The notes below the pieces were generated by a model. It did not search any database, had not been told where the DNA came from, and saw only the letters and a list, made by a program, of their open reading frames with translations. From Planctomycetota bacterium (GTDB lineage: Bacteria; Planctomycetota; Phycisphaerae; Sedimentisphaerales; Anaerobacaceae), in the NCBI GenBank assembly GCA_022566315.1, contig JADFJC010000005.1, positions 18,361-82,360 on the forward strand: DNA of 64,000 nucleotides, given 5' to 3'. A program made the position numbers and the translations under genes. This document shows, piece by piece, positions 1 through 64,000 of this stretch. How positions within the stretch are numbered: the stretch's first letter is position 1; every line of letters begins with the position of its first letter.

Positions 1-75
1 AAGTGCCTAAAGTGAGTTAAAGTAAAAAAATAATCCATAACTTTAGGCACTCTAAACTTTAGACACTTTATGCAC
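1..75. repeat. Word repeat (GTGCCTAAAGT family) at window edge
   Basis: The non-coding DNA before fliO consists of direct and inverted copies of words such as AAGTGCCTAAAGTGAG and CTTTAGGCAC/CTTTAGACAC. The same words recur at 48917-49016, near 1930 and near 35400-35585. No promoter could be recognised here; the true fliO promoter may lie outside the window. Confidence 0.7.
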
Positions 76-101
76 TTTCTAATTTGGTATTTTGTAGCGT
101 G

Positions 102-632
102 ATGCGATACAGGAAAAAGATTGTTGTTTTTTTGATAACAGTTGTGTTGGGCAGCGGTGTGCTATTGGTCTGCTCGGTTCGATCGGCTACCGATGGAACA
201 GAATTGGAAAATTCAAAACCGAAAGGTTCGCTTCTAACAGGCGGATCCAAATCTAATTCTTTATTTGAAAATGACCCCAATTTTTCGACGAGGACGGGTG
301 ATAAACCAGGCATCCGAGAGTTGTTCTTTAAAATGATGTTTTCGGTTTTGTTCCTTGTTGTTCTGGGTGTAGCGGTGATTTATGTTTCAAAAAGGTTTCT
401 GCCAAAAATTACTAAGCTGTCGGGCAAAGAGATTCGTATTGCTGAAACAGTTCATCTCGGGCCGCGCAAGGCAGTACATCTGCTCGAGATAGGCAATCGA
501 CGGTTCCTTATAGGCAGTACAAATGAGAGCATCACAAGATTGGCCGACTTAACCAGTCCCGCTGCGGCCTCGGCCTTCGCTGAGACGAGTGCCTTAACGG
601 AGTTGTCAGTACAGGAAATGGATAATAATTGA
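102..632 (+). CDS. fliO: Flagellar biosynthetic protein FliO
   Basis: FliO is the small membrane partner that assists assembly of the FliP ring in the flagellar type III export gate. The protein (176 aa from the ATG chosen here) has an N-terminal hydrophobic stretch resembling a signal peptide, a polar periplasmic segment, one strong membrane segment (MMFSVLFLVVLGVAVIYVSK) and a basic cytoplasmic tail with the family-like pattern around LGPRKAVHLLEIGNRRFLIG. The ORF track begins at a TTG at 84; I prefer the ATG at 102, which starts MRYRKK followed directly by the hydrophobic core. It is followed after 8 bases by fliP, the usual order, which supports the call despite the weak sequence conservation of FliO. 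Confidence 0.85.
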   Translation: MRYRKKIVVFLITVVLGSGVLLVCSVRSATDGTELENSKPKGSLLTGGSKSNSLFENDPNFSTRTGDKPGIRELFFKMMFSVLFLVVLGVAVIYVSKRFLPKITKLSGKEIRIAETVHLGPRKAVHLLEIGNRRFLIGSTNESITRLADLTSPAAASAFAETSALTELSVQEMDNN

Positions 633-640
633 GGATATAA

Positions 641-1480
641 ATGACCTGCAAGTTTATTAGAATGTTTTTTCTGGCGTTTTTTGTTTTGATACCAGCCGGA
701 TCCTCTTTTGGCCAGGATGTCAATGTGATCCCAGTGCTGCCTGGACAGCTTGGCGATACTTCCACGACAAGTGCCCCTGCAAACGGTATGCCAAGCATCA
801 CGGATTTGATGACGGTTATAGATAAGGCAACGGCCAGCGAGACCCAAGGCAAAGATTGGTCAACACCTGTCAAACTTGTAATCATCTTTAGCGGCCTGGC
901 GATTCTGCCGAGTCTTATGATGATGATGACTTCCTTTACAAGGATAGTTATCGTTTTGTCTTTTATTCGACGTGCTTTGACCACGCAGAACATACCTCCT
1001 ACTATTGCAATGATGGGTTTGGCTTTATTTCTGACGCTGTACACAATGGCTCCTACATTCGCCAAGGCCAACACAAGCGCCATACAGCCTTATCTTGCGA
1101 ACGAGATTGATTTTCAAACGGCGGGTACCAGGGCCGGGGATTGTATCAAGGAATTTATGCTTCGGCAGTGCCGCCAAGCGGATTTAGCTCTTTTTGTGCG
1201 GATGGCCAAGATAAAACCTCCAACAAGTCTGATGGGCATAGATTTGCATATAGTTATTCCGGCATTTATTATCAGTGAATTCCGCACTGCATTTGAAATA
1301 GGCTGTCTTTTGTTTATTCCTTTTCTACTGATGGATATTGTTATTGCAAGTGTTTTGCTTAGTGCGGGTATGATGATGCTGCCACCAATGATGATTTCAC
1401 TGCCTTTGAAGCTGATATTATTCATTCTTGTTGATGGCTGGGGATTACTTGCCGAGAGTCTTAGTATGAGTTTTAGATAA
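641..1480 (+). CDS. fliP: Flagellar export gate protein FliP
   Basis: FliP forms the core ring of the flagellar type III export gate in the inner membrane. The 279-aa product has a cleavable signal peptide (ending near SSFGQ), then the characteristic conserved blocks MMMMTSFTRIVIVLSFIRRA, PPTIAMMGLALFLTLYTMAP and the C-terminal FLLMDIVIASVLLSAGMMMLPP. Length is close to the usual 245-270 aa. It sits between fliO and fliQ in the standard fliOPQR-flhB order and is presumably cotranscribed with them. A preceding GAGG at 630-634 is a reasonable ribosome binding site. Confidence 0.97.
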   Translation: MTCKFIRMFFLAFFVLIPAGSSFGQDVNVIPVLPGQLGDTSTTSAPANGMPSITDLMTVIDKATASETQGKDWSTPVKLVIIFSGLAILPSLMMMMTSFTRIVIVLSFIRRALTTQNIPPTIAMMGLALFLTLYTMAPTFAKANTSAIQPYLANEIDFQTAGTRAGDCIKEFMLRQCRQADLALFVRMAKIKPPTSLMGIDLHIVIPAFIISEFRTAFEIGCLLFIPFLLMDIVIASVLLSAGMMMLPPMMISLPLKLILFILVDGWGLLAESLSMSFR

Positions 1481-1514
1481 CGTTGAGTGTGAAGTGCCTG
1501 TGATAAGTGGTTGA

Positions 1515-1577
1515 CAATTGAATATTGACTATTGAGAGAAAAAACAGGATTTTAAATTCCAAACCAATAGTCAATAG
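1515..1577. repeat. Inverted word repeat (CAATAGTCAATA)
   Basis: Between fliP and fliQ, TATTGACTATTG (about 1523-1534) and CAATAGTCAATAG (about 1564-1576) form inverted arms separated by about 30 bases. This lies in the untranslated gap immediately before the fliQ ribosome binding site and could fold in mRNA; it also explains the spurious N-terminal extension of the ORF-track fliQ. Confidence 0.6.
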
Positions 1578-1593
1578 AGAAGAGGTACAAGTT

Positions 1594-1863
1594 ATGGATA
1601 GTAGTTTCGTTCTTTACCTGGGCCGGCATACTCTCGAGACGGCTTTGCTTTTAGCTGCTCCGATTCTGCTGACATGTATAGTTGTAGGAGTGGTGATGAC
1701 ATTGTTTCAGGCAGTTACTTCCATACGTGATATGACCTTAACGATAGTTCCTAAGCTTTTGGCTGTCGGCATCGTTACGTTGATTTGTGGCGGTTGGACA
1801 CTGGAGGTGATACTTAGATTTACCAACGAAATGTTTGGCCATATCAGGAATATTGGACACTGA
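1594..1863 (+). CDS. fliQ: Flagellar export gate protein FliQ
   Basis: FliQ is a two-helix membrane component of the export gate. The 89-aa protein starts MDSSFVLYLGRHTLETALL and has two hydrophobic segments (LLLAAPILLTCIVVGVVMTL and IVPKLLAVGIVTLICGGWTL) joined by the conserved FQAVTSIRDMTLTIVPK, matching the family in length and motif. The ORF track begins at 1525, but those 23 extra residues are translated from a repeat; the ATG at 1594 is preceded by AGAGAAGAGG and restores the normal FliQ length. Confidence 0.96.
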   Translation: MDSSFVLYLGRHTLETALLLAAPILLTCIVVGVVMTLFQAVTSIRDMTLTIVPKLLAVGIVTLICGGWTLEVILRFTNEMFGHIRNIGH

Positions 1864-1865
1864 AG

Positions 1866-1926
1866 GGGCAGATGTCAGAAGTCAGAAGTCAGAAATTCTG
1901 TCCTCTGTCCTCTGGCATCTGTTTTC
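1866..1926. repeat. Word repeat (GTCAGAAGTCAGAA / TCTGTCCTCTG)
   Basis: The fliQ-fliR gap holds AGTCAGAAGTCAGAA followed by TCTGTCCTCTGTCCTCTG and TCTGTTTTCTG. The two halves are roughly complementary. The same words recur at 3830-3975, 34180-34206, 38237-38396, 42438-42497, 51765-51812 and 58337-58417. Confidence 0.8.
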
Positions 1927-1949
1927 TGTAGTTCACTTTAGGCATTTTT

Positions 1950-2702
1950 ATGGAACTGATGACCGAAAAACTTCTTGGTTTTGTAATAGTGCTGACAAGG
2001 ATTTCAGCATTTTTTTTGGTACTTCCTATTTTTGGCTGGAAAAGCATTCCTGTCAGGATAAAGGTTGCGTTGACTATTCTGTTAACGATTTTTTTTTCGA
2101 TGATAACACCTGTCCCTATCGAGGCCAAGCAAATCTCTATCGTCAAGGCAGTATTGCTTCTGGCCAACGAAGCTACCTATGGGCTGGCTCTGGGCCTAAG
2201 CATTACTTTTGTATTTGCTGCGGTTAAATTCAGCGGGCGTATTATCGAACAGCAGATGGGTTTGAATATAGCCCAGATTTTGGACCCATTGACCGGTGAT
2301 AGCACTCAACCACTTGGCAGCTTGTTAGAGATGATATTTATACTCCTGTTTCTGAGCGCTAACGGGCATCATTTGTTTTTGTTGGTTATCTCGCGAAGTT
2401 ACGAGACGTTTCCTGCCGGCAGTATCCCAACAATCCACGTTTTGACCGTTGGGATAATTAAGGCTGGTTCGACACTGTTAATGGCCGGCCTGAAATTGGC
2501 CGCACCGATATTGGCGACATTCTTGGTGTTGATGGTTGTATTAGCTGTCTTTGCACGTATGATTCCGGAAATGAACATTCTATTTATCAGTTTGCCAATA
2601 CGTGTAGGTCTGGGATTGTTAATGGTGGCAATTTTTTTGCCATTTATAAATACGTTTGTGGCCGAATTCGCTGATTGGATGGGTAAACTTCTGCCCTTAT
2701 GA
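1950..2702 (+). CDS. fliR: Flagellar export gate protein FliR
   Basis: FliR completes the FliPQR export channel in the inner membrane. The 250-aa protein is strongly hydrophobic with about six membrane segments and shows family blocks such as VLTRISAFFLVLPIFGWKSI, GRIIEQQMGLNIAQILDP and FARMIPEMNILFISLPIRVG. Length equals the family norm (about 260 aa). It lies between fliQ and flhB as expected and ends 20 bases before flhB. Confidence 0.97.
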   Translation: MELMTEKLLGFVIVLTRISAFFLVLPIFGWKSIPVRIKVALTILLTIFFSMITPVPIEAKQISIVKAVLLLANEATYGLALGLSITFVFAAVKFSGRIIEQQMGLNIAQILDPLTGDSTQPLGSLLEMIFILLFLSANGHHLFLLVISRSYETFPAGSIPTIHVLTVGIIKAGSTLLMAGLKLAAPILATFLVLMVVLAVFARMIPEMNILFISLPIRVGLGLLMVAIFLPFINTFVAEFADWMGKLLPL

Positions 2703-2722
2703 ACTAAAATCGGGGACAGATT

Positions 2723-3799
2723 ATGCCAGAGCAAGCTGCCGAAAGGACGGAACAGCCAACAACCAGGAGATTGTCGAAAGCCAGAGGGAAAGGGCGGGTA
2801 CCACAGAGTCAAGAACTGACATCGATTGTAACACTTCTGGTGTTGGTGGCAATGATTACTCTGTTGGCACCGAACTTGCTGCAATTGTTCGTGATACAAA
2901 TTAGGCAGGGGATGTCGTGCGAAAATAGCATTTTTGCTGACAGCAGTGGATTTTTGGATTTCATCAATAGAAAAAGTATCGATTTGATACTTGTTATCTG
3001 CCCCATTCTCGCGGCACTTTGTGCGGGTTCTTTTATAGCCAGCGTCGCTGTCAGCGGACTGAATTATACGCCTGGGGCTTTAGAGCTTAGACTCGACCAG
3101 TTCAATCCCGTCACAGGATTACAGAAACTGGTAAACGCTCGTTCTCTGGTGAAGCTCTTATTGTCCGTGCTGAAACTGCTTTTAATCTCACTCATCGTTT
3201 GGTTCTATCTTCGGAGCAGGCTCGATATGCTTGCTGGGCTTCGATGGGCCTGGTCCACGCAAATACTTGCAGTTATCGCAAAGATAATACTTGGCCTGAT
3301 GATACGCATCGGCATTGTACTGTTGGCTATGGGTATTGCTGATGCCTTCTATCAGAAATGGAAATACATCCAGGAACTGAAGATGACGAAGCAGGAAGTA
3401 AAACTGGAACTCAGGGATACAATAGGTTCGCCTGAGGTCAAAAGTCGAATCCGGAAAATCCAGTTCCAAGCGGTCTTGAGGCGCATGTTGCAGGAAGTGC
3501 CCAAGGCCAGTGTGGTTCTTGTCAACCCAACACATGTAGCTGTTGCGCTGCGTTATGATGCCAAGACGATGGAATCGCCCGTGATGGTGGCCAAAGGGGC
3601 AGACCATTTGGCGGAAAAAATCAGGGAAATTGCACGGGCTTACGGTGTGCCCATTGTAAGAAGGCCGGAGTTGGCCAGAACAATATATTCAACGGTCAAA
3701 CCCGGCAATCCTATACCCGAGGCTTTGTATGTGGTGGTAGCAGAAGTGTTAGCTATGATTTATCGTTTACGTCATAGAAAAGCAAACTCCCAGGTGTAA
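2723..3799 (+). CDS. flhB: Flagellar export switch protein FlhB
   Basis: FlhB is the export-gate protein that switches substrate specificity from rod/hook to filament subunits after self-cleavage. The 358-aa protein has the typical N-terminus (ERTEQPTTRRLSKARGKGRVPQSQEL), four membrane segments, and the autocleavage motif NPTH at about residue 265 followed by VAVALRY. The C-terminal cytoplasmic domain ends with a short basic tail. It closes the fliOPQR-flhB operon; downstream is repeat DNA and the convergent fliD gene. Confidence 0.98.
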   Translation: MPEQAAERTEQPTTRRLSKARGKGRVPQSQELTSIVTLLVLVAMITLLAPNLLQLFVIQIRQGMSCENSIFADSSGFLDFINRKSIDLILVICPILAALCAGSFIASVAVSGLNYTPGALELRLDQFNPVTGLQKLVNARSLVKLLLSVLKLLLISLIVWFYLRSRLDMLAGLRWAWSTQILAVIAKIILGLMIRIGIVLLAMGIADAFYQKWKYIQELKMTKQEVKLELRDTIGSPEVKSRIRKIQFQAVLRRMLQEVPKASVVLVNPTHVAVALRYDAKTMESPVMVAKGADHLAEKIREIARAYGVPIVRRPELARTIYSTVKPGNPIPEALYVVVAEVLAMIYRLRHRKANSQV

Positions 3800-3800
3800 A

Positions 3801-3975
3801 AGACACAAGACTCAAGAGACAAGACTCAGAAGTCAGAAGTCAGAAGATAATTAAGAATGAGTTCATTGTTCATAGTTCGTAGTTCATAGACTAAAAACTA
3901 CGAACGCATAACTACTAACTAAAAAAGTCAGAAGTCAAAGTCTGTCCTCTGTTTTCTGGAGTCTTGAGTCTGAAG
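3801..3975. repeat. Word-repeat array between convergent flhB and fliD
   Basis: This stretch combines CAAGACTCAAGAGACAAGACT, AGTCAGAAGTCAGAA, GTTCATAGTTCGTAGTTCAT and CTGTCCTCTGTTTTCTG words, some as inverted pairs (TTCGTAGTTCATAG with CTACGAACGC). No conventional hairpin-plus-U-run terminator is visible between the two convergent genes, so the folded repeat may be what separates their transcripts (inference). Confidence 0.75.
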
Positions 3976-4037
3976 TCTGTGTTGTTCCCTCCAATAATTT
4001 ACCAGATGAAAACTCACACTACATTCTTGCCTTTATG

Positions 4038-6395
4038 TCATAGAGCGAAACCTAAGGCACCCATCTGTTGTTGTATCAAAGCTATATTTCTCTCAAGACG
4101 AGCAAATCGAGCTATCAGTCTTTCTTCTCTTTTAGTAAGGCGGTTTTCTTCGTATTCAATCTTATCCTGTAGGTATTCTATTTGTTTGTCCACATGTTTC
4201 TGGTCGATTTGGATGGTGCCCGTTGTTACCTTGAGCATATTATCCAGTGCGTCTTCTATTGTGCCGGTAAAACCCTGCTTTACTCTGACAGTGGCGGTGA
4301 AAGTGCCGTCCTGACTTAAGTCAACGCTGAGTTGAAGGGCGTTCTCGGGATACACAGGGTTACCGTTATCGTCAAAGGTGCTGTCGCCGGTAATTATATT
4401 GCCGCTGTATGTTGCATCGCGGTAGGTTGATTCGGTTGAGAGTTTGATTTTGGCGCTGGTGATTGCTCCGCCACTTACCACCACCTCAACGTCGTAGCTG
4501 CCTGCTGTGGTGTACTTGCTGTGGGCGCCGTAAAATTCGATAGTATTACTGTCGCTGCTGCCGGTCTTGTCTGCTCCGATTATGGCCAGTACGCCCATAT
4601 AATCTTCAGCTATTGCTTCATCAAAGACATTCATGTCAAGACTCAATACCCCTTCTCTGTCAAGCTTAAAGCCGAGATGTCCCGGCGTCAGGAACGTGTC
4701 GATATCCTCTATAAATCCATTGGTCCGGACGATAAGGGGTGTGCGAATCTGCTGCCTTATGGTCGAAACGACATAATCTCCCATCAAGAGACCGGCGGTT
4801 TTTAGAACGTCATTGAAGCCGGTCTTTTCCTTAATATACTCGACGGCAAAGTTATAGGCATCAACCATTTTGGTTAGTTTGTCTTTTACCGATTGGATAT
4901 CTCTGGTCAGAGTTAGCTGCTCCCCGTTGGCATCAGTCGTATCGTGCAGATGCAGAGTAACGCCGTAGATAACATCGTCCACGGTGTTAGAGCTTCTTTT
5001 GATCCACCAGTCTGTGTTGTCGCCTTTTGTCGTTTCCGAAAAAGTCCAACCGGAAGAGGGGGTTAGGTTACTCGTATCAATCGAAATCATGCTAACATCA
5101 CCAACAGTACTTCGGAATGTGAATATCGTATCACCATCGTCCCTCAACCTCGCACCACTCACCGTTATATCGCCAGCTTCGACGTTTGACAATGCCTCAA
5201 GTGCAGCTTGAATTTGGGCAGTTGAAGCACCACGGTCAATCGCGGCAGTCGTTTGTCCGTCATAAGTTAGGGTAAAGGTACCTCCCGTCGCCTTGTTGGT
5301 CTTAGACAGCGCCTGCACCTCGGCAATTCCTGGTCCTGTGGGGTAGCCATCGATCCTTATCTCACTATCCTGAGCTGATTGAGTTTCAATAAAGTCCGAG
5401 GCTGTGAAATTCGCCAGGTCCGCCGTTATTGAGCCACCTTCTGTCAAAACGGCCATCGTAGGCAATGTTAATGTGGCCGCGGAACCGTTGGCGTTGTACG
5501 TTAGGGTAATCGAAAGATTGCTTGCCCCGTATGTATCATCCGTCAAAACAATTTTGCCATTTTCAAGGACTGCTTTGGCAATGCCGTCAAAAGCATCGTT
5601 AATCTCAGCGATGAGATGACTAAGTTTGGTGTTGCTGGTGATGCTAAGGTCCACCTGGGTTATCGGATTACCATTGTGGTCTGTACCGGTTATTTCGATA
5701 ACTTCTCCGCCTTCGAGTGTCCCGCTGAATTGTTCAAGGTCTGTAACCTTCGTACTCAGCGTTGCGTTATTACTATTCTGTGTAAGTTCACTATCGGCCT
5801 GCCACACTTCCGTGCTGCTTGCATTGACCGAGATGGTATAATCGGAGCCGGCGTCATTGCCGTTCAACACCAGATGATATGCATCGTTGTAGTACAGCAG
5901 GTTGGCTGTAACACCGGGGTTGTTCGCGTCGTTGTTGATTAAGCCGACCAGGTCCTCCAGTGTTGTAGTCGCTGTGGTCGTTAAGGTTGTTTCCTTATGA
6001 TTGTATGAGTAGATAAAAGTGCCGGCTCCTACGTAATCCTCGGCGTATTCTTTGCCGGTCGTGTGAACCCATCGCTCGGCATTGGCCAACTGGTTGACTA
6101 CGATCGTATAATTGCCTTCAAAAGCGTTATAAGATGCCTCGGCGGTCAATTTGTCGGTATCGCTGGAGGTAACTGAAAAAGCGCGAAGTTCGTTGGCGTC
6201 GGAAAGAGCTCGAACGGAGTTTCTTAAGTTGCTGAGTTTGGTTTCCAGAGTGCTCAGAGCATCTTGTCTTTCCTCCCAAATACTTATGCGTTCTTTATAC
6301 ACATTAAGTGAACGGCGCTCGATAGCCATCAGTTGGGCGATGAGTTTGGTTGTATCTATCCCTGTTAAAAGCCCTGGGAGCTGTAAAGTTGGCAT
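4038..6395 (-). CDS. fliD: Flagellar filament cap protein FliD (long form)
   Basis: FliD is the filament-capping protein that folds flagellin at the tip. The N-terminus (PGLLTGIDTTKLIAQLMAIE) is the conserved FliD_N signature and the C-terminal coiled-coil region (KHVDKQIEYLQDKIEYEENR ... IALIQQQMGALG) is the FliD_C signature. At 785 aa it is far longer than enterobacterial FliD (about 470). The surplus is in the middle, which would form the exposed domains, and includes a segment at about residues 365-450 starting GGTFTLTYDGQTTAAI. It is the last gene of the minus-strand series; a clear sigma-28 promoter was not found upstream. Confidence 0.95.
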   Translation of the reverse strand: MPTLQLPGLLTGIDTTKLIAQLMAIERRSLNVYKERISIWEERQDALSTLETKLSNLRNSVRALSDANELRAFSVTSSDTDKLTAEASYNAFEGNYTIVVNQLANAERWVHTTGKEYAEDYVGAGTFIYSYNHKETTLTTTATTTLEDLVGLINNDANNPGVTANLLYYNDAYHLVLNGNDAGSDYTISVNASSTEVWQADSELTQNSNNATLSTKVTDLEQFSGTLEGGEVIEITGTDHNGNPITQVDLSITSNTKLSHLIAEINDAFDGIAKAVLENGKIVLTDDTYGASNLSITLTYNANGSAATLTLPTMAVLTEGGSITADLANFTASDFIETQSAQDSEIRIDGYPTGPGIAEVQALSKTNKATGGTFTLTYDGQTTAAIDRGASTAQIQAALEALSNVEAGDITVSGARLRDDGDTIFTFRSTVGDVSMISIDTSNLTPSSGWTFSETTKGDNTDWWIKRSSNTVDDVIYGVTLHLHDTTDANGEQLTLTRDIQSVKDKLTKMVDAYNFAVEYIKEKTGFNDVLKTAGLLMGDYVVSTIRQQIRTPLIVRTNGFIEDIDTFLTPGHLGFKLDREGVLSLDMNVFDEAIAEDYMGVLAIIGADKTGSSDSNTIEFYGAHSKYTTAGSYDVEVVVSGGAITSAKIKLSTESTYRDATYSGNIITGDSTFDDNGNPVYPENALQLSVDLSQDGTFTATVRVKQGFTGTIEDALDNMLKVTTGTIQIDQKHVDKQIEYLQDKIEYEENRLTKREERLIARFARLERNIALIQQQMGALGFAL

Positions 6396-6539
6396 CTTTG
6401 TCTGCCTTTTTGGTTTAAGTTTTCATACCTTCACGAAAATCTACAAGCACGGCTAACGCCCGCACCTACGTGATTTATTATCGTTCAAAAACACTTTTAG
6501 CTTAATTATTTATCTTATATTTGCCCACCGTATCTGTTT

Positions 6540-9500
6540 TCATTTAGAAACAACTTGCTGTGGCGCCTCGGTATATCTGGCTCGTATGAGTTTAGACTTT
6601 TGCAATAACTGCCGCAGACCCTGGTTTTCCGGGTCTATTTTTACACAGTCATTTAGCTCTGAACAGGCCCGGTCGAAAGCTGTTCTTGAACACTCAGGGG
6701 CGTTTGTCTTTACATATTCCTGCCCTATTGCAAGGTATGTCCCGGCAGTTAGGCATTTAGCGTGCAATTGCCTCATCTCAGGAGCTATCTTATCCCACTC
6801 AACGTCCGGAAACAGCTCGTCGTATGTGAACGTATCGGTAAATCGCTTGACAACATCAAAATGACTTTTTGCCTTTTGGGCGGAGCAATTTCTTGAAAGA
6901 CTGTCGCTGGTCATTCGGCGCAGATACATAGCACCCTTGAGATGATGTATTTTCAGACCGGCCTTTACGAACCGCCGCATCATATCGTAGTCTTCACCAA
7001 CCAGTAACTCCTCGTCAAAAAAGCCGATTTTATCGAAGACGCTTCTTCTGATACAGGTTCTGAACGGCACTACCGGAAAGCCACAGTGGAAAAGGTCTCT
7101 AATGAGCAATCTTCGGTCCGTGTATTCTGGTCTTTCAATCACTCGAATCGGTTTGGAGTTCTCATCAATAAGACAATCGTCACAATAAACCAGGTCAACA
7201 TCGGGATGTTTTTCAAATTCAGCCAGGTGCGCGGCAATAAAGTCCGCTGTCATCATATCATCGTGGTCAAGCTTTATTAGAAAAGAGCCTTCGGATTTTT
7301 CGATCCCGGTATTGTGCGTGGCAGCAAGCCCGGAATTTTCATGGTAGAAGTATTTTATTCTTTCATCTTTAAAACTGAATACTATGTCTTTGGTATCGTC
7401 TGTGGAGCCATCGTTAACAACAATCAGTTCGAGGTTTCGGTAGTTTTGAATTAGAACACTTTCAATTGCCTCTGCGATATGTTCAGCGGCATTGTAAGCC
7501 GGCATTATCACCGAAACCAGTGGCTCAGATTGTTTACAGCAAGAGCTTTGCCGGATACCTTTCTGCTCACTTTGCTGTTCAGAAACGTAAGGCTCGGAAA
7601 TATTATTGTTTTGCCGTTGTTGGCAACTTTCGTTCTCCAGATCAATCAACCGAAGGTCATAAAGCTTGCTGTTTTCCAGATACCAGTTCCGAACATCAGC
7701 CTCTATCTGATTTTCGAAATAATCAGATATGAACTGTCTTGCAGCGGCGTTGTTGTAGTTTTGTATTTCCCTGTTTAGATACCCTCGGCTCTCAGCCTTC
7801 ATGCTGACCGCAAAGTAGGCAAGTCCCCTAAGAAGGTCATAATTCCTGAAAATTCTCTCTACACCTTTAACTCTCTTACCTACGGTATTGAGAGTGATAA
7901 TACACGATATGTATTTTGAATTGACAAATTGTGCGAGGGCTCTGTCTGCAAATCTATAGAGCATCGTACGGTTAACAGGCCTGGTGTCAAACTCACGCTC
8001 CACAGATTCCTGCAACGCAAGCTCGGCATATTCATTTTGCTGTTCAGCCCGTGTGGCAGAAACAGCTCCCGGCCAGGACCTCAAGTTATATAGATATTCT
8101 CCCAGATTTCGTATCTCTCCGACTTCGGATAATCGTAACAACAGGTCATAGTCCTGGGCATATGTGTACTTTTCATTATATCCTCCGATTTCCACCAGAG
8201 AGGATCTTCGCAACATCATTGACCCATGGCCAACACAGTTTCCAATTGGCAAGTTCTTTTTAATATCTTCATATCCTATTGGTGTCTCCTTGCTACCCCA
8301 AACCTCGCCATTGGAATCAATTCTGCCATACCAAGAGCCCAGAGCTACACATTCCGGATTTTCGTTCAAAAATCCTACCTGTTTTTCAAACCGCTGAGGA
8401 TGAGAAATATCATCCGCATCCATCCGGGCAACATATTCACCTCTACATAACTTTAGCCCAATGTTTAAGGATTTTGTTAAGCCCTTATTTACAGAATTTC
8501 TACAAATGAACGTCCTTGGGTCTTTCATATTAACGAGTATCTCAGAGGTCCTATCGGTGCTTCCATCATCAACTATGATTACCTCAAAATCCTGATATGT
8601 CTGGTTGTATATGCTCTCCAGCGCTTGCTCGATATATTTTTCGGAATTATAAGCAGAAATTAACACGCTAACTTTAGGCCTATTAGTCATGTCCTTGTTC
8701 TTTTCCTGGTAAGGTATGAATGCGTTAAAGCCGCCATTATAGTAATGCTGAACTCTATCATTGTGCCCCTGCAAGTAAACCAGGCCTCTGTCATCAATGT
8801 ATTCATACAGTTTTTTATCCAATGTAAGGCGATATAATTTGCTGTCGGGTATGCCGACAAATACATTGAACCAGGTCACTGTGGGTTTGATTTCCTTTAA
8901 TAACTGGTTTGTTTGAAGGATATCCAATTCTGTCTCATCGGGAACTCCAACGATGACACTTGCCGCTGTCTTTACATCAAACTCATGACACCACTTAAAA
9001 ACATATCTAATTTGCTCGACAGTAATATCTTTTTGCGTCAAATCCAGCATTCTCTGGGAGCCGCTTTCTACGCCGAAATAAAATCCCCTTAAACCAGCAC
9101 GTGACATTAGTTCAACAATATCTCTGGTGAGGTTAGAGACTCTCGATTCGCAAACCCAGGATATCTTTATTCTTTTTTCTATCATCAGGTTGCAAAACTT
9201 TTTCAGCCTTTCTTTGTTAAGAGTAAAGTTATCTTCCCGGAAGTAGATTCCCTTTGTCCCATAATTCTTAATAAGATATTCGATGTCAGAGACAATCCGC
9301 TCAGCGCTAAAATATGTATACTTCTTTCCCCAGATGGAACCGACCGAGCAAAATTGGCATCTGAAGGGGCAGCCACGACTGGTGTTCATTGTGAATACAG
9401 GCTGGTCTTCAAAAAACCTTACATTCCAATTGTAGGGTAACTTGACAAAATAATCCCAGGCGGGCATTGGGAGCGCATCTAAATTCTCTATTCGAGGATA

Positions 9501-12500
9501 ACTTACGAGCCTCTGAGTTACCTTGCCTTCTACAATATCGAGAATTGCCTGTTCACCCTCTCCCTGCACGACATAATCAACAAAGTCAGGGATGGTATTT
9601 ACAGCTACTGTAGTATGTGGGCCTCCTACGATTATCTTTCCGTTCCATTTATTCGTTTGCCTTAAATGCTCGAGTTTGTGCATCATTCGTAGAGTATCGC
9701 GGAGGCAAATTGTATTAGCATAAATGCCCACGTAGTCTATTTCATTTTTCCAAAGATAGTCTGTATCGAGAAAGTCGTTCGGCTGTAAGTAGTTATCTAT
9801 GAAAAATACCTCATGACCGGCGTTACGCAGCACCGAAATAAGGAAACCAACTCCAATAGGCGGTCTTTTCTCCGAGGTCGAGAATGGAGACTGGGTCGGA
9901 GCAGCAGAGGTTGTCAGCAAAATTCTCATGGATTTCTTAAAATCACTTCCAGGAGTATGCCGGGGGAAGTACGTCGTTTCTTTGTCGTGCAGTTCTTCCG
10001 ATTTGCTGCAATTATGGTTATTATCAACACCTTGAGCTAAAAAAACTCTGCCGTATTTATTTCTAATTTCATCGATCTCTTTTAGTCTCTCTTTTTGTTT
10101 TCCGGGGCCGATTTCGAGGCCTTGCGGGTTTTTGTAATATAATCCGAGTAATTCAGGTATATGAGTAATCGTATAATCTGTGTCAAAAACTATTCGAAGC
10201 CAGAAGTCCCAATCTCCTGCAACTTCGTAGTGGGGCTTAAAATAACCAATAAGCTCGTGAAGTTTTTTCCTCCACATGACTTGAGGGCCACAAGGATTAC
10301 GCTGTGCTATAACCTCTTTGGAGAAATCAGGCCGTTCTATGAAACCGTTTGTATGGTGTTTTTCGAAAGTCTCGTTTGGATAATTCGTGACTATCTGGTC
10401 AATATATATCGCACCTATATGTTCGTTGGCTTCAAGGGTATCGGCTATTATTTCCAGAGCATCCTGCCTTAGCCTGTCATCGGTGTTTGTGTTTACGAGG
10501 TATTTGCCTGAAGCAGCCTGTGCCCCCCTGTTCCAGGACTTGTAAATTGTCTCACGTTTTTCAATTTTGATATACTTTATGTTATCGTATTGCTGCTGGA
10601 ATTGACGGACTACGGCATCTTCGTTTTGCTCAGAGCCGCTATTTACAACAACTATTTCCAATTTCCCCATTTTAAAAATTGTTTGGTTAATCAAACCTTC
10701 AAGACAGCCACGAATGAAGCGTTGAGAGTTGTACATCGAGACGATAGCTGAGACAAGATACTTTCTGCTTTCAACGTCTCCTTGGTTTTGCTGCATAACA
10801 ACGTGTTCAGCCCCTGCTATTAAGTCTTTTTTATACTCGGGTATAACATCGTCCCAACCTTCGATTCTTTTTTCACAGTTAAGGTTCTCCAATGCCTGTA
10901 TGACTTTATTATCGTTCGGATTTTCCTGCAAATAGGACATATACAGACTTCTTGCCTCTTGAACCAGGCCATGACTGGTTAGAACCTGACCACAATTCAG
11001 AACAGTCGCAAGATCGTAGGGGTTAATTTTGAGAGCATTTGTGAAATGTTTTAAGGCATTGGCCAGTTCTCCTTTCTGCAAATATGCTTTGCCGATATTA
11101 TTATGAGCGGCAATAAAGTGCGGAGCAACCTCAATGGCTTTCTTAAAGGCATTGAGGGCACCATCTATATCTTTCCTACCCAATAATTTCTCCCCTGACA
11201 GGTTGTACTTTTCCGCAGAGTTAATAACCGGATGTTCTACTTTTCCAGCAAGAAAATCTTTTGTGCCAAGCGCTAAACTATTTTCGGAAGAAACCGTTAT
11301 TGCCTGTTTGTCGGATAATCTCTGTATAATTTTCAATAAAGGAACAATCGTGTGGTTCAGATCTAATCTTTTTTCAAAAAACTCCAAGCAATTTAGCCTA
11401 AATTTCAACAACTGGCCATTTGTTAAAGGTGTGCTGAAATATCCATTATCATCTACAACCAATCCGAGACCATATTTTCTGACATAATCGCTCATCTGGC
11501 CGATTTCATTTATTATTATCGGCAGTCCATGCTGAAGATACGTCGCAATTTTGCCGGAAGCCATGCCAAGATATTTTATATTATTACCGGTATACTTAGA
11601 TTGATATGTAGGCTCATAGAAAGCAATACCGACATCAGCGGAATGTATTACGCAGTCCAACTGATTAGGGTCAGCGATCGGTTCTAATGAGAAATAAATG
11701 TTATCAAAACATTTGTATTTTGCATAATAAGGACGCACACCCTGGTCAAGCCCATGTCGGTTATGCACTACCAGCACCCAATCATCCGACCACTGCTTTG
11801 CACTTTCAAGTATATAGCCTGCCATAGACCATTGGGCGACAGTGCCCATAAACAGTGCGATCTTCTTATCTTTATTAATTCCCAGGGAATCATACAAATA
11901 AGAGTTCTTTTCCCCTTTTTTAATACCTCTTCCAGCTACGGGGATGTTAATTATTTTTTCTAAAGCGATTTTATTCTCAATTGATAAATACTTGGCACGA
12001 AGTGCATCCTGACAAACAATAAAATCCAGACACTTGCAAGCTTCTATTTCCTCTTGCTTAAATTCCTTGCTTGTTTCTTCTTCAAAGAATATTTCATAAG
12101 ATATCAGCCCACAAGGAATTTCGCGGTTTTGCGCAATTAAAGCCGCCTCAATTATTCCCCTGTCCACACCGATAACCAAATCATAGCTTTTAAAGTTTTC
12201 GTTTATATAGGAGATTATCTTTTCTTGAGAGTTGAGTTTCGGGTCTTCTAAAATAAAGGTACCATTTTCAACTGACTTCTCTGGCTTGTCTAACAAAAAC
12301 AGTGAAGCTCCAGCACACCGATAATGTTGTGGAGTGTAAAACCTTTTGAGGGAATAAATATCGACCTTATAGCCGTTTTCACACAATATCTCAACAATGC
12401 CGGTGAGATTTATATTACTATTAATATTGCCTTCCGGATGAACTATCAGGATCTTCCCGGAATTGGAAGAATTACGTTGTGAACTCGCCACAGTAACTGA

Positions 12501-13292
12501 TTTTATCTCTGTTTTTTCTCCGGACCATTTCTTCTTGAAGTGATTTATCTCATCTCCCGTATAAAAATGGCGACAGTAACGAGATTTATATATCCTTTCC
12601 AAATCACTATCTGGTATTGAAATAGAATCAAGCACGCGTCTATAAAGTCCCTGATACCACTTCTTCTCACTTACATTGTCTTTCACTATGGAAAAATCCG
12701 GTACCCCAAGAAATTCCCGGAATGCATCGTGACAACACCGTGACAGATCCTCAAGTCTTATCAGCAAAATATCTGCATCCTGGACTTTGTATATCTGATA
12801 ACCAGTCGATTTATTAAAATCATTTGCATATATATCAAAATTGAAGACATCTTTAATTTCCTTGTCAAACCAGGTACATGCATAATCAGTTGATTCATTA
12901 AAATCAGCAAATGTCTTAAGTATGTGAGAGTTTATATCATTAAAGGCGCTCTCTGGGTCAACATTAGTTACATGCGACAGGTCACGTTTTATATTATGAA
13001 AAACATCAGAAATGTCACGTGCGACGGGGTCGCGAACCAGAGTGATTATTTTCCACCGTATATTTCCTGCCGTACTGTCAATCAGGCTTCTTATGTCCTT
13101 ACAGTGGTCAAGACGTACATTCGTGCCGGGGATGCTTGAATAGTGATCTTCTATCTGTTTGATATTACTCCAGGACAAAAAGTGAGTGTGGTAAATTTTG
13201 TTCGGCAGGTTGAGTTTCTCAAGAGAGGCCTGAATCGTCTTGGAACCAACCTTACCCATTTGATAAATAACTATTGGATCAAATCGCTGCAT
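6540..13292 (-). CDS. Seven-domain sulfotransferase / glycosyltransferase / radical SAM megaprotein
   Basis: One uninterrupted 2250-codon frame. Approximate order: residues 1-265 sulfotransferase-like domain (YQMGKVGSKTI as PAPS-binding loop, LVRDPVARD as second motif); 277-665 GT-B glycosyltransferase; 695-805 TPR repeats; 845-1080 GT2 domain (VSAIVSMYN, NTNTDDR); 1120-1520 B12-binding radical SAM with the cluster motif CPFRCQFC near 1304; 1538-1830 GT2 (VSVLISAYN, DDGSTD, MDADD); 1924-2200 GT2 (VSVIMPAYN, NDGSTDD, LDHDD). No signal peptide or membrane segment, so it should act in the cytoplasm. Position between the sugar operon and fliD suggests building or transferring a glycan on flagellin; the exact sugar is unknown. 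Such GT/TPR fusions occur in flagellin glycosylation islands, but this combination is unusual. Confidence 0.85.
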   Translation of the reverse strand: MQRFDPIVIYQMGKVGSKTIQASLEKLNLPNKIYHTHFLSWSNIKQIEDHYSSIPGTNVRLDHCKDIRSLIDSTAGNIRWKIITLVRDPVARDISDVFHNIKRDLSHVTNVDPESAFNDINSHILKTFADFNESTDYACTWFDKEIKDVFNFDIYANDFNKSTGYQIYKVQDADILLIRLEDLSRCCHDAFREFLGVPDFSIVKDNVSEKKWYQGLYRRVLDSISIPDSDLERIYKSRYCRHFYTGDEINHFKKKWSGEKTEIKSVTVASSQRNSSNSGKILIVHPEGNINSNINLTGIVEILCENGYKVDIYSLKRFYTPQHYRCAGASLFLLDKPEKSVENGTFILEDPKLNSQEKIISYINENFKSYDLVIGVDRGIIEAALIAQNREIPCGLISYEIFFEEETSKEFKQEEIEACKCLDFIVCQDALRAKYLSIENKIALEKIINIPVAGRGIKKGEKNSYLYDSLGINKDKKIALFMGTVAQWSMAGYILESAKQWSDDWVLVVHNRHGLDQGVRPYYAKYKCFDNIYFSLEPIADPNQLDCVIHSADVGIAFYEPTYQSKYTGNNIKYLGMASGKIATYLQHGLPIIINEIGQMSDYVRKYGLGLVVDDNGYFSTPLTNGQLLKFRLNCLEFFEKRLDLNHTIVPLLKIIQRLSDKQAITVSSENSLALGTKDFLAGKVEHPVINSAEKYNLSGEKLLGRKDIDGALNAFKKAIEVAPHFIAAHNNIGKAYLQKGELANALKHFTNALKINPYDLATVLNCGQVLTSHGLVQEARSLYMSYLQENPNDNKVIQALENLNCEKRIEGWDDVIPEYKKDLIAGAEHVVMQQNQGDVESRKYLVSAIVSMYNSQRFIRGCLEGLINQTIFKMGKLEIVVVNSGSEQNEDAVVRQFQQQYDNIKYIKIEKRETIYKSWNRGAQAASGKYLVNTNTDDRLRQDALEIIADTLEANEHIGAIYIDQIVTNYPNETFEKHHTNGFIERPDFSKEVIAQRNPCGPQVMWRKKLHELIGYFKPHYEVAGDWDFWLRIVFDTDYTITHIPELLGLYYKNPQGLEIGPGKQKERLKEIDEIRNKYGRVFLAQGVDNNHNCSKSEELHDKETTYFPRHTPGSDFKKSMRILLTTSAAPTQSPFSTSEKRPPIGVGFLISVLRNAGHEVFFIDNYLQPNDFLDTDYLWKNEIDYVGIYANTICLRDTLRMMHKLEHLRQTNKWNGKIIVGGPHTTVAVNTIPDFVDYVVQGEGEQAILDIVEGKVTQRLVSYPRIENLDALPMPAWDYFVKLPYNWNVRFFEDQPVFTMNTSRGCPFRCQFCSVGSIWGKKYTYFSAERIVSDIEYLIKNYGTKGIYFREDNFTLNKERLKKFCNLMIEKRIKISWVCESRVSNLTRDIVELMSRAGLRGFYFGVESGSQRMLDLTQKDITVEQIRYVFKWCHEFDVKTAASVIVGVPDETELDILQTNQLLKEIKPTVTWFNVFVGIPDSKLYRLTLDKKLYEYIDDRGLVYLQGHNDRVQHYYNGGFNAFIPYQEKNKDMTNRPKVSVLISAYNSEKYIEQALESIYNQTYQDFEVIIVDDGSTDRTSEILVNMKDPRTFICRNSVNKGLTKSLNIGLKLCRGEYVARMDADDISHPQRFEKQVGFLNENPECVALGSWYGRIDSNGEVWGSKETPIGYEDIKKNLPIGNCVGHGSMMLRRSSLVEIGGYNEKYTYAQDYDLLLRLSEVGEIRNLGEYLYNLRSWPGAVSATRAEQQNEYAELALQESVEREFDTRPVNRTMLYRFADRALAQFVNSKYISCIITLNTVGKRVKGVERIFRNYDLLRGLAYFAVSMKAESRGYLNREIQNYNNAAARQFISDYFENQIEADVRNWYLENSKLYDLRLIDLENESCQQRQNNNISEPYVSEQQSEQKGIRQSSCCKQSEPLVSVIMPAYNAAEHIAEAIESVLIQNYRNLELIVVNDGSTDDTKDIVFSFKDERIKYFYHENSGLAATHNTGIEKSEGSFLIKLDHDDMMTADFIAAHLAEFEKHPDVDLVYCDDCLIDENSKPIRVIERPEYTDRRLLIRDLFHCGFPVVPFRTCIRRSVFDKIGFFDEELLVGEDYDMMRRFVKAGLKIHHLKGAMYLRRMTSDSLSRNCSAQKAKSHFDVVKRFTDTFTYDELFPDVEWDKIAPEMRQLHAKCLTAGTYLAIGQEYVKTNAPECSRTAFDRACSELNDCVKIDPENQGLRQLLQKSKLIRARYTEAPQQVVSK

Positions 13293-13369
13293 CTATCAGT
13301 CTTTCTTCGTTTACATTCTCAAAGCATTCATATTCTGTCTTGACAGATTATTCCCATAGACAAATTTTT

Positions 13370-13397
13370 CTATCAGAGTGTAAATTCCATACCTTTA
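13370..13397 (-). promoter_or_regulatory. Weak FliA-like (sigma-28) promoter candidate
   Basis: On the minus strand TAAAGGTA is followed, with a 12-base gap, by TCTGATAG, which resembles the FliA pattern TAAAGTTT-N11-GCCGATAA but is one base longer in spacing and matches only 5 of 8 positions in the -10 box. It lies about 80 bases upstream of the megaprotein start. Given as a possibility only. Confidence 0.22.
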
Positions 13398-13459
13398 ACG
13401 GCTAATCCCTCTAACAGGCAAAATTTGTAAGCGCTTGCGAATATAAGAGTTACGTGCTT

Positions 13460-13500
13460 TTAAATAAAAAACAGTAAGTCCTATTACAATAAAGACTTAC
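13460..13500 (-). terminator. Rho-independent terminator of the sugar operon
   Basis: On the minus strand GTAAGTC and GACTTAC form a 7-bp stem with a 13-base loop, followed at once by TGTTTTTTATTT. It lies 120 bases downstream of the methyltransferase stop codon, so it should end the long pse/glycosylation transcript before the separate megaprotein gene. Confidence 0.65.
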
Positions 13501-13619
13501 GCATTTTAAACCCCGATATTCAACTAAAATGCCGGCTTAGCTGCCGGTATTGTGAAATTCTTCCGGAAAAATACCCACAGGCGTATAAATAATGCACAAA
13601 TCCCCCTTCTCAGAGATGC

Positions 13620-14396
13620 TCAGGTATTTGTAACAACAGCCCCGCAACAACCGCTCCAAGTGTCAGTTCCAGGCTTTTTTTCAGTCATCCATCCATATGA
13701 AAATACCAATTTCATCCCCGCCTGGCGCAAAAACTCTTCTATCTCCGGCATAAATAAGTATCTGACTCGATGGCATTCATTAAACTCCTCGATGTTACCG
13801 GTGGTTTTGTCATGAATTGTCATATCATAATTCACTTCCACACAATTGCTGTTCTCAAGCATTTTTGGCCTTGCAACTCTCTTAATTTCCATTGCCTGCT
13901 CGATTATTTTTTTCTCTCGCACCTCGGGTTTTTCAGCCAGTACAGCCGGTCCATACCAGAAATCAAAAATAAATATCCCTTCGGGCTCTAAGTGTTCGGC
14001 AACCACTTCAAACATAGCCTGCAAATCTTCATCAGTTGTCTGATAACTAAGAACATGAAAAAGCGAGACTATTACATCAAAATTTTTCCCGACGTTTAAC
14101 TTGCGAATATCGGCTACTTCAAAATTCACCTTTTGGCTGACTTGACTACTGAGTTGTGTCTTACGTTCCCCGGCCTTCGCTATCATCTTCTCACTCAAGT
14201 CAACCCCAAAAACATCAAATCCCTTCTCAGCAAGACTCACCGCATGTCTGCCCGTGCCACATCCCAGATCCAGAATGGATTTTGCACCGGGAGCAAATTT
14301 CTCCAAAAGGCCGCAGATATAATCCGTCTCACCTCTGTAATCTTTATCATGGTAAAGCAAATCATAATAATGGGCGTAATTGTCAAAGACCTTCAT
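13620..14396 (-). CDS. Class I SAM-dependent methyltransferase
   Basis: A 258-aa methyltransferase with the SAM-binding motif LDLGCGTGRHAVSLAEKGFD, a following acidic turn (VFGVDLSEKMI) and the motif IV region VIVSLFHVLSYQ. It begins with a 4-base ATGA overlap with the aminotransferase upstream, so the two are translationally coupled. In this sugar cluster the likely substrate is a nucleotide-activated amino sugar or its glycoside (inference). It is the last gene before a terminator. Confidence 0.88.
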   Translation of the reverse strand: MKVFDNYAHYYDLLYHDKDYRGETDYICGLLEKFAPGAKSILDLGCGTGRHAVSLAEKGFDVFGVDLSEKMIAKAGERKTQLSSQVSQKVNFEVADIRKLNVGKNFDVIVSLFHVLSYQTTDEDLQAMFEVVAEHLEPEGIFIFDFWYGPAVLAEKPEVREKKIIEQAMEIKRVARPKMLENSNCVEVNYDMTIHDKTTGNIEEFNECHRVRYLFMPEIEEFLRQAGMKLVFSYGWMTEKKPGTDTWSGCCGAVVTNT

Positions 14397-15523
14397 TTAA
14401 GAATTTCCTTCAGACACTCCACCACATATTCAATCTGCAATTCGGTCAACGCCAATCCGCTGGGGACATAAAATCCCCGCCTTGCAAGCTTCTCAGCAAC
14501 AGGATAGTTTTCCTTCTCGAACATACCTGTCTTTTTAAACACAGGTTGCTCGTGTATCGGCCAGAAAAAGGGCCTTGTCCCTACCTGTTTGTCAGCCATA
14601 TATTTTCTTACATAGTCTGCATCATATCCAAAATCATCAGCCAGCAAAACTCCATAGACCCAGTAGATATTATCTGCGTATGTGATTCGGTCCTTCGGCA
14701 ACTGCAACTGTTCAATACCCGAAAGTAACTCAGTATACTTCTTGCCAACCTGATGTTTTTTTTCAATGAATCTATCAAGTTGCTCTAACTGCGCAACCCC
14801 CAACGCCGCCTGCAGATTAGTCATTCTGAAATTGTAGCCGAGTTCATCATGAATAAATCTTCTGTTCTTTTTGAAACATAAGTTCCGCAATTCTTTAGAC
14901 TTACGAGCAATCTGCTCATTGTCTGTAACTACCATTCCACCTTCACCTGTTGTCACCAGTTTATTCGGATAAAAACTGAAAATACTGATATCACCGAAAC
15001 TACCACAGGGTTTACCTTTATAAGTTAAGCCATGTGCTTGTGCAGCGTCTTCTATGATTTTCAAATCATATTTTTTCGCGATAGCGATAACTTGGTCCAT
15101 ATCCACCGGCAATCCATAAATATGAACTACCATAATCGCTTTTGTCTTTGGTGTGATTTTATCTTCAAGTTGTGAGACATCCATATTCCAGGTCACAGGG
15201 TCGCTATCAATCAGTACCGGGGATGCGCATGTCCGCACAATAGCTGCGGCACATGAGATAATAGTAAATGTCGGCATTATAACTTCATCACCCGGCCCAA
15301 TCCCTAATGCCGATACAGCCACCTGGAGTGCTGCGGTACCGCTGCTTACAGCAACACCAAACCTTCTACCTACCCGGGCAGCAAATTCCCTTTCGAATCT
15401 TTTGACAAATGGACCCTCCGAAGAAATCCAGCCACTTTCAATACACTCAAGCAGATACTTTTTTTCGTTGCCGCAAAGCAGCAGCTCATTAACCGGAACA
15501 AAAATGCTTTCAGCTGTTTTCAT
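14393..15523 (-). CDS. DegT/DnrJ/EryC1-family sugar aminotransferase
   Basis: A 376-aa PLP-dependent nucleotide-sugar aminotransferase. Family signatures are SSGTAALQVAVSALGIGPGDEV, the cofactor region IIEDAAQAHG, and the Schiff-base lysine in FSFYPNKLVTTGEGG. It would aminate a keto-sugar, separately from pseC in the same island. The gene overlaps the following methyltransferase by 4 bases. A decayed copy of its first 45 codons lies about 540 bases upstream at 16061-16198. The amino group acceptor and position cannot be read from sequence. Confidence 0.92.
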   Translation of the reverse strand: MKTAESIFVPVNELLLCGNEKKYLLECIESGWISSEGPFVKRFEREFAARVGRRFGVAVSSGTAALQVAVSALGIGPGDEVIMPTFTIISCAAAIVRTCASPVLIDSDPVTWNMDVSQLEDKITPKTKAIMVVHIYGLPVDMDQVIAIAKKYDLKIIEDAAQAHGLTYKGKPCGSFGDISIFSFYPNKLVTTGEGGMVVTDNEQIARKSKELRNLCFKKNRRFIHDELGYNFRMTNLQAALGVAQLEQLDRFIEKKHQVGKKYTELLSGIEQLQLPKDRITYADNIYWVYGVLLADDFGYDADYVRKYMADKQVGTRPFFWPIHEQPVFKKTGMFEKENYPVAEKLARRGFYVPSGLALTELQIEYVVECLKEILK

Positions 15524-15574
15524 TAGAGACTCTTGTTTTTCGCTGTTCCTGTCTGGATTTTGAATTCGCTACCT

Positions 15575-16042
15575 TTATTGCGTAAGTAACCTTAAAAGGC
15601 AGTGTTTTAGCTCATCAGTTTCTTCAAATCTTTCTTTATCAACTTCAAAAGAGATATAAGGCCCTTGCTTGACCTCTATTAACTCTGATTCCTCAAGAAA
15701 AACAAAGCCGTGTCCTCCGCTGGCTAAAAGAATAACGTCACCTGCCACAAGTTCTTCACTTCTTATATATTTTTTTTCGTCCGAATAAAGATCCACTCGA
15801 ATCCTGCCTGACTTTACAAGTAGAGTCTCCTGTGTGTACTGGATTTGGCGAACAACTAATTTATGAGTATGGGGAAGAATTTTATGCCCTGCAGGATGTC
15901 TCATGTAACCTAACTGCTGGGAGAATTCTTTGGGCGTAAAAAACTCAACACTATTCGTATGAAAATCGTGAGGAATAATAATAGCTATTAGTTTGTCCCC
16001 CGAAGTAATTTCTTTAATCATAGCTAATCTGGAATTTCCCAT
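15575..16042 (-). CDS. Cupin-fold protein, probably sugar-biosynthesis associated
   Basis: A 155-aa protein with a single cupin barrel: HPAGHKILPHTHK carries the histidine motif, followed by LLVKSGRIRVDLYSDE and a second motif AGDVILLASGGHGF with LIEVKQGPY. It resembles small cupins that accompany nucleotide-sugar aminotransferases (WxcM-like group). It lies 51 bases before the aminotransferase and may act on the same sugar. The start could also be the internal ATG at 16024 (MIKEITSG). A similar-looking decayed fragment may exist at 29560-29665. Confidence 0.7.
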   Translation of the reverse strand: MGNSRLAMIKEITSGDKLIAIIIPHDFHTNSVEFFTPKEFSQQLGYMRHPAGHKILPHTHKLVVRQIQYTQETLLVKSGRIRVDLYSDEKKYIRSEELVAGDVILLASGGHGFVFLEESELIEVKQGPYISFEVDKERFEETDELKHCLLRLLTQ

Positions 16043-16060
16043 TTATCTCTGCTCAGCTAC

Positions 16061-16198
16061 GCTGCTGTGTCACTACTTACCGCAATACCAAACTTCCTGC
16101 CTATATGCGCAGAAAATTGCTCCTCAAACTTTTTAACAAACGGTCCCGCTGAAGGAATCTAACCGCTTTCAATACATTCGATTAGGTACTTCTTTGAC
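16061..16198 (-). pseudogene. Relic of a DegT-family aminotransferase 5' end
   Basis: Reading the minus strand gives KKYLIECIESG, a stop codon, then IPSAGPFVKKFEEQF and IGRKFGIAVSSDTAA. This aligns without gaps over about 45 codons with the start of the intact aminotransferase at 14393-15523 (KKYLLECIESGW, GPFVKRFEREF, VGRRFGVAVSSGTAA). A tryptophan TGG has become TAG and the frame stops at both ends, so it is a fragment left by duplication or recombination. It overlaps the last codons of the GT2 gene in a different frame. Confidence 0.85.
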
Positions 16199-17023
16199 CC
16201 CACCATTTATGGTTAATTCTTTTTTCTCACTATCGATTAAAGCTTTTAACTTTACCTTAACCTGCTGAAACTTCTCATATGCGGTAAGCGCCTTAAGCTT
16301 CTCAAGGGTAATCATATAATGATTCATTAGTGCCTCTGTGCCTGCATATTTGATTATTTCGTCTGCGTGTTTTTCTACAATCTGGTAATAGCCTTCCGCA
16401 TCCTTGTACTTATCATTCGATATGGTGTCTTCAGAATGGCAACGATGATAAATAAACAGAGGCTCGGACACAAACCCGAATTCATAATGCCTGGCAAGCC
16501 TAATCGATGTATCCCATTCTTGAAACGAAGTAATAGCTTCATCAAGATAGCCGATACGCTCAAGGCATTCACGTTTCACTAATAGCCCCTGGAACATTGG
16601 AAATGGACGCTTGAGAAGTTCCTTGTAGATATTACCTGATAGCGACAGAACGCCCATGTTTCGAGGAGTGATATCTTTTCCTTCTGTTATATAACATTCA
16701 GAATGAATCACCTTAAAGCCTTCTCTTTCTTGCAAATCGAAACCTGCTTGTAGTCGATTTGGCAACCATTCATCATCAGAATCGAGAAAAGCGATCCACT
16801 CGCCGGTTGCATTTCTGATACCTGTGTTCCTTGCTGCCTGGTCACCTTTATTTGTATTGTGGCAAATAAGCTTTACTCTGCTGTCCCGGCAAGCAAGCTT
16901 CTCAACAATCTGGACGGTATTATCAGTCGAACAGTCATCGACAACAATTATTTCATAGACAGGACAGATTTGCTTCAGTGTGCTGACTATAGCTCTTTCG
17001 ATAGTTTTCTCACGGTTGTACAC
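16169..17023 (-). pseudogene. GT2 glycosyltransferase domain cut off by a frameshift
   Basis: The 284-codon frame is a GT2 (GT-A fold) domain: IIVVDDCSTDNTV, NKGDQAARNTGIRNATG, AFLDSDDEW. The frame opens at a GTG inside the first beta strand (VYNREKTIE), without a proper N-terminus or ribosome binding site. In the preceding 1398-codon frame the last meaningful residues are ERVATI; deleting one A in ATTAATTCC would join them into ERVATIIPVYNREK, a normal GT2 start. So this is most likely the C-terminal part of the upstream fusion protein, separated by a one-base insertion, a sequencing error, or recoding. Its own C-terminus (GVKEVPNRMY) runs into the aminotransferase relic. Confidence 0.8.
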
Positions 17024-20000
17024 CGGAATTAATTGTGGCTACCCGCTCGATATGCCTGCTATCAGAGCGGTCTGCTCCCATGCGAGAAGGTACCGGCACG
17101 TTCTTGTATCCAAGATTATTTTGTCTAAAAGCGCACAATTCTTCAGACGCCTCTTTCTCTGTGGCAGAACGGTCGCTGACGCCATTTTTTCGACCAACAA
17201 AAATAAAATAACAATAAACTCTTTGGTCGGGATATGCTTGCTGTATTTCACCAATATTATTGACAAAATACAACTGACCTTTCAAGGTATTCAGCTTCGA
17301 GTATATCCTCTTGACAAATACCTCAGGAGAATAATGTCTGCTAAATGGTGCTTTGTATTTATCATCCCTCCATACTTTTTTGGCACCTGGGTCAATTATC
17401 ACTTCGCCCTGGTCACAATAAGGACTTGTGAGTATTAAGTAAATTGGGTCAAAATATAAAGGAACAATTGCGAATCTACCATTATTCTTCAATATTCTTT
17501 CAGCTTCCTTTATAAATAATCTGTCAGCGTCGCCCATAAAGCATTCATAAGCACAATGTAACGTTAGGACGCTTGCAAAATTATCAGGAAGTTTAGTGTC
17601 TGAAGCATCAGCTCCGATGTCCCTACCGTTTATTCCTCGTTCATAACTCAAATCCAGTCTATATGATTCTATTCCTCTTTCAGATAATATATCCGCCCAC
17701 GGACTGCCTGACGCAGCCACGTCGATGAAAACATCCCCTACTTTAATTTCCAAAAGAGTGTAAGTTAAATAATGTTCCAGCAACTTTTCTATGAAAGCAT
17801 CACCAAGCCGTTTATAACTGTTCTCCATTGTGGGGTTCATCTTCCTCCACATTTCAAAATCATTAATGTCAATTTCTATGTCCTTAACAGGAACGCCTAA
17901 TTCAATAAGACGCTCTTTAAACTCATAATAATTTCTATTTTCATCATAAAACGACTGTCTCTCCTCAGCAGAACAGTTCTCAAATTGCTTTAATTGAGCC
18001 TTTATCGAAGAATTCTCACTTTTAAAATATTCCTTTTTCAGAATCCACTTCAGTAACTCAGGGTCGGAGAGAACCTGCTCATGATGGTACGCCATACCCT
18101 TGTTGTAAGCATCTCTTATCTTCAACGTAATGGGGTTTTGGATGTTGCCGTCTTTGCGTATCTGGGCGAAAGAGTCAGATATCCCCTGACAAAACATTCG
18201 CTTGCAAAAATATTCAACCGTCAATCTCTCTTTGGGGATGTAATGGTAGACGCAGGCTTTTGGATTATAATAGGCCTTGTAACCCTTTTCTTTTATAGAC
18301 GCTGACAGTGCTATCTCACCGTTGCCTCTATATCTAATTAAATCAGACGGCATAGAATCAGGATGAAACCCTCCACATTCAAAGAGAACATCCTTTCTGA
18401 TAGAATAATTACAGCCCCAAACGAAACATGGGTCGATTTGTTTAAGCTCATTACCAAAATCTATCAGGCTAAGCTGTCCCAGGGATTTTCCTTCCGGCCT
18501 AACTGCTATAAACTGATTTATCCACTCTGGTGGTTCTGTCTCGTACTTGGGCAAAATCTTACCTCCAACAAGAACAGCATCAGTATTGGTAAATGTCTCT
18601 ATTACGCCTTGAAGCCAAAGTTTATCAACCACGACGTCATCATCCAAATAACATAAAATTTGACCTGTTGACTCTATCGCGCCGCGATGTCTACCGCAGT
18701 GCAGCCCCGGCTCCGGCTCATAGATATAGCGAATGTTATGTCCATTATGATTTAAAACAGCCGATTCAACAACTCCACGAGTCGAATCGGTCGAACCATT
18801 ATCAACAACAAGGATTTCATATTGATTCGCTTCAAAATCCTGATTGACCAAAGATCCAATAGCTCTCCCCAAAGAGGCACATCTGTTGTACGTTGGAATA
18901 ATTACCGAACATTCAATTTTTGTCAACGGGGTAGAAATCTGAGCCTTTTGGTTTGTCTCTCCGCACGGCTCAGATCGATCTTGACTTATCTGAACTAATG
19001 TGGAATTTTGTTTTCGGTTGTCTTTAGTTAGTTTTTCTATCAGGCTAAATTGCTTTTTTAGGATACCCTCGCTTACAACGGTCAGACGTTTAGCCTCTGG
19101 AAGTTCCTGATACTTGGAATAAAGGTTTTTCGCTTTTGGATTTCTTTCAAGATAATCGTGAGAAACAAACGTAGTGATATTCTGGCGATACCACCAACAC
19201 ACCCTGCCATCTGACCATAAAAGTGGTCTTAGAAAATCTATCTCAACATAGCCATAATGGTGAAATTTCTCCTGCCAATACCAATGTGGCTGCTCATTAA
19301 TGTGATGAGTGCTAGTTTGCCACGGAAAAGCTGCAGAGAAAATGACGACGGGTGCTATATTGACCAGGTTTTTGACCAATCCCGGCGCCGCCGCCTCTGG
19401 TAGATGCTCTGCCACCTCTAAACAAATAACGATGTCTACTTTGCTGGTGCAGACAAATTCTTGTGATGAAAAATCACAGGAAGTTTCTATATATTTTTTT
19501 TCAACACGATAATCATAAGGAGCAAGATCGCTAACATCAAAACCCCGGATTGTCCTGGCTCCGCAATCGACGAAAACCGAAAGCCACGTTCCATCACCGC
19601 ACCCAAGGTCAACTACAGACCCAGCAGGAAAAATATCCAGTATGAGTGGCACTATTACTTTCGCTGAGTACAGTGTCTCGTCCTTGTGCTCCTTGTAAAA
19701 ATCACTGTTATAAATATCCTGATGTGCTGTAACAGATGGACGAACAGGAGTGTGTGGGCCAGGCAAAGAATCAATTGTACTTTTTGTTTGTAATTGTGAA
19801 CCTATCTGTTTTTTGATTTTTGGGTCGTTAAGTAAGTCAATCTTAAGTTTCTTCAATTCCACACAATCAGGGTATTTCTCGGCCAAAGCCAATAAGTTGC
19901 AGGCTTGTGAAAATTGACCCTTTTCTATCGAGCCACGAATTATCGCCTCAATAATTACCGCTCCCACTCTCTCACTCATTTTCCCATCGAGCTTGCCGAA

Positions 20001-21206
20001 GAAATAACGGTAATTTTCTATCAGTTTCTCTGTACATACCCTTACATATCCATCTGAAAATGCCTTCTTCATAGACTCTTTTAGCTCGGAGACATCAGAA
20101 ATTGTCAGTACCCCAACAATATCTTTCATCATGGCACCATTAGAAAGTTTGAGCACAGTTACATAAGGGTCATTTTCAAGGCGGATAAGAATTGTGGGAA
20201 TCCCCAAAATAATAGATTCAAGCAATACCGTTGAATCTTTGCCCATGACTAAATCATATTTTTGAATAGCCTTGTAAGATTCTACGGAATTATCGTCAAA
20301 GTCAAACTTACAATCATTAAGTTCCTTTAGTATCTGGCTGTCAAGAAATGATTTGAGTACTTCACCGGGTTTCAATCTCAAAAATACGTCGTAATCATTC
20401 TGCAGCACCTTAATAGTATCTATCATAAATCTATAGCCGATTTTCGCACTGGTTATATGGTCGCCATGGAATTTTCCACGGCCGTCACTAATAATTAATA
20501 CTTTTTTTCTACCATTCGTTTTCGTTTTCACGTACTTACCCTTTTGCTCAAAAACCTTATCATAATAAGGAAATCCTGTGTCACGGATAATGGCTGGGTC
20601 AACACCATAATTAATTTGAAATTGTTTTAGCAAATCGGAAAATGAACATATCAGGTATTTACCGTTGCATCCGATAGGATTAACACATGGTAGGTGATAG
20701 TCCCTATTAACCCAGTCCTGAGCTTTTCTTTCTTTGATTTGAAATTTTTCCTTTGACAGGCAACCGAATGCTGGACCATGCTCCACAAATACAATTGGTA
20801 TTTTCCTGGATTCTAAATACTGCATAATAAAAACTTCTATTATACCCATGTCATCGGCGATAAGAAAAACGTCAGGTTCGAAGTCATAAAGCAACCTATC
20901 CATAAAATCTCTGATTGAAGACAAAGAATCCTCAAATTCCCTGGTGAGATCAGGCGTATACCATACTGATGTTCTAAAGCCGGAAATCCTGGGCAGATAA
21001 TAGCAGTCATAACCGAAGGATTCATAATTACTGACCCCAATATGGTTCTCAGGAGAACACCACAAGTCTGTAGATATTCCAATATGCCTGACCCTGATGC
21101 CCTTTGATTCAAAAGAGCGGACCACTTCGTCATATGCCACGATCACATAAAAGACCTCCCCCAAAGACATAATTGTAAAATCGTTGCTTCCTTTGCTCTC
21201 CGACAT
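17010..21206 (-). CDS. Glycosyltransferase / methyltransferase / GT2 / methyltransferase fusion
   Basis: A 1398-codon multidomain cytoplasmic protein. Residues 1-430 look like a GT-B or glycerophosphotransferase-type domain (KYDLVMGKDSTVLLESIILG); 500-700 is a SAM methyltransferase (VVDLGCGDGTWLSVF near 532, CLEVAEHLPE); 760-1010 is a GT2 domain (CSVIIPTYNR near 762, VVDNGSTDSTR, YLDDDVVVD); 1100-1370 is a second methyltransferase-like domain (VFIDVAASGSPWADI near 1158). The last about 12 codons (from TINSGVQP) are probably out of frame relative to the original gene, which continued into the GT2 domain at 16169-17023. Likely assembles or modifies the flagellar glycan; substrate unknown. Confidence 0.85.
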   Translation of the reverse strand: MSESKGSNDFTIMSLGEVFYVIVAYDEVVRSFESKGIRVRHIGISTDLWCSPENHIGVSNYESFGYDCYYLPRISGFRTSVWYTPDLTREFEDSLSSIRDFMDRLLYDFEPDVFLIADDMGIIEVFIMQYLESRKIPIVFVEHGPAFGCLSKEKFQIKERKAQDWVNRDYHLPCVNPIGCNGKYLICSFSDLLKQFQINYGVDPAIIRDTGFPYYDKVFEQKGKYVKTKTNGRKKVLIISDGRGKFHGDHITSAKIGYRFMIDTIKVLQNDYDVFLRLKPGEVLKSFLDSQILKELNDCKFDFDDNSVESYKAIQKYDLVMGKDSTVLLESIILGIPTILIRLENDPYVTVLKLSNGAMMKDIVGVLTISDVSELKESMKKAFSDGYVRVCTEKLIENYRYFFGKLDGKMSERVGAVIIEAIIRGSIEKGQFSQACNLLALAEKYPDCVELKKLKIDLLNDPKIKKQIGSQLQTKSTIDSLPGPHTPVRPSVTAHQDIYNSDFYKEHKDETLYSAKVIVPLILDIFPAGSVVDLGCGDGTWLSVFVDCGARTIRGFDVSDLAPYDYRVEKKYIETSCDFSSQEFVCTSKVDIVICLEVAEHLPEAAAPGLVKNLVNIAPVVIFSAAFPWQTSTHHINEQPHWYWQEKFHHYGYVEIDFLRPLLWSDGRVCWWYRQNITTFVSHDYLERNPKAKNLYSKYQELPEAKRLTVVSEGILKKQFSLIEKLTKDNRKQNSTLVQISQDRSEPCGETNQKAQISTPLTKIECSVIIPTYNRCASLGRAIGSLVNQDFEANQYEILVVDNGSTDSTRGVVESAVLNHNGHNIRYIYEPEPGLHCGRHRGAIESTGQILCYLDDDVVVDKLWLQGVIETFTNTDAVLVGGKILPKYETEPPEWINQFIAVRPEGKSLGQLSLIDFGNELKQIDPCFVWGCNYSIRKDVLFECGGFHPDSMPSDLIRYRGNGEIALSASIKEKGYKAYYNPKACVYHYIPKERLTVEYFCKRMFCQGISDSFAQIRKDGNIQNPITLKIRDAYNKGMAYHHEQVLSDPELLKWILKKEYFKSENSSIKAQLKQFENCSAEERQSFYDENRNYYEFKERLIELGVPVKDIEIDINDFEMWRKMNPTMENSYKRLGDAFIEKLLEHYLTYTLLEIKVGDVFIDVAASGSPWADILSERGIESYRLDLSYERGINGRDIGADASDTKLPDNFASVLTLHCAYECFMGDADRLFIKEAERILKNNGRFAIVPLYFDPIYLILTSPYCDQGEVIIDPGAKKVWRDDKYKAPFSRHYSPEVFVKRIYSKLNTLKGQLYFVNNIGEIQQAYPDQRVYCYFIFVGRKNGVSDRSATEKEASEELCAFRQNNLGYKNVPVPSRMGADRSDSRHIERVATINSGVQP

Positions 21207-21319
21207 TGTTAGTCCTTTTTTGGTACTATCTTAATATAAAACACATATCGAAATTGGCCATTGGTACATATTGTATCTTTGAACAAGACGAAGAAACGTT
21301 TACAGCCCCATTGCACCAG

Positions 21320-22708
21320 TCAATTAATTTGAAGTGCTTTTGCTGTGGGTTTTTGGTAAGTTGTGGTCTTAAAAACAGATTCCAGTTCCAGGCCCTGCTT
21401 GTGAGCCAATTCACGCAAGCCTTCTTCCGCAGTCCCGACAAGCTCTTCATCACTTATCTTCGTCAGGTTAATCTGTAAATCCTGCCTGTCTCCGATCTTT
21501 TCAAGATAAGCAACCTCATCTTCTATATACTTGTTTGCTCTCGCCCATTCGTATATAGGTGTGCCGGGAAGCGGGAGTAAAAAGCCAACACTGGGATAAA
21601 TATTACATTCCTCACAAACCTTTAAAGTCATTTTTATAGTCTCAGGTGTCTCCTGGGGATATCCGAAGATAACACTGGTAAGCGGTACGACACCGCCTGC
21701 CCACAATGCTTTGGCCTGTACTATGAACTGTTCAACACTCATTCGTTTATTTATTGCTCGGAGAATCTCAGGACTGGCGTTCTCCAGAGAAAATGAAATA
21801 CTTTCACATCCAATATCTCGCAACTCTCGAATCAATCCAATGTGCTCTTTCCTGAAGATTCCTCCGCGAGAAATAGCCCGCCACCCTATCTTGAAGTCTA
21901 ATGCTCCAATTCTTGCCGCTAAAGATTTAACCACTTTTATATTCGGCAAGGTTAATTCATCCCAAAAGCAAATAAAATCACAGTTATATCTGTAGTGTAA
22001 TCTCTCTATTTCTTTTATAATCAAGTTTTCGCTATACCTTCTATATTTTTCCCCCTTGAAGACGTGATAGCAAAAAGTACAGCTATATGGGCACCCCCTG
22101 GCAGAATTGAGAGGAAAAGACAAAACGTTATCTCGTGAAAAACAGTTCGCATTCACCTTGCCATATTCATTATATTTGTCTAAATCAAAAATGTCCCAGT
22201 TAGGAAAATCGAACGCATTGATATCGGTAACGACGGCTCGCTTATCTGTAAAAATAATTTCATCTCCCGATTTAAACGCGATACCTTTTACATCAGCCAG
22301 CCTTCCTTTTCGCTCCAACACACCCAAGAGCTTAACCATTGTAATATCTGCCTCTCCCAATACTGCAATGTCAACCTTCGTGTTATGGAGCAAGCTTTCA
22401 GGAATAGATGTGGCAACCGAATTGCCCGCGATTACCGTACACCTTGGATTTACGTTCTTTGCAATATCCGCAATCTGCTTTACAAATCTATACCCTGTTA
22501 CAATACATCCTAAAGCACAAATATCAAATTTGCTATGACCCAATATCTCCTCAAGGTCTTTCATGGACATATCGTTTATATCCATGTCAATCAATTCAAA
22601 CCCAAAGCCAGCCTTTCCTACCGCTGTCATCACATATGCGACTCCAACAGGTAACAGTCGGCGTTTCGCATTTGGACGTAACGAAGGATTGATAAAGATA
22701 ATTTTCAC
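21320..22708 (-). CDS. B12-binding-domain radical SAM protein
   Basis: A 462-aa protein with an N-terminal cobalamin-binding-like Rossmann domain (MKIIFINPSLRPNAKRR, GVAYVMTAVGKAGF) and a radical SAM core whose cluster motif CPYSCTFC sits in SARGCPYSCTFCYH. The C-terminal part carries GYPQETPETI. Such enzymes carry out methylations or rearrangements on sugars or lipids by radical chemistry. It lies between pseF and the fusion glycosyltransferase, so it probably modifies the flagellar sugar. The megaprotein contains a second member of the same family. Confidence 0.87.
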   Translation of the reverse strand: MKIIFINPSLRPNAKRRLLPVGVAYVMTAVGKAGFGFELIDMDINDMSMKDLEEILGHSKFDICALGCIVTGYRFVKQIADIAKNVNPRCTVIAGNSVATSIPESLLHNTKVDIAVLGEADITMVKLLGVLERKGRLADVKGIAFKSGDEIIFTDKRAVVTDINAFDFPNWDIFDLDKYNEYGKVNANCFSRDNVLSFPLNSARGCPYSCTFCYHVFKGEKYRRYSENLIIKEIERLHYRYNCDFICFWDELTLPNIKVVKSLAARIGALDFKIGWRAISRGGIFRKEHIGLIRELRDIGCESISFSLENASPEILRAINKRMSVEQFIVQAKALWAGGVVPLTSVIFGYPQETPETIKMTLKVCEECNIYPSVGFLLPLPGTPIYEWARANKYIEDEVAYLEKIGDRQDLQINLTKISDEELVGTAEEGLRELAHKQGLELESVFKTTTYQKPTAKALQIN

Positions 22709-22845
22709 TTTACAGTCAACCTCATGACTTTATTATTTCCAGCAATGTATCCCGGCAGCAAATAAATCGTGTCTTGTTTTTATCTAACGTTATTGGCAGG
22801 GTCCAAAGTCAAAACGTTCCAAAGGGTTTCCTTTGACTGCCGGTT
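22709..22845. other. Spacer with a possible hairpin between pseF and the radical SAM gene
   Basis: AGTCAAA (about 22806-22812) and TTTGACT (about 22831-22837) are inverted arms with CCAAAGGGTTTCC between them. There is no U-run on either strand, so it is a weak terminator at best. No gene or promoter was recognised. Confidence 0.35.
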
Positions 22846-23553
22846 TCATAATAAACCTTTCTTTCGGCAAGCTTCATACATCAGTTCTGCAAATTCCCAA
22901 TCCTCAGGCGTATCAATATCCTGAACAAGATAACGAGGGAGAATGACAGGCTTAGCATCTTTAGCATACAACTGCTTATTTCGAAGGAATTTTGCAGAAT
23001 CAAACCAGTAAAACTGACCGGCGTCATGATATGCTCTCGGAAGATCCTGTGACCTGGTCAATTCATGTTCCGGCCAAAACATTTCCACAAAACCTTCGTC
23101 ATTAATTTTCAATCCCCTAAAAATCGTAAATTCAAATTCGGTAATACTAAAAACGCTTGAGATGTTTTTTTCGGTCAATAATTTATAGCCTTTTAACAAA
23201 TCTTCAGAACGAACAAAAGGAGCTGTCGGATAAATACAACATGAATACTTTACTGTTTCCCCTGTCGATTCAAACCATCTTATAGCATGTTCAAGTACTG
23301 GTGCAGTTGGTGTATGGTCATCAGAAAGCTCAGAGGGACGAATAAAAGGAACTTCCGCGCCGGCGGATTTTGCAACTTCGGCTATTCGCTTGCAATCAGT
23401 AGATACAATTATGCGATCAAAAACCTTACACTCCTGTGCAGCTTTAATTGAATAGGCAATGATTGGTTTGCCGGAAAATTTCCTGATGTTCTTGCCTGGA
23501 ATTCGTTTGCTTCCGCCACGAGCTGGTATAATTGCCACATTCAACTCAAACAT
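22846..23553 (-). CDS. pseF: CMP-pseudaminic acid cytidylyltransferase PseF
   Basis: Activates pseudaminic acid (a nine-carbon sialic-acid-like sugar) with CTP, the last step before transfer to flagellin. The 235-aa protein has the nucleotidyltransferase signature AIIPARGGSKRIPGKNIR, followed by KPIIAYSIKAA and IIVSTDCKRIAEVA, as in PseF and NeuA. The central HDAGQFYWF motif is typical of PseF. It overlaps the pseI gene by 8 bases, so translation is coupled. Confidence 0.93.
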   Translation of the reverse strand: MFELNVAIIPARGGSKRIPGKNIRKFSGKPIIAYSIKAAQECKVFDRIIVSTDCKRIAEVAKSAGAEVPFIRPSELSDDHTPTAPVLEHAIRWFESTGETVKYSCCIYPTAPFVRSEDLLKGYKLLTEKNISSVFSITEFEFTIFRGLKINDEGFVEMFWPEHELTRSQDLPRAYHDAGQFYWFDSAKFLRNKQLYAKDAKPVILPRYLVQDIDTPEDWEFAELMYEACRKKGLL

Positions 23554-24631
23554 TCTCCGTCAAAAACTGGCTGTTACGTTCATAGCAATGCCAAACCAGC
23601 TCCCAGCTAAACGGTGTCCCTTTGTCGATATCACAACTGGCCGTTTTACCGATTACTTCATCAATAAACTTTGGCGCCAGCCCATAGCCCGGCCGAATAG
23701 ACCTGACATTATCCTCTGAAAACTTTTGCCCGGCCTTGATGTCCTCAACCACAAACAAAGACCGCCTGAAAACCATGTTTCTTTCTTCCTCGGCCGTGAT
23801 TCCATAGTGAACGCTGCCAATAGCTTTTTCAGCCACCCTGATATTTTCCACCAGACTTTTCAATTCCGCTGGCTCTATCGAAAAAAAGCTGTCCGGCGTG
23901 TTGTCTTGTCGTGATAAAGTGAAGTGCTTTTCAATCACATCGGCTCCCAGAGCCACCGCGCAAACCGACGCTCCAATTCCCAGACTATGGTCAGAAAGAC
24001 CCACAGGACAATTGAATTGCTCCTTCATGTCCTGAATCGTTCGCAAATTCATCTCTTCGGTCTTTGCCGGATAGCTTGAGACGCATTTTAATAAGATAAT
24101 ATCCTCCGCGCCTGACCGGTGTGCTGTGTCAACAGCATCCTGAATCTCACTGATATCACCCATCCCCGTAGATATTATCAAGCCCTTCCCGGTCTTTGCG
24201 GCATAGGCTATCAGAGGCAAATCAACCAGCTCAAACGAAGATATCTTATGAGCACAAATATCAAGCCCTTCGAGCATGTCAACGGCGGTCTTATCAAACG
24301 CTGTGCAAAGAAATATTATCCCCAAATCATCAGCTATCCTTTTCAGTTCACCAAACCATTCCCACGGCGTATAAGCCTTTTTATAAAGTTCGTACAATCT
24401 CTGACCACCCCACTGGGGATGCTCAACCTGAAAATATTTCCTGTTACAATCAATAGTCATAATATCCGGCGTATACGCCTGAAACTTAACAGCATCAGCG
24501 CCGCATTCCTTGGCCGCCTTTATCAAGGCAATTGCTTTTTCAAGACACTGACCGTGGTTCGCCGAAATCTCAGCGATTATGAATACAGAGCCATTTTCTA
24601 CAACCACTTTATCGCCGAATGCTACCTGCAT
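23546..24631 (-). CDS. pseI: Pseudaminic acid synthase PseI
   Basis: NeuB-family synthase that condenses a 2,4-diamino-2,4,6-trideoxy sugar with phosphoenolpyruvate. The 361-aa protein has FIIAEISANHGQ, DAVKFQAYTPD, KISSFELVDLPLI, ISTGMGDISEI, LSDHSLGIGASV and IEKHFTLSR, all expected of the TIM barrel, and a C-terminal SAF/antifreeze-like domain (FRRSLFVVEDIKAGQKF, VRSIRPGYGL). Residue pattern favours PseI over NeuB or LegI, but the exact sugar depends on the unusual upstream enzymes. Overlaps neighbours on both sides by 8-10 bases. Confidence 0.93.
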   Translation of the reverse strand: MQVAFGDKVVVENGSVFIIAEISANHGQCLEKAIALIKAAKECGADAVKFQAYTPDIMTIDCNRKYFQVEHPQWGGQRLYELYKKAYTPWEWFGELKRIADDLGIIFLCTAFDKTAVDMLEGLDICAHKISSFELVDLPLIAYAAKTGKGLIISTGMGDISEIQDAVDTAHRSGAEDIILLKCVSSYPAKTEEMNLRTIQDMKEQFNCPVGLSDHSLGIGASVCAVALGADVIEKHFTLSRQDNTPDSFFSIEPAELKSLVENIRVAEKAIGSVHYGITAEEERNMVFRRSLFVVEDIKAGQKFSEDNVRSIRPGYGLAPKFIDEVIGKTASCDIDKGTPFSWELVWHCYERNSQFLTENV

Positions 24632-25296
24632 TTTTCCTCTTTAGATATCTTCAGAATATGCTTGAAACCTTTATGATAGAAAAAGGCTGGAAATTCTTCA
24701 TTACTCACTATTCTTAAAAGATTAAATTGTTCACTTATGCTTTTATTCACATCCAGTTCACTGTCTTTCGCCCTTCTCCTGGCGTAAAACGTTTCTTTTC
24801 CCGTTTGTCTGACAGGCCTCAAATTCTTGTAGTTGTCCAAAAACTCCAGGCACAACTCGACAGACTTCTGCGCCTGCAAGTCCCTGATTTCGTCATGGAG
24901 TTCGTGGCCCTGCAAAACTATATAATCACTTATGTATATGTCACCGGCATCAACGTCTTCTGCCGCTTCAAACAAAACAATTGGAATCCTGTTTTCACCT
25001 TCCAATATCTGCCAAAACAACGGAGCCCATCCCTTACCCTGAGGCAACTGGCTTTCATGGACAACCAAGTTATGTTTATGCTTTTTTAAAAATTGCTTTT
25101 TTATTAGGTTGAAATAGCTGAGTATGAAGATCACCTGAAATGCTTCTTCGATATCTTGATGGTCATGAAACAGTTCTGACTGATAACCTTCTTCTCTAAG
25201 GATTTCGACTAATTTTTGAGCATAGGAGACAAACCAGCTTTCTTCAGATGTTAAAACAGCTACATTTTGAAATCTCATCTTATCCATCGTACGCAT
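24622..25296 (-). CDS. Formyltransferase-family protein (sugar N-formyltransferase candidate) 2
   Basis: A 224-aa protein related to the formyl_trans_N domain of methionyl-tRNA formyltransferase: VVHESQLPQGKGWAPLFWQI has the catalytic-histidine loop and VLFEAAEDVDAGDIY the conserved aspartate. It would transfer a formyl group from N10-formyl-tetrahydrofolate to a sugar amine. It lies inside the pse operon where the acetyltransferase pseH or hydrolase pseG would be expected. Overlaps the deacetylase by 22 bases and pseI by 10. A start at MDKMRFQN is also possible. Confidence 0.75.
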   Translation of the reverse strand: MRTMDKMRFQNVAVLTSEESWFVSYAQKLVEILREEGYQSELFHDHQDIEEAFQVIFILSYFNLIKKQFLKKHKHNLVVHESQLPQGKGWAPLFWQILEGENRIPIVLFEAAEDVDAGDIYISDYIVLQGHELHDEIRDLQAQKSVELCLEFLDNYKNLRPVRQTGKETFYARRRAKDSELDVNKSISEQFNLLRIVSNEEFPAFFYHKGFKHILKISKEEKCR

Positions 25297-25955
25297 TCAA
25301 ACGCTTCGGCATATTTTAATCCCGCTTTCATGCCCCACACTTTAGCATTCGATTTCGCTCCCTCCAGCGACCGTGGGTGCGGAAACTCTCTAAGCTCTGA
25401 CTTGTATTGGCTCATAGCTTTCATTTTTGCCTCTATCACTCCGCTTATGTCAAAAAATACATTTGGTGAAAAACTCAGTGGATAATTCCATTCCGTCGAC
25501 GACAAAACTTCAAATGAATATATCTGTCTGACTGTTTCCTCCGACAAAGGCCTCGTTGCCGTCAACACCGCTTTGTATGTGATTTGATGGTCGATATTCA
25601 AATCACCGGCATAATGGGTAAACACAATGTCAGGCTTGATATCCTCTTTTGCCTGCTCTATTACCTTTACCAAATCAAGCAAAGCAACCGTATCAAACCT
25701 GTTGTCCGCGAAATTGTGGAAGAAAACCTCTTTTACGCCTATAATCTCGTTGGCTGCATGTGCCCGCTTTTTCAGTTTTTCAATTTCGCTCTTCACATTC
25801 TGGCTGTCAGCTTGGCCATATCTGGCGCCTATTCCTGTCCCCAGAATCAAAGTATATACTTCACAACCGTCATTTGTCAGCCGTGCTACCGTTCCGCCAC
25901 AACCAAGGACCTCATCGTCAGGATGGGCCGCAACCACTAAAACCTTATCCTTCAT
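25275..25955 (-). CDS. PIG-L/LmbE-family N-acetyl sugar deacetylase
   Basis: A 226-aa zinc-dependent deacetylase-like protein. The metal-binding motif is seen as AAHPDDEVLGCGG near the N-terminus, with the third-ligand region TDHYAG-like sequence VFTHYAGDLNIDHQITYKA. Family members remove N-acetyl groups from GlcNAc-type sugars. Inside this operon it may expose an amine for one of the two flanking formyltransferases (inference). It overlaps both neighbours (22 and 11 bases), suggesting tight coupling of the three enzymes. Confidence 0.87.
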   Translation of the reverse strand: MKDKVLVVAAHPDDEVLGCGGTVARLTNDGCEVYTLILGTGIGARYGQADSQNVKSEIEKLKKRAHAANEIIGVKEVFFHNFADNRFDTVALLDLVKVIEQAKEDIKPDIVFTHYAGDLNIDHQITYKAVLTATRPLSEETVRQIYSFEVLSSTEWNYPLSFSPNVFFDISGVIEAKMKAMSQYKSELREFPHPRSLEGAKSNAKVWGMKAGLKYAEAFECVRWIR

Positions 25956-26649
25956 CTTTTATCTTTATCTTAGCCTGCGCTAAAATATACTCACCCTCCT
26001 GCCTCGCATTACAAAATTCAATACTAAGTGTTCCTGTATCCACAAAAGCGGGAGGATAGCCCTCCGCATCAAGCATTCGTATATAATCATAAATCTTTGT
26101 GCTGCTTGCCAAATCCGCTATATTACTCTGCTCGCTTTTACGCCTCGTAAATGTTACCACCGTTCCCTCCTGTTCAATCGGCACCGGCTTATCGCGTATG
26201 ATGGCAGCTATCATATTCTCAAAAACAATCTCTGCGGCACGTGTGAATATTTCAGACGCCTTGCCGGCCAAATCCAAATCGCGTTTCATATATACAGGAC
26301 CGGCATCGACCTGGCTGACAACCCTCAAGGCCGATATCTTCGTCTTGTATATTCCTCGCTCTATTAAATTCTGCAGCGGACTCCCACCTCTGCCAAAGGG
26401 CAAATCAGTCATGTGAAAAACCACACATTCAAAATTATCGTAAATTTCCTGAGGAATAATCCAGGACCAATGCGGAAAAAATATGTATTCAGGGTCGAAT
26501 GCCTTGACCCTGTCAAAGCTAAGAGATTTTTTATCGGTTATTAATTCGATTTCAAACCCAGGATTGGCGGCAATAAACTTCTGCGTTGTCTCTATATTCC
26601 ACGATTTGATAGTAGCAATAATGTATTTGTTCGACTTTTTCATAATCAC
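25945..26649 (-). CDS. Formyltransferase-family protein (sugar N-formyltransferase candidate) 1
   Basis: A 234-aa formyl_trans_N relative: VVFHMTDLPFGRGGSPLQNL contains the catalytic histidine loop and VSQVDAGPVY the conserved aspartate; the canonical Asn two residues before the His is Val here, as also in the second copy. The C-terminal part contains TVVTFTRRKSEQSNI. The family occurs in pseudaminic and legionaminic clusters. It follows the methylase by 14 bases and overlaps the deacetylase by 11. It probably formylates the 4-amino group made by PseC (inference). Confidence 0.78.
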   Translation of the reverse strand: MIMKKSNKYIIATIKSWNIETTQKFIAANPGFEIELITDKKSLSFDRVKAFDPEYIFFPHWSWIIPQEIYDNFECVVFHMTDLPFGRGGSPLQNLIERGIYKTKISALRVVSQVDAGPVYMKRDLDLAGKASEIFTRAAEIVFENMIAAIIRDKPVPIEQEGTVVTFTRRKSEQSNIADLASSTKIYDYIRMLDAEGYPPAFVDTGTLSIEFCNARQEGEYILAQAKIKIKDEG

Positions 26650-26663
26650 TTAAAGGTCTTCAA

Positions 26664-27332
26664 TCATTCGGTGCCGCGTTTTCTCATCAGAAACATCGTA
26701 TCTACGTTGTCATCTTCCAGATATTTCACCCGCTTTTCCTTGACAAGCTTCAGGCCATCAAACGAATCAAGATACAAACGCCCAAAGTCGGTCTTCCAAA
26801 GCAGCTCATCGTGCCCTCTGTACTTTACCTCGGTATATGTATCGGCATAATACTCAAATCCCCAGATATACTCATTAGTGCATCTGTGGATTTCCATGAG
26901 CACCTTTTGTATATCCGAAGGAACAATATGAATAAGTGTCCCGGAAGTAAACACAAGGTCAAAAAAACCGTCCTTAAAGGGAATATCAAACGCGCTGCCC
27001 TGAATAATATTAATGTCACAGGTATTGGCTTTGCTTCGCTGGACGGCATAGTTGTTTATCTCAATGCCGTACAGGTTTTCAAAGCCCATTTTTTGCAGCA
27101 ACAGCAATTGGTTTCCGATATTCGAGCCGACTTCGAGAATTCTAATCGACCGTTCAAAATCTCCTAAAAACGTCTCATTCAGTTCAGTTCTCATCACGCC
27201 ATAATGCCCTTGATACCTTTTGTCCATATCCTCCAGCGTAAGAGCATTTCGGTCGGTGTACTCTTTGCCGAACTTACCTTGCCAGTGCCGGAGCTGGGAT
27301 GTCATAGCTTTGAGCACTTTCTTCTCCTTCAA
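26664..27332 (-). CDS. Pseudaminic acid biosynthesis-associated methylase
   Basis: A 222-aa SAM methyltransferase-like protein that closely resembles the family named for its repeated presence in pse operons: N-terminal QLRHWQGKFGKEYTDRN, the SAM motif ILEVGSNIGNQLLLLQKMG, then FDLVFTSGTLIHI and a YADTYTEVKYRGHDELLWK block. Biochemical role has not been settled as far as I know. Located between pseC (40-base gap) and formyltransferase 1. Confidence 0.9.
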   Translation of the reverse strand: MKEKKVLKAMTSQLRHWQGKFGKEYTDRNALTLEDMDKRYQGHYGVMRTELNETFLGDFERSIRILEVGSNIGNQLLLLQKMGFENLYGIEINNYAVQRSKANTCDINIIQGSAFDIPFKDGFFDLVFTSGTLIHIVPSDIQKVLMEIHRCTNEYIWGFEYYADTYTEVKYRGHDELLWKTDFGRLYLDSFDGLKLVKEKRVKYLEDDNVDTMFLMRKRGTE

Positions 27333-27372
27333 TTAAGTCTTTATCAGTCTTTTCATTTTCCTTTCACAAAAT

Positions 27373-28554
27373 TCAGGTTAAACAGTGCTCAACTATCGAT
27401 TCGACAATTTCCGCACCAACATATTCCATTTCTGTGTTTTCTAATGCCGGATAAATCGGAATCGATACCTCTCGTTTATAAAATTCTTCCGAGACTGGAA
27501 AATCCCCTTCCTTGAAACCAAAACGCCTGCGGTAATAAGGCTGCAAATGCACAGGAATATAATGCACCTGACAAAATATTTTCCTCTCCCCCAGGTGCTG
27601 AAAGAAAACATCTTTTGCCACCGAAATATCATCAAACTTTATCTGTAACGGATAAAGATGATATACATGCTCAGTCTCAGGAGTCGTTTGCGGTATAATA
27701 AATCTCTCATCTTCACCGAAAATACCATCGTAGTACGCCGCTATCTGCCGTCTCCTTTTAATGAATCTATCAAGCTTCTTCAACTGGCTCAATCCAAGAG
27801 CACACTGGATATCAGTTATTCGATAGTTAAATCCAAGTTCGTGCATTTCGTAGTACCACGGCCCGTCATTCCTGTCCAAAAGTGATTTATCCTTGGTGAT
27901 ACCGTGCATACGAAGCATTTTTATTTTTTCATCCAGTTCCCTGCTATCGGTAAGGACCGCTCCCCCTTCGCCGGTCGTGATATGCTTGACAGGGTGAAAA
28001 CTGAACACCGTTGCATCAGCATATTTCGACGAGCCAATCGGCACAGTTTTGTACTTGGCACCAATTGCATGGCAGCCATCGTCCACTAATTGAAATTCAT
28101 ACTTATTCGCAAGCCGGCGAAGCGATTCCCACTGACAGGGCTGACCGGCATAATCGACCGCGACAACCGCCTTTACTCTGTTTCCACAAGCATCATATTG
28201 CTTCAGCTTCGTTTCCAGTTTTTCGACGTCAATCGTATAAGAGCACGCATCAATATCCACAAAATCCGCTTTCGCTCCCGCATACAGAATACAATTGGCA
28301 CTGGCGAGAAAGGTTATCGGTGTCGTCAATACCACATCGCCGGCCTTCCAGCCGAGAGCCAAACCAGCCAAATGCAGCGACGCGGTCCCACTGCTGAGAA
28401 CCGTGGCGCATTCGGATTCAAATTTTTGACATAATGCTCTCTCGAAATCGCATACATTCGGTCCCTGAGTGAGCCAATCCGAACTTAAAACATCAACTAC
28501 AGACCGGATGTCGCTGTCGTCCACAAACTGCTTCCCGTAAGGAATAGGACGCAT
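27373..28554 (-). CDS. pseC: PseC: UDP-4-keto-6-deoxy sugar 4-aminotransferase
   Basis: PLP aminotransferase that converts the PseB product into UDP-4-amino-4,6-dideoxy-N-acetyl-altrosamine. The 393-aa protein starts MRPIPYGKQFVDDSDI and has SGTASLHLAGLALGWKAGD, VDDGCHAIGAKY and the Schiff-base lysine in FSFHPVKHITTGEGG, followed by MHELGFNYRITDIQCALG, all characteristic of PseC. The first 62 bases overlap the end of pseB in another frame. PLP enzyme of the pseudaminic pathway, step 2. Confidence 0.95.
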   Translation of the reverse strand: MRPIPYGKQFVDDSDIRSVVDVLSSDWLTQGPNVCDFERALCQKFESECATVLSSGTASLHLAGLALGWKAGDVVLTTPITFLASANCILYAGAKADFVDIDACSYTIDVEKLETKLKQYDACGNRVKAVVAVDYAGQPCQWESLRRLANKYEFQLVDDGCHAIGAKYKTVPIGSSKYADATVFSFHPVKHITTGEGGAVLTDSRELDEKIKMLRMHGITKDKSLLDRNDGPWYYEMHELGFNYRITDIQCALGLSQLKKLDRFIKRRRQIAAYYDGIFGEDERFIIPQTTPETEHVYHLYPLQIKFDDISVAKDVFFQHLGERKIFCQVHYIPVHLQPYYRRRFGFKEGDFPVSEEFYKREVSIPIYPALENTEMEYVGAEIVESIVEHCLT

Positions 28555-29536
28555 CGTCTTTCTCCTTATCTTCTACCATCTTCGCCAGGTCCTCCACTTC
28601 CAGCCAATGCTTATTATTATCACTTCTGTAACCGGCAAAACCTGTATTGAGCGGCTTACCGTCTCGCCGCTCAAAGTCACGCTCTACCACATGCGGATAA
28701 ATAACAAACTTGTCCTCAAACTCATAAGTGTGGATGCCGTCATCAGGAGAAACTAAGGTCTCATGAAGTTTTTCGCCAGGCCTTATACCAGTTACTATCT
28801 GTTCACATTCCGGGGCTACAGCTCTGGCCAAGTCCACTATTCTCATACTTGGTATCTTGGGAACGAATATCTCACCGCCGGCCATTTCCAAAAGTGACCT
28901 TAATACAAAACTAACGGCCTCCTCCAGAGTCATCCAAAAACGTGTCATTCGTTCGTCCGTTATGGGAATTTGTCCCTTTTGTCGACATTCCTTGAAAAAC
29001 GGCACAACACTCCCTCTGGAGCCAAAGACGTTGCCATACCTGACAACACTAAACTTTTTACCCTTAGGTGAATAATTATTTCCTGCAATAAAGAGTTTCT
29101 CGGCACATAGTTTTGTAGCGCCGTATAAATTCACAGGGTTTGCGGCTTTATCAGTGCTTAAAGCGATTACTTTTTTCACTCCATTATCAATGGCAGCATC
29201 AATAATATTCGCAGCTCCAAATACATTGGTTTTTACCACTTCAAACGGATTATATTCGGCGGAAGGAACTATCTTAAGCGCAGCTGCATGAATGACATAA
29301 TCAACACCGCTGAAAGCACGGTGCAATCTATTAGAATCACGCACATTGCCGATAAAATACCTCATACAGGGATCATTAAAGCACTTTTGCATTTCATACT
29401 GTTTCATCTCGTCTCGGCTGAAAATTATAAGCTTCCTGGGGCTAAATTTACTTAATACTATTTCGATGAACTTCTTACCGAACGACCCTGTCCCGCCAGT
29501 AACAAGTACAACCTTGTTGTTCAGTGAGTTTTCCAT
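28493..29536 (-). CDS. pseB: PseB: UDP-GlcNAc 4,6-dehydratase (inverting)
   Basis: First enzyme of pseudaminic acid synthesis, an extended SDR acting on UDP-GlcNAc. The 347-aa protein has the NAD(P) loop LVTGGTGSFGKKF, the SDR catalytic YGATK (NPVNLYGATKLCAEKLF) and the PseB-typical MRYFIGNVRDSNRL and VPFFKECRQKGQIPITDERM. The C-terminal 20 residues overlap pseC. It opens the sugar operon; no promoter could be identified in the 283-base gap upstream. Confidence 0.95.
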   Translation of the reverse strand: MENSLNNKVVLVTGGTGSFGKKFIEIVLSKFSPRKLIIFSRDEMKQYEMQKCFNDPCMRYFIGNVRDSNRLHRAFSGVDYVIHAAALKIVPSAEYNPFEVVKTNVFGAANIIDAAIDNGVKKVIALSTDKAANPVNLYGATKLCAEKLFIAGNNYSPKGKKFSVVRYGNVFGSRGSVVPFFKECRQKGQIPITDERMTRFWMTLEEAVSFVLRSLLEMAGGEIFVPKIPSMRIVDLARAVAPECEQIVTGIRPGEKLHETLVSPDDGIHTYEFEDKFVIYPHVVERDFERRDGKPLNTGFAGYRSDNNKHWLEVEDLAKMVEDKEKDDASYSLREAVCGRQRHPVCS

Positions 29537-29680
29537 ATTAATTTCCCTTTGCTTACCAGAAAATACGAGGTCACCTTCTCTGGCTCTCTCGTTTCAACAC
29601 GGTCATTATAAAAATCCACCTCAAGAGCGCCCTTGCAGACGAACAAAACTCCAGGATGACCGCCAGCTTACGTTACATTG
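29537..29680 (-). pseudogene. Possible relic of a cupin-like gene
   Basis: The minus strand has a 47-codon open stretch after a stop, containing HPGVLFVCKGALEVDFYNDR and VETREPEKV. This resembles the strand pattern of the cupin at 15575-16042 (LLVKSGRIRVDLYSDE, then a charged loop). No start codon or histidine motif is present in frame. Weak evidence; could be chance. Confidence 0.3.
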
Positions 29681-29819
29681 GCTTGTAAACATGACGTACA
29701 AGCTCATATATAGGCAGACTCCGTCCCCGTGGGTGTACAAAGATGAAACTGACACCTACGAGGCGCTCTTTACAACAAAGTTATCATGCTTTGATTTTGC
29801 CTAAACTTGTTTTTTATAA
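29537..29819. other. Gene-free spacer upstream of pseB
   Basis: No intact gene. The part next to pseB may contain a decayed cupin fragment (see next entry). No -24/-12 or clear -35/-10 promoter was found, nor a hairpin terminator after the FliT-like gene, so pseB may be transcribed by read-through from the flagellar genes. Confidence 0.5.
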
Positions 29820-30152
29820 CTAAATATTGTCACGATAAGTTGCGATGGTTTTTTTGCCCTTACGGACCCGGCTTAGCTCTTCGGCAGTCTCGGCTTGCTG
29901 AGCTGTAAGAGCAAGACATAGGTCCTGGTATAATTTTCGCAACTCCTCGCGCTGACTTTTAAATTCAGACGATTCAAGAACACCCGACCGGGCGATTTCC
30001 CCTACAAGAGAGCTGGCTTGCTTGCTTAAGACCTCGATTTCATTGATGTTGCCCTGCCGGGCGAGCTCTATTTGTTTTTCCAACAGGTTTTGTAGCTCGT
30101 CCAGCAGATGTATCTGTTCATCTGGAATAATCTCATCACTATCTGTGCTCAT
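29820..30152 (-). CDS. FliT/FlgN-like flagellar chaperone candidate
   Basis: A 110-aa, almost wholly helical, charged protein (HLLDELQNLLEKQIELARQG ... LRKLYQDLCLALTAQQAETA), the size and composition of flagellar export chaperones of the FliT/FlgN type. Its conserved-looking arginine-lysine end RVRKGKKTIATYRDN resembles the FlgN-fold C-terminus. It overlaps the TPR gene by 4 bases (ATGA). A separate FlgN candidate lies at 37680-38225, so this one more likely serves FliD or flagellin. Sequence identity alone would not settle the partner. Confidence 0.55.
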   Translation of the reverse strand: MSTDSDEIIPDEQIHLLDELQNLLEKQIELARQGNINEIEVLSKQASSLVGEIARSGVLESSEFKSQREELRKLYQDLCLALTAQQAETAEELSRVRKGKKTIATYRDNI

Positions 30153-30796
30153 AGCATTCGAGCTCCTGTTTGGGTTCCTTGTTTTGCTTGAGCCAAACTA
30201 TGTTCGGCTTCTTCCAGGAGATTAGCTGCATCTTTGTGGTTCTCGTCCAGGCTTAACAGGTCCAGGAGAATTTTTTTAGACTCCTCGAACCTGCCATCTT
30301 TCATATATAGCGCTGCCAGAGGGAACATAACGGAGATATCGCCCGGGTGCATATTCAAATACATCTCCAGATAGTGGGTAACCTGTGCGAATGAACCCAT
30401 TTGGCAGGAGGCTTGAAACAGACCCAGAAGAGCTATCAGATTATCAGTGTCCAGCTCCAGGCTTTTGAGATACATCTCAAAGGCCCGCTTGTAATCGGCT
30501 CTTTCCTGTGCGATCATAGCGAAGCCCGCGTAGGCCTTGGCGCAATTAGCGTCCAGCCGACAGGCGACCCTGAACGCTATTTCAGCATCATCAAGAAGAT
30601 CCTTTTGCAGGGCCACTACTCCAAGCCCAACGTAAGGACCCGCTTCGTCAGGCGATAAGACGGCTGCTTTTTCGTAGTATTGTTGTGCCTGGGTGTAGTT
30701 GCCGACAGAGGTGTAACAGTCCCCCAGTTCCTGCAAAACTTCGTAATGCTGCGTCGAGTCGTGCTGTTCATCGACATTATTTTCTATTATGTCCAT
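30149..30796 (-). CDS. TPR-repeat protein of the flagellar glycosylation region
   Basis: A 215-aa soluble protein made of about five tetratricopeptide repeats (for example GDCYTSVGNYTQAQQYYEKA, GPYVGLGVVALQKDLLDDAE, AYAGFAMIAQERADYKRAFE). It has no signal peptide and no catalytic motif. It lies between a TPR-tailed glycosyltransferase and the FliT-like gene with short overlaps on both sides, so it probably helps present protein substrates to the glycosyltransferases (inference). Confidence 0.75.
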   Translation of the reverse strand: MDIIENNVDEQHDSTQHYEVLQELGDCYTSVGNYTQAQQYYEKAAVLSPDEAGPYVGLGVVALQKDLLDDAEIAFRVACRLDANCAKAYAGFAMIAQERADYKRAFEMYLKSLELDTDNLIALLGLFQASCQMGSFAQVTHYLEMYLNMHPGDISVMFPLAALYMKDGRFEESKKILLDLLSLDENHKDAANLLEEAEHSLAQAKQGTQTGARML

Positions 30797-32412
30797 TGCA
30801 ATTCTTTTCCTTCGAGTATTTGTTCCGCTTTTTCGAGTAATTTAATCGCCGAGTTAAAATCCTTTTCTTCGCGTTTGACCTTTGCCTCCAGCAGGAGTGT
30901 ATCCACCGTTGGCCGTTGACGGTTGACTTCACGGCTGAGTTCGGCTGCTCGAATGTGGCCGCCGGCTCTGAAAGATGCCTTTGCTGCTAACGTTTTCATC
31001 CACAGTTCGTTTTCATGATGCGCGGTGATATATTCAAACATTTCAGCAGCCTTTGACCAATTGCCGTTCTTTTCTGCTGACCTGGCTTTTTCAAGCAATT
31101 GGTCAAACTGAAACGGTATTTCTTCTGGTTGCAGCCGCCTTATCACAATGCCGGACGCATTCAGAGATTCACGCACCGATAAATTTGGAAACCTCCTCCG
31201 GGCATACTGTAAGTCATTTTTTCTGACCACTACCGCCCAGAGTCTATCTGTTGAATCTTCTAACTCAAATCCCTCGTTGTTGACGGAGCTGTTGACCAAA
31301 GCATGGAGCGAATCCTCTACCCAGAATTCTCTCATGGGAAATCCGCTTGGTACTATGGCAATATATTCACCCTCACATCTGGCTAAAGCTGCGTCTATTC
31401 GCTCGGCCCCAGAAAACAACGGATTAACGAGCACGGGGATTATGTTAGGCATATCGGTGTCAAGTTTTTCGAAATCCGCTGTCGGCAGTGGCATATAAAC
31501 CTCGTATGGATAGAAGGTACGCTGCCAGATAGAACCGAGGGTTGTGCCCGCCTGCTTGTTTAGCCTCTCTGTAATAAAAATGATGGACATATCTCCGAGT
31601 TTAGTCCAGGGTTTGGCGGGCCGGGTGGTTCGTATCGTTAGGATGTTCCTCGTATATTCCTTTTCCTTCTTGCGACACTGCACTGATATTCTGTCACAGT
31701 CACCGTCAGGCTGATAAAATTCACCGGTAATTTCAGGGACATGGTGAAAATCTGAGAAGAAAACCAACCGACGCGTCATATCCCAGTCTATTAAAACGTT
31801 GATGTCCTCGTTATATAAACCCGTTTTTTCAAGCAAATCCTTCCGATGCATAAGGCTTACGTGCAGGACATGATTATAGTACAACATAAAAAAGCGGTCG
31901 AAGTCCCTGCTGATTTCAACGACTTTGCTTAAAACCTTTCGGCTGCCGTCCGGGCAAACCTTACAATACACTTTATACAAATCACTGTATGCGACTTGGC
32001 AGTCGCTTTTGTTTTCAAGAGCATCGACCAGTGTTTCGATGTGATTAGGATAATATAGGTCATCGTCGTCAAGGTAGGCAACGTATTTGCCTTTGGCCCG
32101 AGATAATGCTTCATTAAGCGAATGGGCCTTGCCGCGATTCTCCTTTCTGTCGATAAACATTAACCGCTCGTCACCAAATGAATTAACTATATCGCTTACG
32201 TCTTCACCACCATCGTTTATTACGATTATCTGAAGATTTCGATAACTCTGGCGCACAACACTGGCCAGGGCCCCAGCTAAATATCGGCGCCGATTAAAAG
32301 TTGGAACAAGCACAGTAACGACCGGCCCGGCCTTTTTCTTAGACCACAAAGGCGCCTCATTGCTTTTTGGGGCACTCTCGTAGTTTTCTGACATTCCAGG
32401 AATATCTGACAT
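30787..32412 (-). CDS. GT2 glycosyltransferase with C-terminal TPR region
   Basis: A 541-aa protein. Residues about 30-270 are a GT2 domain: VVTVLVPTFNRRRYLAG, IIVINDGGED, GKAHSLNEALSRAKGKYVAY and the metal-binding LDDDDLYYPNH. A second, less conserved GT-like segment follows (residues 275-420), and residues 430-540 are TPR-like (ARSAEKNGNWSKAAEMFEYI, AKVKREEKDFNSAIKLLEKA). It follows the TPR-GT4 gene by 18 bases. Probable flagellin glycosyltransferase. Confidence 0.82.
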   Translation of the reverse strand: MSDIPGMSENYESAPKSNEAPLWSKKKAGPVVTVLVPTFNRRRYLAGALASVVRQSYRNLQIIVINDGGEDVSDIVNSFGDERLMFIDRKENRGKAHSLNEALSRAKGKYVAYLDDDDLYYPNHIETLVDALENKSDCQVAYSDLYKVYCKVCPDGSRKVLSKVVEISRDFDRFFMLYYNHVLHVSLMHRKDLLEKTGLYNEDINVLIDWDMTRRLVFFSDFHHVPEITGEFYQPDGDCDRISVQCRKKEKEYTRNILTIRTTRPAKPWTKLGDMSIIFITERLNKQAGTTLGSIWQRTFYPYEVYMPLPTADFEKLDTDMPNIIPVLVNPLFSGAERIDAALARCEGEYIAIVPSGFPMREFWVEDSLHALVNSSVNNEGFELEDSTDRLWAVVVRKNDLQYARRRFPNLSVRESLNASGIVIRRLQPEEIPFQFDQLLEKARSAEKNGNWSKAAEMFEYITAHHENELWMKTLAAKASFRAGGHIRAAELSREVNRQRPTVDTLLLEAKVKREEKDFNSAIKLLEKAEQILEGKELQWT

Positions 32413-32430
32413 TTTCTAAATAGCTAAAAA

Positions 32431-34008
32431 TTACACAGTCAAATTGCTCTTGAACTTCGGAACGGAAAATTCTGCCGGTAATCCAATATCTTCAAAACTC
32501 AATTTTTGCAAGTTATTGGAAAACGCGGGCACGACTTGGTGCGAATCTATCTCGCTTTCGAATTGGGTGAAAATGCTGTTGATTTCACTCAACTGTTTCT
32601 GTAACGGATAATTTTCTTCGACGAATCTGCGATACCCTTTGGGGTCATAAGTATCGGAAAGAATCTGCTCGCAGAATTCTTCCGAGATGTTAAATAAGAA
32701 CTCTGACGGAAATATCTCCTCTGCACCCGGGAAATTATGGATGACCGGCTTAAGACCGCAGGCCATTGCTTCTAAAAGTCCCATACCCTGGCTCTCAATG
32801 ATACTTGTCGAAACGATGTAATGTTTGTCCTCAAGCCAGGAACGGACATCTTCCTGCCAGCCGTCGAAGAACACCACATCGCGAAGCTCAAGAGCATCAA
32901 CCATATGCTTTAGGTATTGCTCAAGTGTTCTGTTCTGAAATATCCCCCCGAAGAACAGACGATACTCAGGGTCAATATAGTGCAGCTTTTGCAGGCACTG
33001 TAAAACGAAAGCGGGGTTCTTTACAGTTCTCAGATTGGACAAAAAAGCAATATTCTTGCCGTGCTGCCGCTCGGTAAAAGTAAATCTTTCAATATCTACG
33101 CCGCCGGGGATCGTAACTACCGATGTTTGACTTTCCAGGTTTGGAACCGTGTGGATAAGAGCATCTTTGACAAAGCTGTTGCCAACGGTAACAAGGATGT
33201 CGATATTAGCCCAGTTCATCTGCTCGGGCCATTGCGCATAGGCTTCGTAGCGGTGCAGTCTGACAATATTTTTGCAGACTTTCGGCTGCTTCGAGCCTAT
33301 TACTGCAAGATTTGTGCACCACTCGAACCACGAAATATCACTCCATTTCATTAATTCATACACTTCTTCTTCTGTTTGCTCTTCAAAAACGTGCACTTGA
33401 AAACGTTGCTCTGAAAATTTGATGATTTCATTGAGAAATCCCATACCATCACCACCACAGAAGAAAGCTATCTTAGGTCTTTTGCTGCGAATCACTTCAA
33501 GCATTGGCTTAAGAATCTCCTGGTTGGGCCAGCTTTGCAGTGAGCGGAGAAGTATTTCAATAGCGTTGGCCTTATTATTCTGCTCTAAGAATATATTGGC
33601 GGTTCTGTTTAGTACGTCCACATTCAATATGTCCATCTGCTCCATATTATCGAAAAGCTGCATAGCTTCGTTTGCTTTGCCGACAGCAAGATATGCTTCT
33701 ACAAGGTTCCACACTACTTCTGCGGAGTCCTCTTGGTGGCTCAGGGCTTTGACGAAATGCTCGATGGCTTCATCCGAACGGCCAAGGCAATGCAGAATTG
33801 CTCCTGTATCATTCAGCACTTGGGCGTTGCCGCTGGTCGTGCGAAGATATTCTTGCATACAGGCCAGAGATTCCTGGTACTTACCAGCTTCAGCTAATTC
33901 CAAACCTTTCTCGTAATAATTGGGCTTACAATACGCATTATTTTGCCTTTGCCCACTACTACTCTGCGAAGCACGAGCGGGCGGCTCCGGATTCATACTT
34001 ATTGCCAT
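32431..34008 (-). CDS. TPR-GT4 glycosyltransferase, probable flagellin glycosyltransferase
   Basis: A 525-aa protein with TPR repeats at residues about 30-165 (KGLELAEAGKYQESLACMQE, NDTGAILHCLGRSDEAIEHF) and a GT-B/GT4 domain at 180-490, including AFLSNLRTVKNPAFVL and the donor-binding ESQGMGLLEAMACGLKPV. TPR plus GT-B architecture is that of protein O-glycosyltransferases. The start ATG is preceded by AGGAG at about 9 bases. A sigma-54 promoter at 34070-34085 lies upstream, so this gene begins a glycosylation transcript coordinated with hook genes. Confidence 0.85.
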   Translation of the reverse strand: MAISMNPEPPARASQSSSGQRQNNAYCKPNYYEKGLELAEAGKYQESLACMQEYLRTTSGNAQVLNDTGAILHCLGRSDEAIEHFVKALSHQEDSAEVVWNLVEAYLAVGKANEAMQLFDNMEQMDILNVDVLNRTANIFLEQNNKANAIEILLRSLQSWPNQEILKPMLEVIRSKRPKIAFFCGGDGMGFLNEIIKFSEQRFQVHVFEEQTEEEVYELMKWSDISWFEWCTNLAVIGSKQPKVCKNIVRLHRYEAYAQWPEQMNWANIDILVTVGNSFVKDALIHTVPNLESQTSVVTIPGGVDIERFTFTERQHGKNIAFLSNLRTVKNPAFVLQCLQKLHYIDPEYRLFFGGIFQNRTLEQYLKHMVDALELRDVVFFDGWQEDVRSWLEDKHYIVSTSIIESQGMGLLEAMACGLKPVIHNFPGAEEIFPSEFLFNISEEFCEQILSDTYDPKGYRRFVEENYPLQKQLSEINSIFTQFESEIDSHQVVPAFSNNLQKLSFEDIGLPAEFSVPKFKSNLTV

Positions 34009-34056
34009 CTGTTTTGCTCCTAATTCTTAGAAACCGACCATCCCACGGTCGTAACC
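34009..34056 (-). promoter_or_regulatory. Leader hairpin before the TPR-GT4 gene
   Basis: On the minus strand the leader contains CGACCGTGGGATGGTCGG, a 5-6 bp stem with a short loop, between the predicted transcription start and the AGGAG ribosome binding site. It might stabilise or regulate the message; function unknown. Confidence 0.4.
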
Positions 34057-34069
34057 TTGGTAAGAGTAA

Positions 34070-34085
34070 TGCAAATTCCGTGCCG
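34070..34085 (-). promoter_or_regulatory. Sigma-54 (-24/-12) promoter for the TPR-GT4 gene
   Basis: Minus strand CGGCACGGAATTTGCA compares with consensus TGGCACG-N4-TTGCA: GG and GC are exactly 10 bases apart and only the first T is changed. It is intergenic, 62 bases above the start codon, with room for a start site about 12 bases downstream of the GC. Two sigma-54 activators are encoded in the window. Confidence 0.78.
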
Positions 34086-34206
34086 TTAACCTGTACCGGC
34101 GTATATTTGCAATTTCGCAGCCCCATGCGTAACACTTGTATAAATATCAAACATATTTGTTGTCAAATTACCCAGAAGTCAGCTCTGTCCTCTGCCCTCT
34201 GTCCTA

Positions 34207-35379
34207 TCAGATGAAATCCAGCAGCGACATAGACATAAGTCTTGCAGCCACTGCTAACGACATTTGATATAGAACCTCACGGCGAGAGAGGTCTATAACT
34301 ATTTGGGCGATATCTGCTTCCTGCAGGCGCGTCGCTTCATCTTCGGTATCGTACTTTAGACCTTTTAGACTATATTTGAGGCCATCTAAAAAGCCGATTT
34401 TAGACCCGATAGAGACTTGGGCTTGAACCAGAACTTTGCTTATCTCTTCTACTGAACTTGGTAAGTTGTTTAGCAGCTCTCGAACTTGAGCCTCGGAAAA
34501 CCCTTTTTCATTTTCCAATACGTCCCGAATAATAATGAGTGTGTTGAATATATCATAAGTGCCGGGTACGCTTACCAAATCAACCCCTGTGCTGGTTATC
34601 CCTGTGGTGTCAACGTATAGGACTTCTCCGGTTAGCGAATTCGTCACAGCTGTGTTGACACCTCCAGCAGCTATCCAAGTGGCCCCATCGTCGATAGAGA
34701 GTTCATAGCCACCACTGTCTCTTACTGTCAGCCACACCCCACCGCGAACACTCGATGTCCCCGTACCGGTTTTGGCACCGGTATCACCAATAAAAATAGG
34801 GTCACTGCGGTCGTTGGAGCGAAAAATATTATCGCCTATGTAGAAGGCCGATGATTCCAAACCGGGAGCTACTTCTATATCTCTGCTCTCGAGACTACCC
34901 TGATAAGTTACTTTGGTGATTTTTCCGTTCGTACGTTCTATCATATATGGCGCAGAGTCCGTATCGCTTCCACCAAAGAGGTATTGGTTCATGCGTTGAG
35001 TGTTAGCCAATGAGACTATCTGCTCTAATATATCGTCGATTCCTTCTGCTGTCCTTTTTCTTGCTGCTTCGTCATAGATGCCACTGGTAATTTGAGTTAG
35101 ACGTATTTGCATCTCCACAAGACCTGACGTTATATTATTGAGAATGGTGGAGGAAAACTCCAGGATGCTGGCGACTTCCGAGAGGTTGTTTATATAATTT
35201 CCCAGGGACTTTTCATTGCTATTGAGCCCTAAAACACGATAGGCGGCAGCAGGGTCATCAGAGACTCGATTTATCCGTGAGCCTGTAGATATTTGTTCCT
35301 GTAGCTTAGCCATCGCATTCGTATGAAGATACAATGCAAAGCTGACGTTATTATAAATATTATTCAGTGATCCACTCAT
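34207..35379 (-). CDS. flgL: Hook-filament junction protein FlgL
   Basis: FlgL (HAP3) joins the hook to the flagellin filament. The 390-aa protein has the flagellin-like N-terminus (LYLHTNAMAKLQEQISTGSR, INRVSDDPAAAYRVLGLN) and C-terminal helices (EDEATRLQEADIAQIVIDLS). The central part (residues 170-290) with GGVWLTVRDSGGYELSIDDG is an extra exposed domain making it longer than enterobacterial FlgL (317 aa). It follows flgK in the usual order, but repeat DNA separates them by about 210 bases. Confidence 0.95.
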   Translation of the reverse strand: MSGSLNNIYNNVSFALYLHTNAMAKLQEQISTGSRINRVSDDPAAAYRVLGLNSNEKSLGNYINNLSEVASILEFSSTILNNITSGLVEMQIRLTQITSGIYDEAARKRTAEGIDDILEQIVSLANTQRMNQYLFGGSDTDSAPYMIERTNGKITKVTYQGSLESRDIEVAPGLESSAFYIGDNIFRSNDRSDPIFIGDTGAKTGTGTSSVRGGVWLTVRDSGGYELSIDDGATWIAAGGVNTAVTNSLTGEVLYVDTTGITSTGVDLVSVPGTYDIFNTLIIIRDVLENEKGFSEAQVRELLNNLPSSVEEISKVLVQAQVSIGSKIGFLDGLKYSLKGLKYDTEDEATRLQEADIAQIVIDLSRREVLYQMSLAVAARLMSMSLLDFI

Positions 35380-35397
35380 TTTTCGTATCTTATATAG

Positions 35398-35585
35398 TAG
35401 TGACTAAAGTGAGCTAAAGATTCAGGCTATCAGCGTATCAGGCCCCTAAGGGGTGGGTATCAGGGTTATCAGAACATCAGGCTCGTTTTTCCACCGTAAG
35501 GTGTCCTGTGAACTGATACCCTAATATACTGGTAACCTGCATCCTGATTTCCTGATATGCTGATATCCAAACTTTAGACGCTTTA
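35398..35585. repeat. Word-repeat spacer (ATCAGG family) between flgK and flgL
   Basis: Contains ACTAAAGTGAGCTAAAG, repeated TATCAGG/CTGATA words (TATCAGGGTTATCAG, GAACATCAGG, TCCTGATATGCTGATAT), the palindrome CCCCTAAGGGG and the block CCACCGTAAGGTGTCC that recurs near 63434. No promoter recognised. Confidence 0.75.
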
Positions 35586-35591
35586 TGTTTT

Positions 35592-37550
35592 TCATAATAG
35601 TTCCATAAGAGTTGCCAACGATGATTGGATCGTGCTCAGATATTTGGCCATTGCCTTGAACATCTGCTCGAATATCAACATTTTGGCAGCTTCATCGTTT
35701 ATGTTCACACCGCTTATTTCGCCTTGTTGATTGCCCAGGTTTTGGACCATAGATTCGATATTGTCTTTGCGTGCCTGTTTAACAAAAAGCTGTTGACCGA
35801 TGTTCGTAACCATCTGGCGATAAAACTCTCCGGGCGTCATAGAGTTCAGACTGGTTACGGTCTGGTCCTTCAAGCCTGCCATCCGCGAAGCGTTGGTGTT
35901 GTCGGTCATATCCGCACCCAGGGCTGATGCTACACGGCCCGGAGTAGCAGCTATATCCGAGCGAACCGCTATATCCAAAGCGCTGCTGCCGGAAAAAAAG
36001 GTGTTGATTCCAATCGCTGCTAACACCCCCGAAGTATCGGTATCAGCAAAAGCGTCAACGTCGAAGGTCTCGCCTGCGTTTAAGTCGCCGGTGCTAAGAG
36101 ATATTTTGATTCCATTGCCTATATCGAGCTTATCACCTGCTGCGTAGCCGGAACCGACATTGAGAGTGCTAACAAGCTCGGCTGCTCCATTTCTCACTTC
36201 AAGCTGCAAGGTGCCGTTGCCTACTGAGCCGGTACCTACCACCGTAAACTGGAAGGTATCGTTTGCCGTGCCTGTATAAATACCCGACACAGATATACTT
36301 GGCGGTGAGCCGGTCAAGGTGCTGGCGGTGGGTTCCGGCAGCACGGCGGGAAGAAAATCAAATTTATAATTTGTGTCGGCCTGAATATGAAGCTTGGAAG
36401 AAACCACCGAAGCACTCAAACCGGTGATAGCCGTAATAGCAGTAGCTATGGTGGTTAACGAATCTGTTGATGCATTAATAGGAACAGCGGTTCGTGTTAC
36501 TGTCCCAGTGCTGGTATTGGTAACTCTTATATATATTGTGCCGTCGCTTACAGGTGGGTCGAAATCGGCCAAGTCTTCGCTCGTCACAGGCCAGCCGGTC
36601 AGGTCGGTAAATGACCCGGTTGAACCGACTCCCTGGACATGGTATTGATTTATCTGCTGTATCATTGCAGTTGCCAAATCGTCCAGGTCATCGTGAATAT
36701 CAGAGACCAGTTCGTTTCTTAACGACAATAATCCGCCTAATCGTCCGCCTTGTACGTTTATATTAAAATTGTTCGCGCCGGCGACTGAAATACCCAGTTT
36801 GCCCTCTTCTTTCAAACCAACCTCCAGGTCGATAGCGGTGGCACCTATTACAACAGAGGTTCCAGCTACATAGACATCTATCACACCATACTGTCGCGCC
36901 TGGGTCTCTATACCAACCAATTCGGACAGCTCTGTTATGCTCTGGTCTCTTTGGTCCCGTAAATTGTTGGCCTGGCCACCGCTTATTTCCTGCTTTTCTA
37001 TATTGTCGTTCAGTTCAGCTATTCTGTTTGTCAGGATATTGATCTGTTCGATGGTGTTCTTAGCTTCCAGTTCAATTTGATTTTTCAAGGATGTCAGGAA
37101 TTCTCCTAATGTTCTGAATTGACCGGCCATAGTCTTAGCGATGGTTACAATCTGGTTTTGCCAGATGATTTCTGTCGGATGAGCGGAAAGGTCCTGCAAT
37201 GCGTTGAAAAAATTGTCCATAGCTGTACTCAGACCGGTCCCCTCCAAAAATTCTCCAAATGCGTTTTCGACCGTCCGCAGCGTGGCAAATTCCTGTGAGA
37301 CCTGCCCTAATAACGACTTTTGACGGAGAATCTCCTGCTCCAGAAGACCATCAATTAATCTGGTAATACCGGCGACCTCGACACCTCCTCCTAAGAGAAT
37401 CGAACCGACTTGCCCCGAATAAGCAGGACGCAGTTCTATTCTCTGACGGTGGTAGCCGTCGGTAGCCGCGTTGGCAACATTATTGCCGATTATATCAAAG
37501 GCCTTCTGGGCTGCTTTAAGGCCGCTAATGCCTATGGAGAAACTATCCAT
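35592..37550 (-). CDS. flgK: Hook-associated protein FlgK
   Basis: FlgK (HAP1) is the first hook-filament junction protein. The 652-aa product has the typical N-terminal helix (SIGISGLKAAQKAFDIIGNN, VANAATDGYHRQRIEL) and ends with the conserved EISGVNINDEAAKMLIFEQM and YLSTIQSSLATLMELL. The middle has additional beta-rich segments (TLTGSPPSISVSGIYTG), explaining a length above 550 aa. FlgN, its presumed chaperone, is the next gene upstream. Confidence 0.97.
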   Translation of the reverse strand: MDSFSIGISGLKAAQKAFDIIGNNVANAATDGYHRQRIELRPAYSGQVGSILLGGGVEVAGITRLIDGLLEQEILRQKSLLGQVSQEFATLRTVENAFGEFLEGTGLSTAMDNFFNALQDLSAHPTEIIWQNQIVTIAKTMAGQFRTLGEFLTSLKNQIELEAKNTIEQINILTNRIAELNDNIEKQEISGGQANNLRDQRDQSITELSELVGIETQARQYGVIDVYVAGTSVVIGATAIDLEVGLKEEGKLGISVAGANNFNINVQGGRLGGLLSLRNELVSDIHDDLDDLATAMIQQINQYHVQGVGSTGSFTDLTGWPVTSEDLADFDPPVSDGTIYIRVTNTSTGTVTRTAVPINASTDSLTTIATAITAITGLSASVVSSKLHIQADTNYKFDFLPAVLPEPTASTLTGSPPSISVSGIYTGTANDTFQFTVVGTGSVGNGTLQLEVRNGAAELVSTLNVGSGYAAGDKLDIGNGIKISLSTGDLNAGETFDVDAFADTDTSGVLAAIGINTFFSGSSALDIAVRSDIAATPGRVASALGADMTDNTNASRMAGLKDQTVTSLNSMTPGEFYRQMVTNIGQQLFVKQARKDNIESMVQNLGNQQGEISGVNINDEAAKMLIFEQMFKAMAKYLSTIQSSLATLMELL

Positions 37551-37614
37551 TTCTTAACTCTCTTTAGAACACACTTCTCACAGTTCTTATCCCGCACCTG
37601 TTGGGCATTAGCCC

Positions 37615-37683
37615 GTAGGGTGGGGCTTGCCCCACCGAAATCTTGCCTCTTAGTTCCTTTCGGTGGGCTAAAGCTCACCCTAC
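37615..37683. repeat. Palindromic element, GTAGGGTGGG family, copy 1
   Basis: Outer arms GTAGGGTGGGGC and AAGCTCACCCTAC with inner hairpins GTGGGGCTTGCCCCAC and the GGTGGGC half. A second copy in the other arm order is at 40505-40557 inside flgH. The outer GTAG of this copy supplies the TAG stop codon of flgN, so the element defines the C-terminus of FlgN. Confidence 0.85.
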
Positions 37684-38225
37684 AACTGCAGGTTTACAAA
37701 AGCCATATCAGTTTGCTGTTTGGTTGCACCATTGGAGTTGTAGTAAACCGTCCCTGTCTTGCCGAGGTCGAAGATACTCTTCAAAAGCAGGTTATTGAAT
37801 CTGGTGCATTCAGACAAAAGCAAGGTCGTGCTTAAATATTCTTTCTTAAGTTCTTTAATCAATGACATTAACTCTGCTTTCTTCTTGGTTACCTGAGCTT
37901 TTTTCCCTTTTGGCAGACTTGCGCCGGAAGGCGTCCCCAAGTGGACTTCCAGTGCCGACAAAGTCATTTGCTTTATGTTACAACCAAGAGCACTCGCCAA
38001 TTCTTTTCGTATCGTTTGCCGTTTTGATTCATGGTTTCTGTAGCTGTCCGACTCGGTCTGGATAATCTTAAGTAGTGTGCCCAAACCGGCATCGTCACGC
38101 TTGATAACTAAGCTGCGCAATTTATTCAACTGCAACAAACTTTCCTGTATATGTCGGCTGTCTTTATCGAGACAAGCTAACAGCTCATCAACTTTATCTT
38201 CTATTTCAGTTGCCGTAGATTTCAT
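37680..38225 (-). CDS. flgN: FlgN-like flagellar chaperone
   Basis: A 181-aa helical protein just upstream of flgK: IEDKVDELLACLDKDSRHIQ, LQLNKLRSLVIKRDDAGLGT and a long second helix near ELKKEYLSTTLLLSECTRFN ending in TVYYNSNGATKQQTDMAFVN, a pattern of FlgN (HAP chaperone) family members, with the terminal NSNG motif common in FlgN_like proteins. FlgN delivers FlgK and FlgL to the export gate. The stop codon lies in a palindromic element. Confidence 0.82.
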   Translation of the reverse strand: MKSTATEIEDKVDELLACLDKDSRHIQESLLQLNKLRSLVIKRDDAGLGTLLKIIQTESDSYRNHESKRQTIRKELASALGCNIKQMTLSALEVHLGTPSGASLPKGKKAQVTKKKAELMSLIKELKKEYLSTTLLLSECTRFNNLLLKSIFDLGKTGTVYYNSNGATKQQTDMAFVNLQL

Positions 38226-38236
38226 ACATGCCCATC

Positions 38237-38396
38237 TTTAGTCAGAAGTCAGAAAACGGAGGACGGAAGACATCTCTGTTATCTGTCTTCTGTTATCTGT
38301 CTTCTGTTTTCTGTCATCTGTCATCTGTTTTCTGTTATCTGTCCTCTGTTATCTGTCCTCTGTCATCTGTTTTCTGTCTTCTGTCTTCTGTACTGT
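38237..38396. repeat. Word-repeat array (TCTGTTATCTGTCTTCTG)
   Basis: About 15 copies of a 7-to-10-base word TCTGT[CT][AT]TCTGT fill the gap between flgJ and flgN. The part from 38349 is read as the C-terminal residues QKTEDRKQMTEDR of FlgJ. The array begins with AGTCAGAAGTCAGAA. Confidence 0.9.
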
Positions 38397-38714
38397 GTTG
38401 ACCTGCTCAGAATCGGATAAAAATTGATATATATCCTTCCACAATCCAAGACCGCCGCTGTTTGCAATATCACGGGCAAGGTATAGCCAGAATATTCCAT
38501 GAATCTGTTCGGAAGTCGCGTCTTTTTCAAGGCCCCAGTCCACAATACTATTTTTCATTTCGTCCAGCATCTTAGTTAGTAGAACTGATTCGAAATCCTT
38601 GGCTACTTGCGCCTTTTTCTTTTCCGAAATGCTGTTGGGTCTCGATTTGTCGAGTTGCTCTAACAGAGTCGGCGGTGAGATTGGTTCGGTTAATATCAAT
38701 TTAACGCTGTCCAT
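38349..38714 (-). CDS. flgJ: FlgJ rod-binding domain protein
   Basis: A 121-aa protein consisting only of the rod-binding (FlgJ N-terminal) domain: KKAQVAKDFESVLLTKMLDE, IHGIFWLYLARDIANSGGLG. It lacks the C-terminal peptidoglycan hydrolase domain of enterobacterial FlgJ, as in many non-proteobacterial systems. It guides rod assembly. The last 13 residues (from QKTED) derive from word-repeat DNA, so the ancestral C-terminus was probably shorter. Follows flgI by 10 bases. Confidence 0.9.
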   Translation of the reverse strand: MDSVKLILTEPISPPTLLEQLDKSRPNSISEKKKAQVAKDFESVLLTKMLDEMKNSIVDWGLEKDATSEQIHGIFWLYLARDIANSGGLGLWKDIYQFLSDSEQVNTVQKTEDRKQMTEDR

Positions 38715-38724
38715 TAAATTACTC

Positions 38725-39867
38725 CTACATTATCACCAGCTTGGCTTGAAGGGCGCCGGCCTTTTTCAAAGCGTTAAATATCGCTATCAGGTCTGTTGGT
38801 GTTGCCCCTATGCCATTAAGACTTTTAGCTAACTCTGAGACGGTAACCGACCGGGACATAGGAATCAGATGTCCTTCGTCCTCTTCGACTCCTATCAACG
38901 TTTCTTGGACAACTTTGGTTTGCCCGGCATCAGAGAAAGGCGCCGTTGGCTGTGAAACGATTGGCATTTCCTTGATTTTTATAACAAGGCTGCCCTGTGA
39001 AATCGCCACCGCTGATATGCCCACGTTTTCACCGACCACAATAGTGCCCGTGCGCTCGTTGATAACCACCACCGCAGGAACATCAACCTTCACTTCGTGC
39101 TTTCTAATATCGACGATAAAGCCGGCTATATCTTCCTCACTAATTTCGCTTGGAACTTTAACTGTAACTGTACCGGCGTCAACTGCTACTGCGCTGTTCG
39201 CGTAATCACGGTTAATGGCTTTGCTGATTTGCTCTGCGGTTGAAAAGTCACTGTTTCTAAGATTAAGCGTGATAAGTCTATAGCCTCCAATGTATTCGAC
39301 GAATATAGCTATTTCTTCTTTTTCAACTACCGCACCGTCGGGAATTCGACCGACCGTCTGGTGGTTCTTTGTAATCGAAGCCTTATCGCCTGCTGCCGTC
39401 CAGCCGCCGATTGAAACTCCTCCATCCGCTATGGCGTAAACCTGACCATCAAGACCTTTCAGTGGTGTCGGCATCAGCTTTCCGCCCTGAAGGCTTTTGG
39501 CATCTCCTATAGCTGAGACGTCAACATCGATTCGTGAGCCTTCACGGGCAAATGGACCCAATTCCGCTGTAACCCAAACCACCGCAATATTACCGCCGGT
39601 CAAATCGGTAGGATTGAGAACCAGTCCTGAATCCCTCAGCATATTTGTAAGCATTTGTCGCGATAGCACACCGCTGTCGCCGGTGCCGGCCAGACCAATA
39701 ACTAAGCCGACACCTGTAAGTGGGTTGCTGCGAAGCCCTTGAATATCAACAATGTCCTTTATTCGCTCACATTGCCCAACGCCGGGCATAAGTGCGCAGG
39801 CTATAAGTGCACAAGTCATAAGGACTATTACGCTCTTTTGCTTTTTTGCTCGTATTGTTGATTTCAT
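38725..39867 (-). CDS. flgI: Flagellar P-ring protein FlgI
   Basis: FlgI forms the P ring around the rod in the periplasm. The 380-aa protein has a signal peptide (LMTCALIACALMPGVGQC) followed by the family signature ERIKDIVDIQGLRSNPLTGV and GLVIGLAGTGDSG, and ends with NGIGATPTDLIAIFNALKKA and GALQAKLVIM. Length matches the family (about 365-380). P ring implies an outer membrane and peptidoglycan layer. Next to flgH. Confidence 0.97.
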   Translation of the reverse strand: MKSTIRAKKQKSVIVLMTCALIACALMPGVGQCERIKDIVDIQGLRSNPLTGVGLVIGLAGTGDSGVLSRQMLTNMLRDSGLVLNPTDLTGGNIAVVWVTAELGPFAREGSRIDVDVSAIGDAKSLQGGKLMPTPLKGLDGQVYAIADGGVSIGGWTAAGDKASITKNHQTVGRIPDGAVVEKEEIAIFVEYIGGYRLITLNLRNSDFSTAEQISKAINRDYANSAVAVDAGTVTVKVPSEISEEDIAGFIVDIRKHEVKVDVPAVVVINERTGTIVVGENVGISAVAISQGSLVIKIKEMPIVSQPTAPFSDAGQTKVVQETLIGVEEDEGHLIPMSRSVTVSELAKSLNGIGATPTDLIAIFNALKKAGALQAKLVIM

Positions 39868-39909
39868 AAGCTATTACTCTCAAAAAATAAATCTGTGCAA
39901 ACGGTACAA

Positions 39910-40575
39910 TCAAAACGGCCAAATAATGTCAAATATCGTGCCGAGCCAGCCCGGTTTTGTGTAGGGTGCCGAGACGCCTGAATTTTTAGTAACAATACGA
40001 AAATCCGCCACCTGTTCACTCTTGACCGTGTTATCAAATGCAATATCGCTTGGCCTGACGATACCGCTTACCTCAATGGTTTGTATATCTCCTGCGATAT
40101 TACGGTTGCGAGTCCCCATAACCACAAGGTTGTGATTAGGCAGGATATCCATTACTACTACACTGACCTGGTCCACAAACTTGCGTTCGTCTTTGTAATC
40201 AGCCTTGCTTTTCAACTCATTACTCGATGTAGCAGTCATCGTGAAGCCAGGTATGCTGGGCAAGATGTGGTCGATTCCTAATTTCCCGTTAAATGTTGTT
40301 GACCGGTCGGTTTCTTTTTTCAAATCCCTTTTTGCTTTGTTATCGATCTTGCTGCTTTCATTGATCTTAATAGTCAGGATATCACCTATCTGGCGGGCCA
40401 CATCGTCGGCGTATAATTCCTTCATATTCTTGTCTCTCTTGGCCCAGATAGAACCTGCTTGCAGCCAGGTAGCCGGCAAGAGCATAAGAACTATCAAGAC
40501 AACCGTAGGGTGGGCTTTAGCCCACCGAGTCGTAGTTGGTGGGGCAAGCCCCACCCTGCTTTTTCTGTTATTCAT
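39910..40575 (-). CDS. flgH: Flagellar L-ring protein FlgH (element-bearing N-terminus)
   Basis: FlgH builds the L ring in the outer membrane. The 221-aa protein contains ADDVARQIGDILTIKINESS, LPNHNLVVMGTRNRNI and EVSGIVRPSDIAFDNTVKSE, typical of FlgH. The signal sequence core VVLIVLMLLPATWLQAG lacks the lipobox cysteine seen in enterobacteria. The 19 residues before the core (from SRVGLAPP to KAHPT) are translated from a palindromic element of the GTAGGGTGGG family, lengthening the n-region. Confidence 0.95.
   Translation of the reverse strand: MNNRKSRVGLAPPTTTRWAKAHPTVVLIVLMLLPATWLQAGSIWAKRDKNMKELYADDVARQIGDILTIKINESSKIDNKAKRDLKKETDRSTTFNGKLGIDHILPSIPGFTMTATSSNELKSKADYKDERKFVDQVSVVVMDILPNHNLVVMGTRNRNIAGDIQTIEVSGIVRPSDIAFDNTVKSEQVADFRIVTKNSGVSAPYTKPGWLGTIFDIIWPF
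40505..40557. repeat. Palindromic element, GTAGGGTGGG family, copy 2 (inside flgH)
   Basis: GTAGGGTGGGCTTTAGCCCA and GTGGGGCAAGCCCCACCCT lie on the two sides of a short spacer, the same two half-palindromes as in copy 1 (37615-37683). The element is in frame within the first 25 codons of flgH. Confidence 0.88.
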
Positions 40576-40587
40576 TTATTTCTCCTT

Positions 40588-41616
40588 CTAAAAAACAGGT
40601 TCCACGCTTCCGTCTTCCTTGATCTTGACTAAAATTATTCGTTGTGAGTCCACGTTCCGTACTTTTATATATTCACCGGCTCGGCCATCCTGCATAGCTT
40701 TTCCAAACACCGTAATCAGAAACCCAGGCCTGTCAATTCGAATAAGAACCTTTTGATTTCGCTTAGTAATGATTGGAGACATAACGGGACCCAAGATATT
40801 TGGACGAAGCACGGTGTTTGCCGGTATCTGACGTTTGGCAATAAGGCCGTAAGGAGGCTTCCAGTCGGCAGGTTCCGGATTGTTCGATGCCCTCTTTTCT
40901 ATCTTGACATTTTCAGGACTGATAATCGCACCTGTGGGAATATTAACCTTTGTTACTGCTTGCCGGAAATTGTATTTCAACCTGAAAATTACCTCTCGCA
41001 CCCCGATTTTTTTACCGCCTGAAAGTATGGTAATTTCAACCCTCGCCTGGTTTCTTGCTCTGTTTTGGACTAATCGAGGAGAAAATCTTATATCTTTGCC
41101 CGTCCCGGTGATGATGAAATCTTTGGGCTTCCGTATTGGATTGAATTCACAAACTGAAACGGCGGGAGGATTTTTTTCCAGAAAGGAACTTGCTAACTTA
41201 ACTAATTCACTGCTCCGGATAATTTGCTCTTGCTTTCTTACCGTTATTTTTTCTGCACCGGTGAATGTTACTTTCGATGCAGGGATGCCGTTGCAGACCA
41301 ATCTGCTTAGAACCATTGCCCTGTCGATAACAATCTTCTGCCCCGGTACTGAAAGCCGCCCTAATGCGATTTCACTCGCCTTGGCTACAAGAGACTCTTG
41401 GCCTCGGATTATACTGACCCGGCCAAGGCTTAAGTTACTGTCTTTGATTGTAACTTCTCTCGGCAGGTAAACTTGGATGCCGGAATCCTTCTTCGTGTTG
41501 TCGGCTTTGATGTTCGCCGACCCCTGGCAGAAAATCGCATAAATCATAAGTGTACAAGTTATAAGTGTTCTTATGCTCTTATGCCCTTGTGTTCTTGTGC
41601 TCTTTTTTTTACTCAT
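40588..41616 (-). CDS. flgA: FlgA, P-ring assembly chaperone
   Basis: Periplasmic chaperone needed for FlgI P-ring assembly. The 342-aa protein has an N-terminal hydrophobic signal (ITCTLMIYAIFCQGSANI) and a C-terminal SAF-type domain (VNIPTGAIISPENVKIEK, GLIAKRQIPANTVLRPNILG) with VLIRIDRPGFLITVFGKAM near the end, as in FlgA. It is longer than E. coli FlgA (219 aa) because of an extra N-terminal domain. Lies between flgG and flgH. Confidence 0.92.
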   Translation of the reverse strand: MSKKKSTRTQGHKSIRTLITCTLMIYAIFCQGSANIKADNTKKDSGIQVYLPREVTIKDSNLSLGRVSIIRGQESLVAKASEIALGRLSVPGQKIVIDRAMVLSRLVCNGIPASKVTFTGAEKITVRKQEQIIRSSELVKLASSFLEKNPPAVSVCEFNPIRKPKDFIITGTGKDIRFSPRLVQNRARNQARVEITILSGGKKIGVREVIFRLKYNFRQAVTKVNIPTGAIISPENVKIEKRASNNPEPADWKPPYGLIAKRQIPANTVLRPNILGPVMSPIITKRNQKVLIRIDRPGFLITVFGKAMQDGRAGEYIKVRNVDSQRIILVKIKEDGSVEPVF

Positions 41617-41629
41617 AATCCTCTTTCAC

Positions 41630-42418
41630 TTAGAACCTTGCGATTTGATTTGCTTGTCTTAGCATTTCGTCTCCAGCTCTGATTGCACGGGAGTTCGTCT
41701 CGTATGCTCGTTGGGCGGTGATAAGGTTGATAAGTTCGGTTATCATCTGGACATTCGATTTTTCCAGAAATCCTGACTGGATAGTACCGAAACCACTATC
41801 CCCTGCTGTGCCGGTCGTAGCCGTGCCGCTTGCTAAAGTCTCTGCAAACAGATTACCGCCTTCACTGGAAAGACCCGATGGATTCGGAAAACGTGCCAGT
41901 TGAATAGTACCTACAACTGATTGTGTCCCCGCAGAGTCGGTAACATTAACGCCTCCGTCCTTGCCGATATCAATAGAAGTGGCGTCTATTGGAACGGTGA
42001 TGGCCGGCTCTATCTTGTATCCGGTAACGGTAACTAATTCACCGTTGGCATTTAGTTGCAGCGAGCCGTCGCGCGTGTATCTTATATCACCATTTGGCAT
42101 ACTTACCTGAAGAAAGCCTTCGCCTGAAATAGCTATATCGAGATTTCGGTTGGTATTCTCAAGCTCACCGCCGCTAAAAACTTTTATGGTAGCTGCAACT
42201 TGGACGCCGCTACCTATTTCCAGGCCTGTAGGAGTATTTGTGCCGGAAACCACTTCTGTGCCGGGTTCTCGTAGAACTATGTAAAGCAAATCCTGAAAAG
42301 CAACCTGGCTACGCTTGAAACCCGTGGTGTTGATGTTGGCAAGATTATTAGCAATCGTGTCCACCATTAACTGCTGGGCCGCCATACCCGTCGCTGAAGT
42401 GGAAAATGCTCTTAACAT
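41630..42418 (-). CDS. flgG: Distal rod protein FlgG
   Basis: The 262-aa distal rod protein. Signature N-terminus FSTSATGMAAQQLMVDTIAN, NLANINTTGFKRSQVAFQDL, and C-terminus EKSNVQMITELINLITAQRA, YETNSRAIRAGDEMLRQANQ, all FlgG-typical. Length equals the family norm. It is the gene immediately downstream of the flgF-like gene in the same operon. Confidence 0.97.
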   Translation of the reverse strand: MLRAFSTSATGMAAQQLMVDTIANNLANINTTGFKRSQVAFQDLLYIVLREPGTEVVSGTNTPTGLEIGSGVQVAATIKVFSGGELENTNRNLDIAISGEGFLQVSMPNGDIRYTRDGSLQLNANGELVTVTGYKIEPAITVPIDATSIDIGKDGGVNVTDSAGTQSVVGTIQLARFPNPSGLSSEGGNLFAETLASGTATTGTAGDSGFGTIQSGFLEKSNVQMITELINLITAQRAYETNSRAIRAGDEMLRQANQIARF

Positions 42419-42437
42419 AATATTGGTCTCCTTATCA

Positions 42438-42497
42438 AATGTCAGATGTCAGTTTTCTGTATTCTGTCCTCTGTCTTCTGTCCTCTGTCTTCTGTAT
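42438..42497. repeat. Word-repeat spacer (TCTGTCCTCTG) between flgF and flgG
   Basis: Seven near-copies of TCTG-T/TCTTCTG/TCCTCTG words starting with GTCAGATGTCAG. The flgF stop codon lies at its edge. Same family as 38237-38396. Confidence 0.85.
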
Positions 42498-43231
42498 CAG
42501 GCCATAATTGCACTTATAAGAGTGTTGGTTACTTCCATACTGGCTGAAAAGAACTTCATATTTGCTTCGTATAGTCTGGACACCATTATCATATCCACTA
42601 ATTCATCTATGATCTTTACGTTGGAGGCCTCTTGGTAGCCCTGCTTTACAATTATATTTTCGGCTGCGACCGGTTGGATATTCTCATCCGGCATCCAGTA
42701 ACTGTTCTCTCCATATGGCACAAGTTTGTCTTCGTTGTCTCCGAAATCAACCAATCTGAATTTTCCGATGGCTATACCGCTGGCACTGATACTTCCGTCA
42801 CTTGAGACGCTCACTTGCGAGATTCCCACGTCATTCGGTATCGTGATTGGCCCTGCCTCACCTGCTACAATTCTTCCCTGAGAATCCGTTATTTGACCAC
42901 TTTGGTTTCTGAAGAGCGTGCCGTTGCGCCTGTAAAGAGGTCCTTGAGGTGTCTCTGTCACAAAGAATCCTTTACCGTGCAGAGCAAAATCCAAAGGCCG
43001 GCCTGTCTCGACCATATTGCCCTGGGAAAAATCAAATGCCGAGTTCAGTTCGATAATTCCGGGCGAATATGTCTCTGTCCCCGTCCCTTGTGCCTCAAGG
43101 TATTGTGAGAATGCGTTGCTTCTGCGCTTGAATCCGGCTGTGCTTACGTTGGCCAGATTGTGCGCTATTATTTCAAATTCCTTTGTTAACGCATCAATGC
43201 TTGAACTAACTTGGTCTGTAAGTTCTGACAT
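42497..43231 (-). CDS. flgF: Flagellar rod protein FlgF-like
   Basis: A 244-aa basal-body rod protein of the FlgF/FlgG group: SIDALTKEFEIIAHNLANVS, TAGFKRRSNAFSQYL, then LDFALHGKGFFVTETPQGPL and a C-terminal SNVKIIDELVDMIMVSRLYE. Its place before flgG and its length suggest proximal-rod FlgF. It ends about 78 bases before flgG (repeat spacer) and starts 2 bases after the PilZ protein. Confidence 0.9.
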   Translation of the reverse strand: MSELTDQVSSSIDALTKEFEIIAHNLANVSTAGFKRRSNAFSQYLEAQGTGTETYSPGIIELNSAFDFSQGNMVETGRPLDFALHGKGFFVTETPQGPLYRRNGTLFRNQSGQITDSQGRIVAGEAGPITIPNDVGISQVSVSSDGSISASGIAIGKFRLVDFGDNEDKLVPYGENSYWMPDENIQPVAAENIIVKQGYQEASNVKIIDELVDMIMVSRLYEANMKFFSASMEVTNTLISAIMA

Positions 43232-43232
43232 T

Positions 43233-44468
43233 TCAGATTCCTTGCAAAGACGCCGCCTCCGAAACGTTTTCTTCTGTGTTTACGGAACTCGGAGTATCTT
43301 GACGGTTGCTATTGGTTCTTATAGAAGCTGCGTTCGTAGCGCGAATTAGCTCGCTGACGTTTGAGTCGCTTAAGCCTGTCAATTCGACGGCTATTGAAAA
43401 ACCATCTTGTATAGCTTTGGTATGCCTGACCTCGCCAATATCTTCTACTATTCTCGATTCTCGACGAGTATCCGGTATCGACCCGCCAACGGCGGGTTTT
43501 AATCGGAACCCAGCGTTGCTGGGTCGAGCATCGATTGTTTCACTCAGATTAACTATTACCAATACTCTGTCACCTGCTTTTACTTCCAGCGGGGTCTCTA
43601 TGAGCAGGCCGGGACCGCCAAGCTCAGTAACAGTTGCAGGTATAAATTCCGGTGGTCCCCAACTGCTGTCGGAGGCATTTGCCGAACCTTGCTTTACCGC
43701 ACGACCCTTGTTGCTGCTGTTACTGTTTGGCGACAGCGTTCTTGAGAATGGAAAGCGTGCAATGAAGGCTGGCTTGTTTACTCGAACACGCAGGAAACGC
43801 CGGCGACTAATGAACCGCATATCATCACTATGATTCAAAACCAGAATGTCACCATTACAGCGAACTACAGAAGTGTCAAACTCCCAGACCGAGACACCAA
43901 AATAATAACGCGCACGCCAGAACTCGCCCAGCTTACTTTCCACCGGTGTTGTCAATTTGACAGTAAGTTCCATATTGTCATTTTTTATAACGGTGGACTC
44001 AATATCGCCTAAGTCGGGACTTTTACGACGGGTTATATGAAGTTGTTTACCTGCGGGAATTTGTCTGCTGCTCGGTTTCTTCAATTTCGTTGGCGGGCCT
44101 ATTGAGACTGAGGATTTTTTCTGAAAGCCAAGCTTTTCACGCAGAAAGGACAGTTCGGTTCTTAACCATTTGCTTTCTTCTGCTCCCTGCTGGGCAAGGC
44201 TTTCTTCTATCATTTTACCGGCCCCGTGGTCAAAGGCACCGACCATACTAAAAATGGCCTGGCTTCTCTTAAGTCCTGCCTTATTTGCTATCTCAAGCAA
44301 AATTTGTCGCTCCCGTCCGCTTAGACCCCTTTTTTCGGCATAATCAACAAATAGCTGCCCACTAACCTTATGTTTCTGTGTTGTTCGACGTAAGCTAATC
44401 ATCAACAGCAGCGCAGTTAATACGATTATGACAGCCACTCCTGTTAGAATAAGCCAGCGTTCGGTCAT
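43233..44468 (-). CDS. Membrane-anchored PilZ-like protein in the hook-rod operon
   Basis: A 411-aa protein (start MTERWLILTG; the ORF track start at 44552 runs into repeat DNA and is unlikely). One N-terminal membrane segment (GVAVIIVLTALLLMISL), a helical region to residue about 120, then a YcgR-N-like fold (ARYYFGVSVWEFDTSVVRCN) and a PilZ-like domain at about 190-400 with the RxxxR arginine motif in RRRFLRVRV, where the second motif is degenerate (TELGGPGLLIE). It may sense cyclic-di-GMP and act at the basal body. A 46-bp palindromic element is inserted in the PilZ domain. Confidence 0.68.
   Translation of the reverse strand: MTERWLILTGVAVIIVLTALLLMISLRRTTQKHKVSGQLFVDYAEKRGLSGRERQILLEIANKAGLKRSQAIFSMVGAFDHGAGKMIEESLAQQGAEESKWLRTELSFLREKLGFQKKSSVSIGPPTKLKKPSSRQIPAGKQLHITRRKSPDLGDIESTVIKNDNMELTVKLTTPVESKLGEFWRARYYFGVSVWEFDTSVVRCNGDILVLNHSDDMRFISRRRFLRVRVNKPAFIARFPFSRTLSPNSNSSNKGRAVKQGSANASDSSWGPPEFIPATVTELGGPGLLIETPLEVKAGDRVLVIVNLSETIDARPSNAGFRLKPAVGGSIPDTRRESRIVEDIGEVRHTKAIQDGFSIAVELTGLSDSNVSELIRATNAASIRTNSNRQDTPSSVNTEENVSEAASLQGI
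43480..43525. repeat. Palindromic element P1, copy A (inside PilZ gene)
   Basis: GACCCGCCAACGGCGGGTTT, a spacer, and ACCCAGCGTTGCTGGGTC: two hairpins in tandem. Its reverse complement matches 47597-47643 in the sigma-54 activator except for the spacer and a few bases. It translates in frame here as residues from RPSNAGFRL to PAVGGSIP. Confidence 0.92.
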
Positions 44469-44535
44469 GCCGGTACCAAATCGCCCAGCGGCCTTCCACC
44501 GCTCCGTCGGTGTTAGTGCCAAAACAACCATATTG

Positions 44536-44622
44536 CATAGTTCGTAGTTCATTGTTTTATAGTTCGTAGTTCATTGTTCATAGTTCGTAGTCTATGAACT
44601 CATAACAATGAACTTTGAACTG
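44536..44622. repeat. Word-repeat spacer (GTTCATAGTTCGTAG) between flgE and PilZ gene
   Basis: Repeats TTCGTAGTTCATTG, GTTCATAGTTCGTAG, with inverted pairs CTATGAACTC and AACAATGAAC. Same words as near 3860-3910. It lies in the upstream DNA that the ORF track reads as a false N-terminal extension. Confidence 0.8.
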
Positions 44623-44623
44623 T

Positions 44624-46297
44624 CTATCTGATAAGGTTGCTCAGTTCTCGCAGTATGTCGTTGGCGACTCTGATGGTCCTCGCATTGGCCTGGAAACCGT
44701 TTTGGGCTTGAATCATAGCAACAAACTGGGTCGCCACGTCTGAGTTGGATTTTTCCAATGCCCCACCATGAATGGAGCCGGCACCGCCGGTCATCGCCTG
44801 GGTAGCTACCGGCTCTCCTGAGTTGGCCGAGGTAGTAAAGTACCCGCCGCCCACACTTTCCAGACCTGATGCATTCTGGAACAATGATATTTTTATGGCT
44901 CCAATGTCCTTCTTGATACCATTAGAGAAAGCACCGATAACTATGCCTTCCTTATTGATCGATACGGTGGAGAGGTTGCCTGCTTCGTAGCCGTCCTGGT
45001 CTTTTGTTACTGCCGTAGAGTTTCCAGCGAATTGGGTCAAGCCGTTTAGTTTGCCTATGGTGCCAAAGTCTATGTTAATGGTTTGTGGATTCGAGGGGTC
45101 TTGTGCAAAGTTTATTACAAACTCGGCTGGGTCGCTGCCGCCCAAACCGGTGTAATAGCCGTTCGTAGCGTCAAAGGTTATATCTTCGATACGCCGATTT
45201 GCTATAGTTATCTCATTGATATTGCCGGTGATTGAGGTCAGCACCATATCCCAGGTATTGGGGGTATCTGTCCGGACAAATGCGCCCGAGAAAACGTGTT
45301 TGCCCCCCTGAGAGTCGTAGGTCTTAATATTAACGCTTCTGACCTCATCGCCGCCAACGGTCAACATCTCGAAATACGCCGGCTCCGTCCAGTCGGCAGT
45401 GCCGCTGTTCGCGAACGCCAGCTTCACATCAGACCTGCTGTAGCCGCTGCTGACATCAGTTATACGTATTTGGCCGTTGTCTAAGGACGCAGTCGCGTTG
45501 GTAGCGCCGAGAACAGTATTTATATGGCTAACAAGGTCATCCAAAGTAGTAGTTCCATCGACAGTAAGAGGAGTGCCATCAACTAAAGCAGTACCATCGT
45601 GTTCATAACCGGAGACGGTAATTGTGGCAGAGCTGTACGTTCCACTGGTAGTCTGGTCGAGGTCATTGATTAATGTGGTCCCAACAGCCGTAGCGCCGCT
45701 GCTGGTGTAAGTTGCATTCGAGGACAGCAGTTGTGTTTGTACTGTCCCAAACGTCGAATCGACGCTTAGATTACCGGATACTACTATTTGTGAGGTAAGC
45801 CTTGCCGGCATTGGGACATCGTAAGGTACATGGAGGTCACTGTCACCGGCAGTCTGGAAGCCGTCACTTTCACCCAATGAGCCGATACGCTGGACGCGAT
45901 AGCCTGTGGAGGGGTCAACCATAATTGAGTCCGCATCCACGGCGAAGGCACCTGCACGAGTGTAGATGTCCTGCTGACCGTCACTGACTACAAAATAGCC
46001 TTTCCCTTCTAAGGCCAGATCCAGAGGATTACCTGTATTTACGATATTGCCCTGTGTTGTGTTTGGGGTTATACCGGCTACTCCAACACCAGTGCCCATC
46101 TGTTGGGGGTTGGTACCGCCGACGGTGCTTGTTGGTTGCGATGCCTTTTTTATCGTCTCACTCAGCAGTTCAGAGAAGGTTATTCTGCTGGCCTTAAAGG
46201 CAGTAGTATTGACATTGGCCAGGTTGTTGCCGGCAACGTCAATCATTTTCTGGTGGGCTTGCAGCCCGGTAACTCCAGCTGATAATGCGAAACTCAT
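44624..46297 (-). CDS. flgE: Flagellar hook protein FlgE
   Basis: The 557-aa hook subunit, with FlgE signatures SFALSAGVTGLQAHQKMIDV, NNLANVNTTAFKASRITFSE and C-terminal EKSNSDVATQFVAMIQAQNG, FQANARTIRVANDILRELSN. Length exceeds E. coli FlgE (402 aa) because of additional exposed domains around residues 190-400. It follows flgD by 39 bases, as usual. Confidence 0.97.
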   Translation of the reverse strand: MSFALSAGVTGLQAHQKMIDVAGNNLANVNTTAFKASRITFSELLSETIKKASQPTSTVGGTNPQQMGTGVGVAGITPNTTQGNIVNTGNPLDLALEGKGYFVVSDGQQDIYTRAGAFAVDADSIMVDPSTGYRVQRIGSLGESDGFQTAGDSDLHVPYDVPMPARLTSQIVVSGNLSVDSTFGTVQTQLLSSNATYTSSGATAVGTTLINDLDQTTSGTYSSATITVSGYEHDGTALVDGTPLTVDGTTTLDDLVSHINTVLGATNATASLDNGQIRITDVSSGYSRSDVKLAFANSGTADWTEPAYFEMLTVGGDEVRSVNIKTYDSQGGKHVFSGAFVRTDTPNTWDMVLTSITGNINEITIANRRIEDITFDATNGYYTGLGGSDPAEFVINFAQDPSNPQTINIDFGTIGKLNGLTQFAGNSTAVTKDQDGYEAGNLSTVSINKEGIVIGAFSNGIKKDIGAIKISLFQNASGLESVGGGYFTTSANSGEPVATQAMTGGAGSIHGGALEKSNSDVATQFVAMIQAQNGFQANARTIRVANDILRELSNLIR

Positions 46298-46336
46298 TTT
46301 TCTTTCTCCTTAGATATCGAAATTCTAAATCTAAAT

Positions 46337-46720
46337 TCAGTTTTTGACTGATATTATGTTTTTCAAACTAAGCGTAATATTTCCTGCTCTCAAAAATATT
46401 TCACCGTCAATGTTATTATAAACTTGCTCGACTACGCCGCTTGTGATATCTGCGGCACCTGTCGTGGTCTCCGGCGTAAATGTAACTTCCTTGCCTAACA
46501 ATGAATTGGCATAAGTAAGCTCAGTGGTGGCAAGCACCTTTGCAAAGCTTGTGTTCATTGATTCGAGCTGCTGTAGTTGTGAGAACTGTGCTAACTGGGA
46601 AGCCATCTCATTATTGTCTAACGGATCCAGCGGGTTCTGGTTTTGTAGTTGGACTATCAGAAGTTTCATATAATCCATTTGGAGGTTACTTGCTGAAATT
46701 GCTGCTGATGCTGTGGCCAT
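46337..46720 (-). CDS. flgD: Hook assembly scaffold FlgD (short)
   Basis: The 127-aa product has the N-terminal FlgD core MDYMKLLIVQLQNQNPLDPL, NNEMASQLAQFSQLQQLESM and ends soon after the beta-sandwich start (YNNIDGEIFLRAGNITLSLK). It is half the length of E. coli FlgD (231 aa); the Ig-like C-terminal part is mostly missing, as in several short FlgD proteins. First gene of the minus-strand hook/rod operon, with a sigma-54 promoter 107 bases upstream. Confidence 0.92.
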   Translation of the reverse strand: MATASAAISASNLQMDYMKLLIVQLQNQNPLDPLDNNEMASQLAQFSQLQQLESMNTSFAKVLATTELTYANSLLGKEVTFTPETTTGAADITSGVVEQVYNNIDGEIFLRAGNITLSLKNIISVKN

Positions 46721-46826
46721 AACTTTTCAACCTTTTTCGAAAGACAAAAAATAAAACTTCTTTTCAAATCCCGATGTTCTCGTTCGCGACTCGATGCCAT
46801 ACTGGTACGAGCGACAGACAAAAGAG

Positions 46827-46842
46827 AGCAATTGTTGTGCCA
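46827..46842 (-). promoter_or_regulatory. Sigma-54 (-24/-12) promoter of the flgD operon
   Basis: Minus strand TGGCACAACAATTGCT: TGGCAC, five bases, TTGCT, with GG and GC exactly 10 bases apart, an almost perfect match to the RpoN consensus. About 107 bases upstream of the flgD ATG and 500 bases from the activator gene. Confidence 0.85.
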
Positions 46843-47065
46843 CATTACAATCGCCGCCACTCTTGTGATACACAACTTCCTGTCACAACAGGCATTACGG
46901 AAATTAAAAATTGAATAAAGGTAGAAATCACCTTTGTTAAAAGATTCTCTCAGAGGATAAATTTTCCTGTATCCCAGAAAATTTTGCCGCTTTGGGCTTG
47001 ACGGTTGTGCTGAAATTTTTTTTGCTTTGCTTTAGTTTGCTCGGTGGTGCTAAAGAGTCCCATAA

Positions 47066-47098
47066 AAAGCAATGCCTTCTCACTGTTGGCATTGCTTT
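47066..47098. terminator. Hairpin (AAGCAATGCC / GGCATTGCTT)
   Basis: An 11-bp perfect inverted repeat AAAGCAATGCC ... GGCATTGCTTT with an 11-base loop, followed on the plus strand by CTTAT and preceded by CCATAAA. It can act as a transcription terminator or leader structure in the divergent region, ahead of activator 1. Confidence 0.45.
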
Positions 47099-47221
47099 CT
47101 TATCGGAAAAGCGTCCTATAAAATTATCACACAATCTCAGAGTGCCTTTGAGTCTAAAAGAATCAGTGACATTATTGGCCGGTCCCATAAAAAAGTTAAA
47201 GTTGCATTGGCTTCTCTGTCG

Positions 47222-47269
47222 ATTTATGGCTTTGTATTATCCACTATTTATGGCTTTGTATTATCAACT
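47222..47269 (+). repeat. 24-bp tandem repeat, two copies
   Basis: ATTTATGGCTTTGTATTATC plus CACT/AACT occurs twice in direct tandem with one mismatch. It lies in the region upstream of the activator gene and may mark a duplicated binding site. Confidence 0.85.
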
Positions 47270-47344
47270 ATCTGTGAAACACAAATGCCTGCATAATGAA
47301 AAAAGCAACATAACCACAGACAACGCTTATAGCTTTGGATAAGG

Positions 47345-48868
47345 ATGACTTTACGTAGAATTATTGCACTCAGTAGAGACCCCGAAGTTCAACAACTGGC
47401 TCAGAAGTATGGTCAGGAAGTATTTGGGGCTGACGACCTGGCCGATGCTCTGGATATCGTTCAAACGGTCAAGCCGGATTTAATTCTTTTTGACCATCGG
47501 TTCGGTACGGGTCATATTCGTGAATTCCTCGATAGGGCCGATAAATATTCAACCAATGTTCCCATCGTGGTGGTTGGGGACGATGATGATAACATCGACC
47601 CAGCAACGCTGGGTTCCATACAAAACCCGCCGTTGGCGGGGTCCACAGAGTTTATGCAGGCGGGGGCCTATGACTATCTGAAGGGAAGGCAGGATTACGC
47701 CGGCTTCGAGCAAATTATAAGCAGGATAAAGAATGAATCCGTGTCTCGTGACCCGTGCCTTGTGACCCGAGCAACGAGCGACGAGCGACAAGCGACGGAA
47801 TCAAGTCGTTTCTTTGCTGAGGACCTGGCTTGCTCTGTCTCTATGGTCGGATGCAGTAAAGCGACCCTCGATACTCTCAAAATGATTAAACTTGTGGCTG
47901 CCAGTAGATGCAATCCGATTTTGATACTTGGAGAAACAGGCACAGGCAAAGAGCTGGCTGCTAAGGCGATACATATTTTAAGGCATCCGAACGGGCAATT
48001 TGTAGCTGTAAATTGTGCAGCTCTGACGGCAAATCTGTTGGAAAGCGAGCTTTTCGGTCACGTGAAAGGTTCTTTTACCGGCGCCGACCGTGAGAAAACA
48101 GGACTTTTGGAACTGGCTGAGTCCGGAACACTCTTGCTTGATGAAATAAGTGAGATGCCGTTGGACCTGCAGGCTAAGTTGCTGCGTGTCCTCCAGGAAA
48201 AATGCTTCCGAAAGGTCGGAGGTATCAAAAGTATCGCCTGCAACGCCACGATAATGGCTTCGAGCAATCGCAATCTCAAAAGTGAAGTTCAGGCCAATCG
48301 CTTTCGACGAGACCTTTATTACCGTCTGAATATTTGTCCTATTACTCTCGCTCCTCTTAGGTCACAAGGGCGAAAGCAAGACATCCGGCTATTAACTGAG
48401 TACTTTCTCAAGACCTCAACTATCTGTCCGGACAAGTGCGGTAAGATAACATCACTGACTGAATTAGCTATTGAGGTACTGGAGAAACACGATTGGCCCG
48501 GCAATGTTCGTGAGTTGTGTAACGTCATCGAAAGGGCCATCCTCCTGGAGACAACAGACAAAATCGGGTTAAACGCCATCTATATTGAGCCGACTGAATG
48601 GAATGAGGTATCGAACAGCACAACACCTGGACTCATCAAAGATTTCTCATTGGCAAAGGCTGAGTGCGAGTTGATTGCTCGGGCTTTGCAGAAAACAGGC
48701 TGGCAAAAGACCAGGGCTGCTGCTCTTCTCGGCATAACCAGAGCAACTCTTTACGCCAAGGTCAAGCAGTACAATATCGAAAAAGATCCATATATCGCAG
48801 ACGGCCCCGCAAAACAAGAACAAAACGAAGTTTCATCATCCTTGTCTCAGCCGGTAGTAGCTTCCTGA
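47345..48868 (+). CDS. Sigma-54 enhancer-binding regulator 1 (flagellar, NtrC/FlgR type)
   Basis: A 507-aa sigma-54 activator. Residues 1-125 form a receiver-like domain (IIALSRDPEVQ, LILFDHRF, AYDYLKG) with weak acidic pocket and a 17-residue insert encoded by palindromic element P1 (near residues 85-100). Residues 160-400 are the AAA+ domain: GETGTGKELAAKAIH, ESELFGHVKGSFTGADREK (GSFTGA instead of GAFTGA), LLDEISEMPL. The C-terminal Fis-type helix-turn-helix is KTRAAALLGITRATLYAKVK. Between receiver and AAA+ is a linker encoded by word-repeat DNA (ATSDERQATESS). Likely drives the three sigma-54 promoters. Confidence 0.9.
   Translation: MTLRRIIALSRDPEVQQLAQKYGQEVFGADDLADALDIVQTVKPDLILFDHRFGTGHIREFLDRADKYSTNVPIVVVGDDDDNIDPATLGSIQNPPLAGSTEFMQAGAYDYLKGRQDYAGFEQIISRIKNESVSRDPCLVTRATSDERQATESSRFFAEDLACSVSMVGCSKATLDTLKMIKLVAASRCNPILILGETGTGKELAAKAIHILRHPNGQFVAVNCAALTANLLESELFGHVKGSFTGADREKTGLLELAESGTLLLDEISEMPLDLQAKLLRVLQEKCFRKVGGIKSIACNATIMASSNRNLKSEVQANRFRRDLYYRLNICPITLAPLRSQGRKQDIRLLTEYFLKTSTICPDKCGKITSLTELAIEVLEKHDWPGNVRELCNVIERAILLETTDKIGLNAIYIEPTEWNEVSNSTTPGLIKDFSLAKAECELIARALQKTGWQKTRAAALLGITRATLYAKVKQYNIEKDPYIADGPAKQEQNEVSSSLSQPVVAS
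47597..47643. repeat. Palindromic element P1, copy B (inside activator 1)
   Basis: GACCCAGCAACGCTGGGTT, a spacer, and ACCCGCCGTTGGCGGGGTC: reverse complement of copy A at 43480-43525 apart from the spacer. In frame it encodes from DPATLGSI to PPLAGST within the receiver domain between strand 4 and the AYDYL motif. Confidence 0.92.
47741..47798. repeat. Word repeat (GAGCGACGAGCGACAAGCGAC) in activator 1 linker
   Basis: GTGACCCGTGCCTTGTGACCC followed by ACGAGCGACGAGCGACAAGC. The words repeat with 7-to-8-base spacing and give a charged linker. A related string (GAGACGAGAGACGAGCGACG) occupies the linker of activator 2. Confidence 0.8.
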
Positions 48869-48916
48869 TAAGCCGGCGCCTGTCAGAAAATCTGTCGATT
48901 CGTCTAAAATCCTGAC

Positions 48917-49016
48917 ATCTCAAAGTGCCTAAAGTTTGAAGTGCCTAAACTGTCTAAAGTTTGAAACTCAATTTAGTTCACTTTAGCTCACTTTAGCTCA
49001 CTTTAGGCACTTTTAA
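48917..49016. repeat. Word-repeat spacer (GTGCCTAAAGT/ACTTTAGGCAC)
   Basis: AAAGTGCCTAAAGTTTGAAG, ACTGTCTAAAGTTTGAAAC and then TTTAGTTCACTTTAGCTCAC and TTTAGGCACTTTTAA, an overall inverted array. It lies just upstream of a sigma-54 promoter and could hold activator sites or simply fold. Confidence 0.85.
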
Positions 49017-49035
49017 TTATTTCTGTAGCCGTCTC

Positions 49036-49051
49036 TGGCACAGTTATTGCT
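49036..49051 (+). promoter_or_regulatory. Sigma-54 (-24/-12) promoter of the TPR-activator2-fliLMN operon
   Basis: TGGCACAGTTATTGCT matches the RpoN consensus with GG and GC exactly 10 bases apart. A start site near 49062 would lie shortly above the ORF. The promoter probably drives the plus-strand genes from the TPR protein into fliL-fliM-fliN-flhA. Confidence 0.87.
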
Positions 49052-49180
49052 ACTTTCTTAAAAAATGAGGTTATGAGATGCGCCCTCATCGTCTTGACCC
49101 CGCTGCTTCGTTTTGCGGCTCGGCTGAGTTCGCCGAAGTCGAAGCGAACGGCCGGGGCAGTGGGGGACAAATTGGAAACT

Positions 49181-51718
49181 ATGGCCACAGAAGAACAAAA
49201 AAATGTTCTCCAACAGGATATTTCCGAGGTGCCATCGGAAAGAGAATTATTTACAGGCGAAGTTCGAAGGGAACTCTCGGAGCGAGAAGTGTTTGTTGGA
49301 GACGAAGATTTTTACAAACTTTTGGCGGATTCCACGCCTGCTGATGCAGTTCAATCCGTCACCAGCCAGGCTGGTGCACGGACCAGCGCACGGCGCTCCC
49401 CGCGGGAGTCGATTCGGAATAAGCGTTTTTCGACCCTTCAAAAAGTCCTCATTACTGCCATTATTGTAATTGGTGCAATATTGCTGTATGTGCTGTTGGA
49501 ACCTTTGTTGCGGCCACTTAACAAAATTCCAACACCTGCCGCTCAACAAGCACATCCCTCTGAATTGCAGGTTGAAGATTCCACGCAGGCTGAAGGTTCC
49601 ACACAGGTGGTACAGGAACAAATCCAGGAGCCGGAGCCTTTGTTTCCACCAGCACAACCTCTGTCTTTGGAAGTTGCTCGGAACTTCTATCTGCAAAAGG
49701 ATTACGGTAAGGCTCATGCCGCTTATAACCAGCTTCATCAGAGTCTTCCAGCCGGTGCTAAAGAAGAGCTGCTGAGGGATTTTCTTCAGTTTAAAATGGC
49801 TTTGTGTTTGAGAAAGGCCGGCAATTCCGACCAGGCCGGCCGTTTATTCAGAACACTTTCACAAAGTCGTTCACTTGTCGTCAGAGTGGTTGCAAATTAC
49901 AACCTTAGTTTGCTTCAAGTCCAAAATAAGCAGTACCTCAAAGCGAGAACTAAAGCTTATCAGACGATTGCTTTGCTCAAAGCAGTGGATTTCGACAAGG
50001 ATTGGGCTTTGTCGTTGCAGCCTGATTGCCATTTCCTGGTTGCTGAGTCGATGACCAGAAATATCCTTTCGCTTTGCGATGCCGACACAGACCTTCCAGG
50101 CCGGTTGTGGAGTCACGATTTATCGGGATTCGATGTTGACCCTTTCATCAACTTAAACGATGCCCAATTGCGGGCCCTTTTGAATTCCGGCTCAAAGCAG
50201 TTAAAAGAAGGACTGCTCAGCCCTCGGATTCAGAAGCTCGAACATCAGGGTGTCCCGCCTCGTTGGTCTGTCGTTGCTTATGGGGCTTCGGTTGAAGAGC
50301 TGCTGGCAAGATTCGCTGCAAATGCCGGCCTTGATATTTCCTGGGTACACCACAAGACAACAGCCGCTGGACCAGCAGGGAATGCTATTCGCAAAAGGCC
50401 GGTGAGTTTGTATCTGCCGGCCGCAACCGCCCAGCAGGCAATCGAAGTGGCAGCCGGGCACGTGGGCTTAGTGGCACGTCTCGATGAAAATGGGCTTGTA
50501 AAAATTTCCAACCCGGCTGACTATTCATCATTATCAGAACACGTACATTTGCTTATACAGGACACTATTTCGCTTTGGAGAAAATTTCTACTTACATTCC
50601 ATAACGACCAGCGTATTCCAAACGCTCATTTTGCTCTGGGACTTTTGCACGCTCAGGAGAGCCAGATTATCAATGCTATTGCGGAGTACAAGTTAGTGGC
50701 CAATCACTTTTCACAAACATCTTTGGCGCCGTATGCACTGTTAAATTCGAGCAAACTCAAAGCTAATCTCCATGACTATTCCGGTGCACGAGAGGATTTG
50801 ACACAGCTTGTTGAGCAGTATCCTGATACCGAATTTTACGGCCAGGCATGTTTGAATCTTGCTGATGCAACAAGGAAAGCCGGGGTTTTGAATGGAGCTG
50901 AACGGCTCTATCGCAAAGTTTACAATCTTGGTTTGTCTTTGGAGATGCAGATTGCCTCTGCCCTCGGAGCAGGCAGATGTTCCTATCAGGCCCAGGACTA
51001 CGAAACTGCCGCCAAGTGGCTGACTCAATACCTCAATCTCGCCAAAGACCGCACAGATGCGGACTTCTACTTTGCCTACTTTCTCCTCGGCAAGACCAAC
51101 CTGGCATTAGGAAAGCCGCAGCAGGCTTCCCTTGCTTTTCAATACGCCCTAAGCGGACCGGCAGGGTGTCTTACCAGAGAAAGATATGTGGAGACAGTCT
51201 CAGCTTTAGTTGAGACACAGATACAACTGGAACATTTCGTCGAGGCTCTTGCATTATTAGAGGGTGTACACCCCTGGCAGTTCTCGAAGAAAGAATCTAT
51301 CGAGATATTACTACTCAAGGGCAGAGTTCTCCGTTTTATAGGTTTGTCCGATAAAGCTATTTCATTACTTGGTGACATTGCCGAATATCTGCCTGACTCT
51401 CAGTTGAAAACCAGGGTATCTTTTGAGTTAGTCAACTGCTATATCGCTAAAGGAGATTTGGAATTTGCCCACAAGAAGTTAGCGGAAATTCTTATTAGTG
51501 CTGCCCCCGGACCTTTGGCGCACGAAATGGCTCTCGAATTAGCTGAGGTTTGTTTGAAACTTGGTCAAAACTCTCAAACCGTCTCTGTTTGTTTGCAGCT
51601 TTTGGATTCGGCAGTATCAGCCCGGATAAAGCAAAAAGCCTTAAAGGTGCTGGCAGCCGCGTATAACCGGCAGAAAAAGTATGACGATGCAGCATTAGCT
51701 CTTTTGGGTCAATGGTAA
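49181..51718 (+). CDS. Membrane TPR protein with STN-like domain (flagellar, unknown)
   Basis: An 845-aa protein from the ATG at 49181 (MATEEQKN); the ORF track starts at 49073 and the N-terminal choice is uncertain. Residues 1-85 are polar and include a palindrome-encoded stretch (TSQAGARTSARRSP); one membrane segment follows (VLITAIIVIGAILLYVLLEP); then a proline/glutamine-rich region; TPR-type helices from about residue 170; an STN/secretin-N0-like beta domain at about 365-455 (ASVEELLARFAANAGLDIS, PVSLYLPAATAQQAIEVA); and a long run of TPRs to the C-terminus. Probably a periplasmic scaffold of the flagellar motor or a secretin-like complex; no known family recognised. Preceded by a sigma-54 promoter. 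Confidence 0.7.
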   Translation: MATEEQKNVLQQDISEVPSERELFTGEVRRELSEREVFVGDEDFYKLLADSTPADAVQSVTSQAGARTSARRSPRESIRNKRFSTLQKVLITAIIVIGAILLYVLLEPLLRPLNKIPTPAAQQAHPSELQVEDSTQAEGSTQVVQEQIQEPEPLFPPAQPLSLEVARNFYLQKDYGKAHAAYNQLHQSLPAGAKEELLRDFLQFKMALCLRKAGNSDQAGRLFRTLSQSRSLVVRVVANYNLSLLQVQNKQYLKARTKAYQTIALLKAVDFDKDWALSLQPDCHFLVAESMTRNILSLCDADTDLPGRLWSHDLSGFDVDPFINLNDAQLRALLNSGSKQLKEGLLSPRIQKLEHQGVPPRWSVVAYGASVEELLARFAANAGLDISWVHHKTTAAGPAGNAIRKRPVSLYLPAATAQQAIEVAAGHVGLVARLDENGLVKISNPADYSSLSEHVHLLIQDTISLWRKFLLTFHNDQRIPNAHFALGLLHAQESQIINAIAEYKLVANHFSQTSLAPYALLNSSKLKANLHDYSGAREDLTQLVEQYPDTEFYGQACLNLADATRKAGVLNGAERLYRKVYNLGLSLEMQIASALGAGRCSYQAQDYETAAKWLTQYLNLAKDRTDADFYFAYFLLGKTNLALGKPQQASLAFQYALSGPAGCLTRERYVETVSALVETQIQLEHFVEALALLEGVHPWQFSKKESIEILLLKGRVLRFIGLSDKAISLLGDIAEYLPDSQLKTRVSFELVNCYIAKGDLEFAHKKLAEILISAAPGPLAHEMALELAEVCLKLGQNSQTVSVCLQLLDSAVSARIKQKALKVLAAAYNRQKKYDDAALALLGQW
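49360..49408. repeat. Palindromic stretch inside the TPR gene
   Basis: CACCAGCCAGGCTGGTG (perfect palindrome around a central A), AGCGCACGGCGCT and CTCCCCGCGGGAG follow each other. It encodes an arginine/serine-rich segment just before the membrane helix. Likely another repeat element that entered a reading frame. Confidence 0.65.
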
Positions 51719-52500
51719 TGATAATGAAAAATAAGAAGTCTATCGGTTATTGGTTATTGGAATTCAGATGTCAGATTTTCTGTCTTCTGTTTTCTGTCTT
51801 CTGTTTTCTGACTTACTCTGCTGCTGCGGTTGGCCAAAAATCGCCGCAGAGCGCTTTTCTTGCTCCGCCGGACCCAAATAATAACTTCAGACGACAATTG
51901 TGGCGGGCTGAGCTTAGCATTGCTAAAGACGAAAAGGATAAAGGAACAAAAAATGAGCTTAAGCGAATAATCGAACAAATTCGCTCTATTAAATTTGAGT
52001 CCCGGAAGGAAATCTTTGAGCCTGTTATTGTCCCCGAGGCGGTGCTGATAGATGAGCCTAATGAAGCTGTATCCGAGACGAAAGAACAAGAGAAAAACCA
52101 AATCGAACCCAAACTGCAATACGAGCCGATAACCGGCAAAACTTTACAATTAATCAAGAACCTCTCGCAGCATCTTGACAATCTGCGCAACTCTTTTGAG
52201 CTGGGAGAGACCTTGTTTCTCAGCGGAAATCTAAAGGAAGCTGCAATATTTTACCGGGAAGCTCTTAAACGTAAAAGTCCGGATGACGTCGGCTCAGCTC
52301 AGGACAGAGACTGGATCTTATTTCAGATAGGCAACTGCCTGCGGAATGACGACCCGCCCACGGCAATAAAGACGTACGGACAAGTAATTATAGGGTACCC
52401 CAATTCGCCGTGGAAGGAATTAGCCGAAGCCCGGAGCAAATTGCTCGATTGGTACTTAACAGACAAACCACGTGAGTTAATTGCAGAACACAAACGGTAG
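51712..52500 (+). CDS. Periplasmic TPR-like protein with repeat-derived signal peptide
   Basis: A 262-codon protein overlapping the previous stop (starts possible at 51712, 51718 or 51724). The N-terminus IGYWLLEFRCQIFCLLFSVF CFL is a strongly hydrophobic signal-like segment encoded by word repeats (TATTGGTTATTGG and TCTGTCTTCTGTTTTCTG). The mature part is charged with a coiled-coil region (residues 65-110) and two or more TPR-type repeats (ELGETLFLSGNLKEAAIFYR, DRDWILFQIGNCLRNDDPP). It pairs with the preceding TPR protein; function unknown, perhaps a periplasmic partner. Confidence 0.6.
   Translation: MVMIMKNKKSIGYWLLEFRCQIFCLLFSVFCFLTYSAAAVGQKSPQSAFLAPPDPNNNFRRQLWRAELSIAKDEKDKGTKNELKRIIEQIRSIKFESRKEIFEPVIVPEAVLIDEPNEAVSETKEQEKNQIEPKLQYEPITGKTLQLIKNLSQHLDNLRNSFELGETLFLSGNLKEAAIFYREALKRKSPDDVGSAQDRDWILFQIGNCLRNDDPPTAIKTYGQVIIGYPNSPWKELAEARSKLLDWYLTDKPRELIAEHKR
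51740..51812. repeat. Word repeats that form a signal-peptide core
   Basis: GGTTATTGGTTATTGGAAT, then CAGATGTCAGATTTTCTGTC, then TCTTCTGTTTTCTG twice. The same words fill non-coding spacers elsewhere. Read in this frame they encode WLLEF and FCLLFSVFCFL. Confidence 0.85.
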
Positions 52501-52521
52501 ATTGTAAGGAGTACGCTTCAA

Positions 52522-54042
52522 GTGAGTAAGGCCGAAATAAACAACCTCAGCAATGGCAAACAAGAAGATATCGCGAATGTATTGATAGCTGATAACGACT
52601 CTGAGCTGGCTCGGTTTATGCTTGAGATATTGGCTCGCAAAGGAATACGCGGGCATCTTGCCAACGATAAAGACAGTGCGATTGACTTTATTAACAAAGG
52701 TAGTTGCGACCTTGTATTCACCGGTGACAGAATAAACCGGCGGGCAAACTTGTCCAGACGACCGCAGGATGGTTTTGAACTGCTTGAGAAAATCAAGGCG
52801 AATTGGCCGGAACTACCGGTGATTATGATAACAGAGGCTAAAAACCGAAGCCCGAAAAACCAGCAGCGAACTATTGAGACAGCAGTCAGGGCCGTTCGAC
52901 AGGGCTGTTGTGATTTCCTAATCAAGCCGCTCGACTGTGAAAAAATAGAGACACTGTTGGATACTTTCCTGCCTAACCACAGCGTCTCAACGATAGATTC
53001 GGCTTACGAGGACACCCGCTGCCTTTATAGGATTGTGGGCAGAAGTGCGAAACTCGTTCAAACCGTCGAATTGGCTAAAAGAATCGCTCCCACCTCAGCA
53101 CCGGTTTTAATAAGTGGTGAAAGTGGGACAGGCAAGGAGCTGCTCTCTTATCTTGTCCATCAAAAAAGCAAAAGAGCACATGCTTCGTATATCAAAATCA
53201 ATTGTGCTGCATTAAGTGATTCGCTCCTCGAAAGCGAGCTGTTCGGTCATGAAAAAGGTGCCTTCACCGGTGCCTACACTCAGCGCAAAGGCCGATTCGA
53301 AATGGCGCACGGTGGAACTTTGCTCCTGGATGAGATTGCTGAAACACCCATAAGGTTTCAGGCCAAGCTGTTGCGAGTGCTCGAACAGCAGGATTTTGAA
53401 CGGGTTGGCGGAAATGAAATTGTTAAAGTCGATGTTCGAATAGTAAGTACTACAAATAAGGATTTATTACAGGAAGTTCAGCAGGGACGGTTCCGTCAGG
53501 ACCTTTATTATCGGTTAAGCGGCGTAAGATTAGTGGCCTGTCCTCTCAGAGAACGCAAAGATGACTTATATGACCTCGTGTGGTATTTTGTCAACCTTTA
53601 CGCTCGCGAAGTACAGCGTCGTATCACTAAGCTTGATTCTGCCATGATGGACATTTTTGCCAAATACCACTGGCCCGGAAATGTCCGCCAATTGCGAAAT
53701 GTTGTACGAACTTCGCTGATTTTGGGAGTTGGACAGACACTGTCATTAGCTGATGTCTCCTGGCTCTTTGATGAATTACAACCACTTCCACAGGAGAGTC
53801 CGTCGTCAGTCGTCAGTCGCCTGTCATCCGTCGAACAAGAGACGAGAGACGAGCGACGAGAGACGAAAACAGACCTCGGAGGAGTATCGCTTGAACAGGT
53901 GGAAAGGCGAGCAATTTTGGATACTTTACGCCAGACAGGAGGCAACCAGACCAAGGCCGCAAAGGTCTTGGGCATCAGTGACCGAACGTTGCGCGATAGG
54001 ATACATCGCTATCGCAGACAGGGTTGCCTGCAGTTGGCATAG
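52522..54042 (+). CDS. Sigma-54 enhancer-binding regulator 2 (flagellar)
   Basis: A 506-aa NtrC-type protein starting at GTG (52522) with AAGGAG-like site upstream (GTAAGGA). A receiver-like domain at residues 1-130 (VLIADNDSELARFMLEIL) in which the usual phosphoacceptor position in LVFTGDRINRR reads Gly-Asp rather than Asp, so phosphorylation is doubtful. AAA+ domain at 165-400: GESGTGKELLSYLVH, ESELFGHEKGAFTGAYTQRK, LLDEIAETPIRFQAKLLRVL. The C-terminal HTH is QTKAAKVLGISDRTLRDRIH. The linker before it (VSRLSSVEQETRDERRETKT) comes from word repeats. Confidence 0.9.
   Translation: MSKAEINNLSNGKQEDIANVLIADNDSELARFMLEILARKGIRGHLANDKDSAIDFINKGSCDLVFTGDRINRRANLSRRPQDGFELLEKIKANWPELPVIMITEAKNRSPKNQQRTIETAVRAVRQGCCDFLIKPLDCEKIETLLDTFLPNHSVSTIDSAYEDTRCLYRIVGRSAKLVQTVELAKRIAPTSAPVLISGESGTGKELLSYLVHQKSKRAHASYIKINCAALSDSLLESELFGHEKGAFTGAYTQRKGRFEMAHGGTLLLDEIAETPIRFQAKLLRVLEQQDFERVGGNEIVKVDVRIVSTTNKDLLQEVQQGRFRQDLYYRLSGVRLVACPLRERKDDLYDLVWYFVNLYAREVQRRITKLDSAMMDIFAKYHWPGNVRQLRNVVRTSLILGVGQTLSLADVSWLFDELQPLPQESPSSVVSRLSSVEQETRDERRETKTDLGGVSLEQVERRAILDTLRQTGGNQTKAAKVLGISDRTLRDRIHRYRRQGCLQLA
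53801..53871. repeat. Word repeat (GTCGTCAGTCGTCAGTCG / GAGACGAGCGACGAGAGACG) in activator 2
   Basis: CGTCGTCAGTCGTCAGTCGC is followed by GAGACGAGAGACGAGCGACG. It is in frame and encodes the linker between the AAA+ domain and the DNA-binding domain. Similar words are in activator 1. Confidence 0.82.
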
Positions 54043-54044
54043 GA

Positions 54045-54097
54045 CCCCACACTTATGTGTGGGGAAATAGAAGGATACCACACATGTAAATGTGTGG
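54045..54097. repeat. Tandem hairpins between activator 2 and fliL
   Basis: CCCCACACTTATGTGTGGGG (8-bp stem, 4-base loop) and CCACACATGTAAATGTGTGG lie directly after the activator-2 stop codon. They might attenuate read-through into fliL, but no U-run follows either. Confidence 0.65.
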
Positions 54098-54116
54098 AGG
54101 AAAGGAAAGAAAGAAA

Positions 54117-54710
54117 ATGGCAGATGCAGATGAAACAAAACAGCCGGAAAAGCCGGAAAAACAAGAAGCCACAAAGTCCGAAGCGGGTGATAAGAAGTCT
54201 TTGATAGGTCGGCTCCTGCCGAAGATAATATTAGCTGTTGTATTGTTGGTTTTCGCCGGTGCCGGTTTCACTCTCGGTCGATTGTTTGCCGGCTCCGGCA
54301 CATCTCAAACGTCCGGTGCTTCCGAACAGGACCAGTCCGCTCAGGTAGAGAAGCTGGAAGCGAAGGGTTCGGCAGATGGTTCTCAAAAAAGCTGGTATTA
54401 TCATTTGGAGCCTGTTATAGCAAATCTCGATGTGGCCGACGTAACACGCTATGTTCGGGCCTCTTTAACACTTGAAGTAAGTTCCGAGGTGGATGAAAAG
54501 AAAGGCACTGCTTTTCTTGATGAGAAAAAACCCATCTTGAGAAACTGGCTTACTGTTTACCTGGCGAGTTTAGGTCTTGATGATATCAGAGGCGAAAGTA
54601 GCCTCAAGCGTATCCAGTCACAGGTACTCGATGCTTTTAACGAAAAGCTTTTTCCTGATTCCAAACCCAAAATCAAGCGCATTCTATTTAAGGAATTCGC
54701 AGTCCAATGA
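54117..54710 (+). CDS. fliL: Flagellar basal body-associated FliL
   Basis: FliL supports the stator-rotor interface at the inner membrane. From the ATG at 54117 (MADADETKQPEKPE, with AGGAAAGGAAAGAAAG upstream) the protein is 197 aa. A charged N-terminus is followed by one membrane segment (LLPKIILAVVLLVFAGAGF) and a periplasmic domain with YYHLEPVIANLDVADVTRYV, LTLEVSSEVDEK and a C-terminus KIKRILFKEFAVQ, typical of FliL. It overlaps fliM by 4 bases. Confidence 0.93.
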   Translation: MADADETKQPEKPEKQEATKSEAGDKKSLIGRLLPKIILAVVLLVFAGAGFTLGRLFAGSGTSQTSGASEQDQSAQVEKLEAKGSADGSQKSWYYHLEPVIANLDVADVTRYVRASLTLEVSSEVDEKKGTAFLDEKKPILRNWLTVYLASLGLDDIRGESSLKRIQSQVLDAFNEKLFPDSKPKIKRILFKEFAVQ

Positions 54711-55666
54711 GCAGAGCAGCTAACAATTTAAGCAAGGAAAAAATACAACAGCTCCTGATTGCCGTTGGGTCAGGCCCAATGGAAGATACTACAGGTATAG
54801 AGGCGACGGAGTACAATTGGAACAAGCCTCACTGTTTTGATCGCAAGCAGTTCAATAAACTCGACAATTTCACAAAAAAGGTAGCCAAAGCGATGACTGT
54901 AAAATTCGTTGACTTTTGCCACAGCCAGTTCGATGTCACAGTTGTTTCGACAAAGCAGCACTTTGCTACTAAGCTTGTTGACCAGGCTATGGAGAGCAGG
55001 CAGGATGATTATTATCTTGCTTTCGGCACCGACCAGGACCATCCCTGTGGACTCATTAGCATACCCATCAAAACGGCATTCATCTGGGCTACACAATTGC
55101 TCGGCGACCCTGAATCTGAAGAAAATTCAGGTAGAGATTTGTCGCAATTGGAAGAATCGCTTTTGTTGGACCTGCTCTCTGCCCTTATTGAGGCATTTTC
55201 TCAGAATATTGGGGACTTCCAGCCGGCAAAGAATATTATCCGAGGACTCTTTCCTCTCGAACTGAAAGGCACAGAAGAACTCTGTAAAATTACTCTTGAC
55301 GTCAAGAAAAAAAACCAGGAAAGCGGTTCTGAAGCTTACATCTTAGTACTATGCAGCAAGCTGGAATCTGTTGTGGGTAAAGCCGCTGAAACTGTTGGTG
55401 GCTTCTCAGCCGAGGATACCTCAAAAGCAATCCTTGGCCATATACAGCAAATGCCGGTGTGTATTACAGCCCAACTGGCTTCTACGGTGCTTACTCTTGA
55501 AGAGATAATGAGTCTTGAGGTGGGCGACATATTGTTACTTGATAAAAAGGTTAATGAATCGATCGAGTTGGTAGTTAGCGGTCAAACTGCTTTTCGCGGT
55601 CGGCCTGCAAAATCAGCGGGCAAGCACGCTGTGCTAATTACAGAACTGTCGTGTGATGCAGGGTAA
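54707..55666 (+). CDS. fliM: Flagellar motor switch protein FliM
   Basis: FliM is the C-ring component that binds CheY-P. The 319-aa protein has an N-terminal LSKEKIQQLL similar to the EIDALLSQ CheY-binding helix, the FliM middle domain (FDRKQFNKLDNFTKKVAKAM, VDFCHSQFDV) and a C-terminal SpoA-like domain (VCITAQLASTVLTLEEIMSL, VGDILLLDKKVNESIELVVS). It follows fliL directly. Confidence 0.93.
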   Translation: MSRAANNLSKEKIQQLLIAVGSGPMEDTTGIEATEYNWNKPHCFDRKQFNKLDNFTKKVAKAMTVKFVDFCHSQFDVTVVSTKQHFATKLVDQAMESRQDDYYLAFGTDQDHPCGLISIPIKTAFIWATQLLGDPESEENSGRDLSQLEESLLLDLLSALIEAFSQNIGDFQPAKNIIRGLFPLELKGTEELCKITLDVKKKNQESGSEAYILVLCSKLESVVGKAAETVGGFSAEDTSKAILGHIQQMPVCITAQLASTVLTLEEIMSLEVGDILLLDKKVNESIELVVSGQTAFRGRPAKSAGKHAVLITELSCDAG

Positions 55667-55735
55667 ATAGTGAGTGGTGAGTGGTAAATAGTAAGTAGTT
55701 AATTGACCAATTAACCAATCACCAATTTTGTAAAG
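55667..55735. repeat. Word-repeat spacer between fliM and fliN
   Basis: GTGAGTGGTGAGTGGTAAAT then AATTGACCAATTAACCAATC, again short words repeated in tandem with near-complementary halves. No regulatory element recognised. Confidence 0.7.
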
Positions 55736-55746
55736 GAAATCAAAAT

Positions 55747-56127
55747 ATGGCAGAAACAACTGAAGCTGTGGAAGAAAAACAGGAAAGCGGTACGGCACAA
55801 GAAGACTCAAAGACACAGGCGCAATCTGCTGAATTTCCTGAAGTTAATGCAACCGACGACACAGGTGCCGGCGGTAGTATCGACCTCTTACTGGATGTGA
55901 ATATAGCTGTTACTGTTTCTATTGGACAAACAGAGATACCTGTCCGGCGGCTTTTACGGCTTGGACCTGGCTCAGTATTGGAACTCGATAAATCTATTGG
56001 TGAACCCGCAGACTTGTATCTCAGGGATACTCGGTTTGCCACGGGAAGCGTTGTGGTCGTGGACGGCCGGTTCGCCGTCAAAATAAAACAGATTCTTGGC
56101 CTTGGTGATGCTGCTGCCGAGGGATGA
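55747..56127 (+). CDS. fliN: Flagellar motor switch protein FliN
   Basis: The 126-aa FliN has an acidic N-terminal tail and a C-terminal SpoA domain: LDVNIAVTVSIGQTEIPVRR, LLRLGPGSVLELDKSIGEPA, TRFATGSVVVVDGRFAVKIK. FliN completes the C ring together with FliM. Its end overlaps the ORF-track start of flhA, but the preferred flhA start lies further down. Confidence 0.95.
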   Translation: MAETTEAVEEKQESGTAQEDSKTQAQSAEFPEVNATDDTGAGGSIDLLLDVNIAVTVSIGQTEIPVRRLLRLGPGSVLELDKSIGEPADLYLRDTRFATGSVVVVDGRFAVKIKQILGLGDAAAEG

Positions 56128-56146
56128 GATTGAGAAGAAAGGGACC

Positions 56147-56159
56147 CCCGCTTCGCGGG
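56147..56159. repeat. Short palindrome CCCGCTTCGCGGG before flhA
   Basis: CCCGC, TTC, GCGGG forms a compact hairpin just above the flhA start and inside its ribosome-binding region. It belongs to the same CCCGCTTTCGCGGG type as the larger element in the lipoprotein gene at 60804. Confidence 0.7.
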
Positions 56160-56170
56160 AAACAATTGTG

Positions 56171-58336
56171 ATGGCAGGTTCTGTACAATCAAATACATCA
56201 AAAGCACTGGAGTCAGACGCACTCAATACGCCTTTTGCGGCTTACAGCAATATTATTTTAGCTATTGGTCTGGTAACCGTTCTTGCAACACTTCTTATTC
56301 CTCTGCCAACAGCATTGTTGGATATACTTTTAGCCGGCAGCATCTCATTATCGGTGGCTGTTTTAATAATTACACTCACGTCAAAAGAGGCGCTCGAATT
56401 ATCCACCTTTCCTTCGCTGCTTCTTTTCGTAACACTGTATCGACTTTCTATTAATGTGGCCTCAACAAGATTGATACTCTTACAGGGCAACGCAGGGAAA
56501 ATTATACAGACCTTCGGAATGTTCGTTGCCGGTGGTAGTCTCGTTGTCGGACTGGTGATTTTCTTAATACTTGTCGTTATTCAATTCATAGTAATTACAA
56601 AAGGTGCCGGACGCGTAAGTGAAGTGGCTGCTCGTTTTACACTTGATGCTATGCCCGGAAAGCAGATGGCAATTGACGCAGACCTTAACGCAGGGACGAT
56701 TACAGAAAAACAGGCAAACGAACGAAGGGCTAAAATTGTCAGAGAAAGTGAATTCTACGGTGCTATGGATGGTGCCAGTAAATTCATTGTCGGAGATGCA
56801 AAAGCAGGGCTTATAATCACCGCTATTAACCTCATCGGAGGTATAGCTATGGGCTACTCACGCGGGATGACGATTGCCGGTGCCGTAAGGACTTATTCCA
56901 TTCTTTCAATTGGTGACGGACTTGTCAGCCAGATACCATCAATGATAATCTCCATAAGTGCGGGTTTTCTGGTAACTAAAATCTCCTCGAAACATAGCGT
57001 TGGCCAGGACCTTAGCATGCAGTTTCTTAAGACCAGCGAGCCACTGATAATAGCATCCTTCATCATTGCTTCGCTGGCCCTTGTGCCGGGCCTGCCTCCA
57101 ATACCATTTCTGTTGCTGGCGGCAGGTACCGCTTTGACCGGAAGAGCCGTGGCTAAGTCTGAAAAATCCCGTTCCGGAAAGCTCGAAGACTCGGGAGCTG
57201 CTCCGGCAAAAGCCGAGAAACAACCGGTTGAAGACTTGCTGGACATTGACAGAGTTTCTGTACAGGTCGGTGTGAGATTGATTACTATGGTGGACCCTCG
57301 CAAAGACAGTGCTATTTTCGATAGAATCGGTGCCTTGAGGAGAAAATTTGCTCAGGAGCTTGGCATCGTTATTCCTCTGGTTAGACTGCGGGATAATATC
57401 AACCTTGAACCCACTACTTATGTGATTAAGATTCTCGACCATATAGTAGCGAAGGGGCAATTAGAACCGAATATGTTCCTCGCAATGGATGCCGGTAATG
57501 TTCAGAAAAAAGTAGAGGGCATAGAAACCGCTGAACCTGTCTATGGATTGCCTGCTTTGTGGATTGCACCGGACGACAAAGAAAAGGCTGAACTAAACGG
57601 ATATACTGTAATCGACCCGGAATCCGTTTTCATTACTCATTTATCTGAAACGCTGAAAAAACACGCAGACGAATTATTGACTCGCGAAGACGTTCAGCTT
57701 CTTGTTGACCGGCTTCGAAAAACTCAGCCCTCTTTGGTCGGAGAGGTTGTTGGGGCCGATGGAGGAGTACCTATTGGACTGCTTCAGCGAGTGCTTAAGA
57801 ACCTTCTGACAGATGCAATACCGATCCGCGAGCTGACTGTCATACTTGAATCCTTGGGAGAGAACGCTTCAAAAACTAAAAACGCCGATGTTTTAACTGA
57901 GATGGTTCGTAAAGCCTTAAGCAGGACCATTACCGAGTTGTATAAGAACGAGGCTGGGAAAATTTTGGCCATAACATTGAACCCGGCGATCGAACATCAA
58001 ATGGTCTCAACCTTACGCCAGGAGGCCGATGGAATAAACCTCGCTTTATCCACCGAAATGGCAATGGATATAAGTAAAAAAAGTGCACAAGCCTGGAAGG
58101 CGGCAATGGACAAAGGCAGAGACAAGGTGGTTTTGTTATGTGATTCAAGGTTACGTTCACCACTGGCGGCAATGTTATCAAGAACAGTCGCACTCTTGCC
58201 GGTCATAGCTTATGACGAAATTGTGCTTGGAACCGAAGTAGAATCGATAGAAACAATATCCATCCAGCAAAATGAGATGACAGCACCCGAAGGACAAGGA
58301 CAGCTTACCCCTGCTTTAGCAGGGACGACAATGTGA
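56171..58336 (+). CDS. flhA: Flagellar export gate protein FlhA
   Basis: FlhA is the largest export gate subunit, forming the cytoplasmic docking ring. The 721-aa protein from the ATG at 56171 (MAGSVQSNTSK) has the eight-helix N-terminal part with PLPTALLDILLAGSISLSVA, the FHIPEP-like region ALELSTFPSLLLFVTLYRLS and AARFTLDAMPGKQMAIDADL, and the soluble C-terminal domain (VGVRLITMVDPRKDSAIFDR). The ORF-track extension upstream crosses a palindrome and fliN and is unlikely. C-terminal 12 codons contain CCCCTGCTTTAGCAGGGACG, a further palindrome-like stretch. Confidence 0.96.
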   Translation: MAGSVQSNTSKALESDALNTPFAAYSNIILAIGLVTVLATLLIPLPTALLDILLAGSISLSVAVLIITLTSKEALELSTFPSLLLFVTLYRLSINVASTRLILLQGNAGKIIQTFGMFVAGGSLVVGLVIFLILVVIQFIVITKGAGRVSEVAARFTLDAMPGKQMAIDADLNAGTITEKQANERRAKIVRESEFYGAMDGASKFIVGDAKAGLIITAINLIGGIAMGYSRGMTIAGAVRTYSILSIGDGLVSQIPSMIISISAGFLVTKISSKHSVGQDLSMQFLKTSEPLIIASFIIASLALVPGLPPIPFLLLAAGTALTGRAVAKSEKSRSGKLEDSGAAPAKAEKQPVEDLLDIDRVSVQVGVRLITMVDPRKDSAIFDRIGALRRKFAQELGIVIPLVRLRDNINLEPTTYVIKILDHIVAKGQLEPNMFLAMDAGNVQKKVEGIETAEPVYGLPALWIAPDDKEKAELNGYTVIDPESVFITHLSETLKKHADELLTREDVQLLVDRLRKTQPSLVGEVVGADGGVPIGLLQRVLKNLLTDAIPIRELTVILESLGENASKTKNADVLTEMVRKALSRTITELYKNEAGKILAITLNPAIEHQMVSTLRQEADGINLALSTEMAMDISKKSAQAWKAAMDKGRDKVVLLCDSRLRSPLAAMLSRTVALLPVIAYDEIVLGTEVESIETISIQQNEMTAPEGQGQLTPALAGTTM

Positions 58337-58417
58337 TAAAGTCAGAAAACAGAAGACAGAAAACAGAGGACAGAAAACAGACATCTGACTTCTGACTTCT
58401 GACCTCTGACATCTAAT
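58337..58417. repeat. Word-repeat spacer (ACAGAAGACAGAAAACAG / TCTGACTTCTGACTTCTG)
   Basis: Tandem words in two complementary halves between flhA and the small membrane protein. It could fold as a long imperfect stem in mRNA. Confidence 0.82.
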
Positions 58418-58435
58418 TAATATGGGATACGAATT

Positions 58436-58681
58436 ATGCCGTTACACGTTAAGTCGATTGCAGTAAGCATTGCCGTGATATGTTTTTTCGGCTTGAGCCT
58501 AATCGGTTGGATTAGCGGCCTTTCGCCGTTTACCTGTTGCAAAAGGGCAATGGTCGGCGCCGTGCTTGCCTATATAGCAGGCACTTTGGTTCTAAAGGCG
58601 GTAAACGCTATTTTGATAAGTGCGATGATTACAAACCAGATGAATCAACAAAAGGAAAAGAATAGTGGCGCTAAAGACTGA
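58436..58681 (+). CDS. Small membrane protein of unknown function between flhA and fliA
   Basis: An 81-aa protein with two predicted membrane helices (SIAVSIAVICFFGLSLIGWI, and AMVGAVLAYIAGTLVLKAVN). The end overlaps the fliA start by 17 bases. No family recognised. Placement between flhA and fliA suggests a flagellar role, but this is inference. Confidence 0.6.
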   Translation: MPLHVKSIAVSIAVICFFGLSLIGWISGLSPFTCCKRAMVGAVLAYIAGTLVLKAVNAILISAMITNQMNQQKEKNSGAKD

Positions 58682-59519
58682 AAACATCTCTGAAGAGCAG
58701 CTCATTAGCGACACCAAAGCCGATTTATTGACTTTGGGAACACCTGAAGATAGCCGAAAGCATCTAAATACGGTTGCCCTGCGAGCATACTCAGGCCAGA
58801 AAAGATCCGACAAAGACGGAATCGAAGATGGGCGGATAGCCGAGCTTTTGCCTATGGTTCACGGGATAGTCAGGCAGGTCGTAACGTATCTAAGGCCTCC
58901 GTTATCATTTGAAGATATGGTCTCCGCAGGAGCTGTTGGATTGGTTAAAGCTGCACGCGATTTTGACCCGTCACACCATGCCGAGTTCAAAACCTATGCC
59001 TATATTAGAATCAAAGGGGCCGTTCTTGATGAGCTAAGAGGCTCATCTTTGCTGCCTGCAAATCTCAGCAAGCGGGTTCGCAGCGCCAGGCAGCTCAGCC
59101 GCAAGATTCTTGAGCAGACAGGCACAGCCCCTACCGATGCCGAATTAGCCGAAAAACTTGGAATAACTATTGATGAGCTTTTTGAAACATTCGGAAACGC
59201 TCGTGCACAGTATTTTGTCTCACTCGATGGCTTTGGAGAGGATGCGCCTGCACTGAGTAATCTTTTAGCCGCAGCTCATACAATCGCTCCGGATAAGCAA
59301 ATCGAACGGGCAGAGCTTATAGATAAGTTAGCCGAGGCGATACAACAGTTGTCCAAGAGGCAGAGGCAGCTCATCTTGCTTTATTACCAACAGCACCTGA
59401 CAATGAAGCAAATCGCTGAGATTTTCGAAATTACAGAATCGCGTGTCAGCCAGTTGCACGCAAGTGCTATATTTAACTTGTCGGTAAAATTGAGGCAATG
59501 GAAAGATGGCAGATTATGA
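58665..59519 (+). CDS. fliA: Flagellar sigma factor FliA (sigma-28/WhiG type)
   Basis: Sigma factor for late flagellar genes. The 284-aa protein begins at a GTG and contains region 2 (LRPPLSFEDMVSAGAVGLVK, DFDPSHHAEFKTYAYIRIKG), region 3 (DELRGSSLLPANLSKRVRSA) and region 4 (LSKRQRQLILLYYQQHLTMK, QIAEIFEITESRVSQLHASA), close to FliA/WhiG. It overlaps the small membrane protein upstream and the next gene downstream (14 bases). The likely anti-sigma partner FlgM is encoded 2.2 kb downstream. Confidence 0.96.
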   Translation: MALKTENISEEQLISDTKADLLTLGTPEDSRKHLNTVALRAYSGQKRSDKDGIEDGRIAELLPMVHGIVRQVVTYLRPPLSFEDMVSAGAVGLVKAARDFDPSHHAEFKTYAYIRIKGAVLDELRGSSLLPANLSKRVRSARQLSRKILEQTGTAPTDAELAEKLGITIDELFETFGNARAQYFVSLDGFGEDAPALSNLLAAAHTIAPDKQIERAELIDKLAEAIQQLSKRQRQLILLYYQQHLTMKQIAEIFEITESRVSQLHASAIFNLSVKLRQWKDGRL

Positions 59520-59754
59520 TACCAATACGATAAAACCGGTCGAAGGTTTGCAAAGTATCACTGGTTTGACTCCCGCAAAACGCAGTGAAGAAAGAAAACG
59601 ACGTCGGCAGTTACACCAGGAAAATGAGGAAGAAGGAGAACAACAGTTGGATGAGTCGGTTGAGGAACAGGATATGGCCGATTCACCAGAAAAGCAGACT
59701 GAAAACCGAGGTAACCGGAACCCCGACGATGCCAGAATTGATTACTGCGCTTGA
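59506..59754 (+). CDS. Small charged protein of unknown function
   Basis: An 82-aa hydrophilic protein, with a basic stretch (AKRSEERKRRRQLHQENEEE) followed by acidic residues. It overlaps the end of fliA by 14 bases, so it is probably translated with it. Its C-terminus is partly low complexity. It does not match a family that I recognise. Confidence 0.5.
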   Translation: MADYDTNTIKPVEGLQSITGLTPAKRSEERKRRRQLHQENEEEGEQQLDESVEEQDMADSPEKQTENRGNRNPDDARIDYCA

Positions 59755-59842
59755 CGGACAGAAGTCGGAAGACAGGAGTTTAGCCCCCACCCCTGTGGTG
59801 GGGGGGGAAAGTCAGAAATTTGAAGAAGGACTAAGATAGAAA

Positions 59843-60130
59843 ATGACAAAGGTAGCAAGGCGAATTATAAAGAAGAGCAACGTAAAACTTGAAGGAAAGT
59901 TCACTCTTGATATTGTACAGCCTGAACCGGGCCAGCCGAAACAGCCGGGCACAGCCTTAGTTGAGCCACAGGTGCGTATCGTGGAAAACCAGCCTGAATT
60001 CGCTGTTATAGAAATAACCTGTTCCTGCGGCACAGGAATGTGTTTAAGATGTGAATATGCCGGTGCCAAAGCGCCGGAGGTCTCCCAAAAGCAAAATGGT
60101 GCGCCTGAAGTACCTGACCAAACAAAATAA
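59843..60130 (+). CDS. Small Cys-motif protein of unknown function
   Basis: A 95-aa protein; the feature of note is CSCGTGMCLRCEY, a C-x-C-x5-C-x2-C cluster that could bind a metal ion. The N-terminus is basic (TKVARRIIKKSNVKLEGKFT) and the middle VRIVENQPEFAVIEITC forms strands. The gene starts 88 bases after the previous one and ends just before the lipoprotein gene. Unknown; possibly a regulatory or assembly factor. Confidence 0.6.
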   Translation: MTKVARRIIKKSNVKLEGKFTLDIVQPEPGQPKQPGTALVEPQVRIVENQPEFAVIEITCSCGTGMCLRCEYAGAKAPEVSQKQNGAPEVPDQTK

Positions 60131-60145
60131 ATGGAGAAAAGTACA

Positions 60146-60724
60146 ATGAAAACTAACAAAAAAACAATCCTTATACTGATTTCATTAATGCCGATATTTT
60201 TGTTATCGAACTGTGTATCTGTCCAGGAACTGCCGAAGGTTGCCGCCCGATCCGACCCTGCTGAAATACAGCAGAGTGCTTCCGTAGCAAAAAGGTTCCA
60301 GGAATCTGCTTCACAGATACAGAACCCAACTGTCATAGAGTCCGCGATGGAATTGTCGAAAAAGCATGTCATACTTTCTGAAGAAGTGGCTGTACTACGG
60401 CAGGAAAACAAGGAACTTATTGTTCAAAAACAGCAGCTTAAAGACCAGGTCGTTGCTCTTGAGGCTCAATTACAGCAGACGCAAAAGGAATTAACCGAAG
60501 CAAATGACGTTTTGATTACAATGCGTATTGAGTTGAATAATTGGAAAGTCGATATCCTTGGTTTTCGTGATGAAATACGTAACGCCGAAACAGCCCAGCT
60601 GGAAGCTTTGCTTAAGATACTTAAAGTTCTTGGCGGAGAGGTCAGGACGAAATCGGCCAAGGGTGAGGACACAAGCTCGACCGCCGTCGCATCGTTAGGT
60701 AAAACCGACCAGTCTGAAAATTAG
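60146..60724 (+). CDS. Lipoprotein with coiled-coil, flagellar operon
   Basis: A 192-aa predicted lipoprotein: signal peptide TILILISLMPIFLLSNC with lipobox LSNC. Residues 60-150 form a coiled coil (EEVAVLRQENKELIVQKQQL, KDQVVALEAQLQQTQKELTE). The start at 60146 (MKTNKK) is preceded by GGAG at good spacing; the ORF track begins at 60131. It probably sits in the outer or inner membrane facing the periplasm near the motor (inference). Confidence 0.7.
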   Translation: MKTNKKTILILISLMPIFLLSNCVSVQELPKVAARSDPAEIQQSASVAKRFQESASQIQNPTVIESAMELSKKHVILSEEVAVLRQENKELIVQKQQLKDQVVALEAQLQQTQKELTEANDVLITMRIELNNWKVDILGFRDEIRNAETAQLEALLKILKVLGGEVRTKSAKGEDTSSTAVASLGKTDQSEN

Positions 60725-60749
60725 AAAACACTGACATTAGGTGAATCGA

Positions 60750-61523
60750 ATGAATAGCTCAAGAACGGTGTTATCATATCTGGTAGCTCGTTGCTCATCG
60801 CTTCCCCGCTTTCGCGGGGACAATTCCTGCTTTCGAAGGAATGACGTCACCCCCGCGAAAGCGGGGGGTGCCCCTGCAGAAGCACGGGCTTGTAGTTTGA
60901 GTTACATCTCACGAGTCGCAATATTGTTATTGCCGGCAGCTCTTTTATCAGGCTGCATTACTTATTATAGAGCTTCGGCTCCGGCAGCCAACTACTATTA
61001 TCTGAATCCGAATAAGAGCTTAACTACGGTTGGAAGGGTTGCTATTGTTGAGTTGGACAACGATTCGAGTTATCCCAAAATCTCCGCTGATGTAACCGAA
61101 AAACTTTATCAGTCATTGCAGAAGAAGCAGATTTTCGGTTTAACTATTGTCCGTCAGAATGACACTTCGTGGCGAAGCTTGCAGTTGGAACTGGACTCGA
61201 AATATGCCCTTGAACAGTTATTGGCAATCCGTGAGACGTTAAAGTGCGATGCGGTATTGCTCGGAACCATTACTGAATTCAGACCTTATCCTCATATGAT
61301 TATTGGACTTCGCTTGAAGCTTATTGACCTCAGAGATGGACAGTTGTTATGGGCACTTGAGCAGATTTGGGACAGCGCCGATAAAACAACCGAGTATCGC
61401 ATAAAAGACTATTTTCACTCACAAAAGCGCTCGGGTTATGCGCCTTTGTATGAACAGTTAGCGGCTGTCAGCTCGCTTGAATTTATAAAGTTTGTAAGTT
61501 ATGAGGTGGCTGAAACGCTATAG
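60750..61523 (+). CDS. Lipoprotein with element-extended N-terminus
   Basis: A 257-aa lipoprotein. The lipobox is in AILLLPAALLSGCITYY at about residue 70, but 50 residues before it are translated from a palindromic repeat (SSLPRFRGDNSCFRRN, TPAKAGGAP), so the functional start may be lower. After the Cys the protein has a beta-alpha pattern (VGRVAIVELDNDSSYPKISA, LKCDAVLLGTITEFRPYPHM) reminiscent of GNA1162/CsgG-like assembly lipoproteins. It follows the previous lipoprotein and is near flgM; function unknown. Confidence 0.65.
   Translation: MNSSRTVLSYLVARCSSLPRFRGDNSCFRRNDVTPAKAGGAPAEARACSLSYISRVAILLLPAALLSGCITYYRASAPAANYYYLNPNKSLTTVGRVAIVELDNDSSYPKISADVTEKLYQSLQKKQIFGLTIVRQNDTSWRSLQLELDSKYALEQLLAIRETLKCDAVLLGTITEFRPYPHMIIGLRLKLIDLRDGQLLWALEQIWDSADKTTEYRIKDYFHSQKRSGYAPLYEQLAAVSSLEFIKFVSYEVAETL
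60804..60868. repeat. Palindromic element P3 inside a lipoprotein gene
   Basis: CCCCGCTTTCGCGGGG, ATTCCTGCTTTCGAAGGAAT, GACGTCACC and CCCCGCGAAAGCGGGGG are stacked hairpins. It is in frame in the leader region of the lipoprotein and encodes about 20 residues. The same core appears reduced before flhA (56147-56159). Confidence 0.88.
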
Positions 61524-61539
61524 CCGGGACTCAAAATGT

Positions 61540-61668
61540 AAAAATGTGTTTGAAAAAAAAAGAAGAAATGTTCACAAACGAATAAACTCGTCCAAAAAAG
61601 ACGTTAACTTTAGAAAAAAATGAAAAATTCGGTAAAAATGTTAAAGTTTTGTCAAAAATGTGCGAAAA
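61540..61668 (+). promoter_or_regulatory. A-tract-rich DNA with curvature potential upstream of flgM
   Basis: Runs of 4-9 A residues recur roughly every helical turn (GTAAAAATG, CAAAAAAGACG, TTTAGAAAAAAATGAAAAAT), ending in the flgM promoter. A similar A-tract field is at 63827-63930. Phased A-tracts bend DNA and often flank regulated promoters. Confidence 0.5.
61642..61668 (+). promoter_or_regulatory. FliA (sigma-28) promoter candidate for flgM
   Basis: TAAAGTTT (perfect -35 match), an 11-base spacer, TGCGAAAA as a -10 box (5 of 8 matches to GCCGATAA). It lies 40 bases above the flgM start, with the correct spacing. Fits autoregulation of the FliA/FlgM circuit. Confidence 0.6.
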
Positions 61669-61707
61669 GAATCATAGATAGGAAATTCTGGAAAGAACTA
61701 TTGTGCA

Positions 61708-61977
61708 ATGATTGAAAAAGTAAATACCAATCAAATTCAGGGCTTCCTGGAAAAATCGTCATCCAGACAGCCCAACTCTGCGGCAGCTCTTACAGCTAAC
61801 GATGCGGATGTATCTGTGCAGGTCGATTATGCTTCTTTTATTGACAGGGCAATGCAAACCCCACAAACGGACACCCAGGCTGTCCAGAGGGCAGGAGAGC
61901 TTCTGTTGTCAGGTCAGCTTGAAAGTCCGGAAAACATCCTAAAAGCCGCAAAAAACATCATAGAGTTTGGTATATAG
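61708..61977 (+). CDS. flgM: Anti-sigma-28 factor FlgM
   Basis: An 89-aa protein whose C-terminal half AVQRAGELLLSGQLESPENI LKAAKNIIEFGI matches the FlgM anti-sigma motif found in distant phyla (helix, LxSPExI, second helix). N-terminal half is likely disordered, as in FlgM. It should bind FliA until the hook is finished and is then exported. Start ATG 61708 with GGAAAGAA upstream. Followed by a terminator-like structure. Confidence 0.85.
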   Translation: MIEKVNTNQIQGFLEKSSSRQPNSAAALTANDADVSVQVDYASFIDRAMQTPQTDTQAVQRAGELLLSGQLESPENILKAAKNIIEFGI

Positions 61978-62050
61978 AGGCTTTAGAAAAAAGTGTTGAA
62001 TCACAAGGCTGACCACGGATGGTCTAATAAGAAGCCTGAACGGATTTTAT

Positions 62051-62116
62051 GAACTCGGCGAGGAAATGTGTACGCTTAGCCCTCTAAGGTTACCCATCCC
62101 TCGCCGTTCTTTTGTT
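62051..62116 (+). terminator. Terminator-like structured RNA after flgM
   Basis: CGGCGAGG (62056) pairs with CCTCGCCG (62099), followed by TTCTTTTGTTTG. The 35-base loop contains an inner pair CTTAG/CTAAG, giving a branched fold. Consistent with a terminator for the flagellar operon, but a structured RNA is not excluded. Confidence 0.6.
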
Positions 62117-62230
62117 TGTAACGTGGTGGCTGCTGCATATTAAAGCGGCCACATTTTGTTCTGCACCAATACAGCTTAGGCTTGCGCCTGATTGGGGCAG
62201 GTTCGCAAAGTGGGAACACAAAAAATTGCG

Positions 62231-62716
62231 ATGGAGCTACATCATATAACACTGCATACGCCGATTGGGGAGAAATTCAAAAAGCTTTGGAAATATTACC
62301 TCTGCCAGAGCTGTTTGGCCGCCGTTGCTCTGTGTATCATTGTCTTAATTCTGGGCAAGGACAAAATGGTCGTAATCAGTGCAATGGGCGCCACCGCTTT
62401 TATCGTATTCGCAATGCCAACCGCTGCCTCCGCGCAAACAAGAAACGTCATTGGCGGCCATCTGGTTGGCTTAGCCTTGGGAACTATATTCTACTTCGTC
62501 GCACTGCCATATTTTCTTGAGTATCCCCTCGTAGTGGGAATTGCTATTTTTATTATGGTAGCGTTGGACGTCGAGCACCCTCCCGCGGCAGGTACAGCCT
62601 TGGCTGTCGTGATGAATGAAGTCTCACCTGATGTCTTCGTCACCATAATGGCATCTGCGGTAATACTATCACAATGCCGTTATTACCTGAGACATTACTT
62701 AAAAGATTTGATATAG
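62231..62716 (+). CDS. HPP-family transmembrane protein
   Basis: A 161-aa integral membrane protein from ATG 62231 (MELHHITLHTPIGEKF). It has four membrane segments (CLAAVALCIIVLILG, VISAMGATAFIVFAMP, LVGLALGTIFYFVALPY, VVGIAIFIMVALDV) and the HPP motif EHPPAAGTALAVV that names the family. Members of this family transport nitrite or anions in other organisms. Not clearly linked to the flagellum; starts after the flagellar operon terminator. Confidence 0.85.
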   Translation: MELHHITLHTPIGEKFKKLWKYYLCQSCLAAVALCIIVLILGKDKMVVISAMGATAFIVFAMPTAASAQTRNVIGGHLVGLALGTIFYFVALPYFLEYPLVVGIAIFIMVALDVEHPPAAGTALAVVMNEVSPDVFVTIMASAVILSQCRYYLRHYLKDLI

Positions 62717-63284
62717 ACTGCCTACTCGGCCTCGATGCCTGCTGCTCATAAAGCAGAAAGCCGAGTGTTAAACATAACAATCGAGTATCTGTGCTGTCAG
62801 ACCATTGTCGATGGACACTCTTGCTATGTCCAACCGGTCTGTATAGGTAAGGGTTCCCAAAGCCGGCTTATAGGCTTTGGGGTCTCTAACCGGGTTACCG
62901 GAGTGTTTGACCTGGGCGTTTGCAGCCGGTTCCCAAACGTACTTTTTTGTATCTGGCGTTCTGGCAGCATCGCTCATTTTATGGGACTTATCGTTTGACC
63001 TGCTTGTATGGCGCAGTTCGCAACTACTTTTGCTAAGAGGAATAGTTCTAATAACTCTGCATGAAATTCTTTTTCTCATTCCACCCCCCGACAACAATCA
63101 TTTTAGCAGATTCGAGCAGTTAAATCAAGGAAAATCTCATCGACCTCAGCCACAGACCCTGCTTTTTTGTGTCCAAGGCGATACCGTTTGTGCTCAGGCG
63201 ATATTATAGGGCAGGAAGGAAATTTGTGATGGATAACTATTGAATTCGTGAGTAGAATGTTTTGGGTTTAAGTTAGTTCCGGAC

Positions 63285-63412
63285 AGCGTCTATCAGGTAG
63301 TGGGTATCAGGTTACCAGAATATAAGGTTAACTGCACAGCATGAATTTGTCTTTTCCTGGTATCCTGATTTTCTGATATTCTTCACCCTGGTTTCCTGGT
63401 GGTCTGATTTCC
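63285..63412. repeat. Word repeats (TATCAGG / CCTGGTATCCTGATT)
   Basis: CTATCAGGTAGTGGGTATCAGG then ATCCTGATTTTCTGATATTC, the same ATCAGG vocabulary as between flgL and flgK. Fills the gap before the zinc-ribbon gene. Confidence 0.8.
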
Positions 63413-63431
63413 GAATTATTTAGTATTCGGC

Positions 63432-63500
63432 TCCACCATAAGGTGTCCTCCGTAAGTCCGCTTGGGGACGCCTTACGGCGGAGTCCCAAGGACTGCGGAT
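63432..63500. repeat. Palindromic element, CCGTAAGG family
   Basis: Inverted arms CCGTAAG and CTTACGG (about 63450 and 63472) plus GGAGTCCC/GGGGAC; it begins with CCACCATAAGGTGTCC, which is also found at about 35491 as CCACCGTAAGGTGTCC. Confidence 0.75.
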
Positions 63501-63519
63501 TGACATAAGGAATATACCG

Positions 63520-63720
63520 ATGCAGATTATCGCTCAATGCCCATCTTGTGGCAGTACCTGGCTGCTTGGTAGTAGTGCCGCTGACCGAAGGATAAACTGC
63601 CGCAAGTGTGGCAAATTATTCAAGGTCCCAAAGTTGGATGAGGTACCGAAGGCAACCAATGTGATAAAACAGGCAAAGGGCACTATTTACGTGGATGAAA
63701 CCGGAAAAACCTATGGCTAA
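63520..63720 (+). CDS. MJ0042-type zinc-ribbon protein
   Basis: A 66-aa protein with CPSCGSTWLL and INCRKCGKLFKVP, two CxxC pairs separated by about 17 residues, the MJ0042 zinc-ribbon arrangement common in planctomycetes and delta-proteobacteria. The rest is a basic tail. AAGGA precedes the ATG by 9 bases. A small regulator or adaptor; role unknown. Confidence 0.82.
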   Translation: MQIIAQCPSCGSTWLLGSSAADRRINCRKCGKLFKVPKLDEVPKATNVIKQAKGTIYVDETGKTYG

Positions 63721-64000
63721 AGCCCGGTGGTTATGGAGGATTATTCGTTAGCAGAGAGGGGAGTTATTTTGTGATAAGATGGGGGTGGGGTGGGCATGTA
63801 AACTTGCGGAGTTTGGGTAGTATAGGTAAGAAAAATGCGTCAAAAAACGCGTAAAAATGAGTAAAAATTGGCAAAAATTTCAATAAATTCATAAAAATGC
63901 GCGCCTTTTGAGCAAAAATGAGTAAAAATTCACACTTTTTTCAAATTAACATTTTGTTAGTTTAGGGGATATGGGTGGTTTTTGAGCCACAGATACCAGT
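63721..64000. other. Non-coding end of window with phased A-tracts
   Basis: From 63827 AAAAATG/CAAAAA runs recur at 10-11 base steps (TAAAAATGAGTAAAAATTGG, GCAAAAATTTCAATAAATTC), so the DNA should be intrinsically curved. It resembles the region before flgM. A regulated gene may start beyond the window; no gene can be called here. Confidence 0.6.

Follow-up and report, generated by a model that had tools for sequence, protein, structure and literature searches.

A membrane-anchored N0/STN-TPR protein and its secreted TPR partner are linked to one of two planctomycete flagellar types

Results

An overlapping gene pair opens a sigma-54 operon of flagellar genes

The window analyzed here is a 64,000-nucleotide stretch of a planctomycete contig (JADFJC010000005.1; Sedimentisphaerales). 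On its forward strand lie two open, overlapping reading frames (overlap 51712-51718), P1 followed by P2. P1 (49181-51718) encodes a membrane-anchored N0/STN-TPR protein of 845 amino acids with full-length relatives, and P2 (51712-52500) encodes a secreted small TPR protein of 262 amino acids. An alternative upstream ATG for P1 is present at 49073; however, the nearest named relative, L034 (90% identity; the named relatives are Phycisphaerae/Sedimentisphaerales MAGs), has a frame that ends 15 codons 5' of the ATG equivalent to 49181, which makes 49181 the better start.

The operon runs in the order P1-P2-NtrC-fliL-fliM-fliN-flhA, all on the forward strand: an NtrC-type sigma-54 activator (52522-54042), FliL (54090-54710; PF03748, E = 1.3e-15), FliM (54707-55666), FliN (55747-56127), and FlhA (56096-58336; PF00771, E = 8.9e-237). 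A sigma factor of the FliA/WhiG type follows on the same strand (58665-59519), with matches to sigma-70 regions 2, 3, and 4; its context suggests the FliA type. A second NtrC-type activator (47345-48868, forward strand) adjoins P1 upstream, a placement shared by many relatives, such that activators of this type lie on both sides of the pair. Between this gene and P1 is a sigma-54 (-24/-12) promoter (TGGCAC-N5-TTGCT; TGGCACAGTTATTGCT; 49036-49051, forward strand) that matches the consensus perfectly. All 48 relatives with sufficient upstream sequence carry an equivalent site 36 to 195 bases 5' of the P1 start, while 0.6% of shuffled sequences score comparably. The original prediction, that an overlapping TPR gene pair starts a sigma-54 operon continuing into fliLMN and flhA, agrees with these data on each point.

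Immediately upstream of the window, the same contig encodes flgB-flgC-fliE-fliF-fliG-fliG-fliH-fliI-fliJ-flgY-motA-motB-motB. The flgY/MotE-like open reading frame between fliJ and motA was recognized by its resemblance to a FlgY-like open reading frame in family f16, and such a gene in the flagellar cluster is a feature of E-ring type motors (FlgY/MotE). In the coordinates of this region (L098), the two tandem fliG genes lie at 10393-12577 (396 and 330 amino acids) and the two consecutive motB-like genes at 16749-18214. Downstream of the flagellar sigma factor, two conserved genes (60131-61523) encode a coiled-coil protein and a lipobox-bearing protein; neither has a confident Pfam family, and their position is kept in several families. 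A glycosylation cluster adjoins the flagellar genes on the reverse strand (6540-13292 and 17010-33000). It encodes NeuB, a cytidylyltransferase, PIG-L, formyltransferases, radical SAM proteins, and a 2,250-amino-acid protein that combines several glycosyltransferase domains with B12-binding/radical SAM domains and TPRs.

P1 interposes an N0/STN domain between two predicted periplasmic repeat blocks

An AlphaFold2 model of P1 (42 sequences; mean pLDDT of 84) begins with a disordered cytoplasmic tail (residues 1 to 84; 49181-49432). The tail carries a tandem motif, [DE]hF[AGSTV], at residues 22 and 36, which together span residues 22 to 39 (49244-49297). At least two copies occur in 27 of 42 relatives, mostly 14 residues apart, compared with 0.035 expected by shuffling; a motor component or a regulator in the cytoplasm may dock at the motif. 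A single transmembrane helix follows (residues 85 to 110; 49433-49510), and a hydrophobic stretch N-terminal to the TPRs exceeds the hydropathy threshold of 1.6 in 42/42 aligned relatives. A disordered linker then extends to about residue 160. The predicted periplasmic portion consists of a first helical/TPR-like block (residues 163 to 345; 49667-50215), an N0/STN domain (residues 349 to 443; 50225-50509), and a main TPR superhelix (residues 451 to 841; 50531-51703) that is supported by both Pfam TPR matches and the model and contributes to a count of about 12 TPRs in P1. A PDB sequence search with the N-terminal block returned no matches.

Identification of the N0/STN domain depended on homologues because Pfam searches of the window's own proteins, both an hmmscan of P1 and an STN search across its genome, did not recover it. 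In the model, residues 361 to 443 adopt a beta-alpha-beta-beta-alpha-beta-beta topology. Of 26 homologues of this region drawn from the whole phylum, 7 match Pfam STN (best E value, 4.2e-6) and 4 match GspD N0, and a profile of the phylum-wide region places PilQ N0 structures at the top of a PDB search (4ar0, E = 6e-5). The window-type domain aligns with the profile of the split homologues described below at the expected place (hhalign probability, 81%; E = 1.2e-5); a profile built from window-type proteins alone gives an insignificant N0 match in the PDB (EscC, E = 1.5). Together, these results establish the domain as N0 type, most like that of PilQ.

The model of P2 (pLDDT of 78.5) comprises a hydrophobic N terminus, with a signal/hydrophobic segment at residues 12 to 38, a low-confidence middle region, and a small C-terminal TPR domain; the protein is all-helical, with about three TPRs and no beta domain. 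At 52 of 53 loci, P1 is followed by a P2 homologue, and the single exception is near a contig end. The single membrane helix, the STN/N0 domain, and the many TPRs that had been read from the P1 sequence are all borne out, as is the description of P2 as a secreted TPR-like protein.

The gene pair co-occurs with flhA and lies in flagellar loci across the phylum

We searched the 118 genomes of the window's order for P1 (E < 1e-30) and found it in 76, always as a single copy. Seventy-five of these also carry flhA, one has P1 only, 17 have flhA only, and 25 have neither. Thirteen of the 17 genomes with flhA only belong to family f5, and the other 4 are 70 to 83% complete; a gene scored as absent from an incomplete genome is a tentative call. 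The association is significant whether f5 is included (Fisher P = 2e-13) or excluded (P = 6e-19), although these values overstate independence because the genomes are related. Where both genes are on the same contig within the order, flhA lies approximately 6 to 8 kb downstream of P1.

Families f16 and f17 of the same class have P1 and P2 as well. The f16 genomes that we inspected carry one long cluster (P1-P2-NtrC-flgB-flgC-fliE-fliF-fliG-fliH-fliI-fliJ-flgY-motA-motB-motB-fliL-fliM-fliN), with flhA farther downstream. Families f67 and f86 encode P1 in split form: a TM-TPR gene (about 300 to 350 amino acids) precedes an adjacent signal peptide-N0-TPR gene (about 600 amino acids), and a P2-like gene is next. 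The second of the split genes is homologous to P1 residues 345 to 845 (hhalign probability, 100%; E = 4e-40). Within f67, flhA is present in all nine genomes that carry the N0-TPR gene, and the six without it have no real flhA. We also looked at the HZS_alpha domain as an anammox marker for f67, but this domain occurs 10 times in the window's own genome and is therefore not decisive.

In planctomycete families with the split module, P2 and then flgBC-fliEFG lie downstream. With a broader profile, we identified relatives that span the N0 domain in another 13 genomes, all of which carry flhA, and some of the families found in this way again have the fused form of P1. At the loci inspected from about ten additional families, the N0-TPR gene belongs to flagellar clusters, mostly immediately 5' of flgB-flgC-fliE-fliF-fliG and otherwise next to other flagellar genes; at one locus (L090), it is directly 3' of motA-motB. 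The flagellar association first proposed for the pair thus extends to flagellar loci far beyond the window, and on the strength of this comparative genomics, we regard P1 and P2 as linked to the flagellum.

The gene pair follows one of two flagellar types

A quick tree of 69 FlhA proteins (SH-aLRT support; one row, L086, is long) divides into two halves with an SH-aLRT value of 100. One half contains all 39 systems that carry the candidate scaffold genes (23 with fused P1 and 16 with the N0-TPR gene), and the other contains all 21 systems tested as free of them, plus seven of untested status; the two groups separate with one change on the tree. When 15 flagellated genomes from the class that lack P1 were searched directly, no N0-spanning match was among the matches listed. 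In f16 genomes with two flhA genes, the P1-linked copy falls in the first half and the second copy in the other. Together, the tree and the split placement of the two f16 copies indicate that the genes track flagellar type rather than the species tree, and we conclude from these phylogenetic data that the pair is tied to one of two planctomycete flagellar types. Separately, several f16 genomes (L117, L118, and L133) have an additional, divergent flhA that belongs to the other type, which points to two flagellar or export systems in these organisms.

This result also bears on the original prediction, which held that absence of the pair from flagellated relatives would count against a flagellar role. 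The prediction stands with one qualification: the pair is absent from some flagellated relatives, namely f5 of the same order and most other families of the class, but the flhA tree assigns these to the other flagellar type.

Discussion

A probable periplasmic motor scaffold and its alternatives

The layout of P1 matches that of PflB at nearly equal length, and the split form looks like a PflB-like gene beside a PflA-like gene; from these resemblances, we infer that P1 and P2 are probably dedicated flagellar motor parts that form an inner-membrane-anchored periplasmic scaffold analogous to PflA/PflB of Campylobacter. The tail of P1 would lie on the cytoplasmic side, with its single helix passing through the inner membrane and the long TPR superhelix, interrupted by the PilQ-type N0 domain, extending across the periplasm. 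Secreted P2 would bind P1, and together they would connect the FlgY E-ring with the FliL/MotB stator ring and keep the stators in place. This position in the motor, the mutual binding, and the effect on stators are inferred from architecture and gene context. Foldseek places Campylobacter scaffold chains 9hmf_K and 9hmf_L as the best bacterial matches of P1, at TM-scores of 0.20 to 0.26, with eukaryotic TPR proteins equal or higher; because TPR proteins resemble one another, this result supports the analogy weakly, and 9hmf was not among the matches listed in our PDB profile searches.

The NtrC and histidine kinase genes that flank the pair also fit a regulatory role and to that extent count against a scaffold. 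In the main rival explanation, P1 would be an assembly sensor that uses its N0 domain and TPRs to read completion of the basal body or rod in the periplasm. The signal would pass by way of the transmembrane helix and the conserved tail motif to the neighboring histidine kinase/NtrC pair, which activates sigma-54 hook genes. STN domains signal in TonB transducers, the cytoplasmic tandem motif is kept within the order, and in several families a PAS-histidine kinase gene accompanies the NtrC genes that flank P1/P2. Nevertheless, the N0-TPR gene product is wholly periplasmic in many families and the long TPR superhelix appears structural, and we consider a sensor unlikely. Apparent TPR-histidine kinase fusions in L085, L087, and L089 proved to be overextended out-of-frame open reading frames in high-GC DNA and hence lend no support to this idea.

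Somewhat less probable still is a role in envelope accommodation, in which the TPR pair would resemble YbgF/CpoB and coordinate peptidoglycan or outer membrane remodeling around the flagellum without being part of the motor. Tol-pal YbgF is the best NCBIfam similarity, below the cutoff, and the YbgF TPR is the best fold match of P2; however, such TPR matches are generic, there is no peptidoglycan-binding or hydrolase domain, and the genes are strictly linked to fliF/fliG/flhA operons rather than to tol-pal genes. The channel that was originally offered as another option, or a secretin-like export pore, is very improbable: an N0/STN domain is typical of secretins, but neither P1 and P2 nor the split homologues gave a match to an N1/N2/N3, secretin, or beta-barrel domain, and the rest of the sequence is TPR.

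Extending the motor scaffold reading to the phylum, we tentatively suggest that one planctomycete flagellar type has a three-module scaffold (TM-TPR, PilQ-N0-TPR, and small secreted TPR), fused into two genes in Sedimentisphaerales, in which the N0 domains might form a periplasmic ring around the rod and stators; this possibility falls somewhat short of an even chance. If it is true, a type IV pilus secretin domain would have been independently recruited into a flagellar motor.

Comparison with known systems

We found no descriptions of planctomycete flagellar motor accessories in the literature. In published surveys, TPR scaffolds outside Campylobacterota are hard to spot by sequence, and single-copy ones are described as PflA-like and lacking a TM; the spirochaete proteins FlcA/FlcB are treated as PflAB homologues by structure (PMC11870540). 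P1 has a PflB-like architecture that includes a TM, its sequence signature can be followed across the phylum, and it is tied to one flagellar type. The system opens to testing both how motor scaffolds arose and how they came to borrow PilQ domains. The spirochaete collar had been offered as an example; the closest analogue is instead the Campylobacter PflA/PflB scaffold.

With PilQ/GspD secretins and the STN of TonB receptors, P1 shares the N0/STN domain. It differs from them in having no Pfam match to a secretin pore or barrel and in the placement of its N0 domain between TPR blocks.

PflA, which forms the spokes of Campylobacter/Helicobacter motors, consists of a signal peptide, a beta domain, and TPRs (PMC12222027). 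The split planctomycete form likewise combines a signal peptide, a beta domain, and a TPR array beside flagellar genes, as in PflA and MotK (group PflA, MotC/MotK/CC_2058, and FlcB). In PflA-type proteins, the beta domain is an AMIN-type beta-sandwich, whereas the planctomycete counterpart is a PilQ-type N0 that takes its place, and in the window the N0 module is fused to the membrane-anchored half. P2 itself is unlike PflA, which has a signal peptide, a beta-sandwich, and about 16 TPRs: it has 262 amino acids, is all-helical, and carries about three TPRs.

We know of no described counterpart of the order-specific tandem tail motif of P1. PflB forms the rim of the proximal disk, and with PflA, it serves in FliL recruitment and stator retention (PMC12222027); the E-ring protein FlgY lies beneath the PflA/PflB scaffold (PMC13023049). 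Helicobacter pylori PflB has a 61-residue tail, one TM, a disordered linker, and TPRs to residue 844 (PMC11392913), and P1 shares the tail, the single TM, the linker, and the long periplasmic TPR superhelix at almost equal length. The hallmark of PflB is a TM together with a beta element (a beta pair) mid-protein (PMC11870540); in both proteins, this element lies inside the TPR array, where P1 has a larger, complete N0/STN domain. Both systems are flagellar, with FliL and FlgY encoded in the genome, and the analogy between P1 and PflB is one of architecture.
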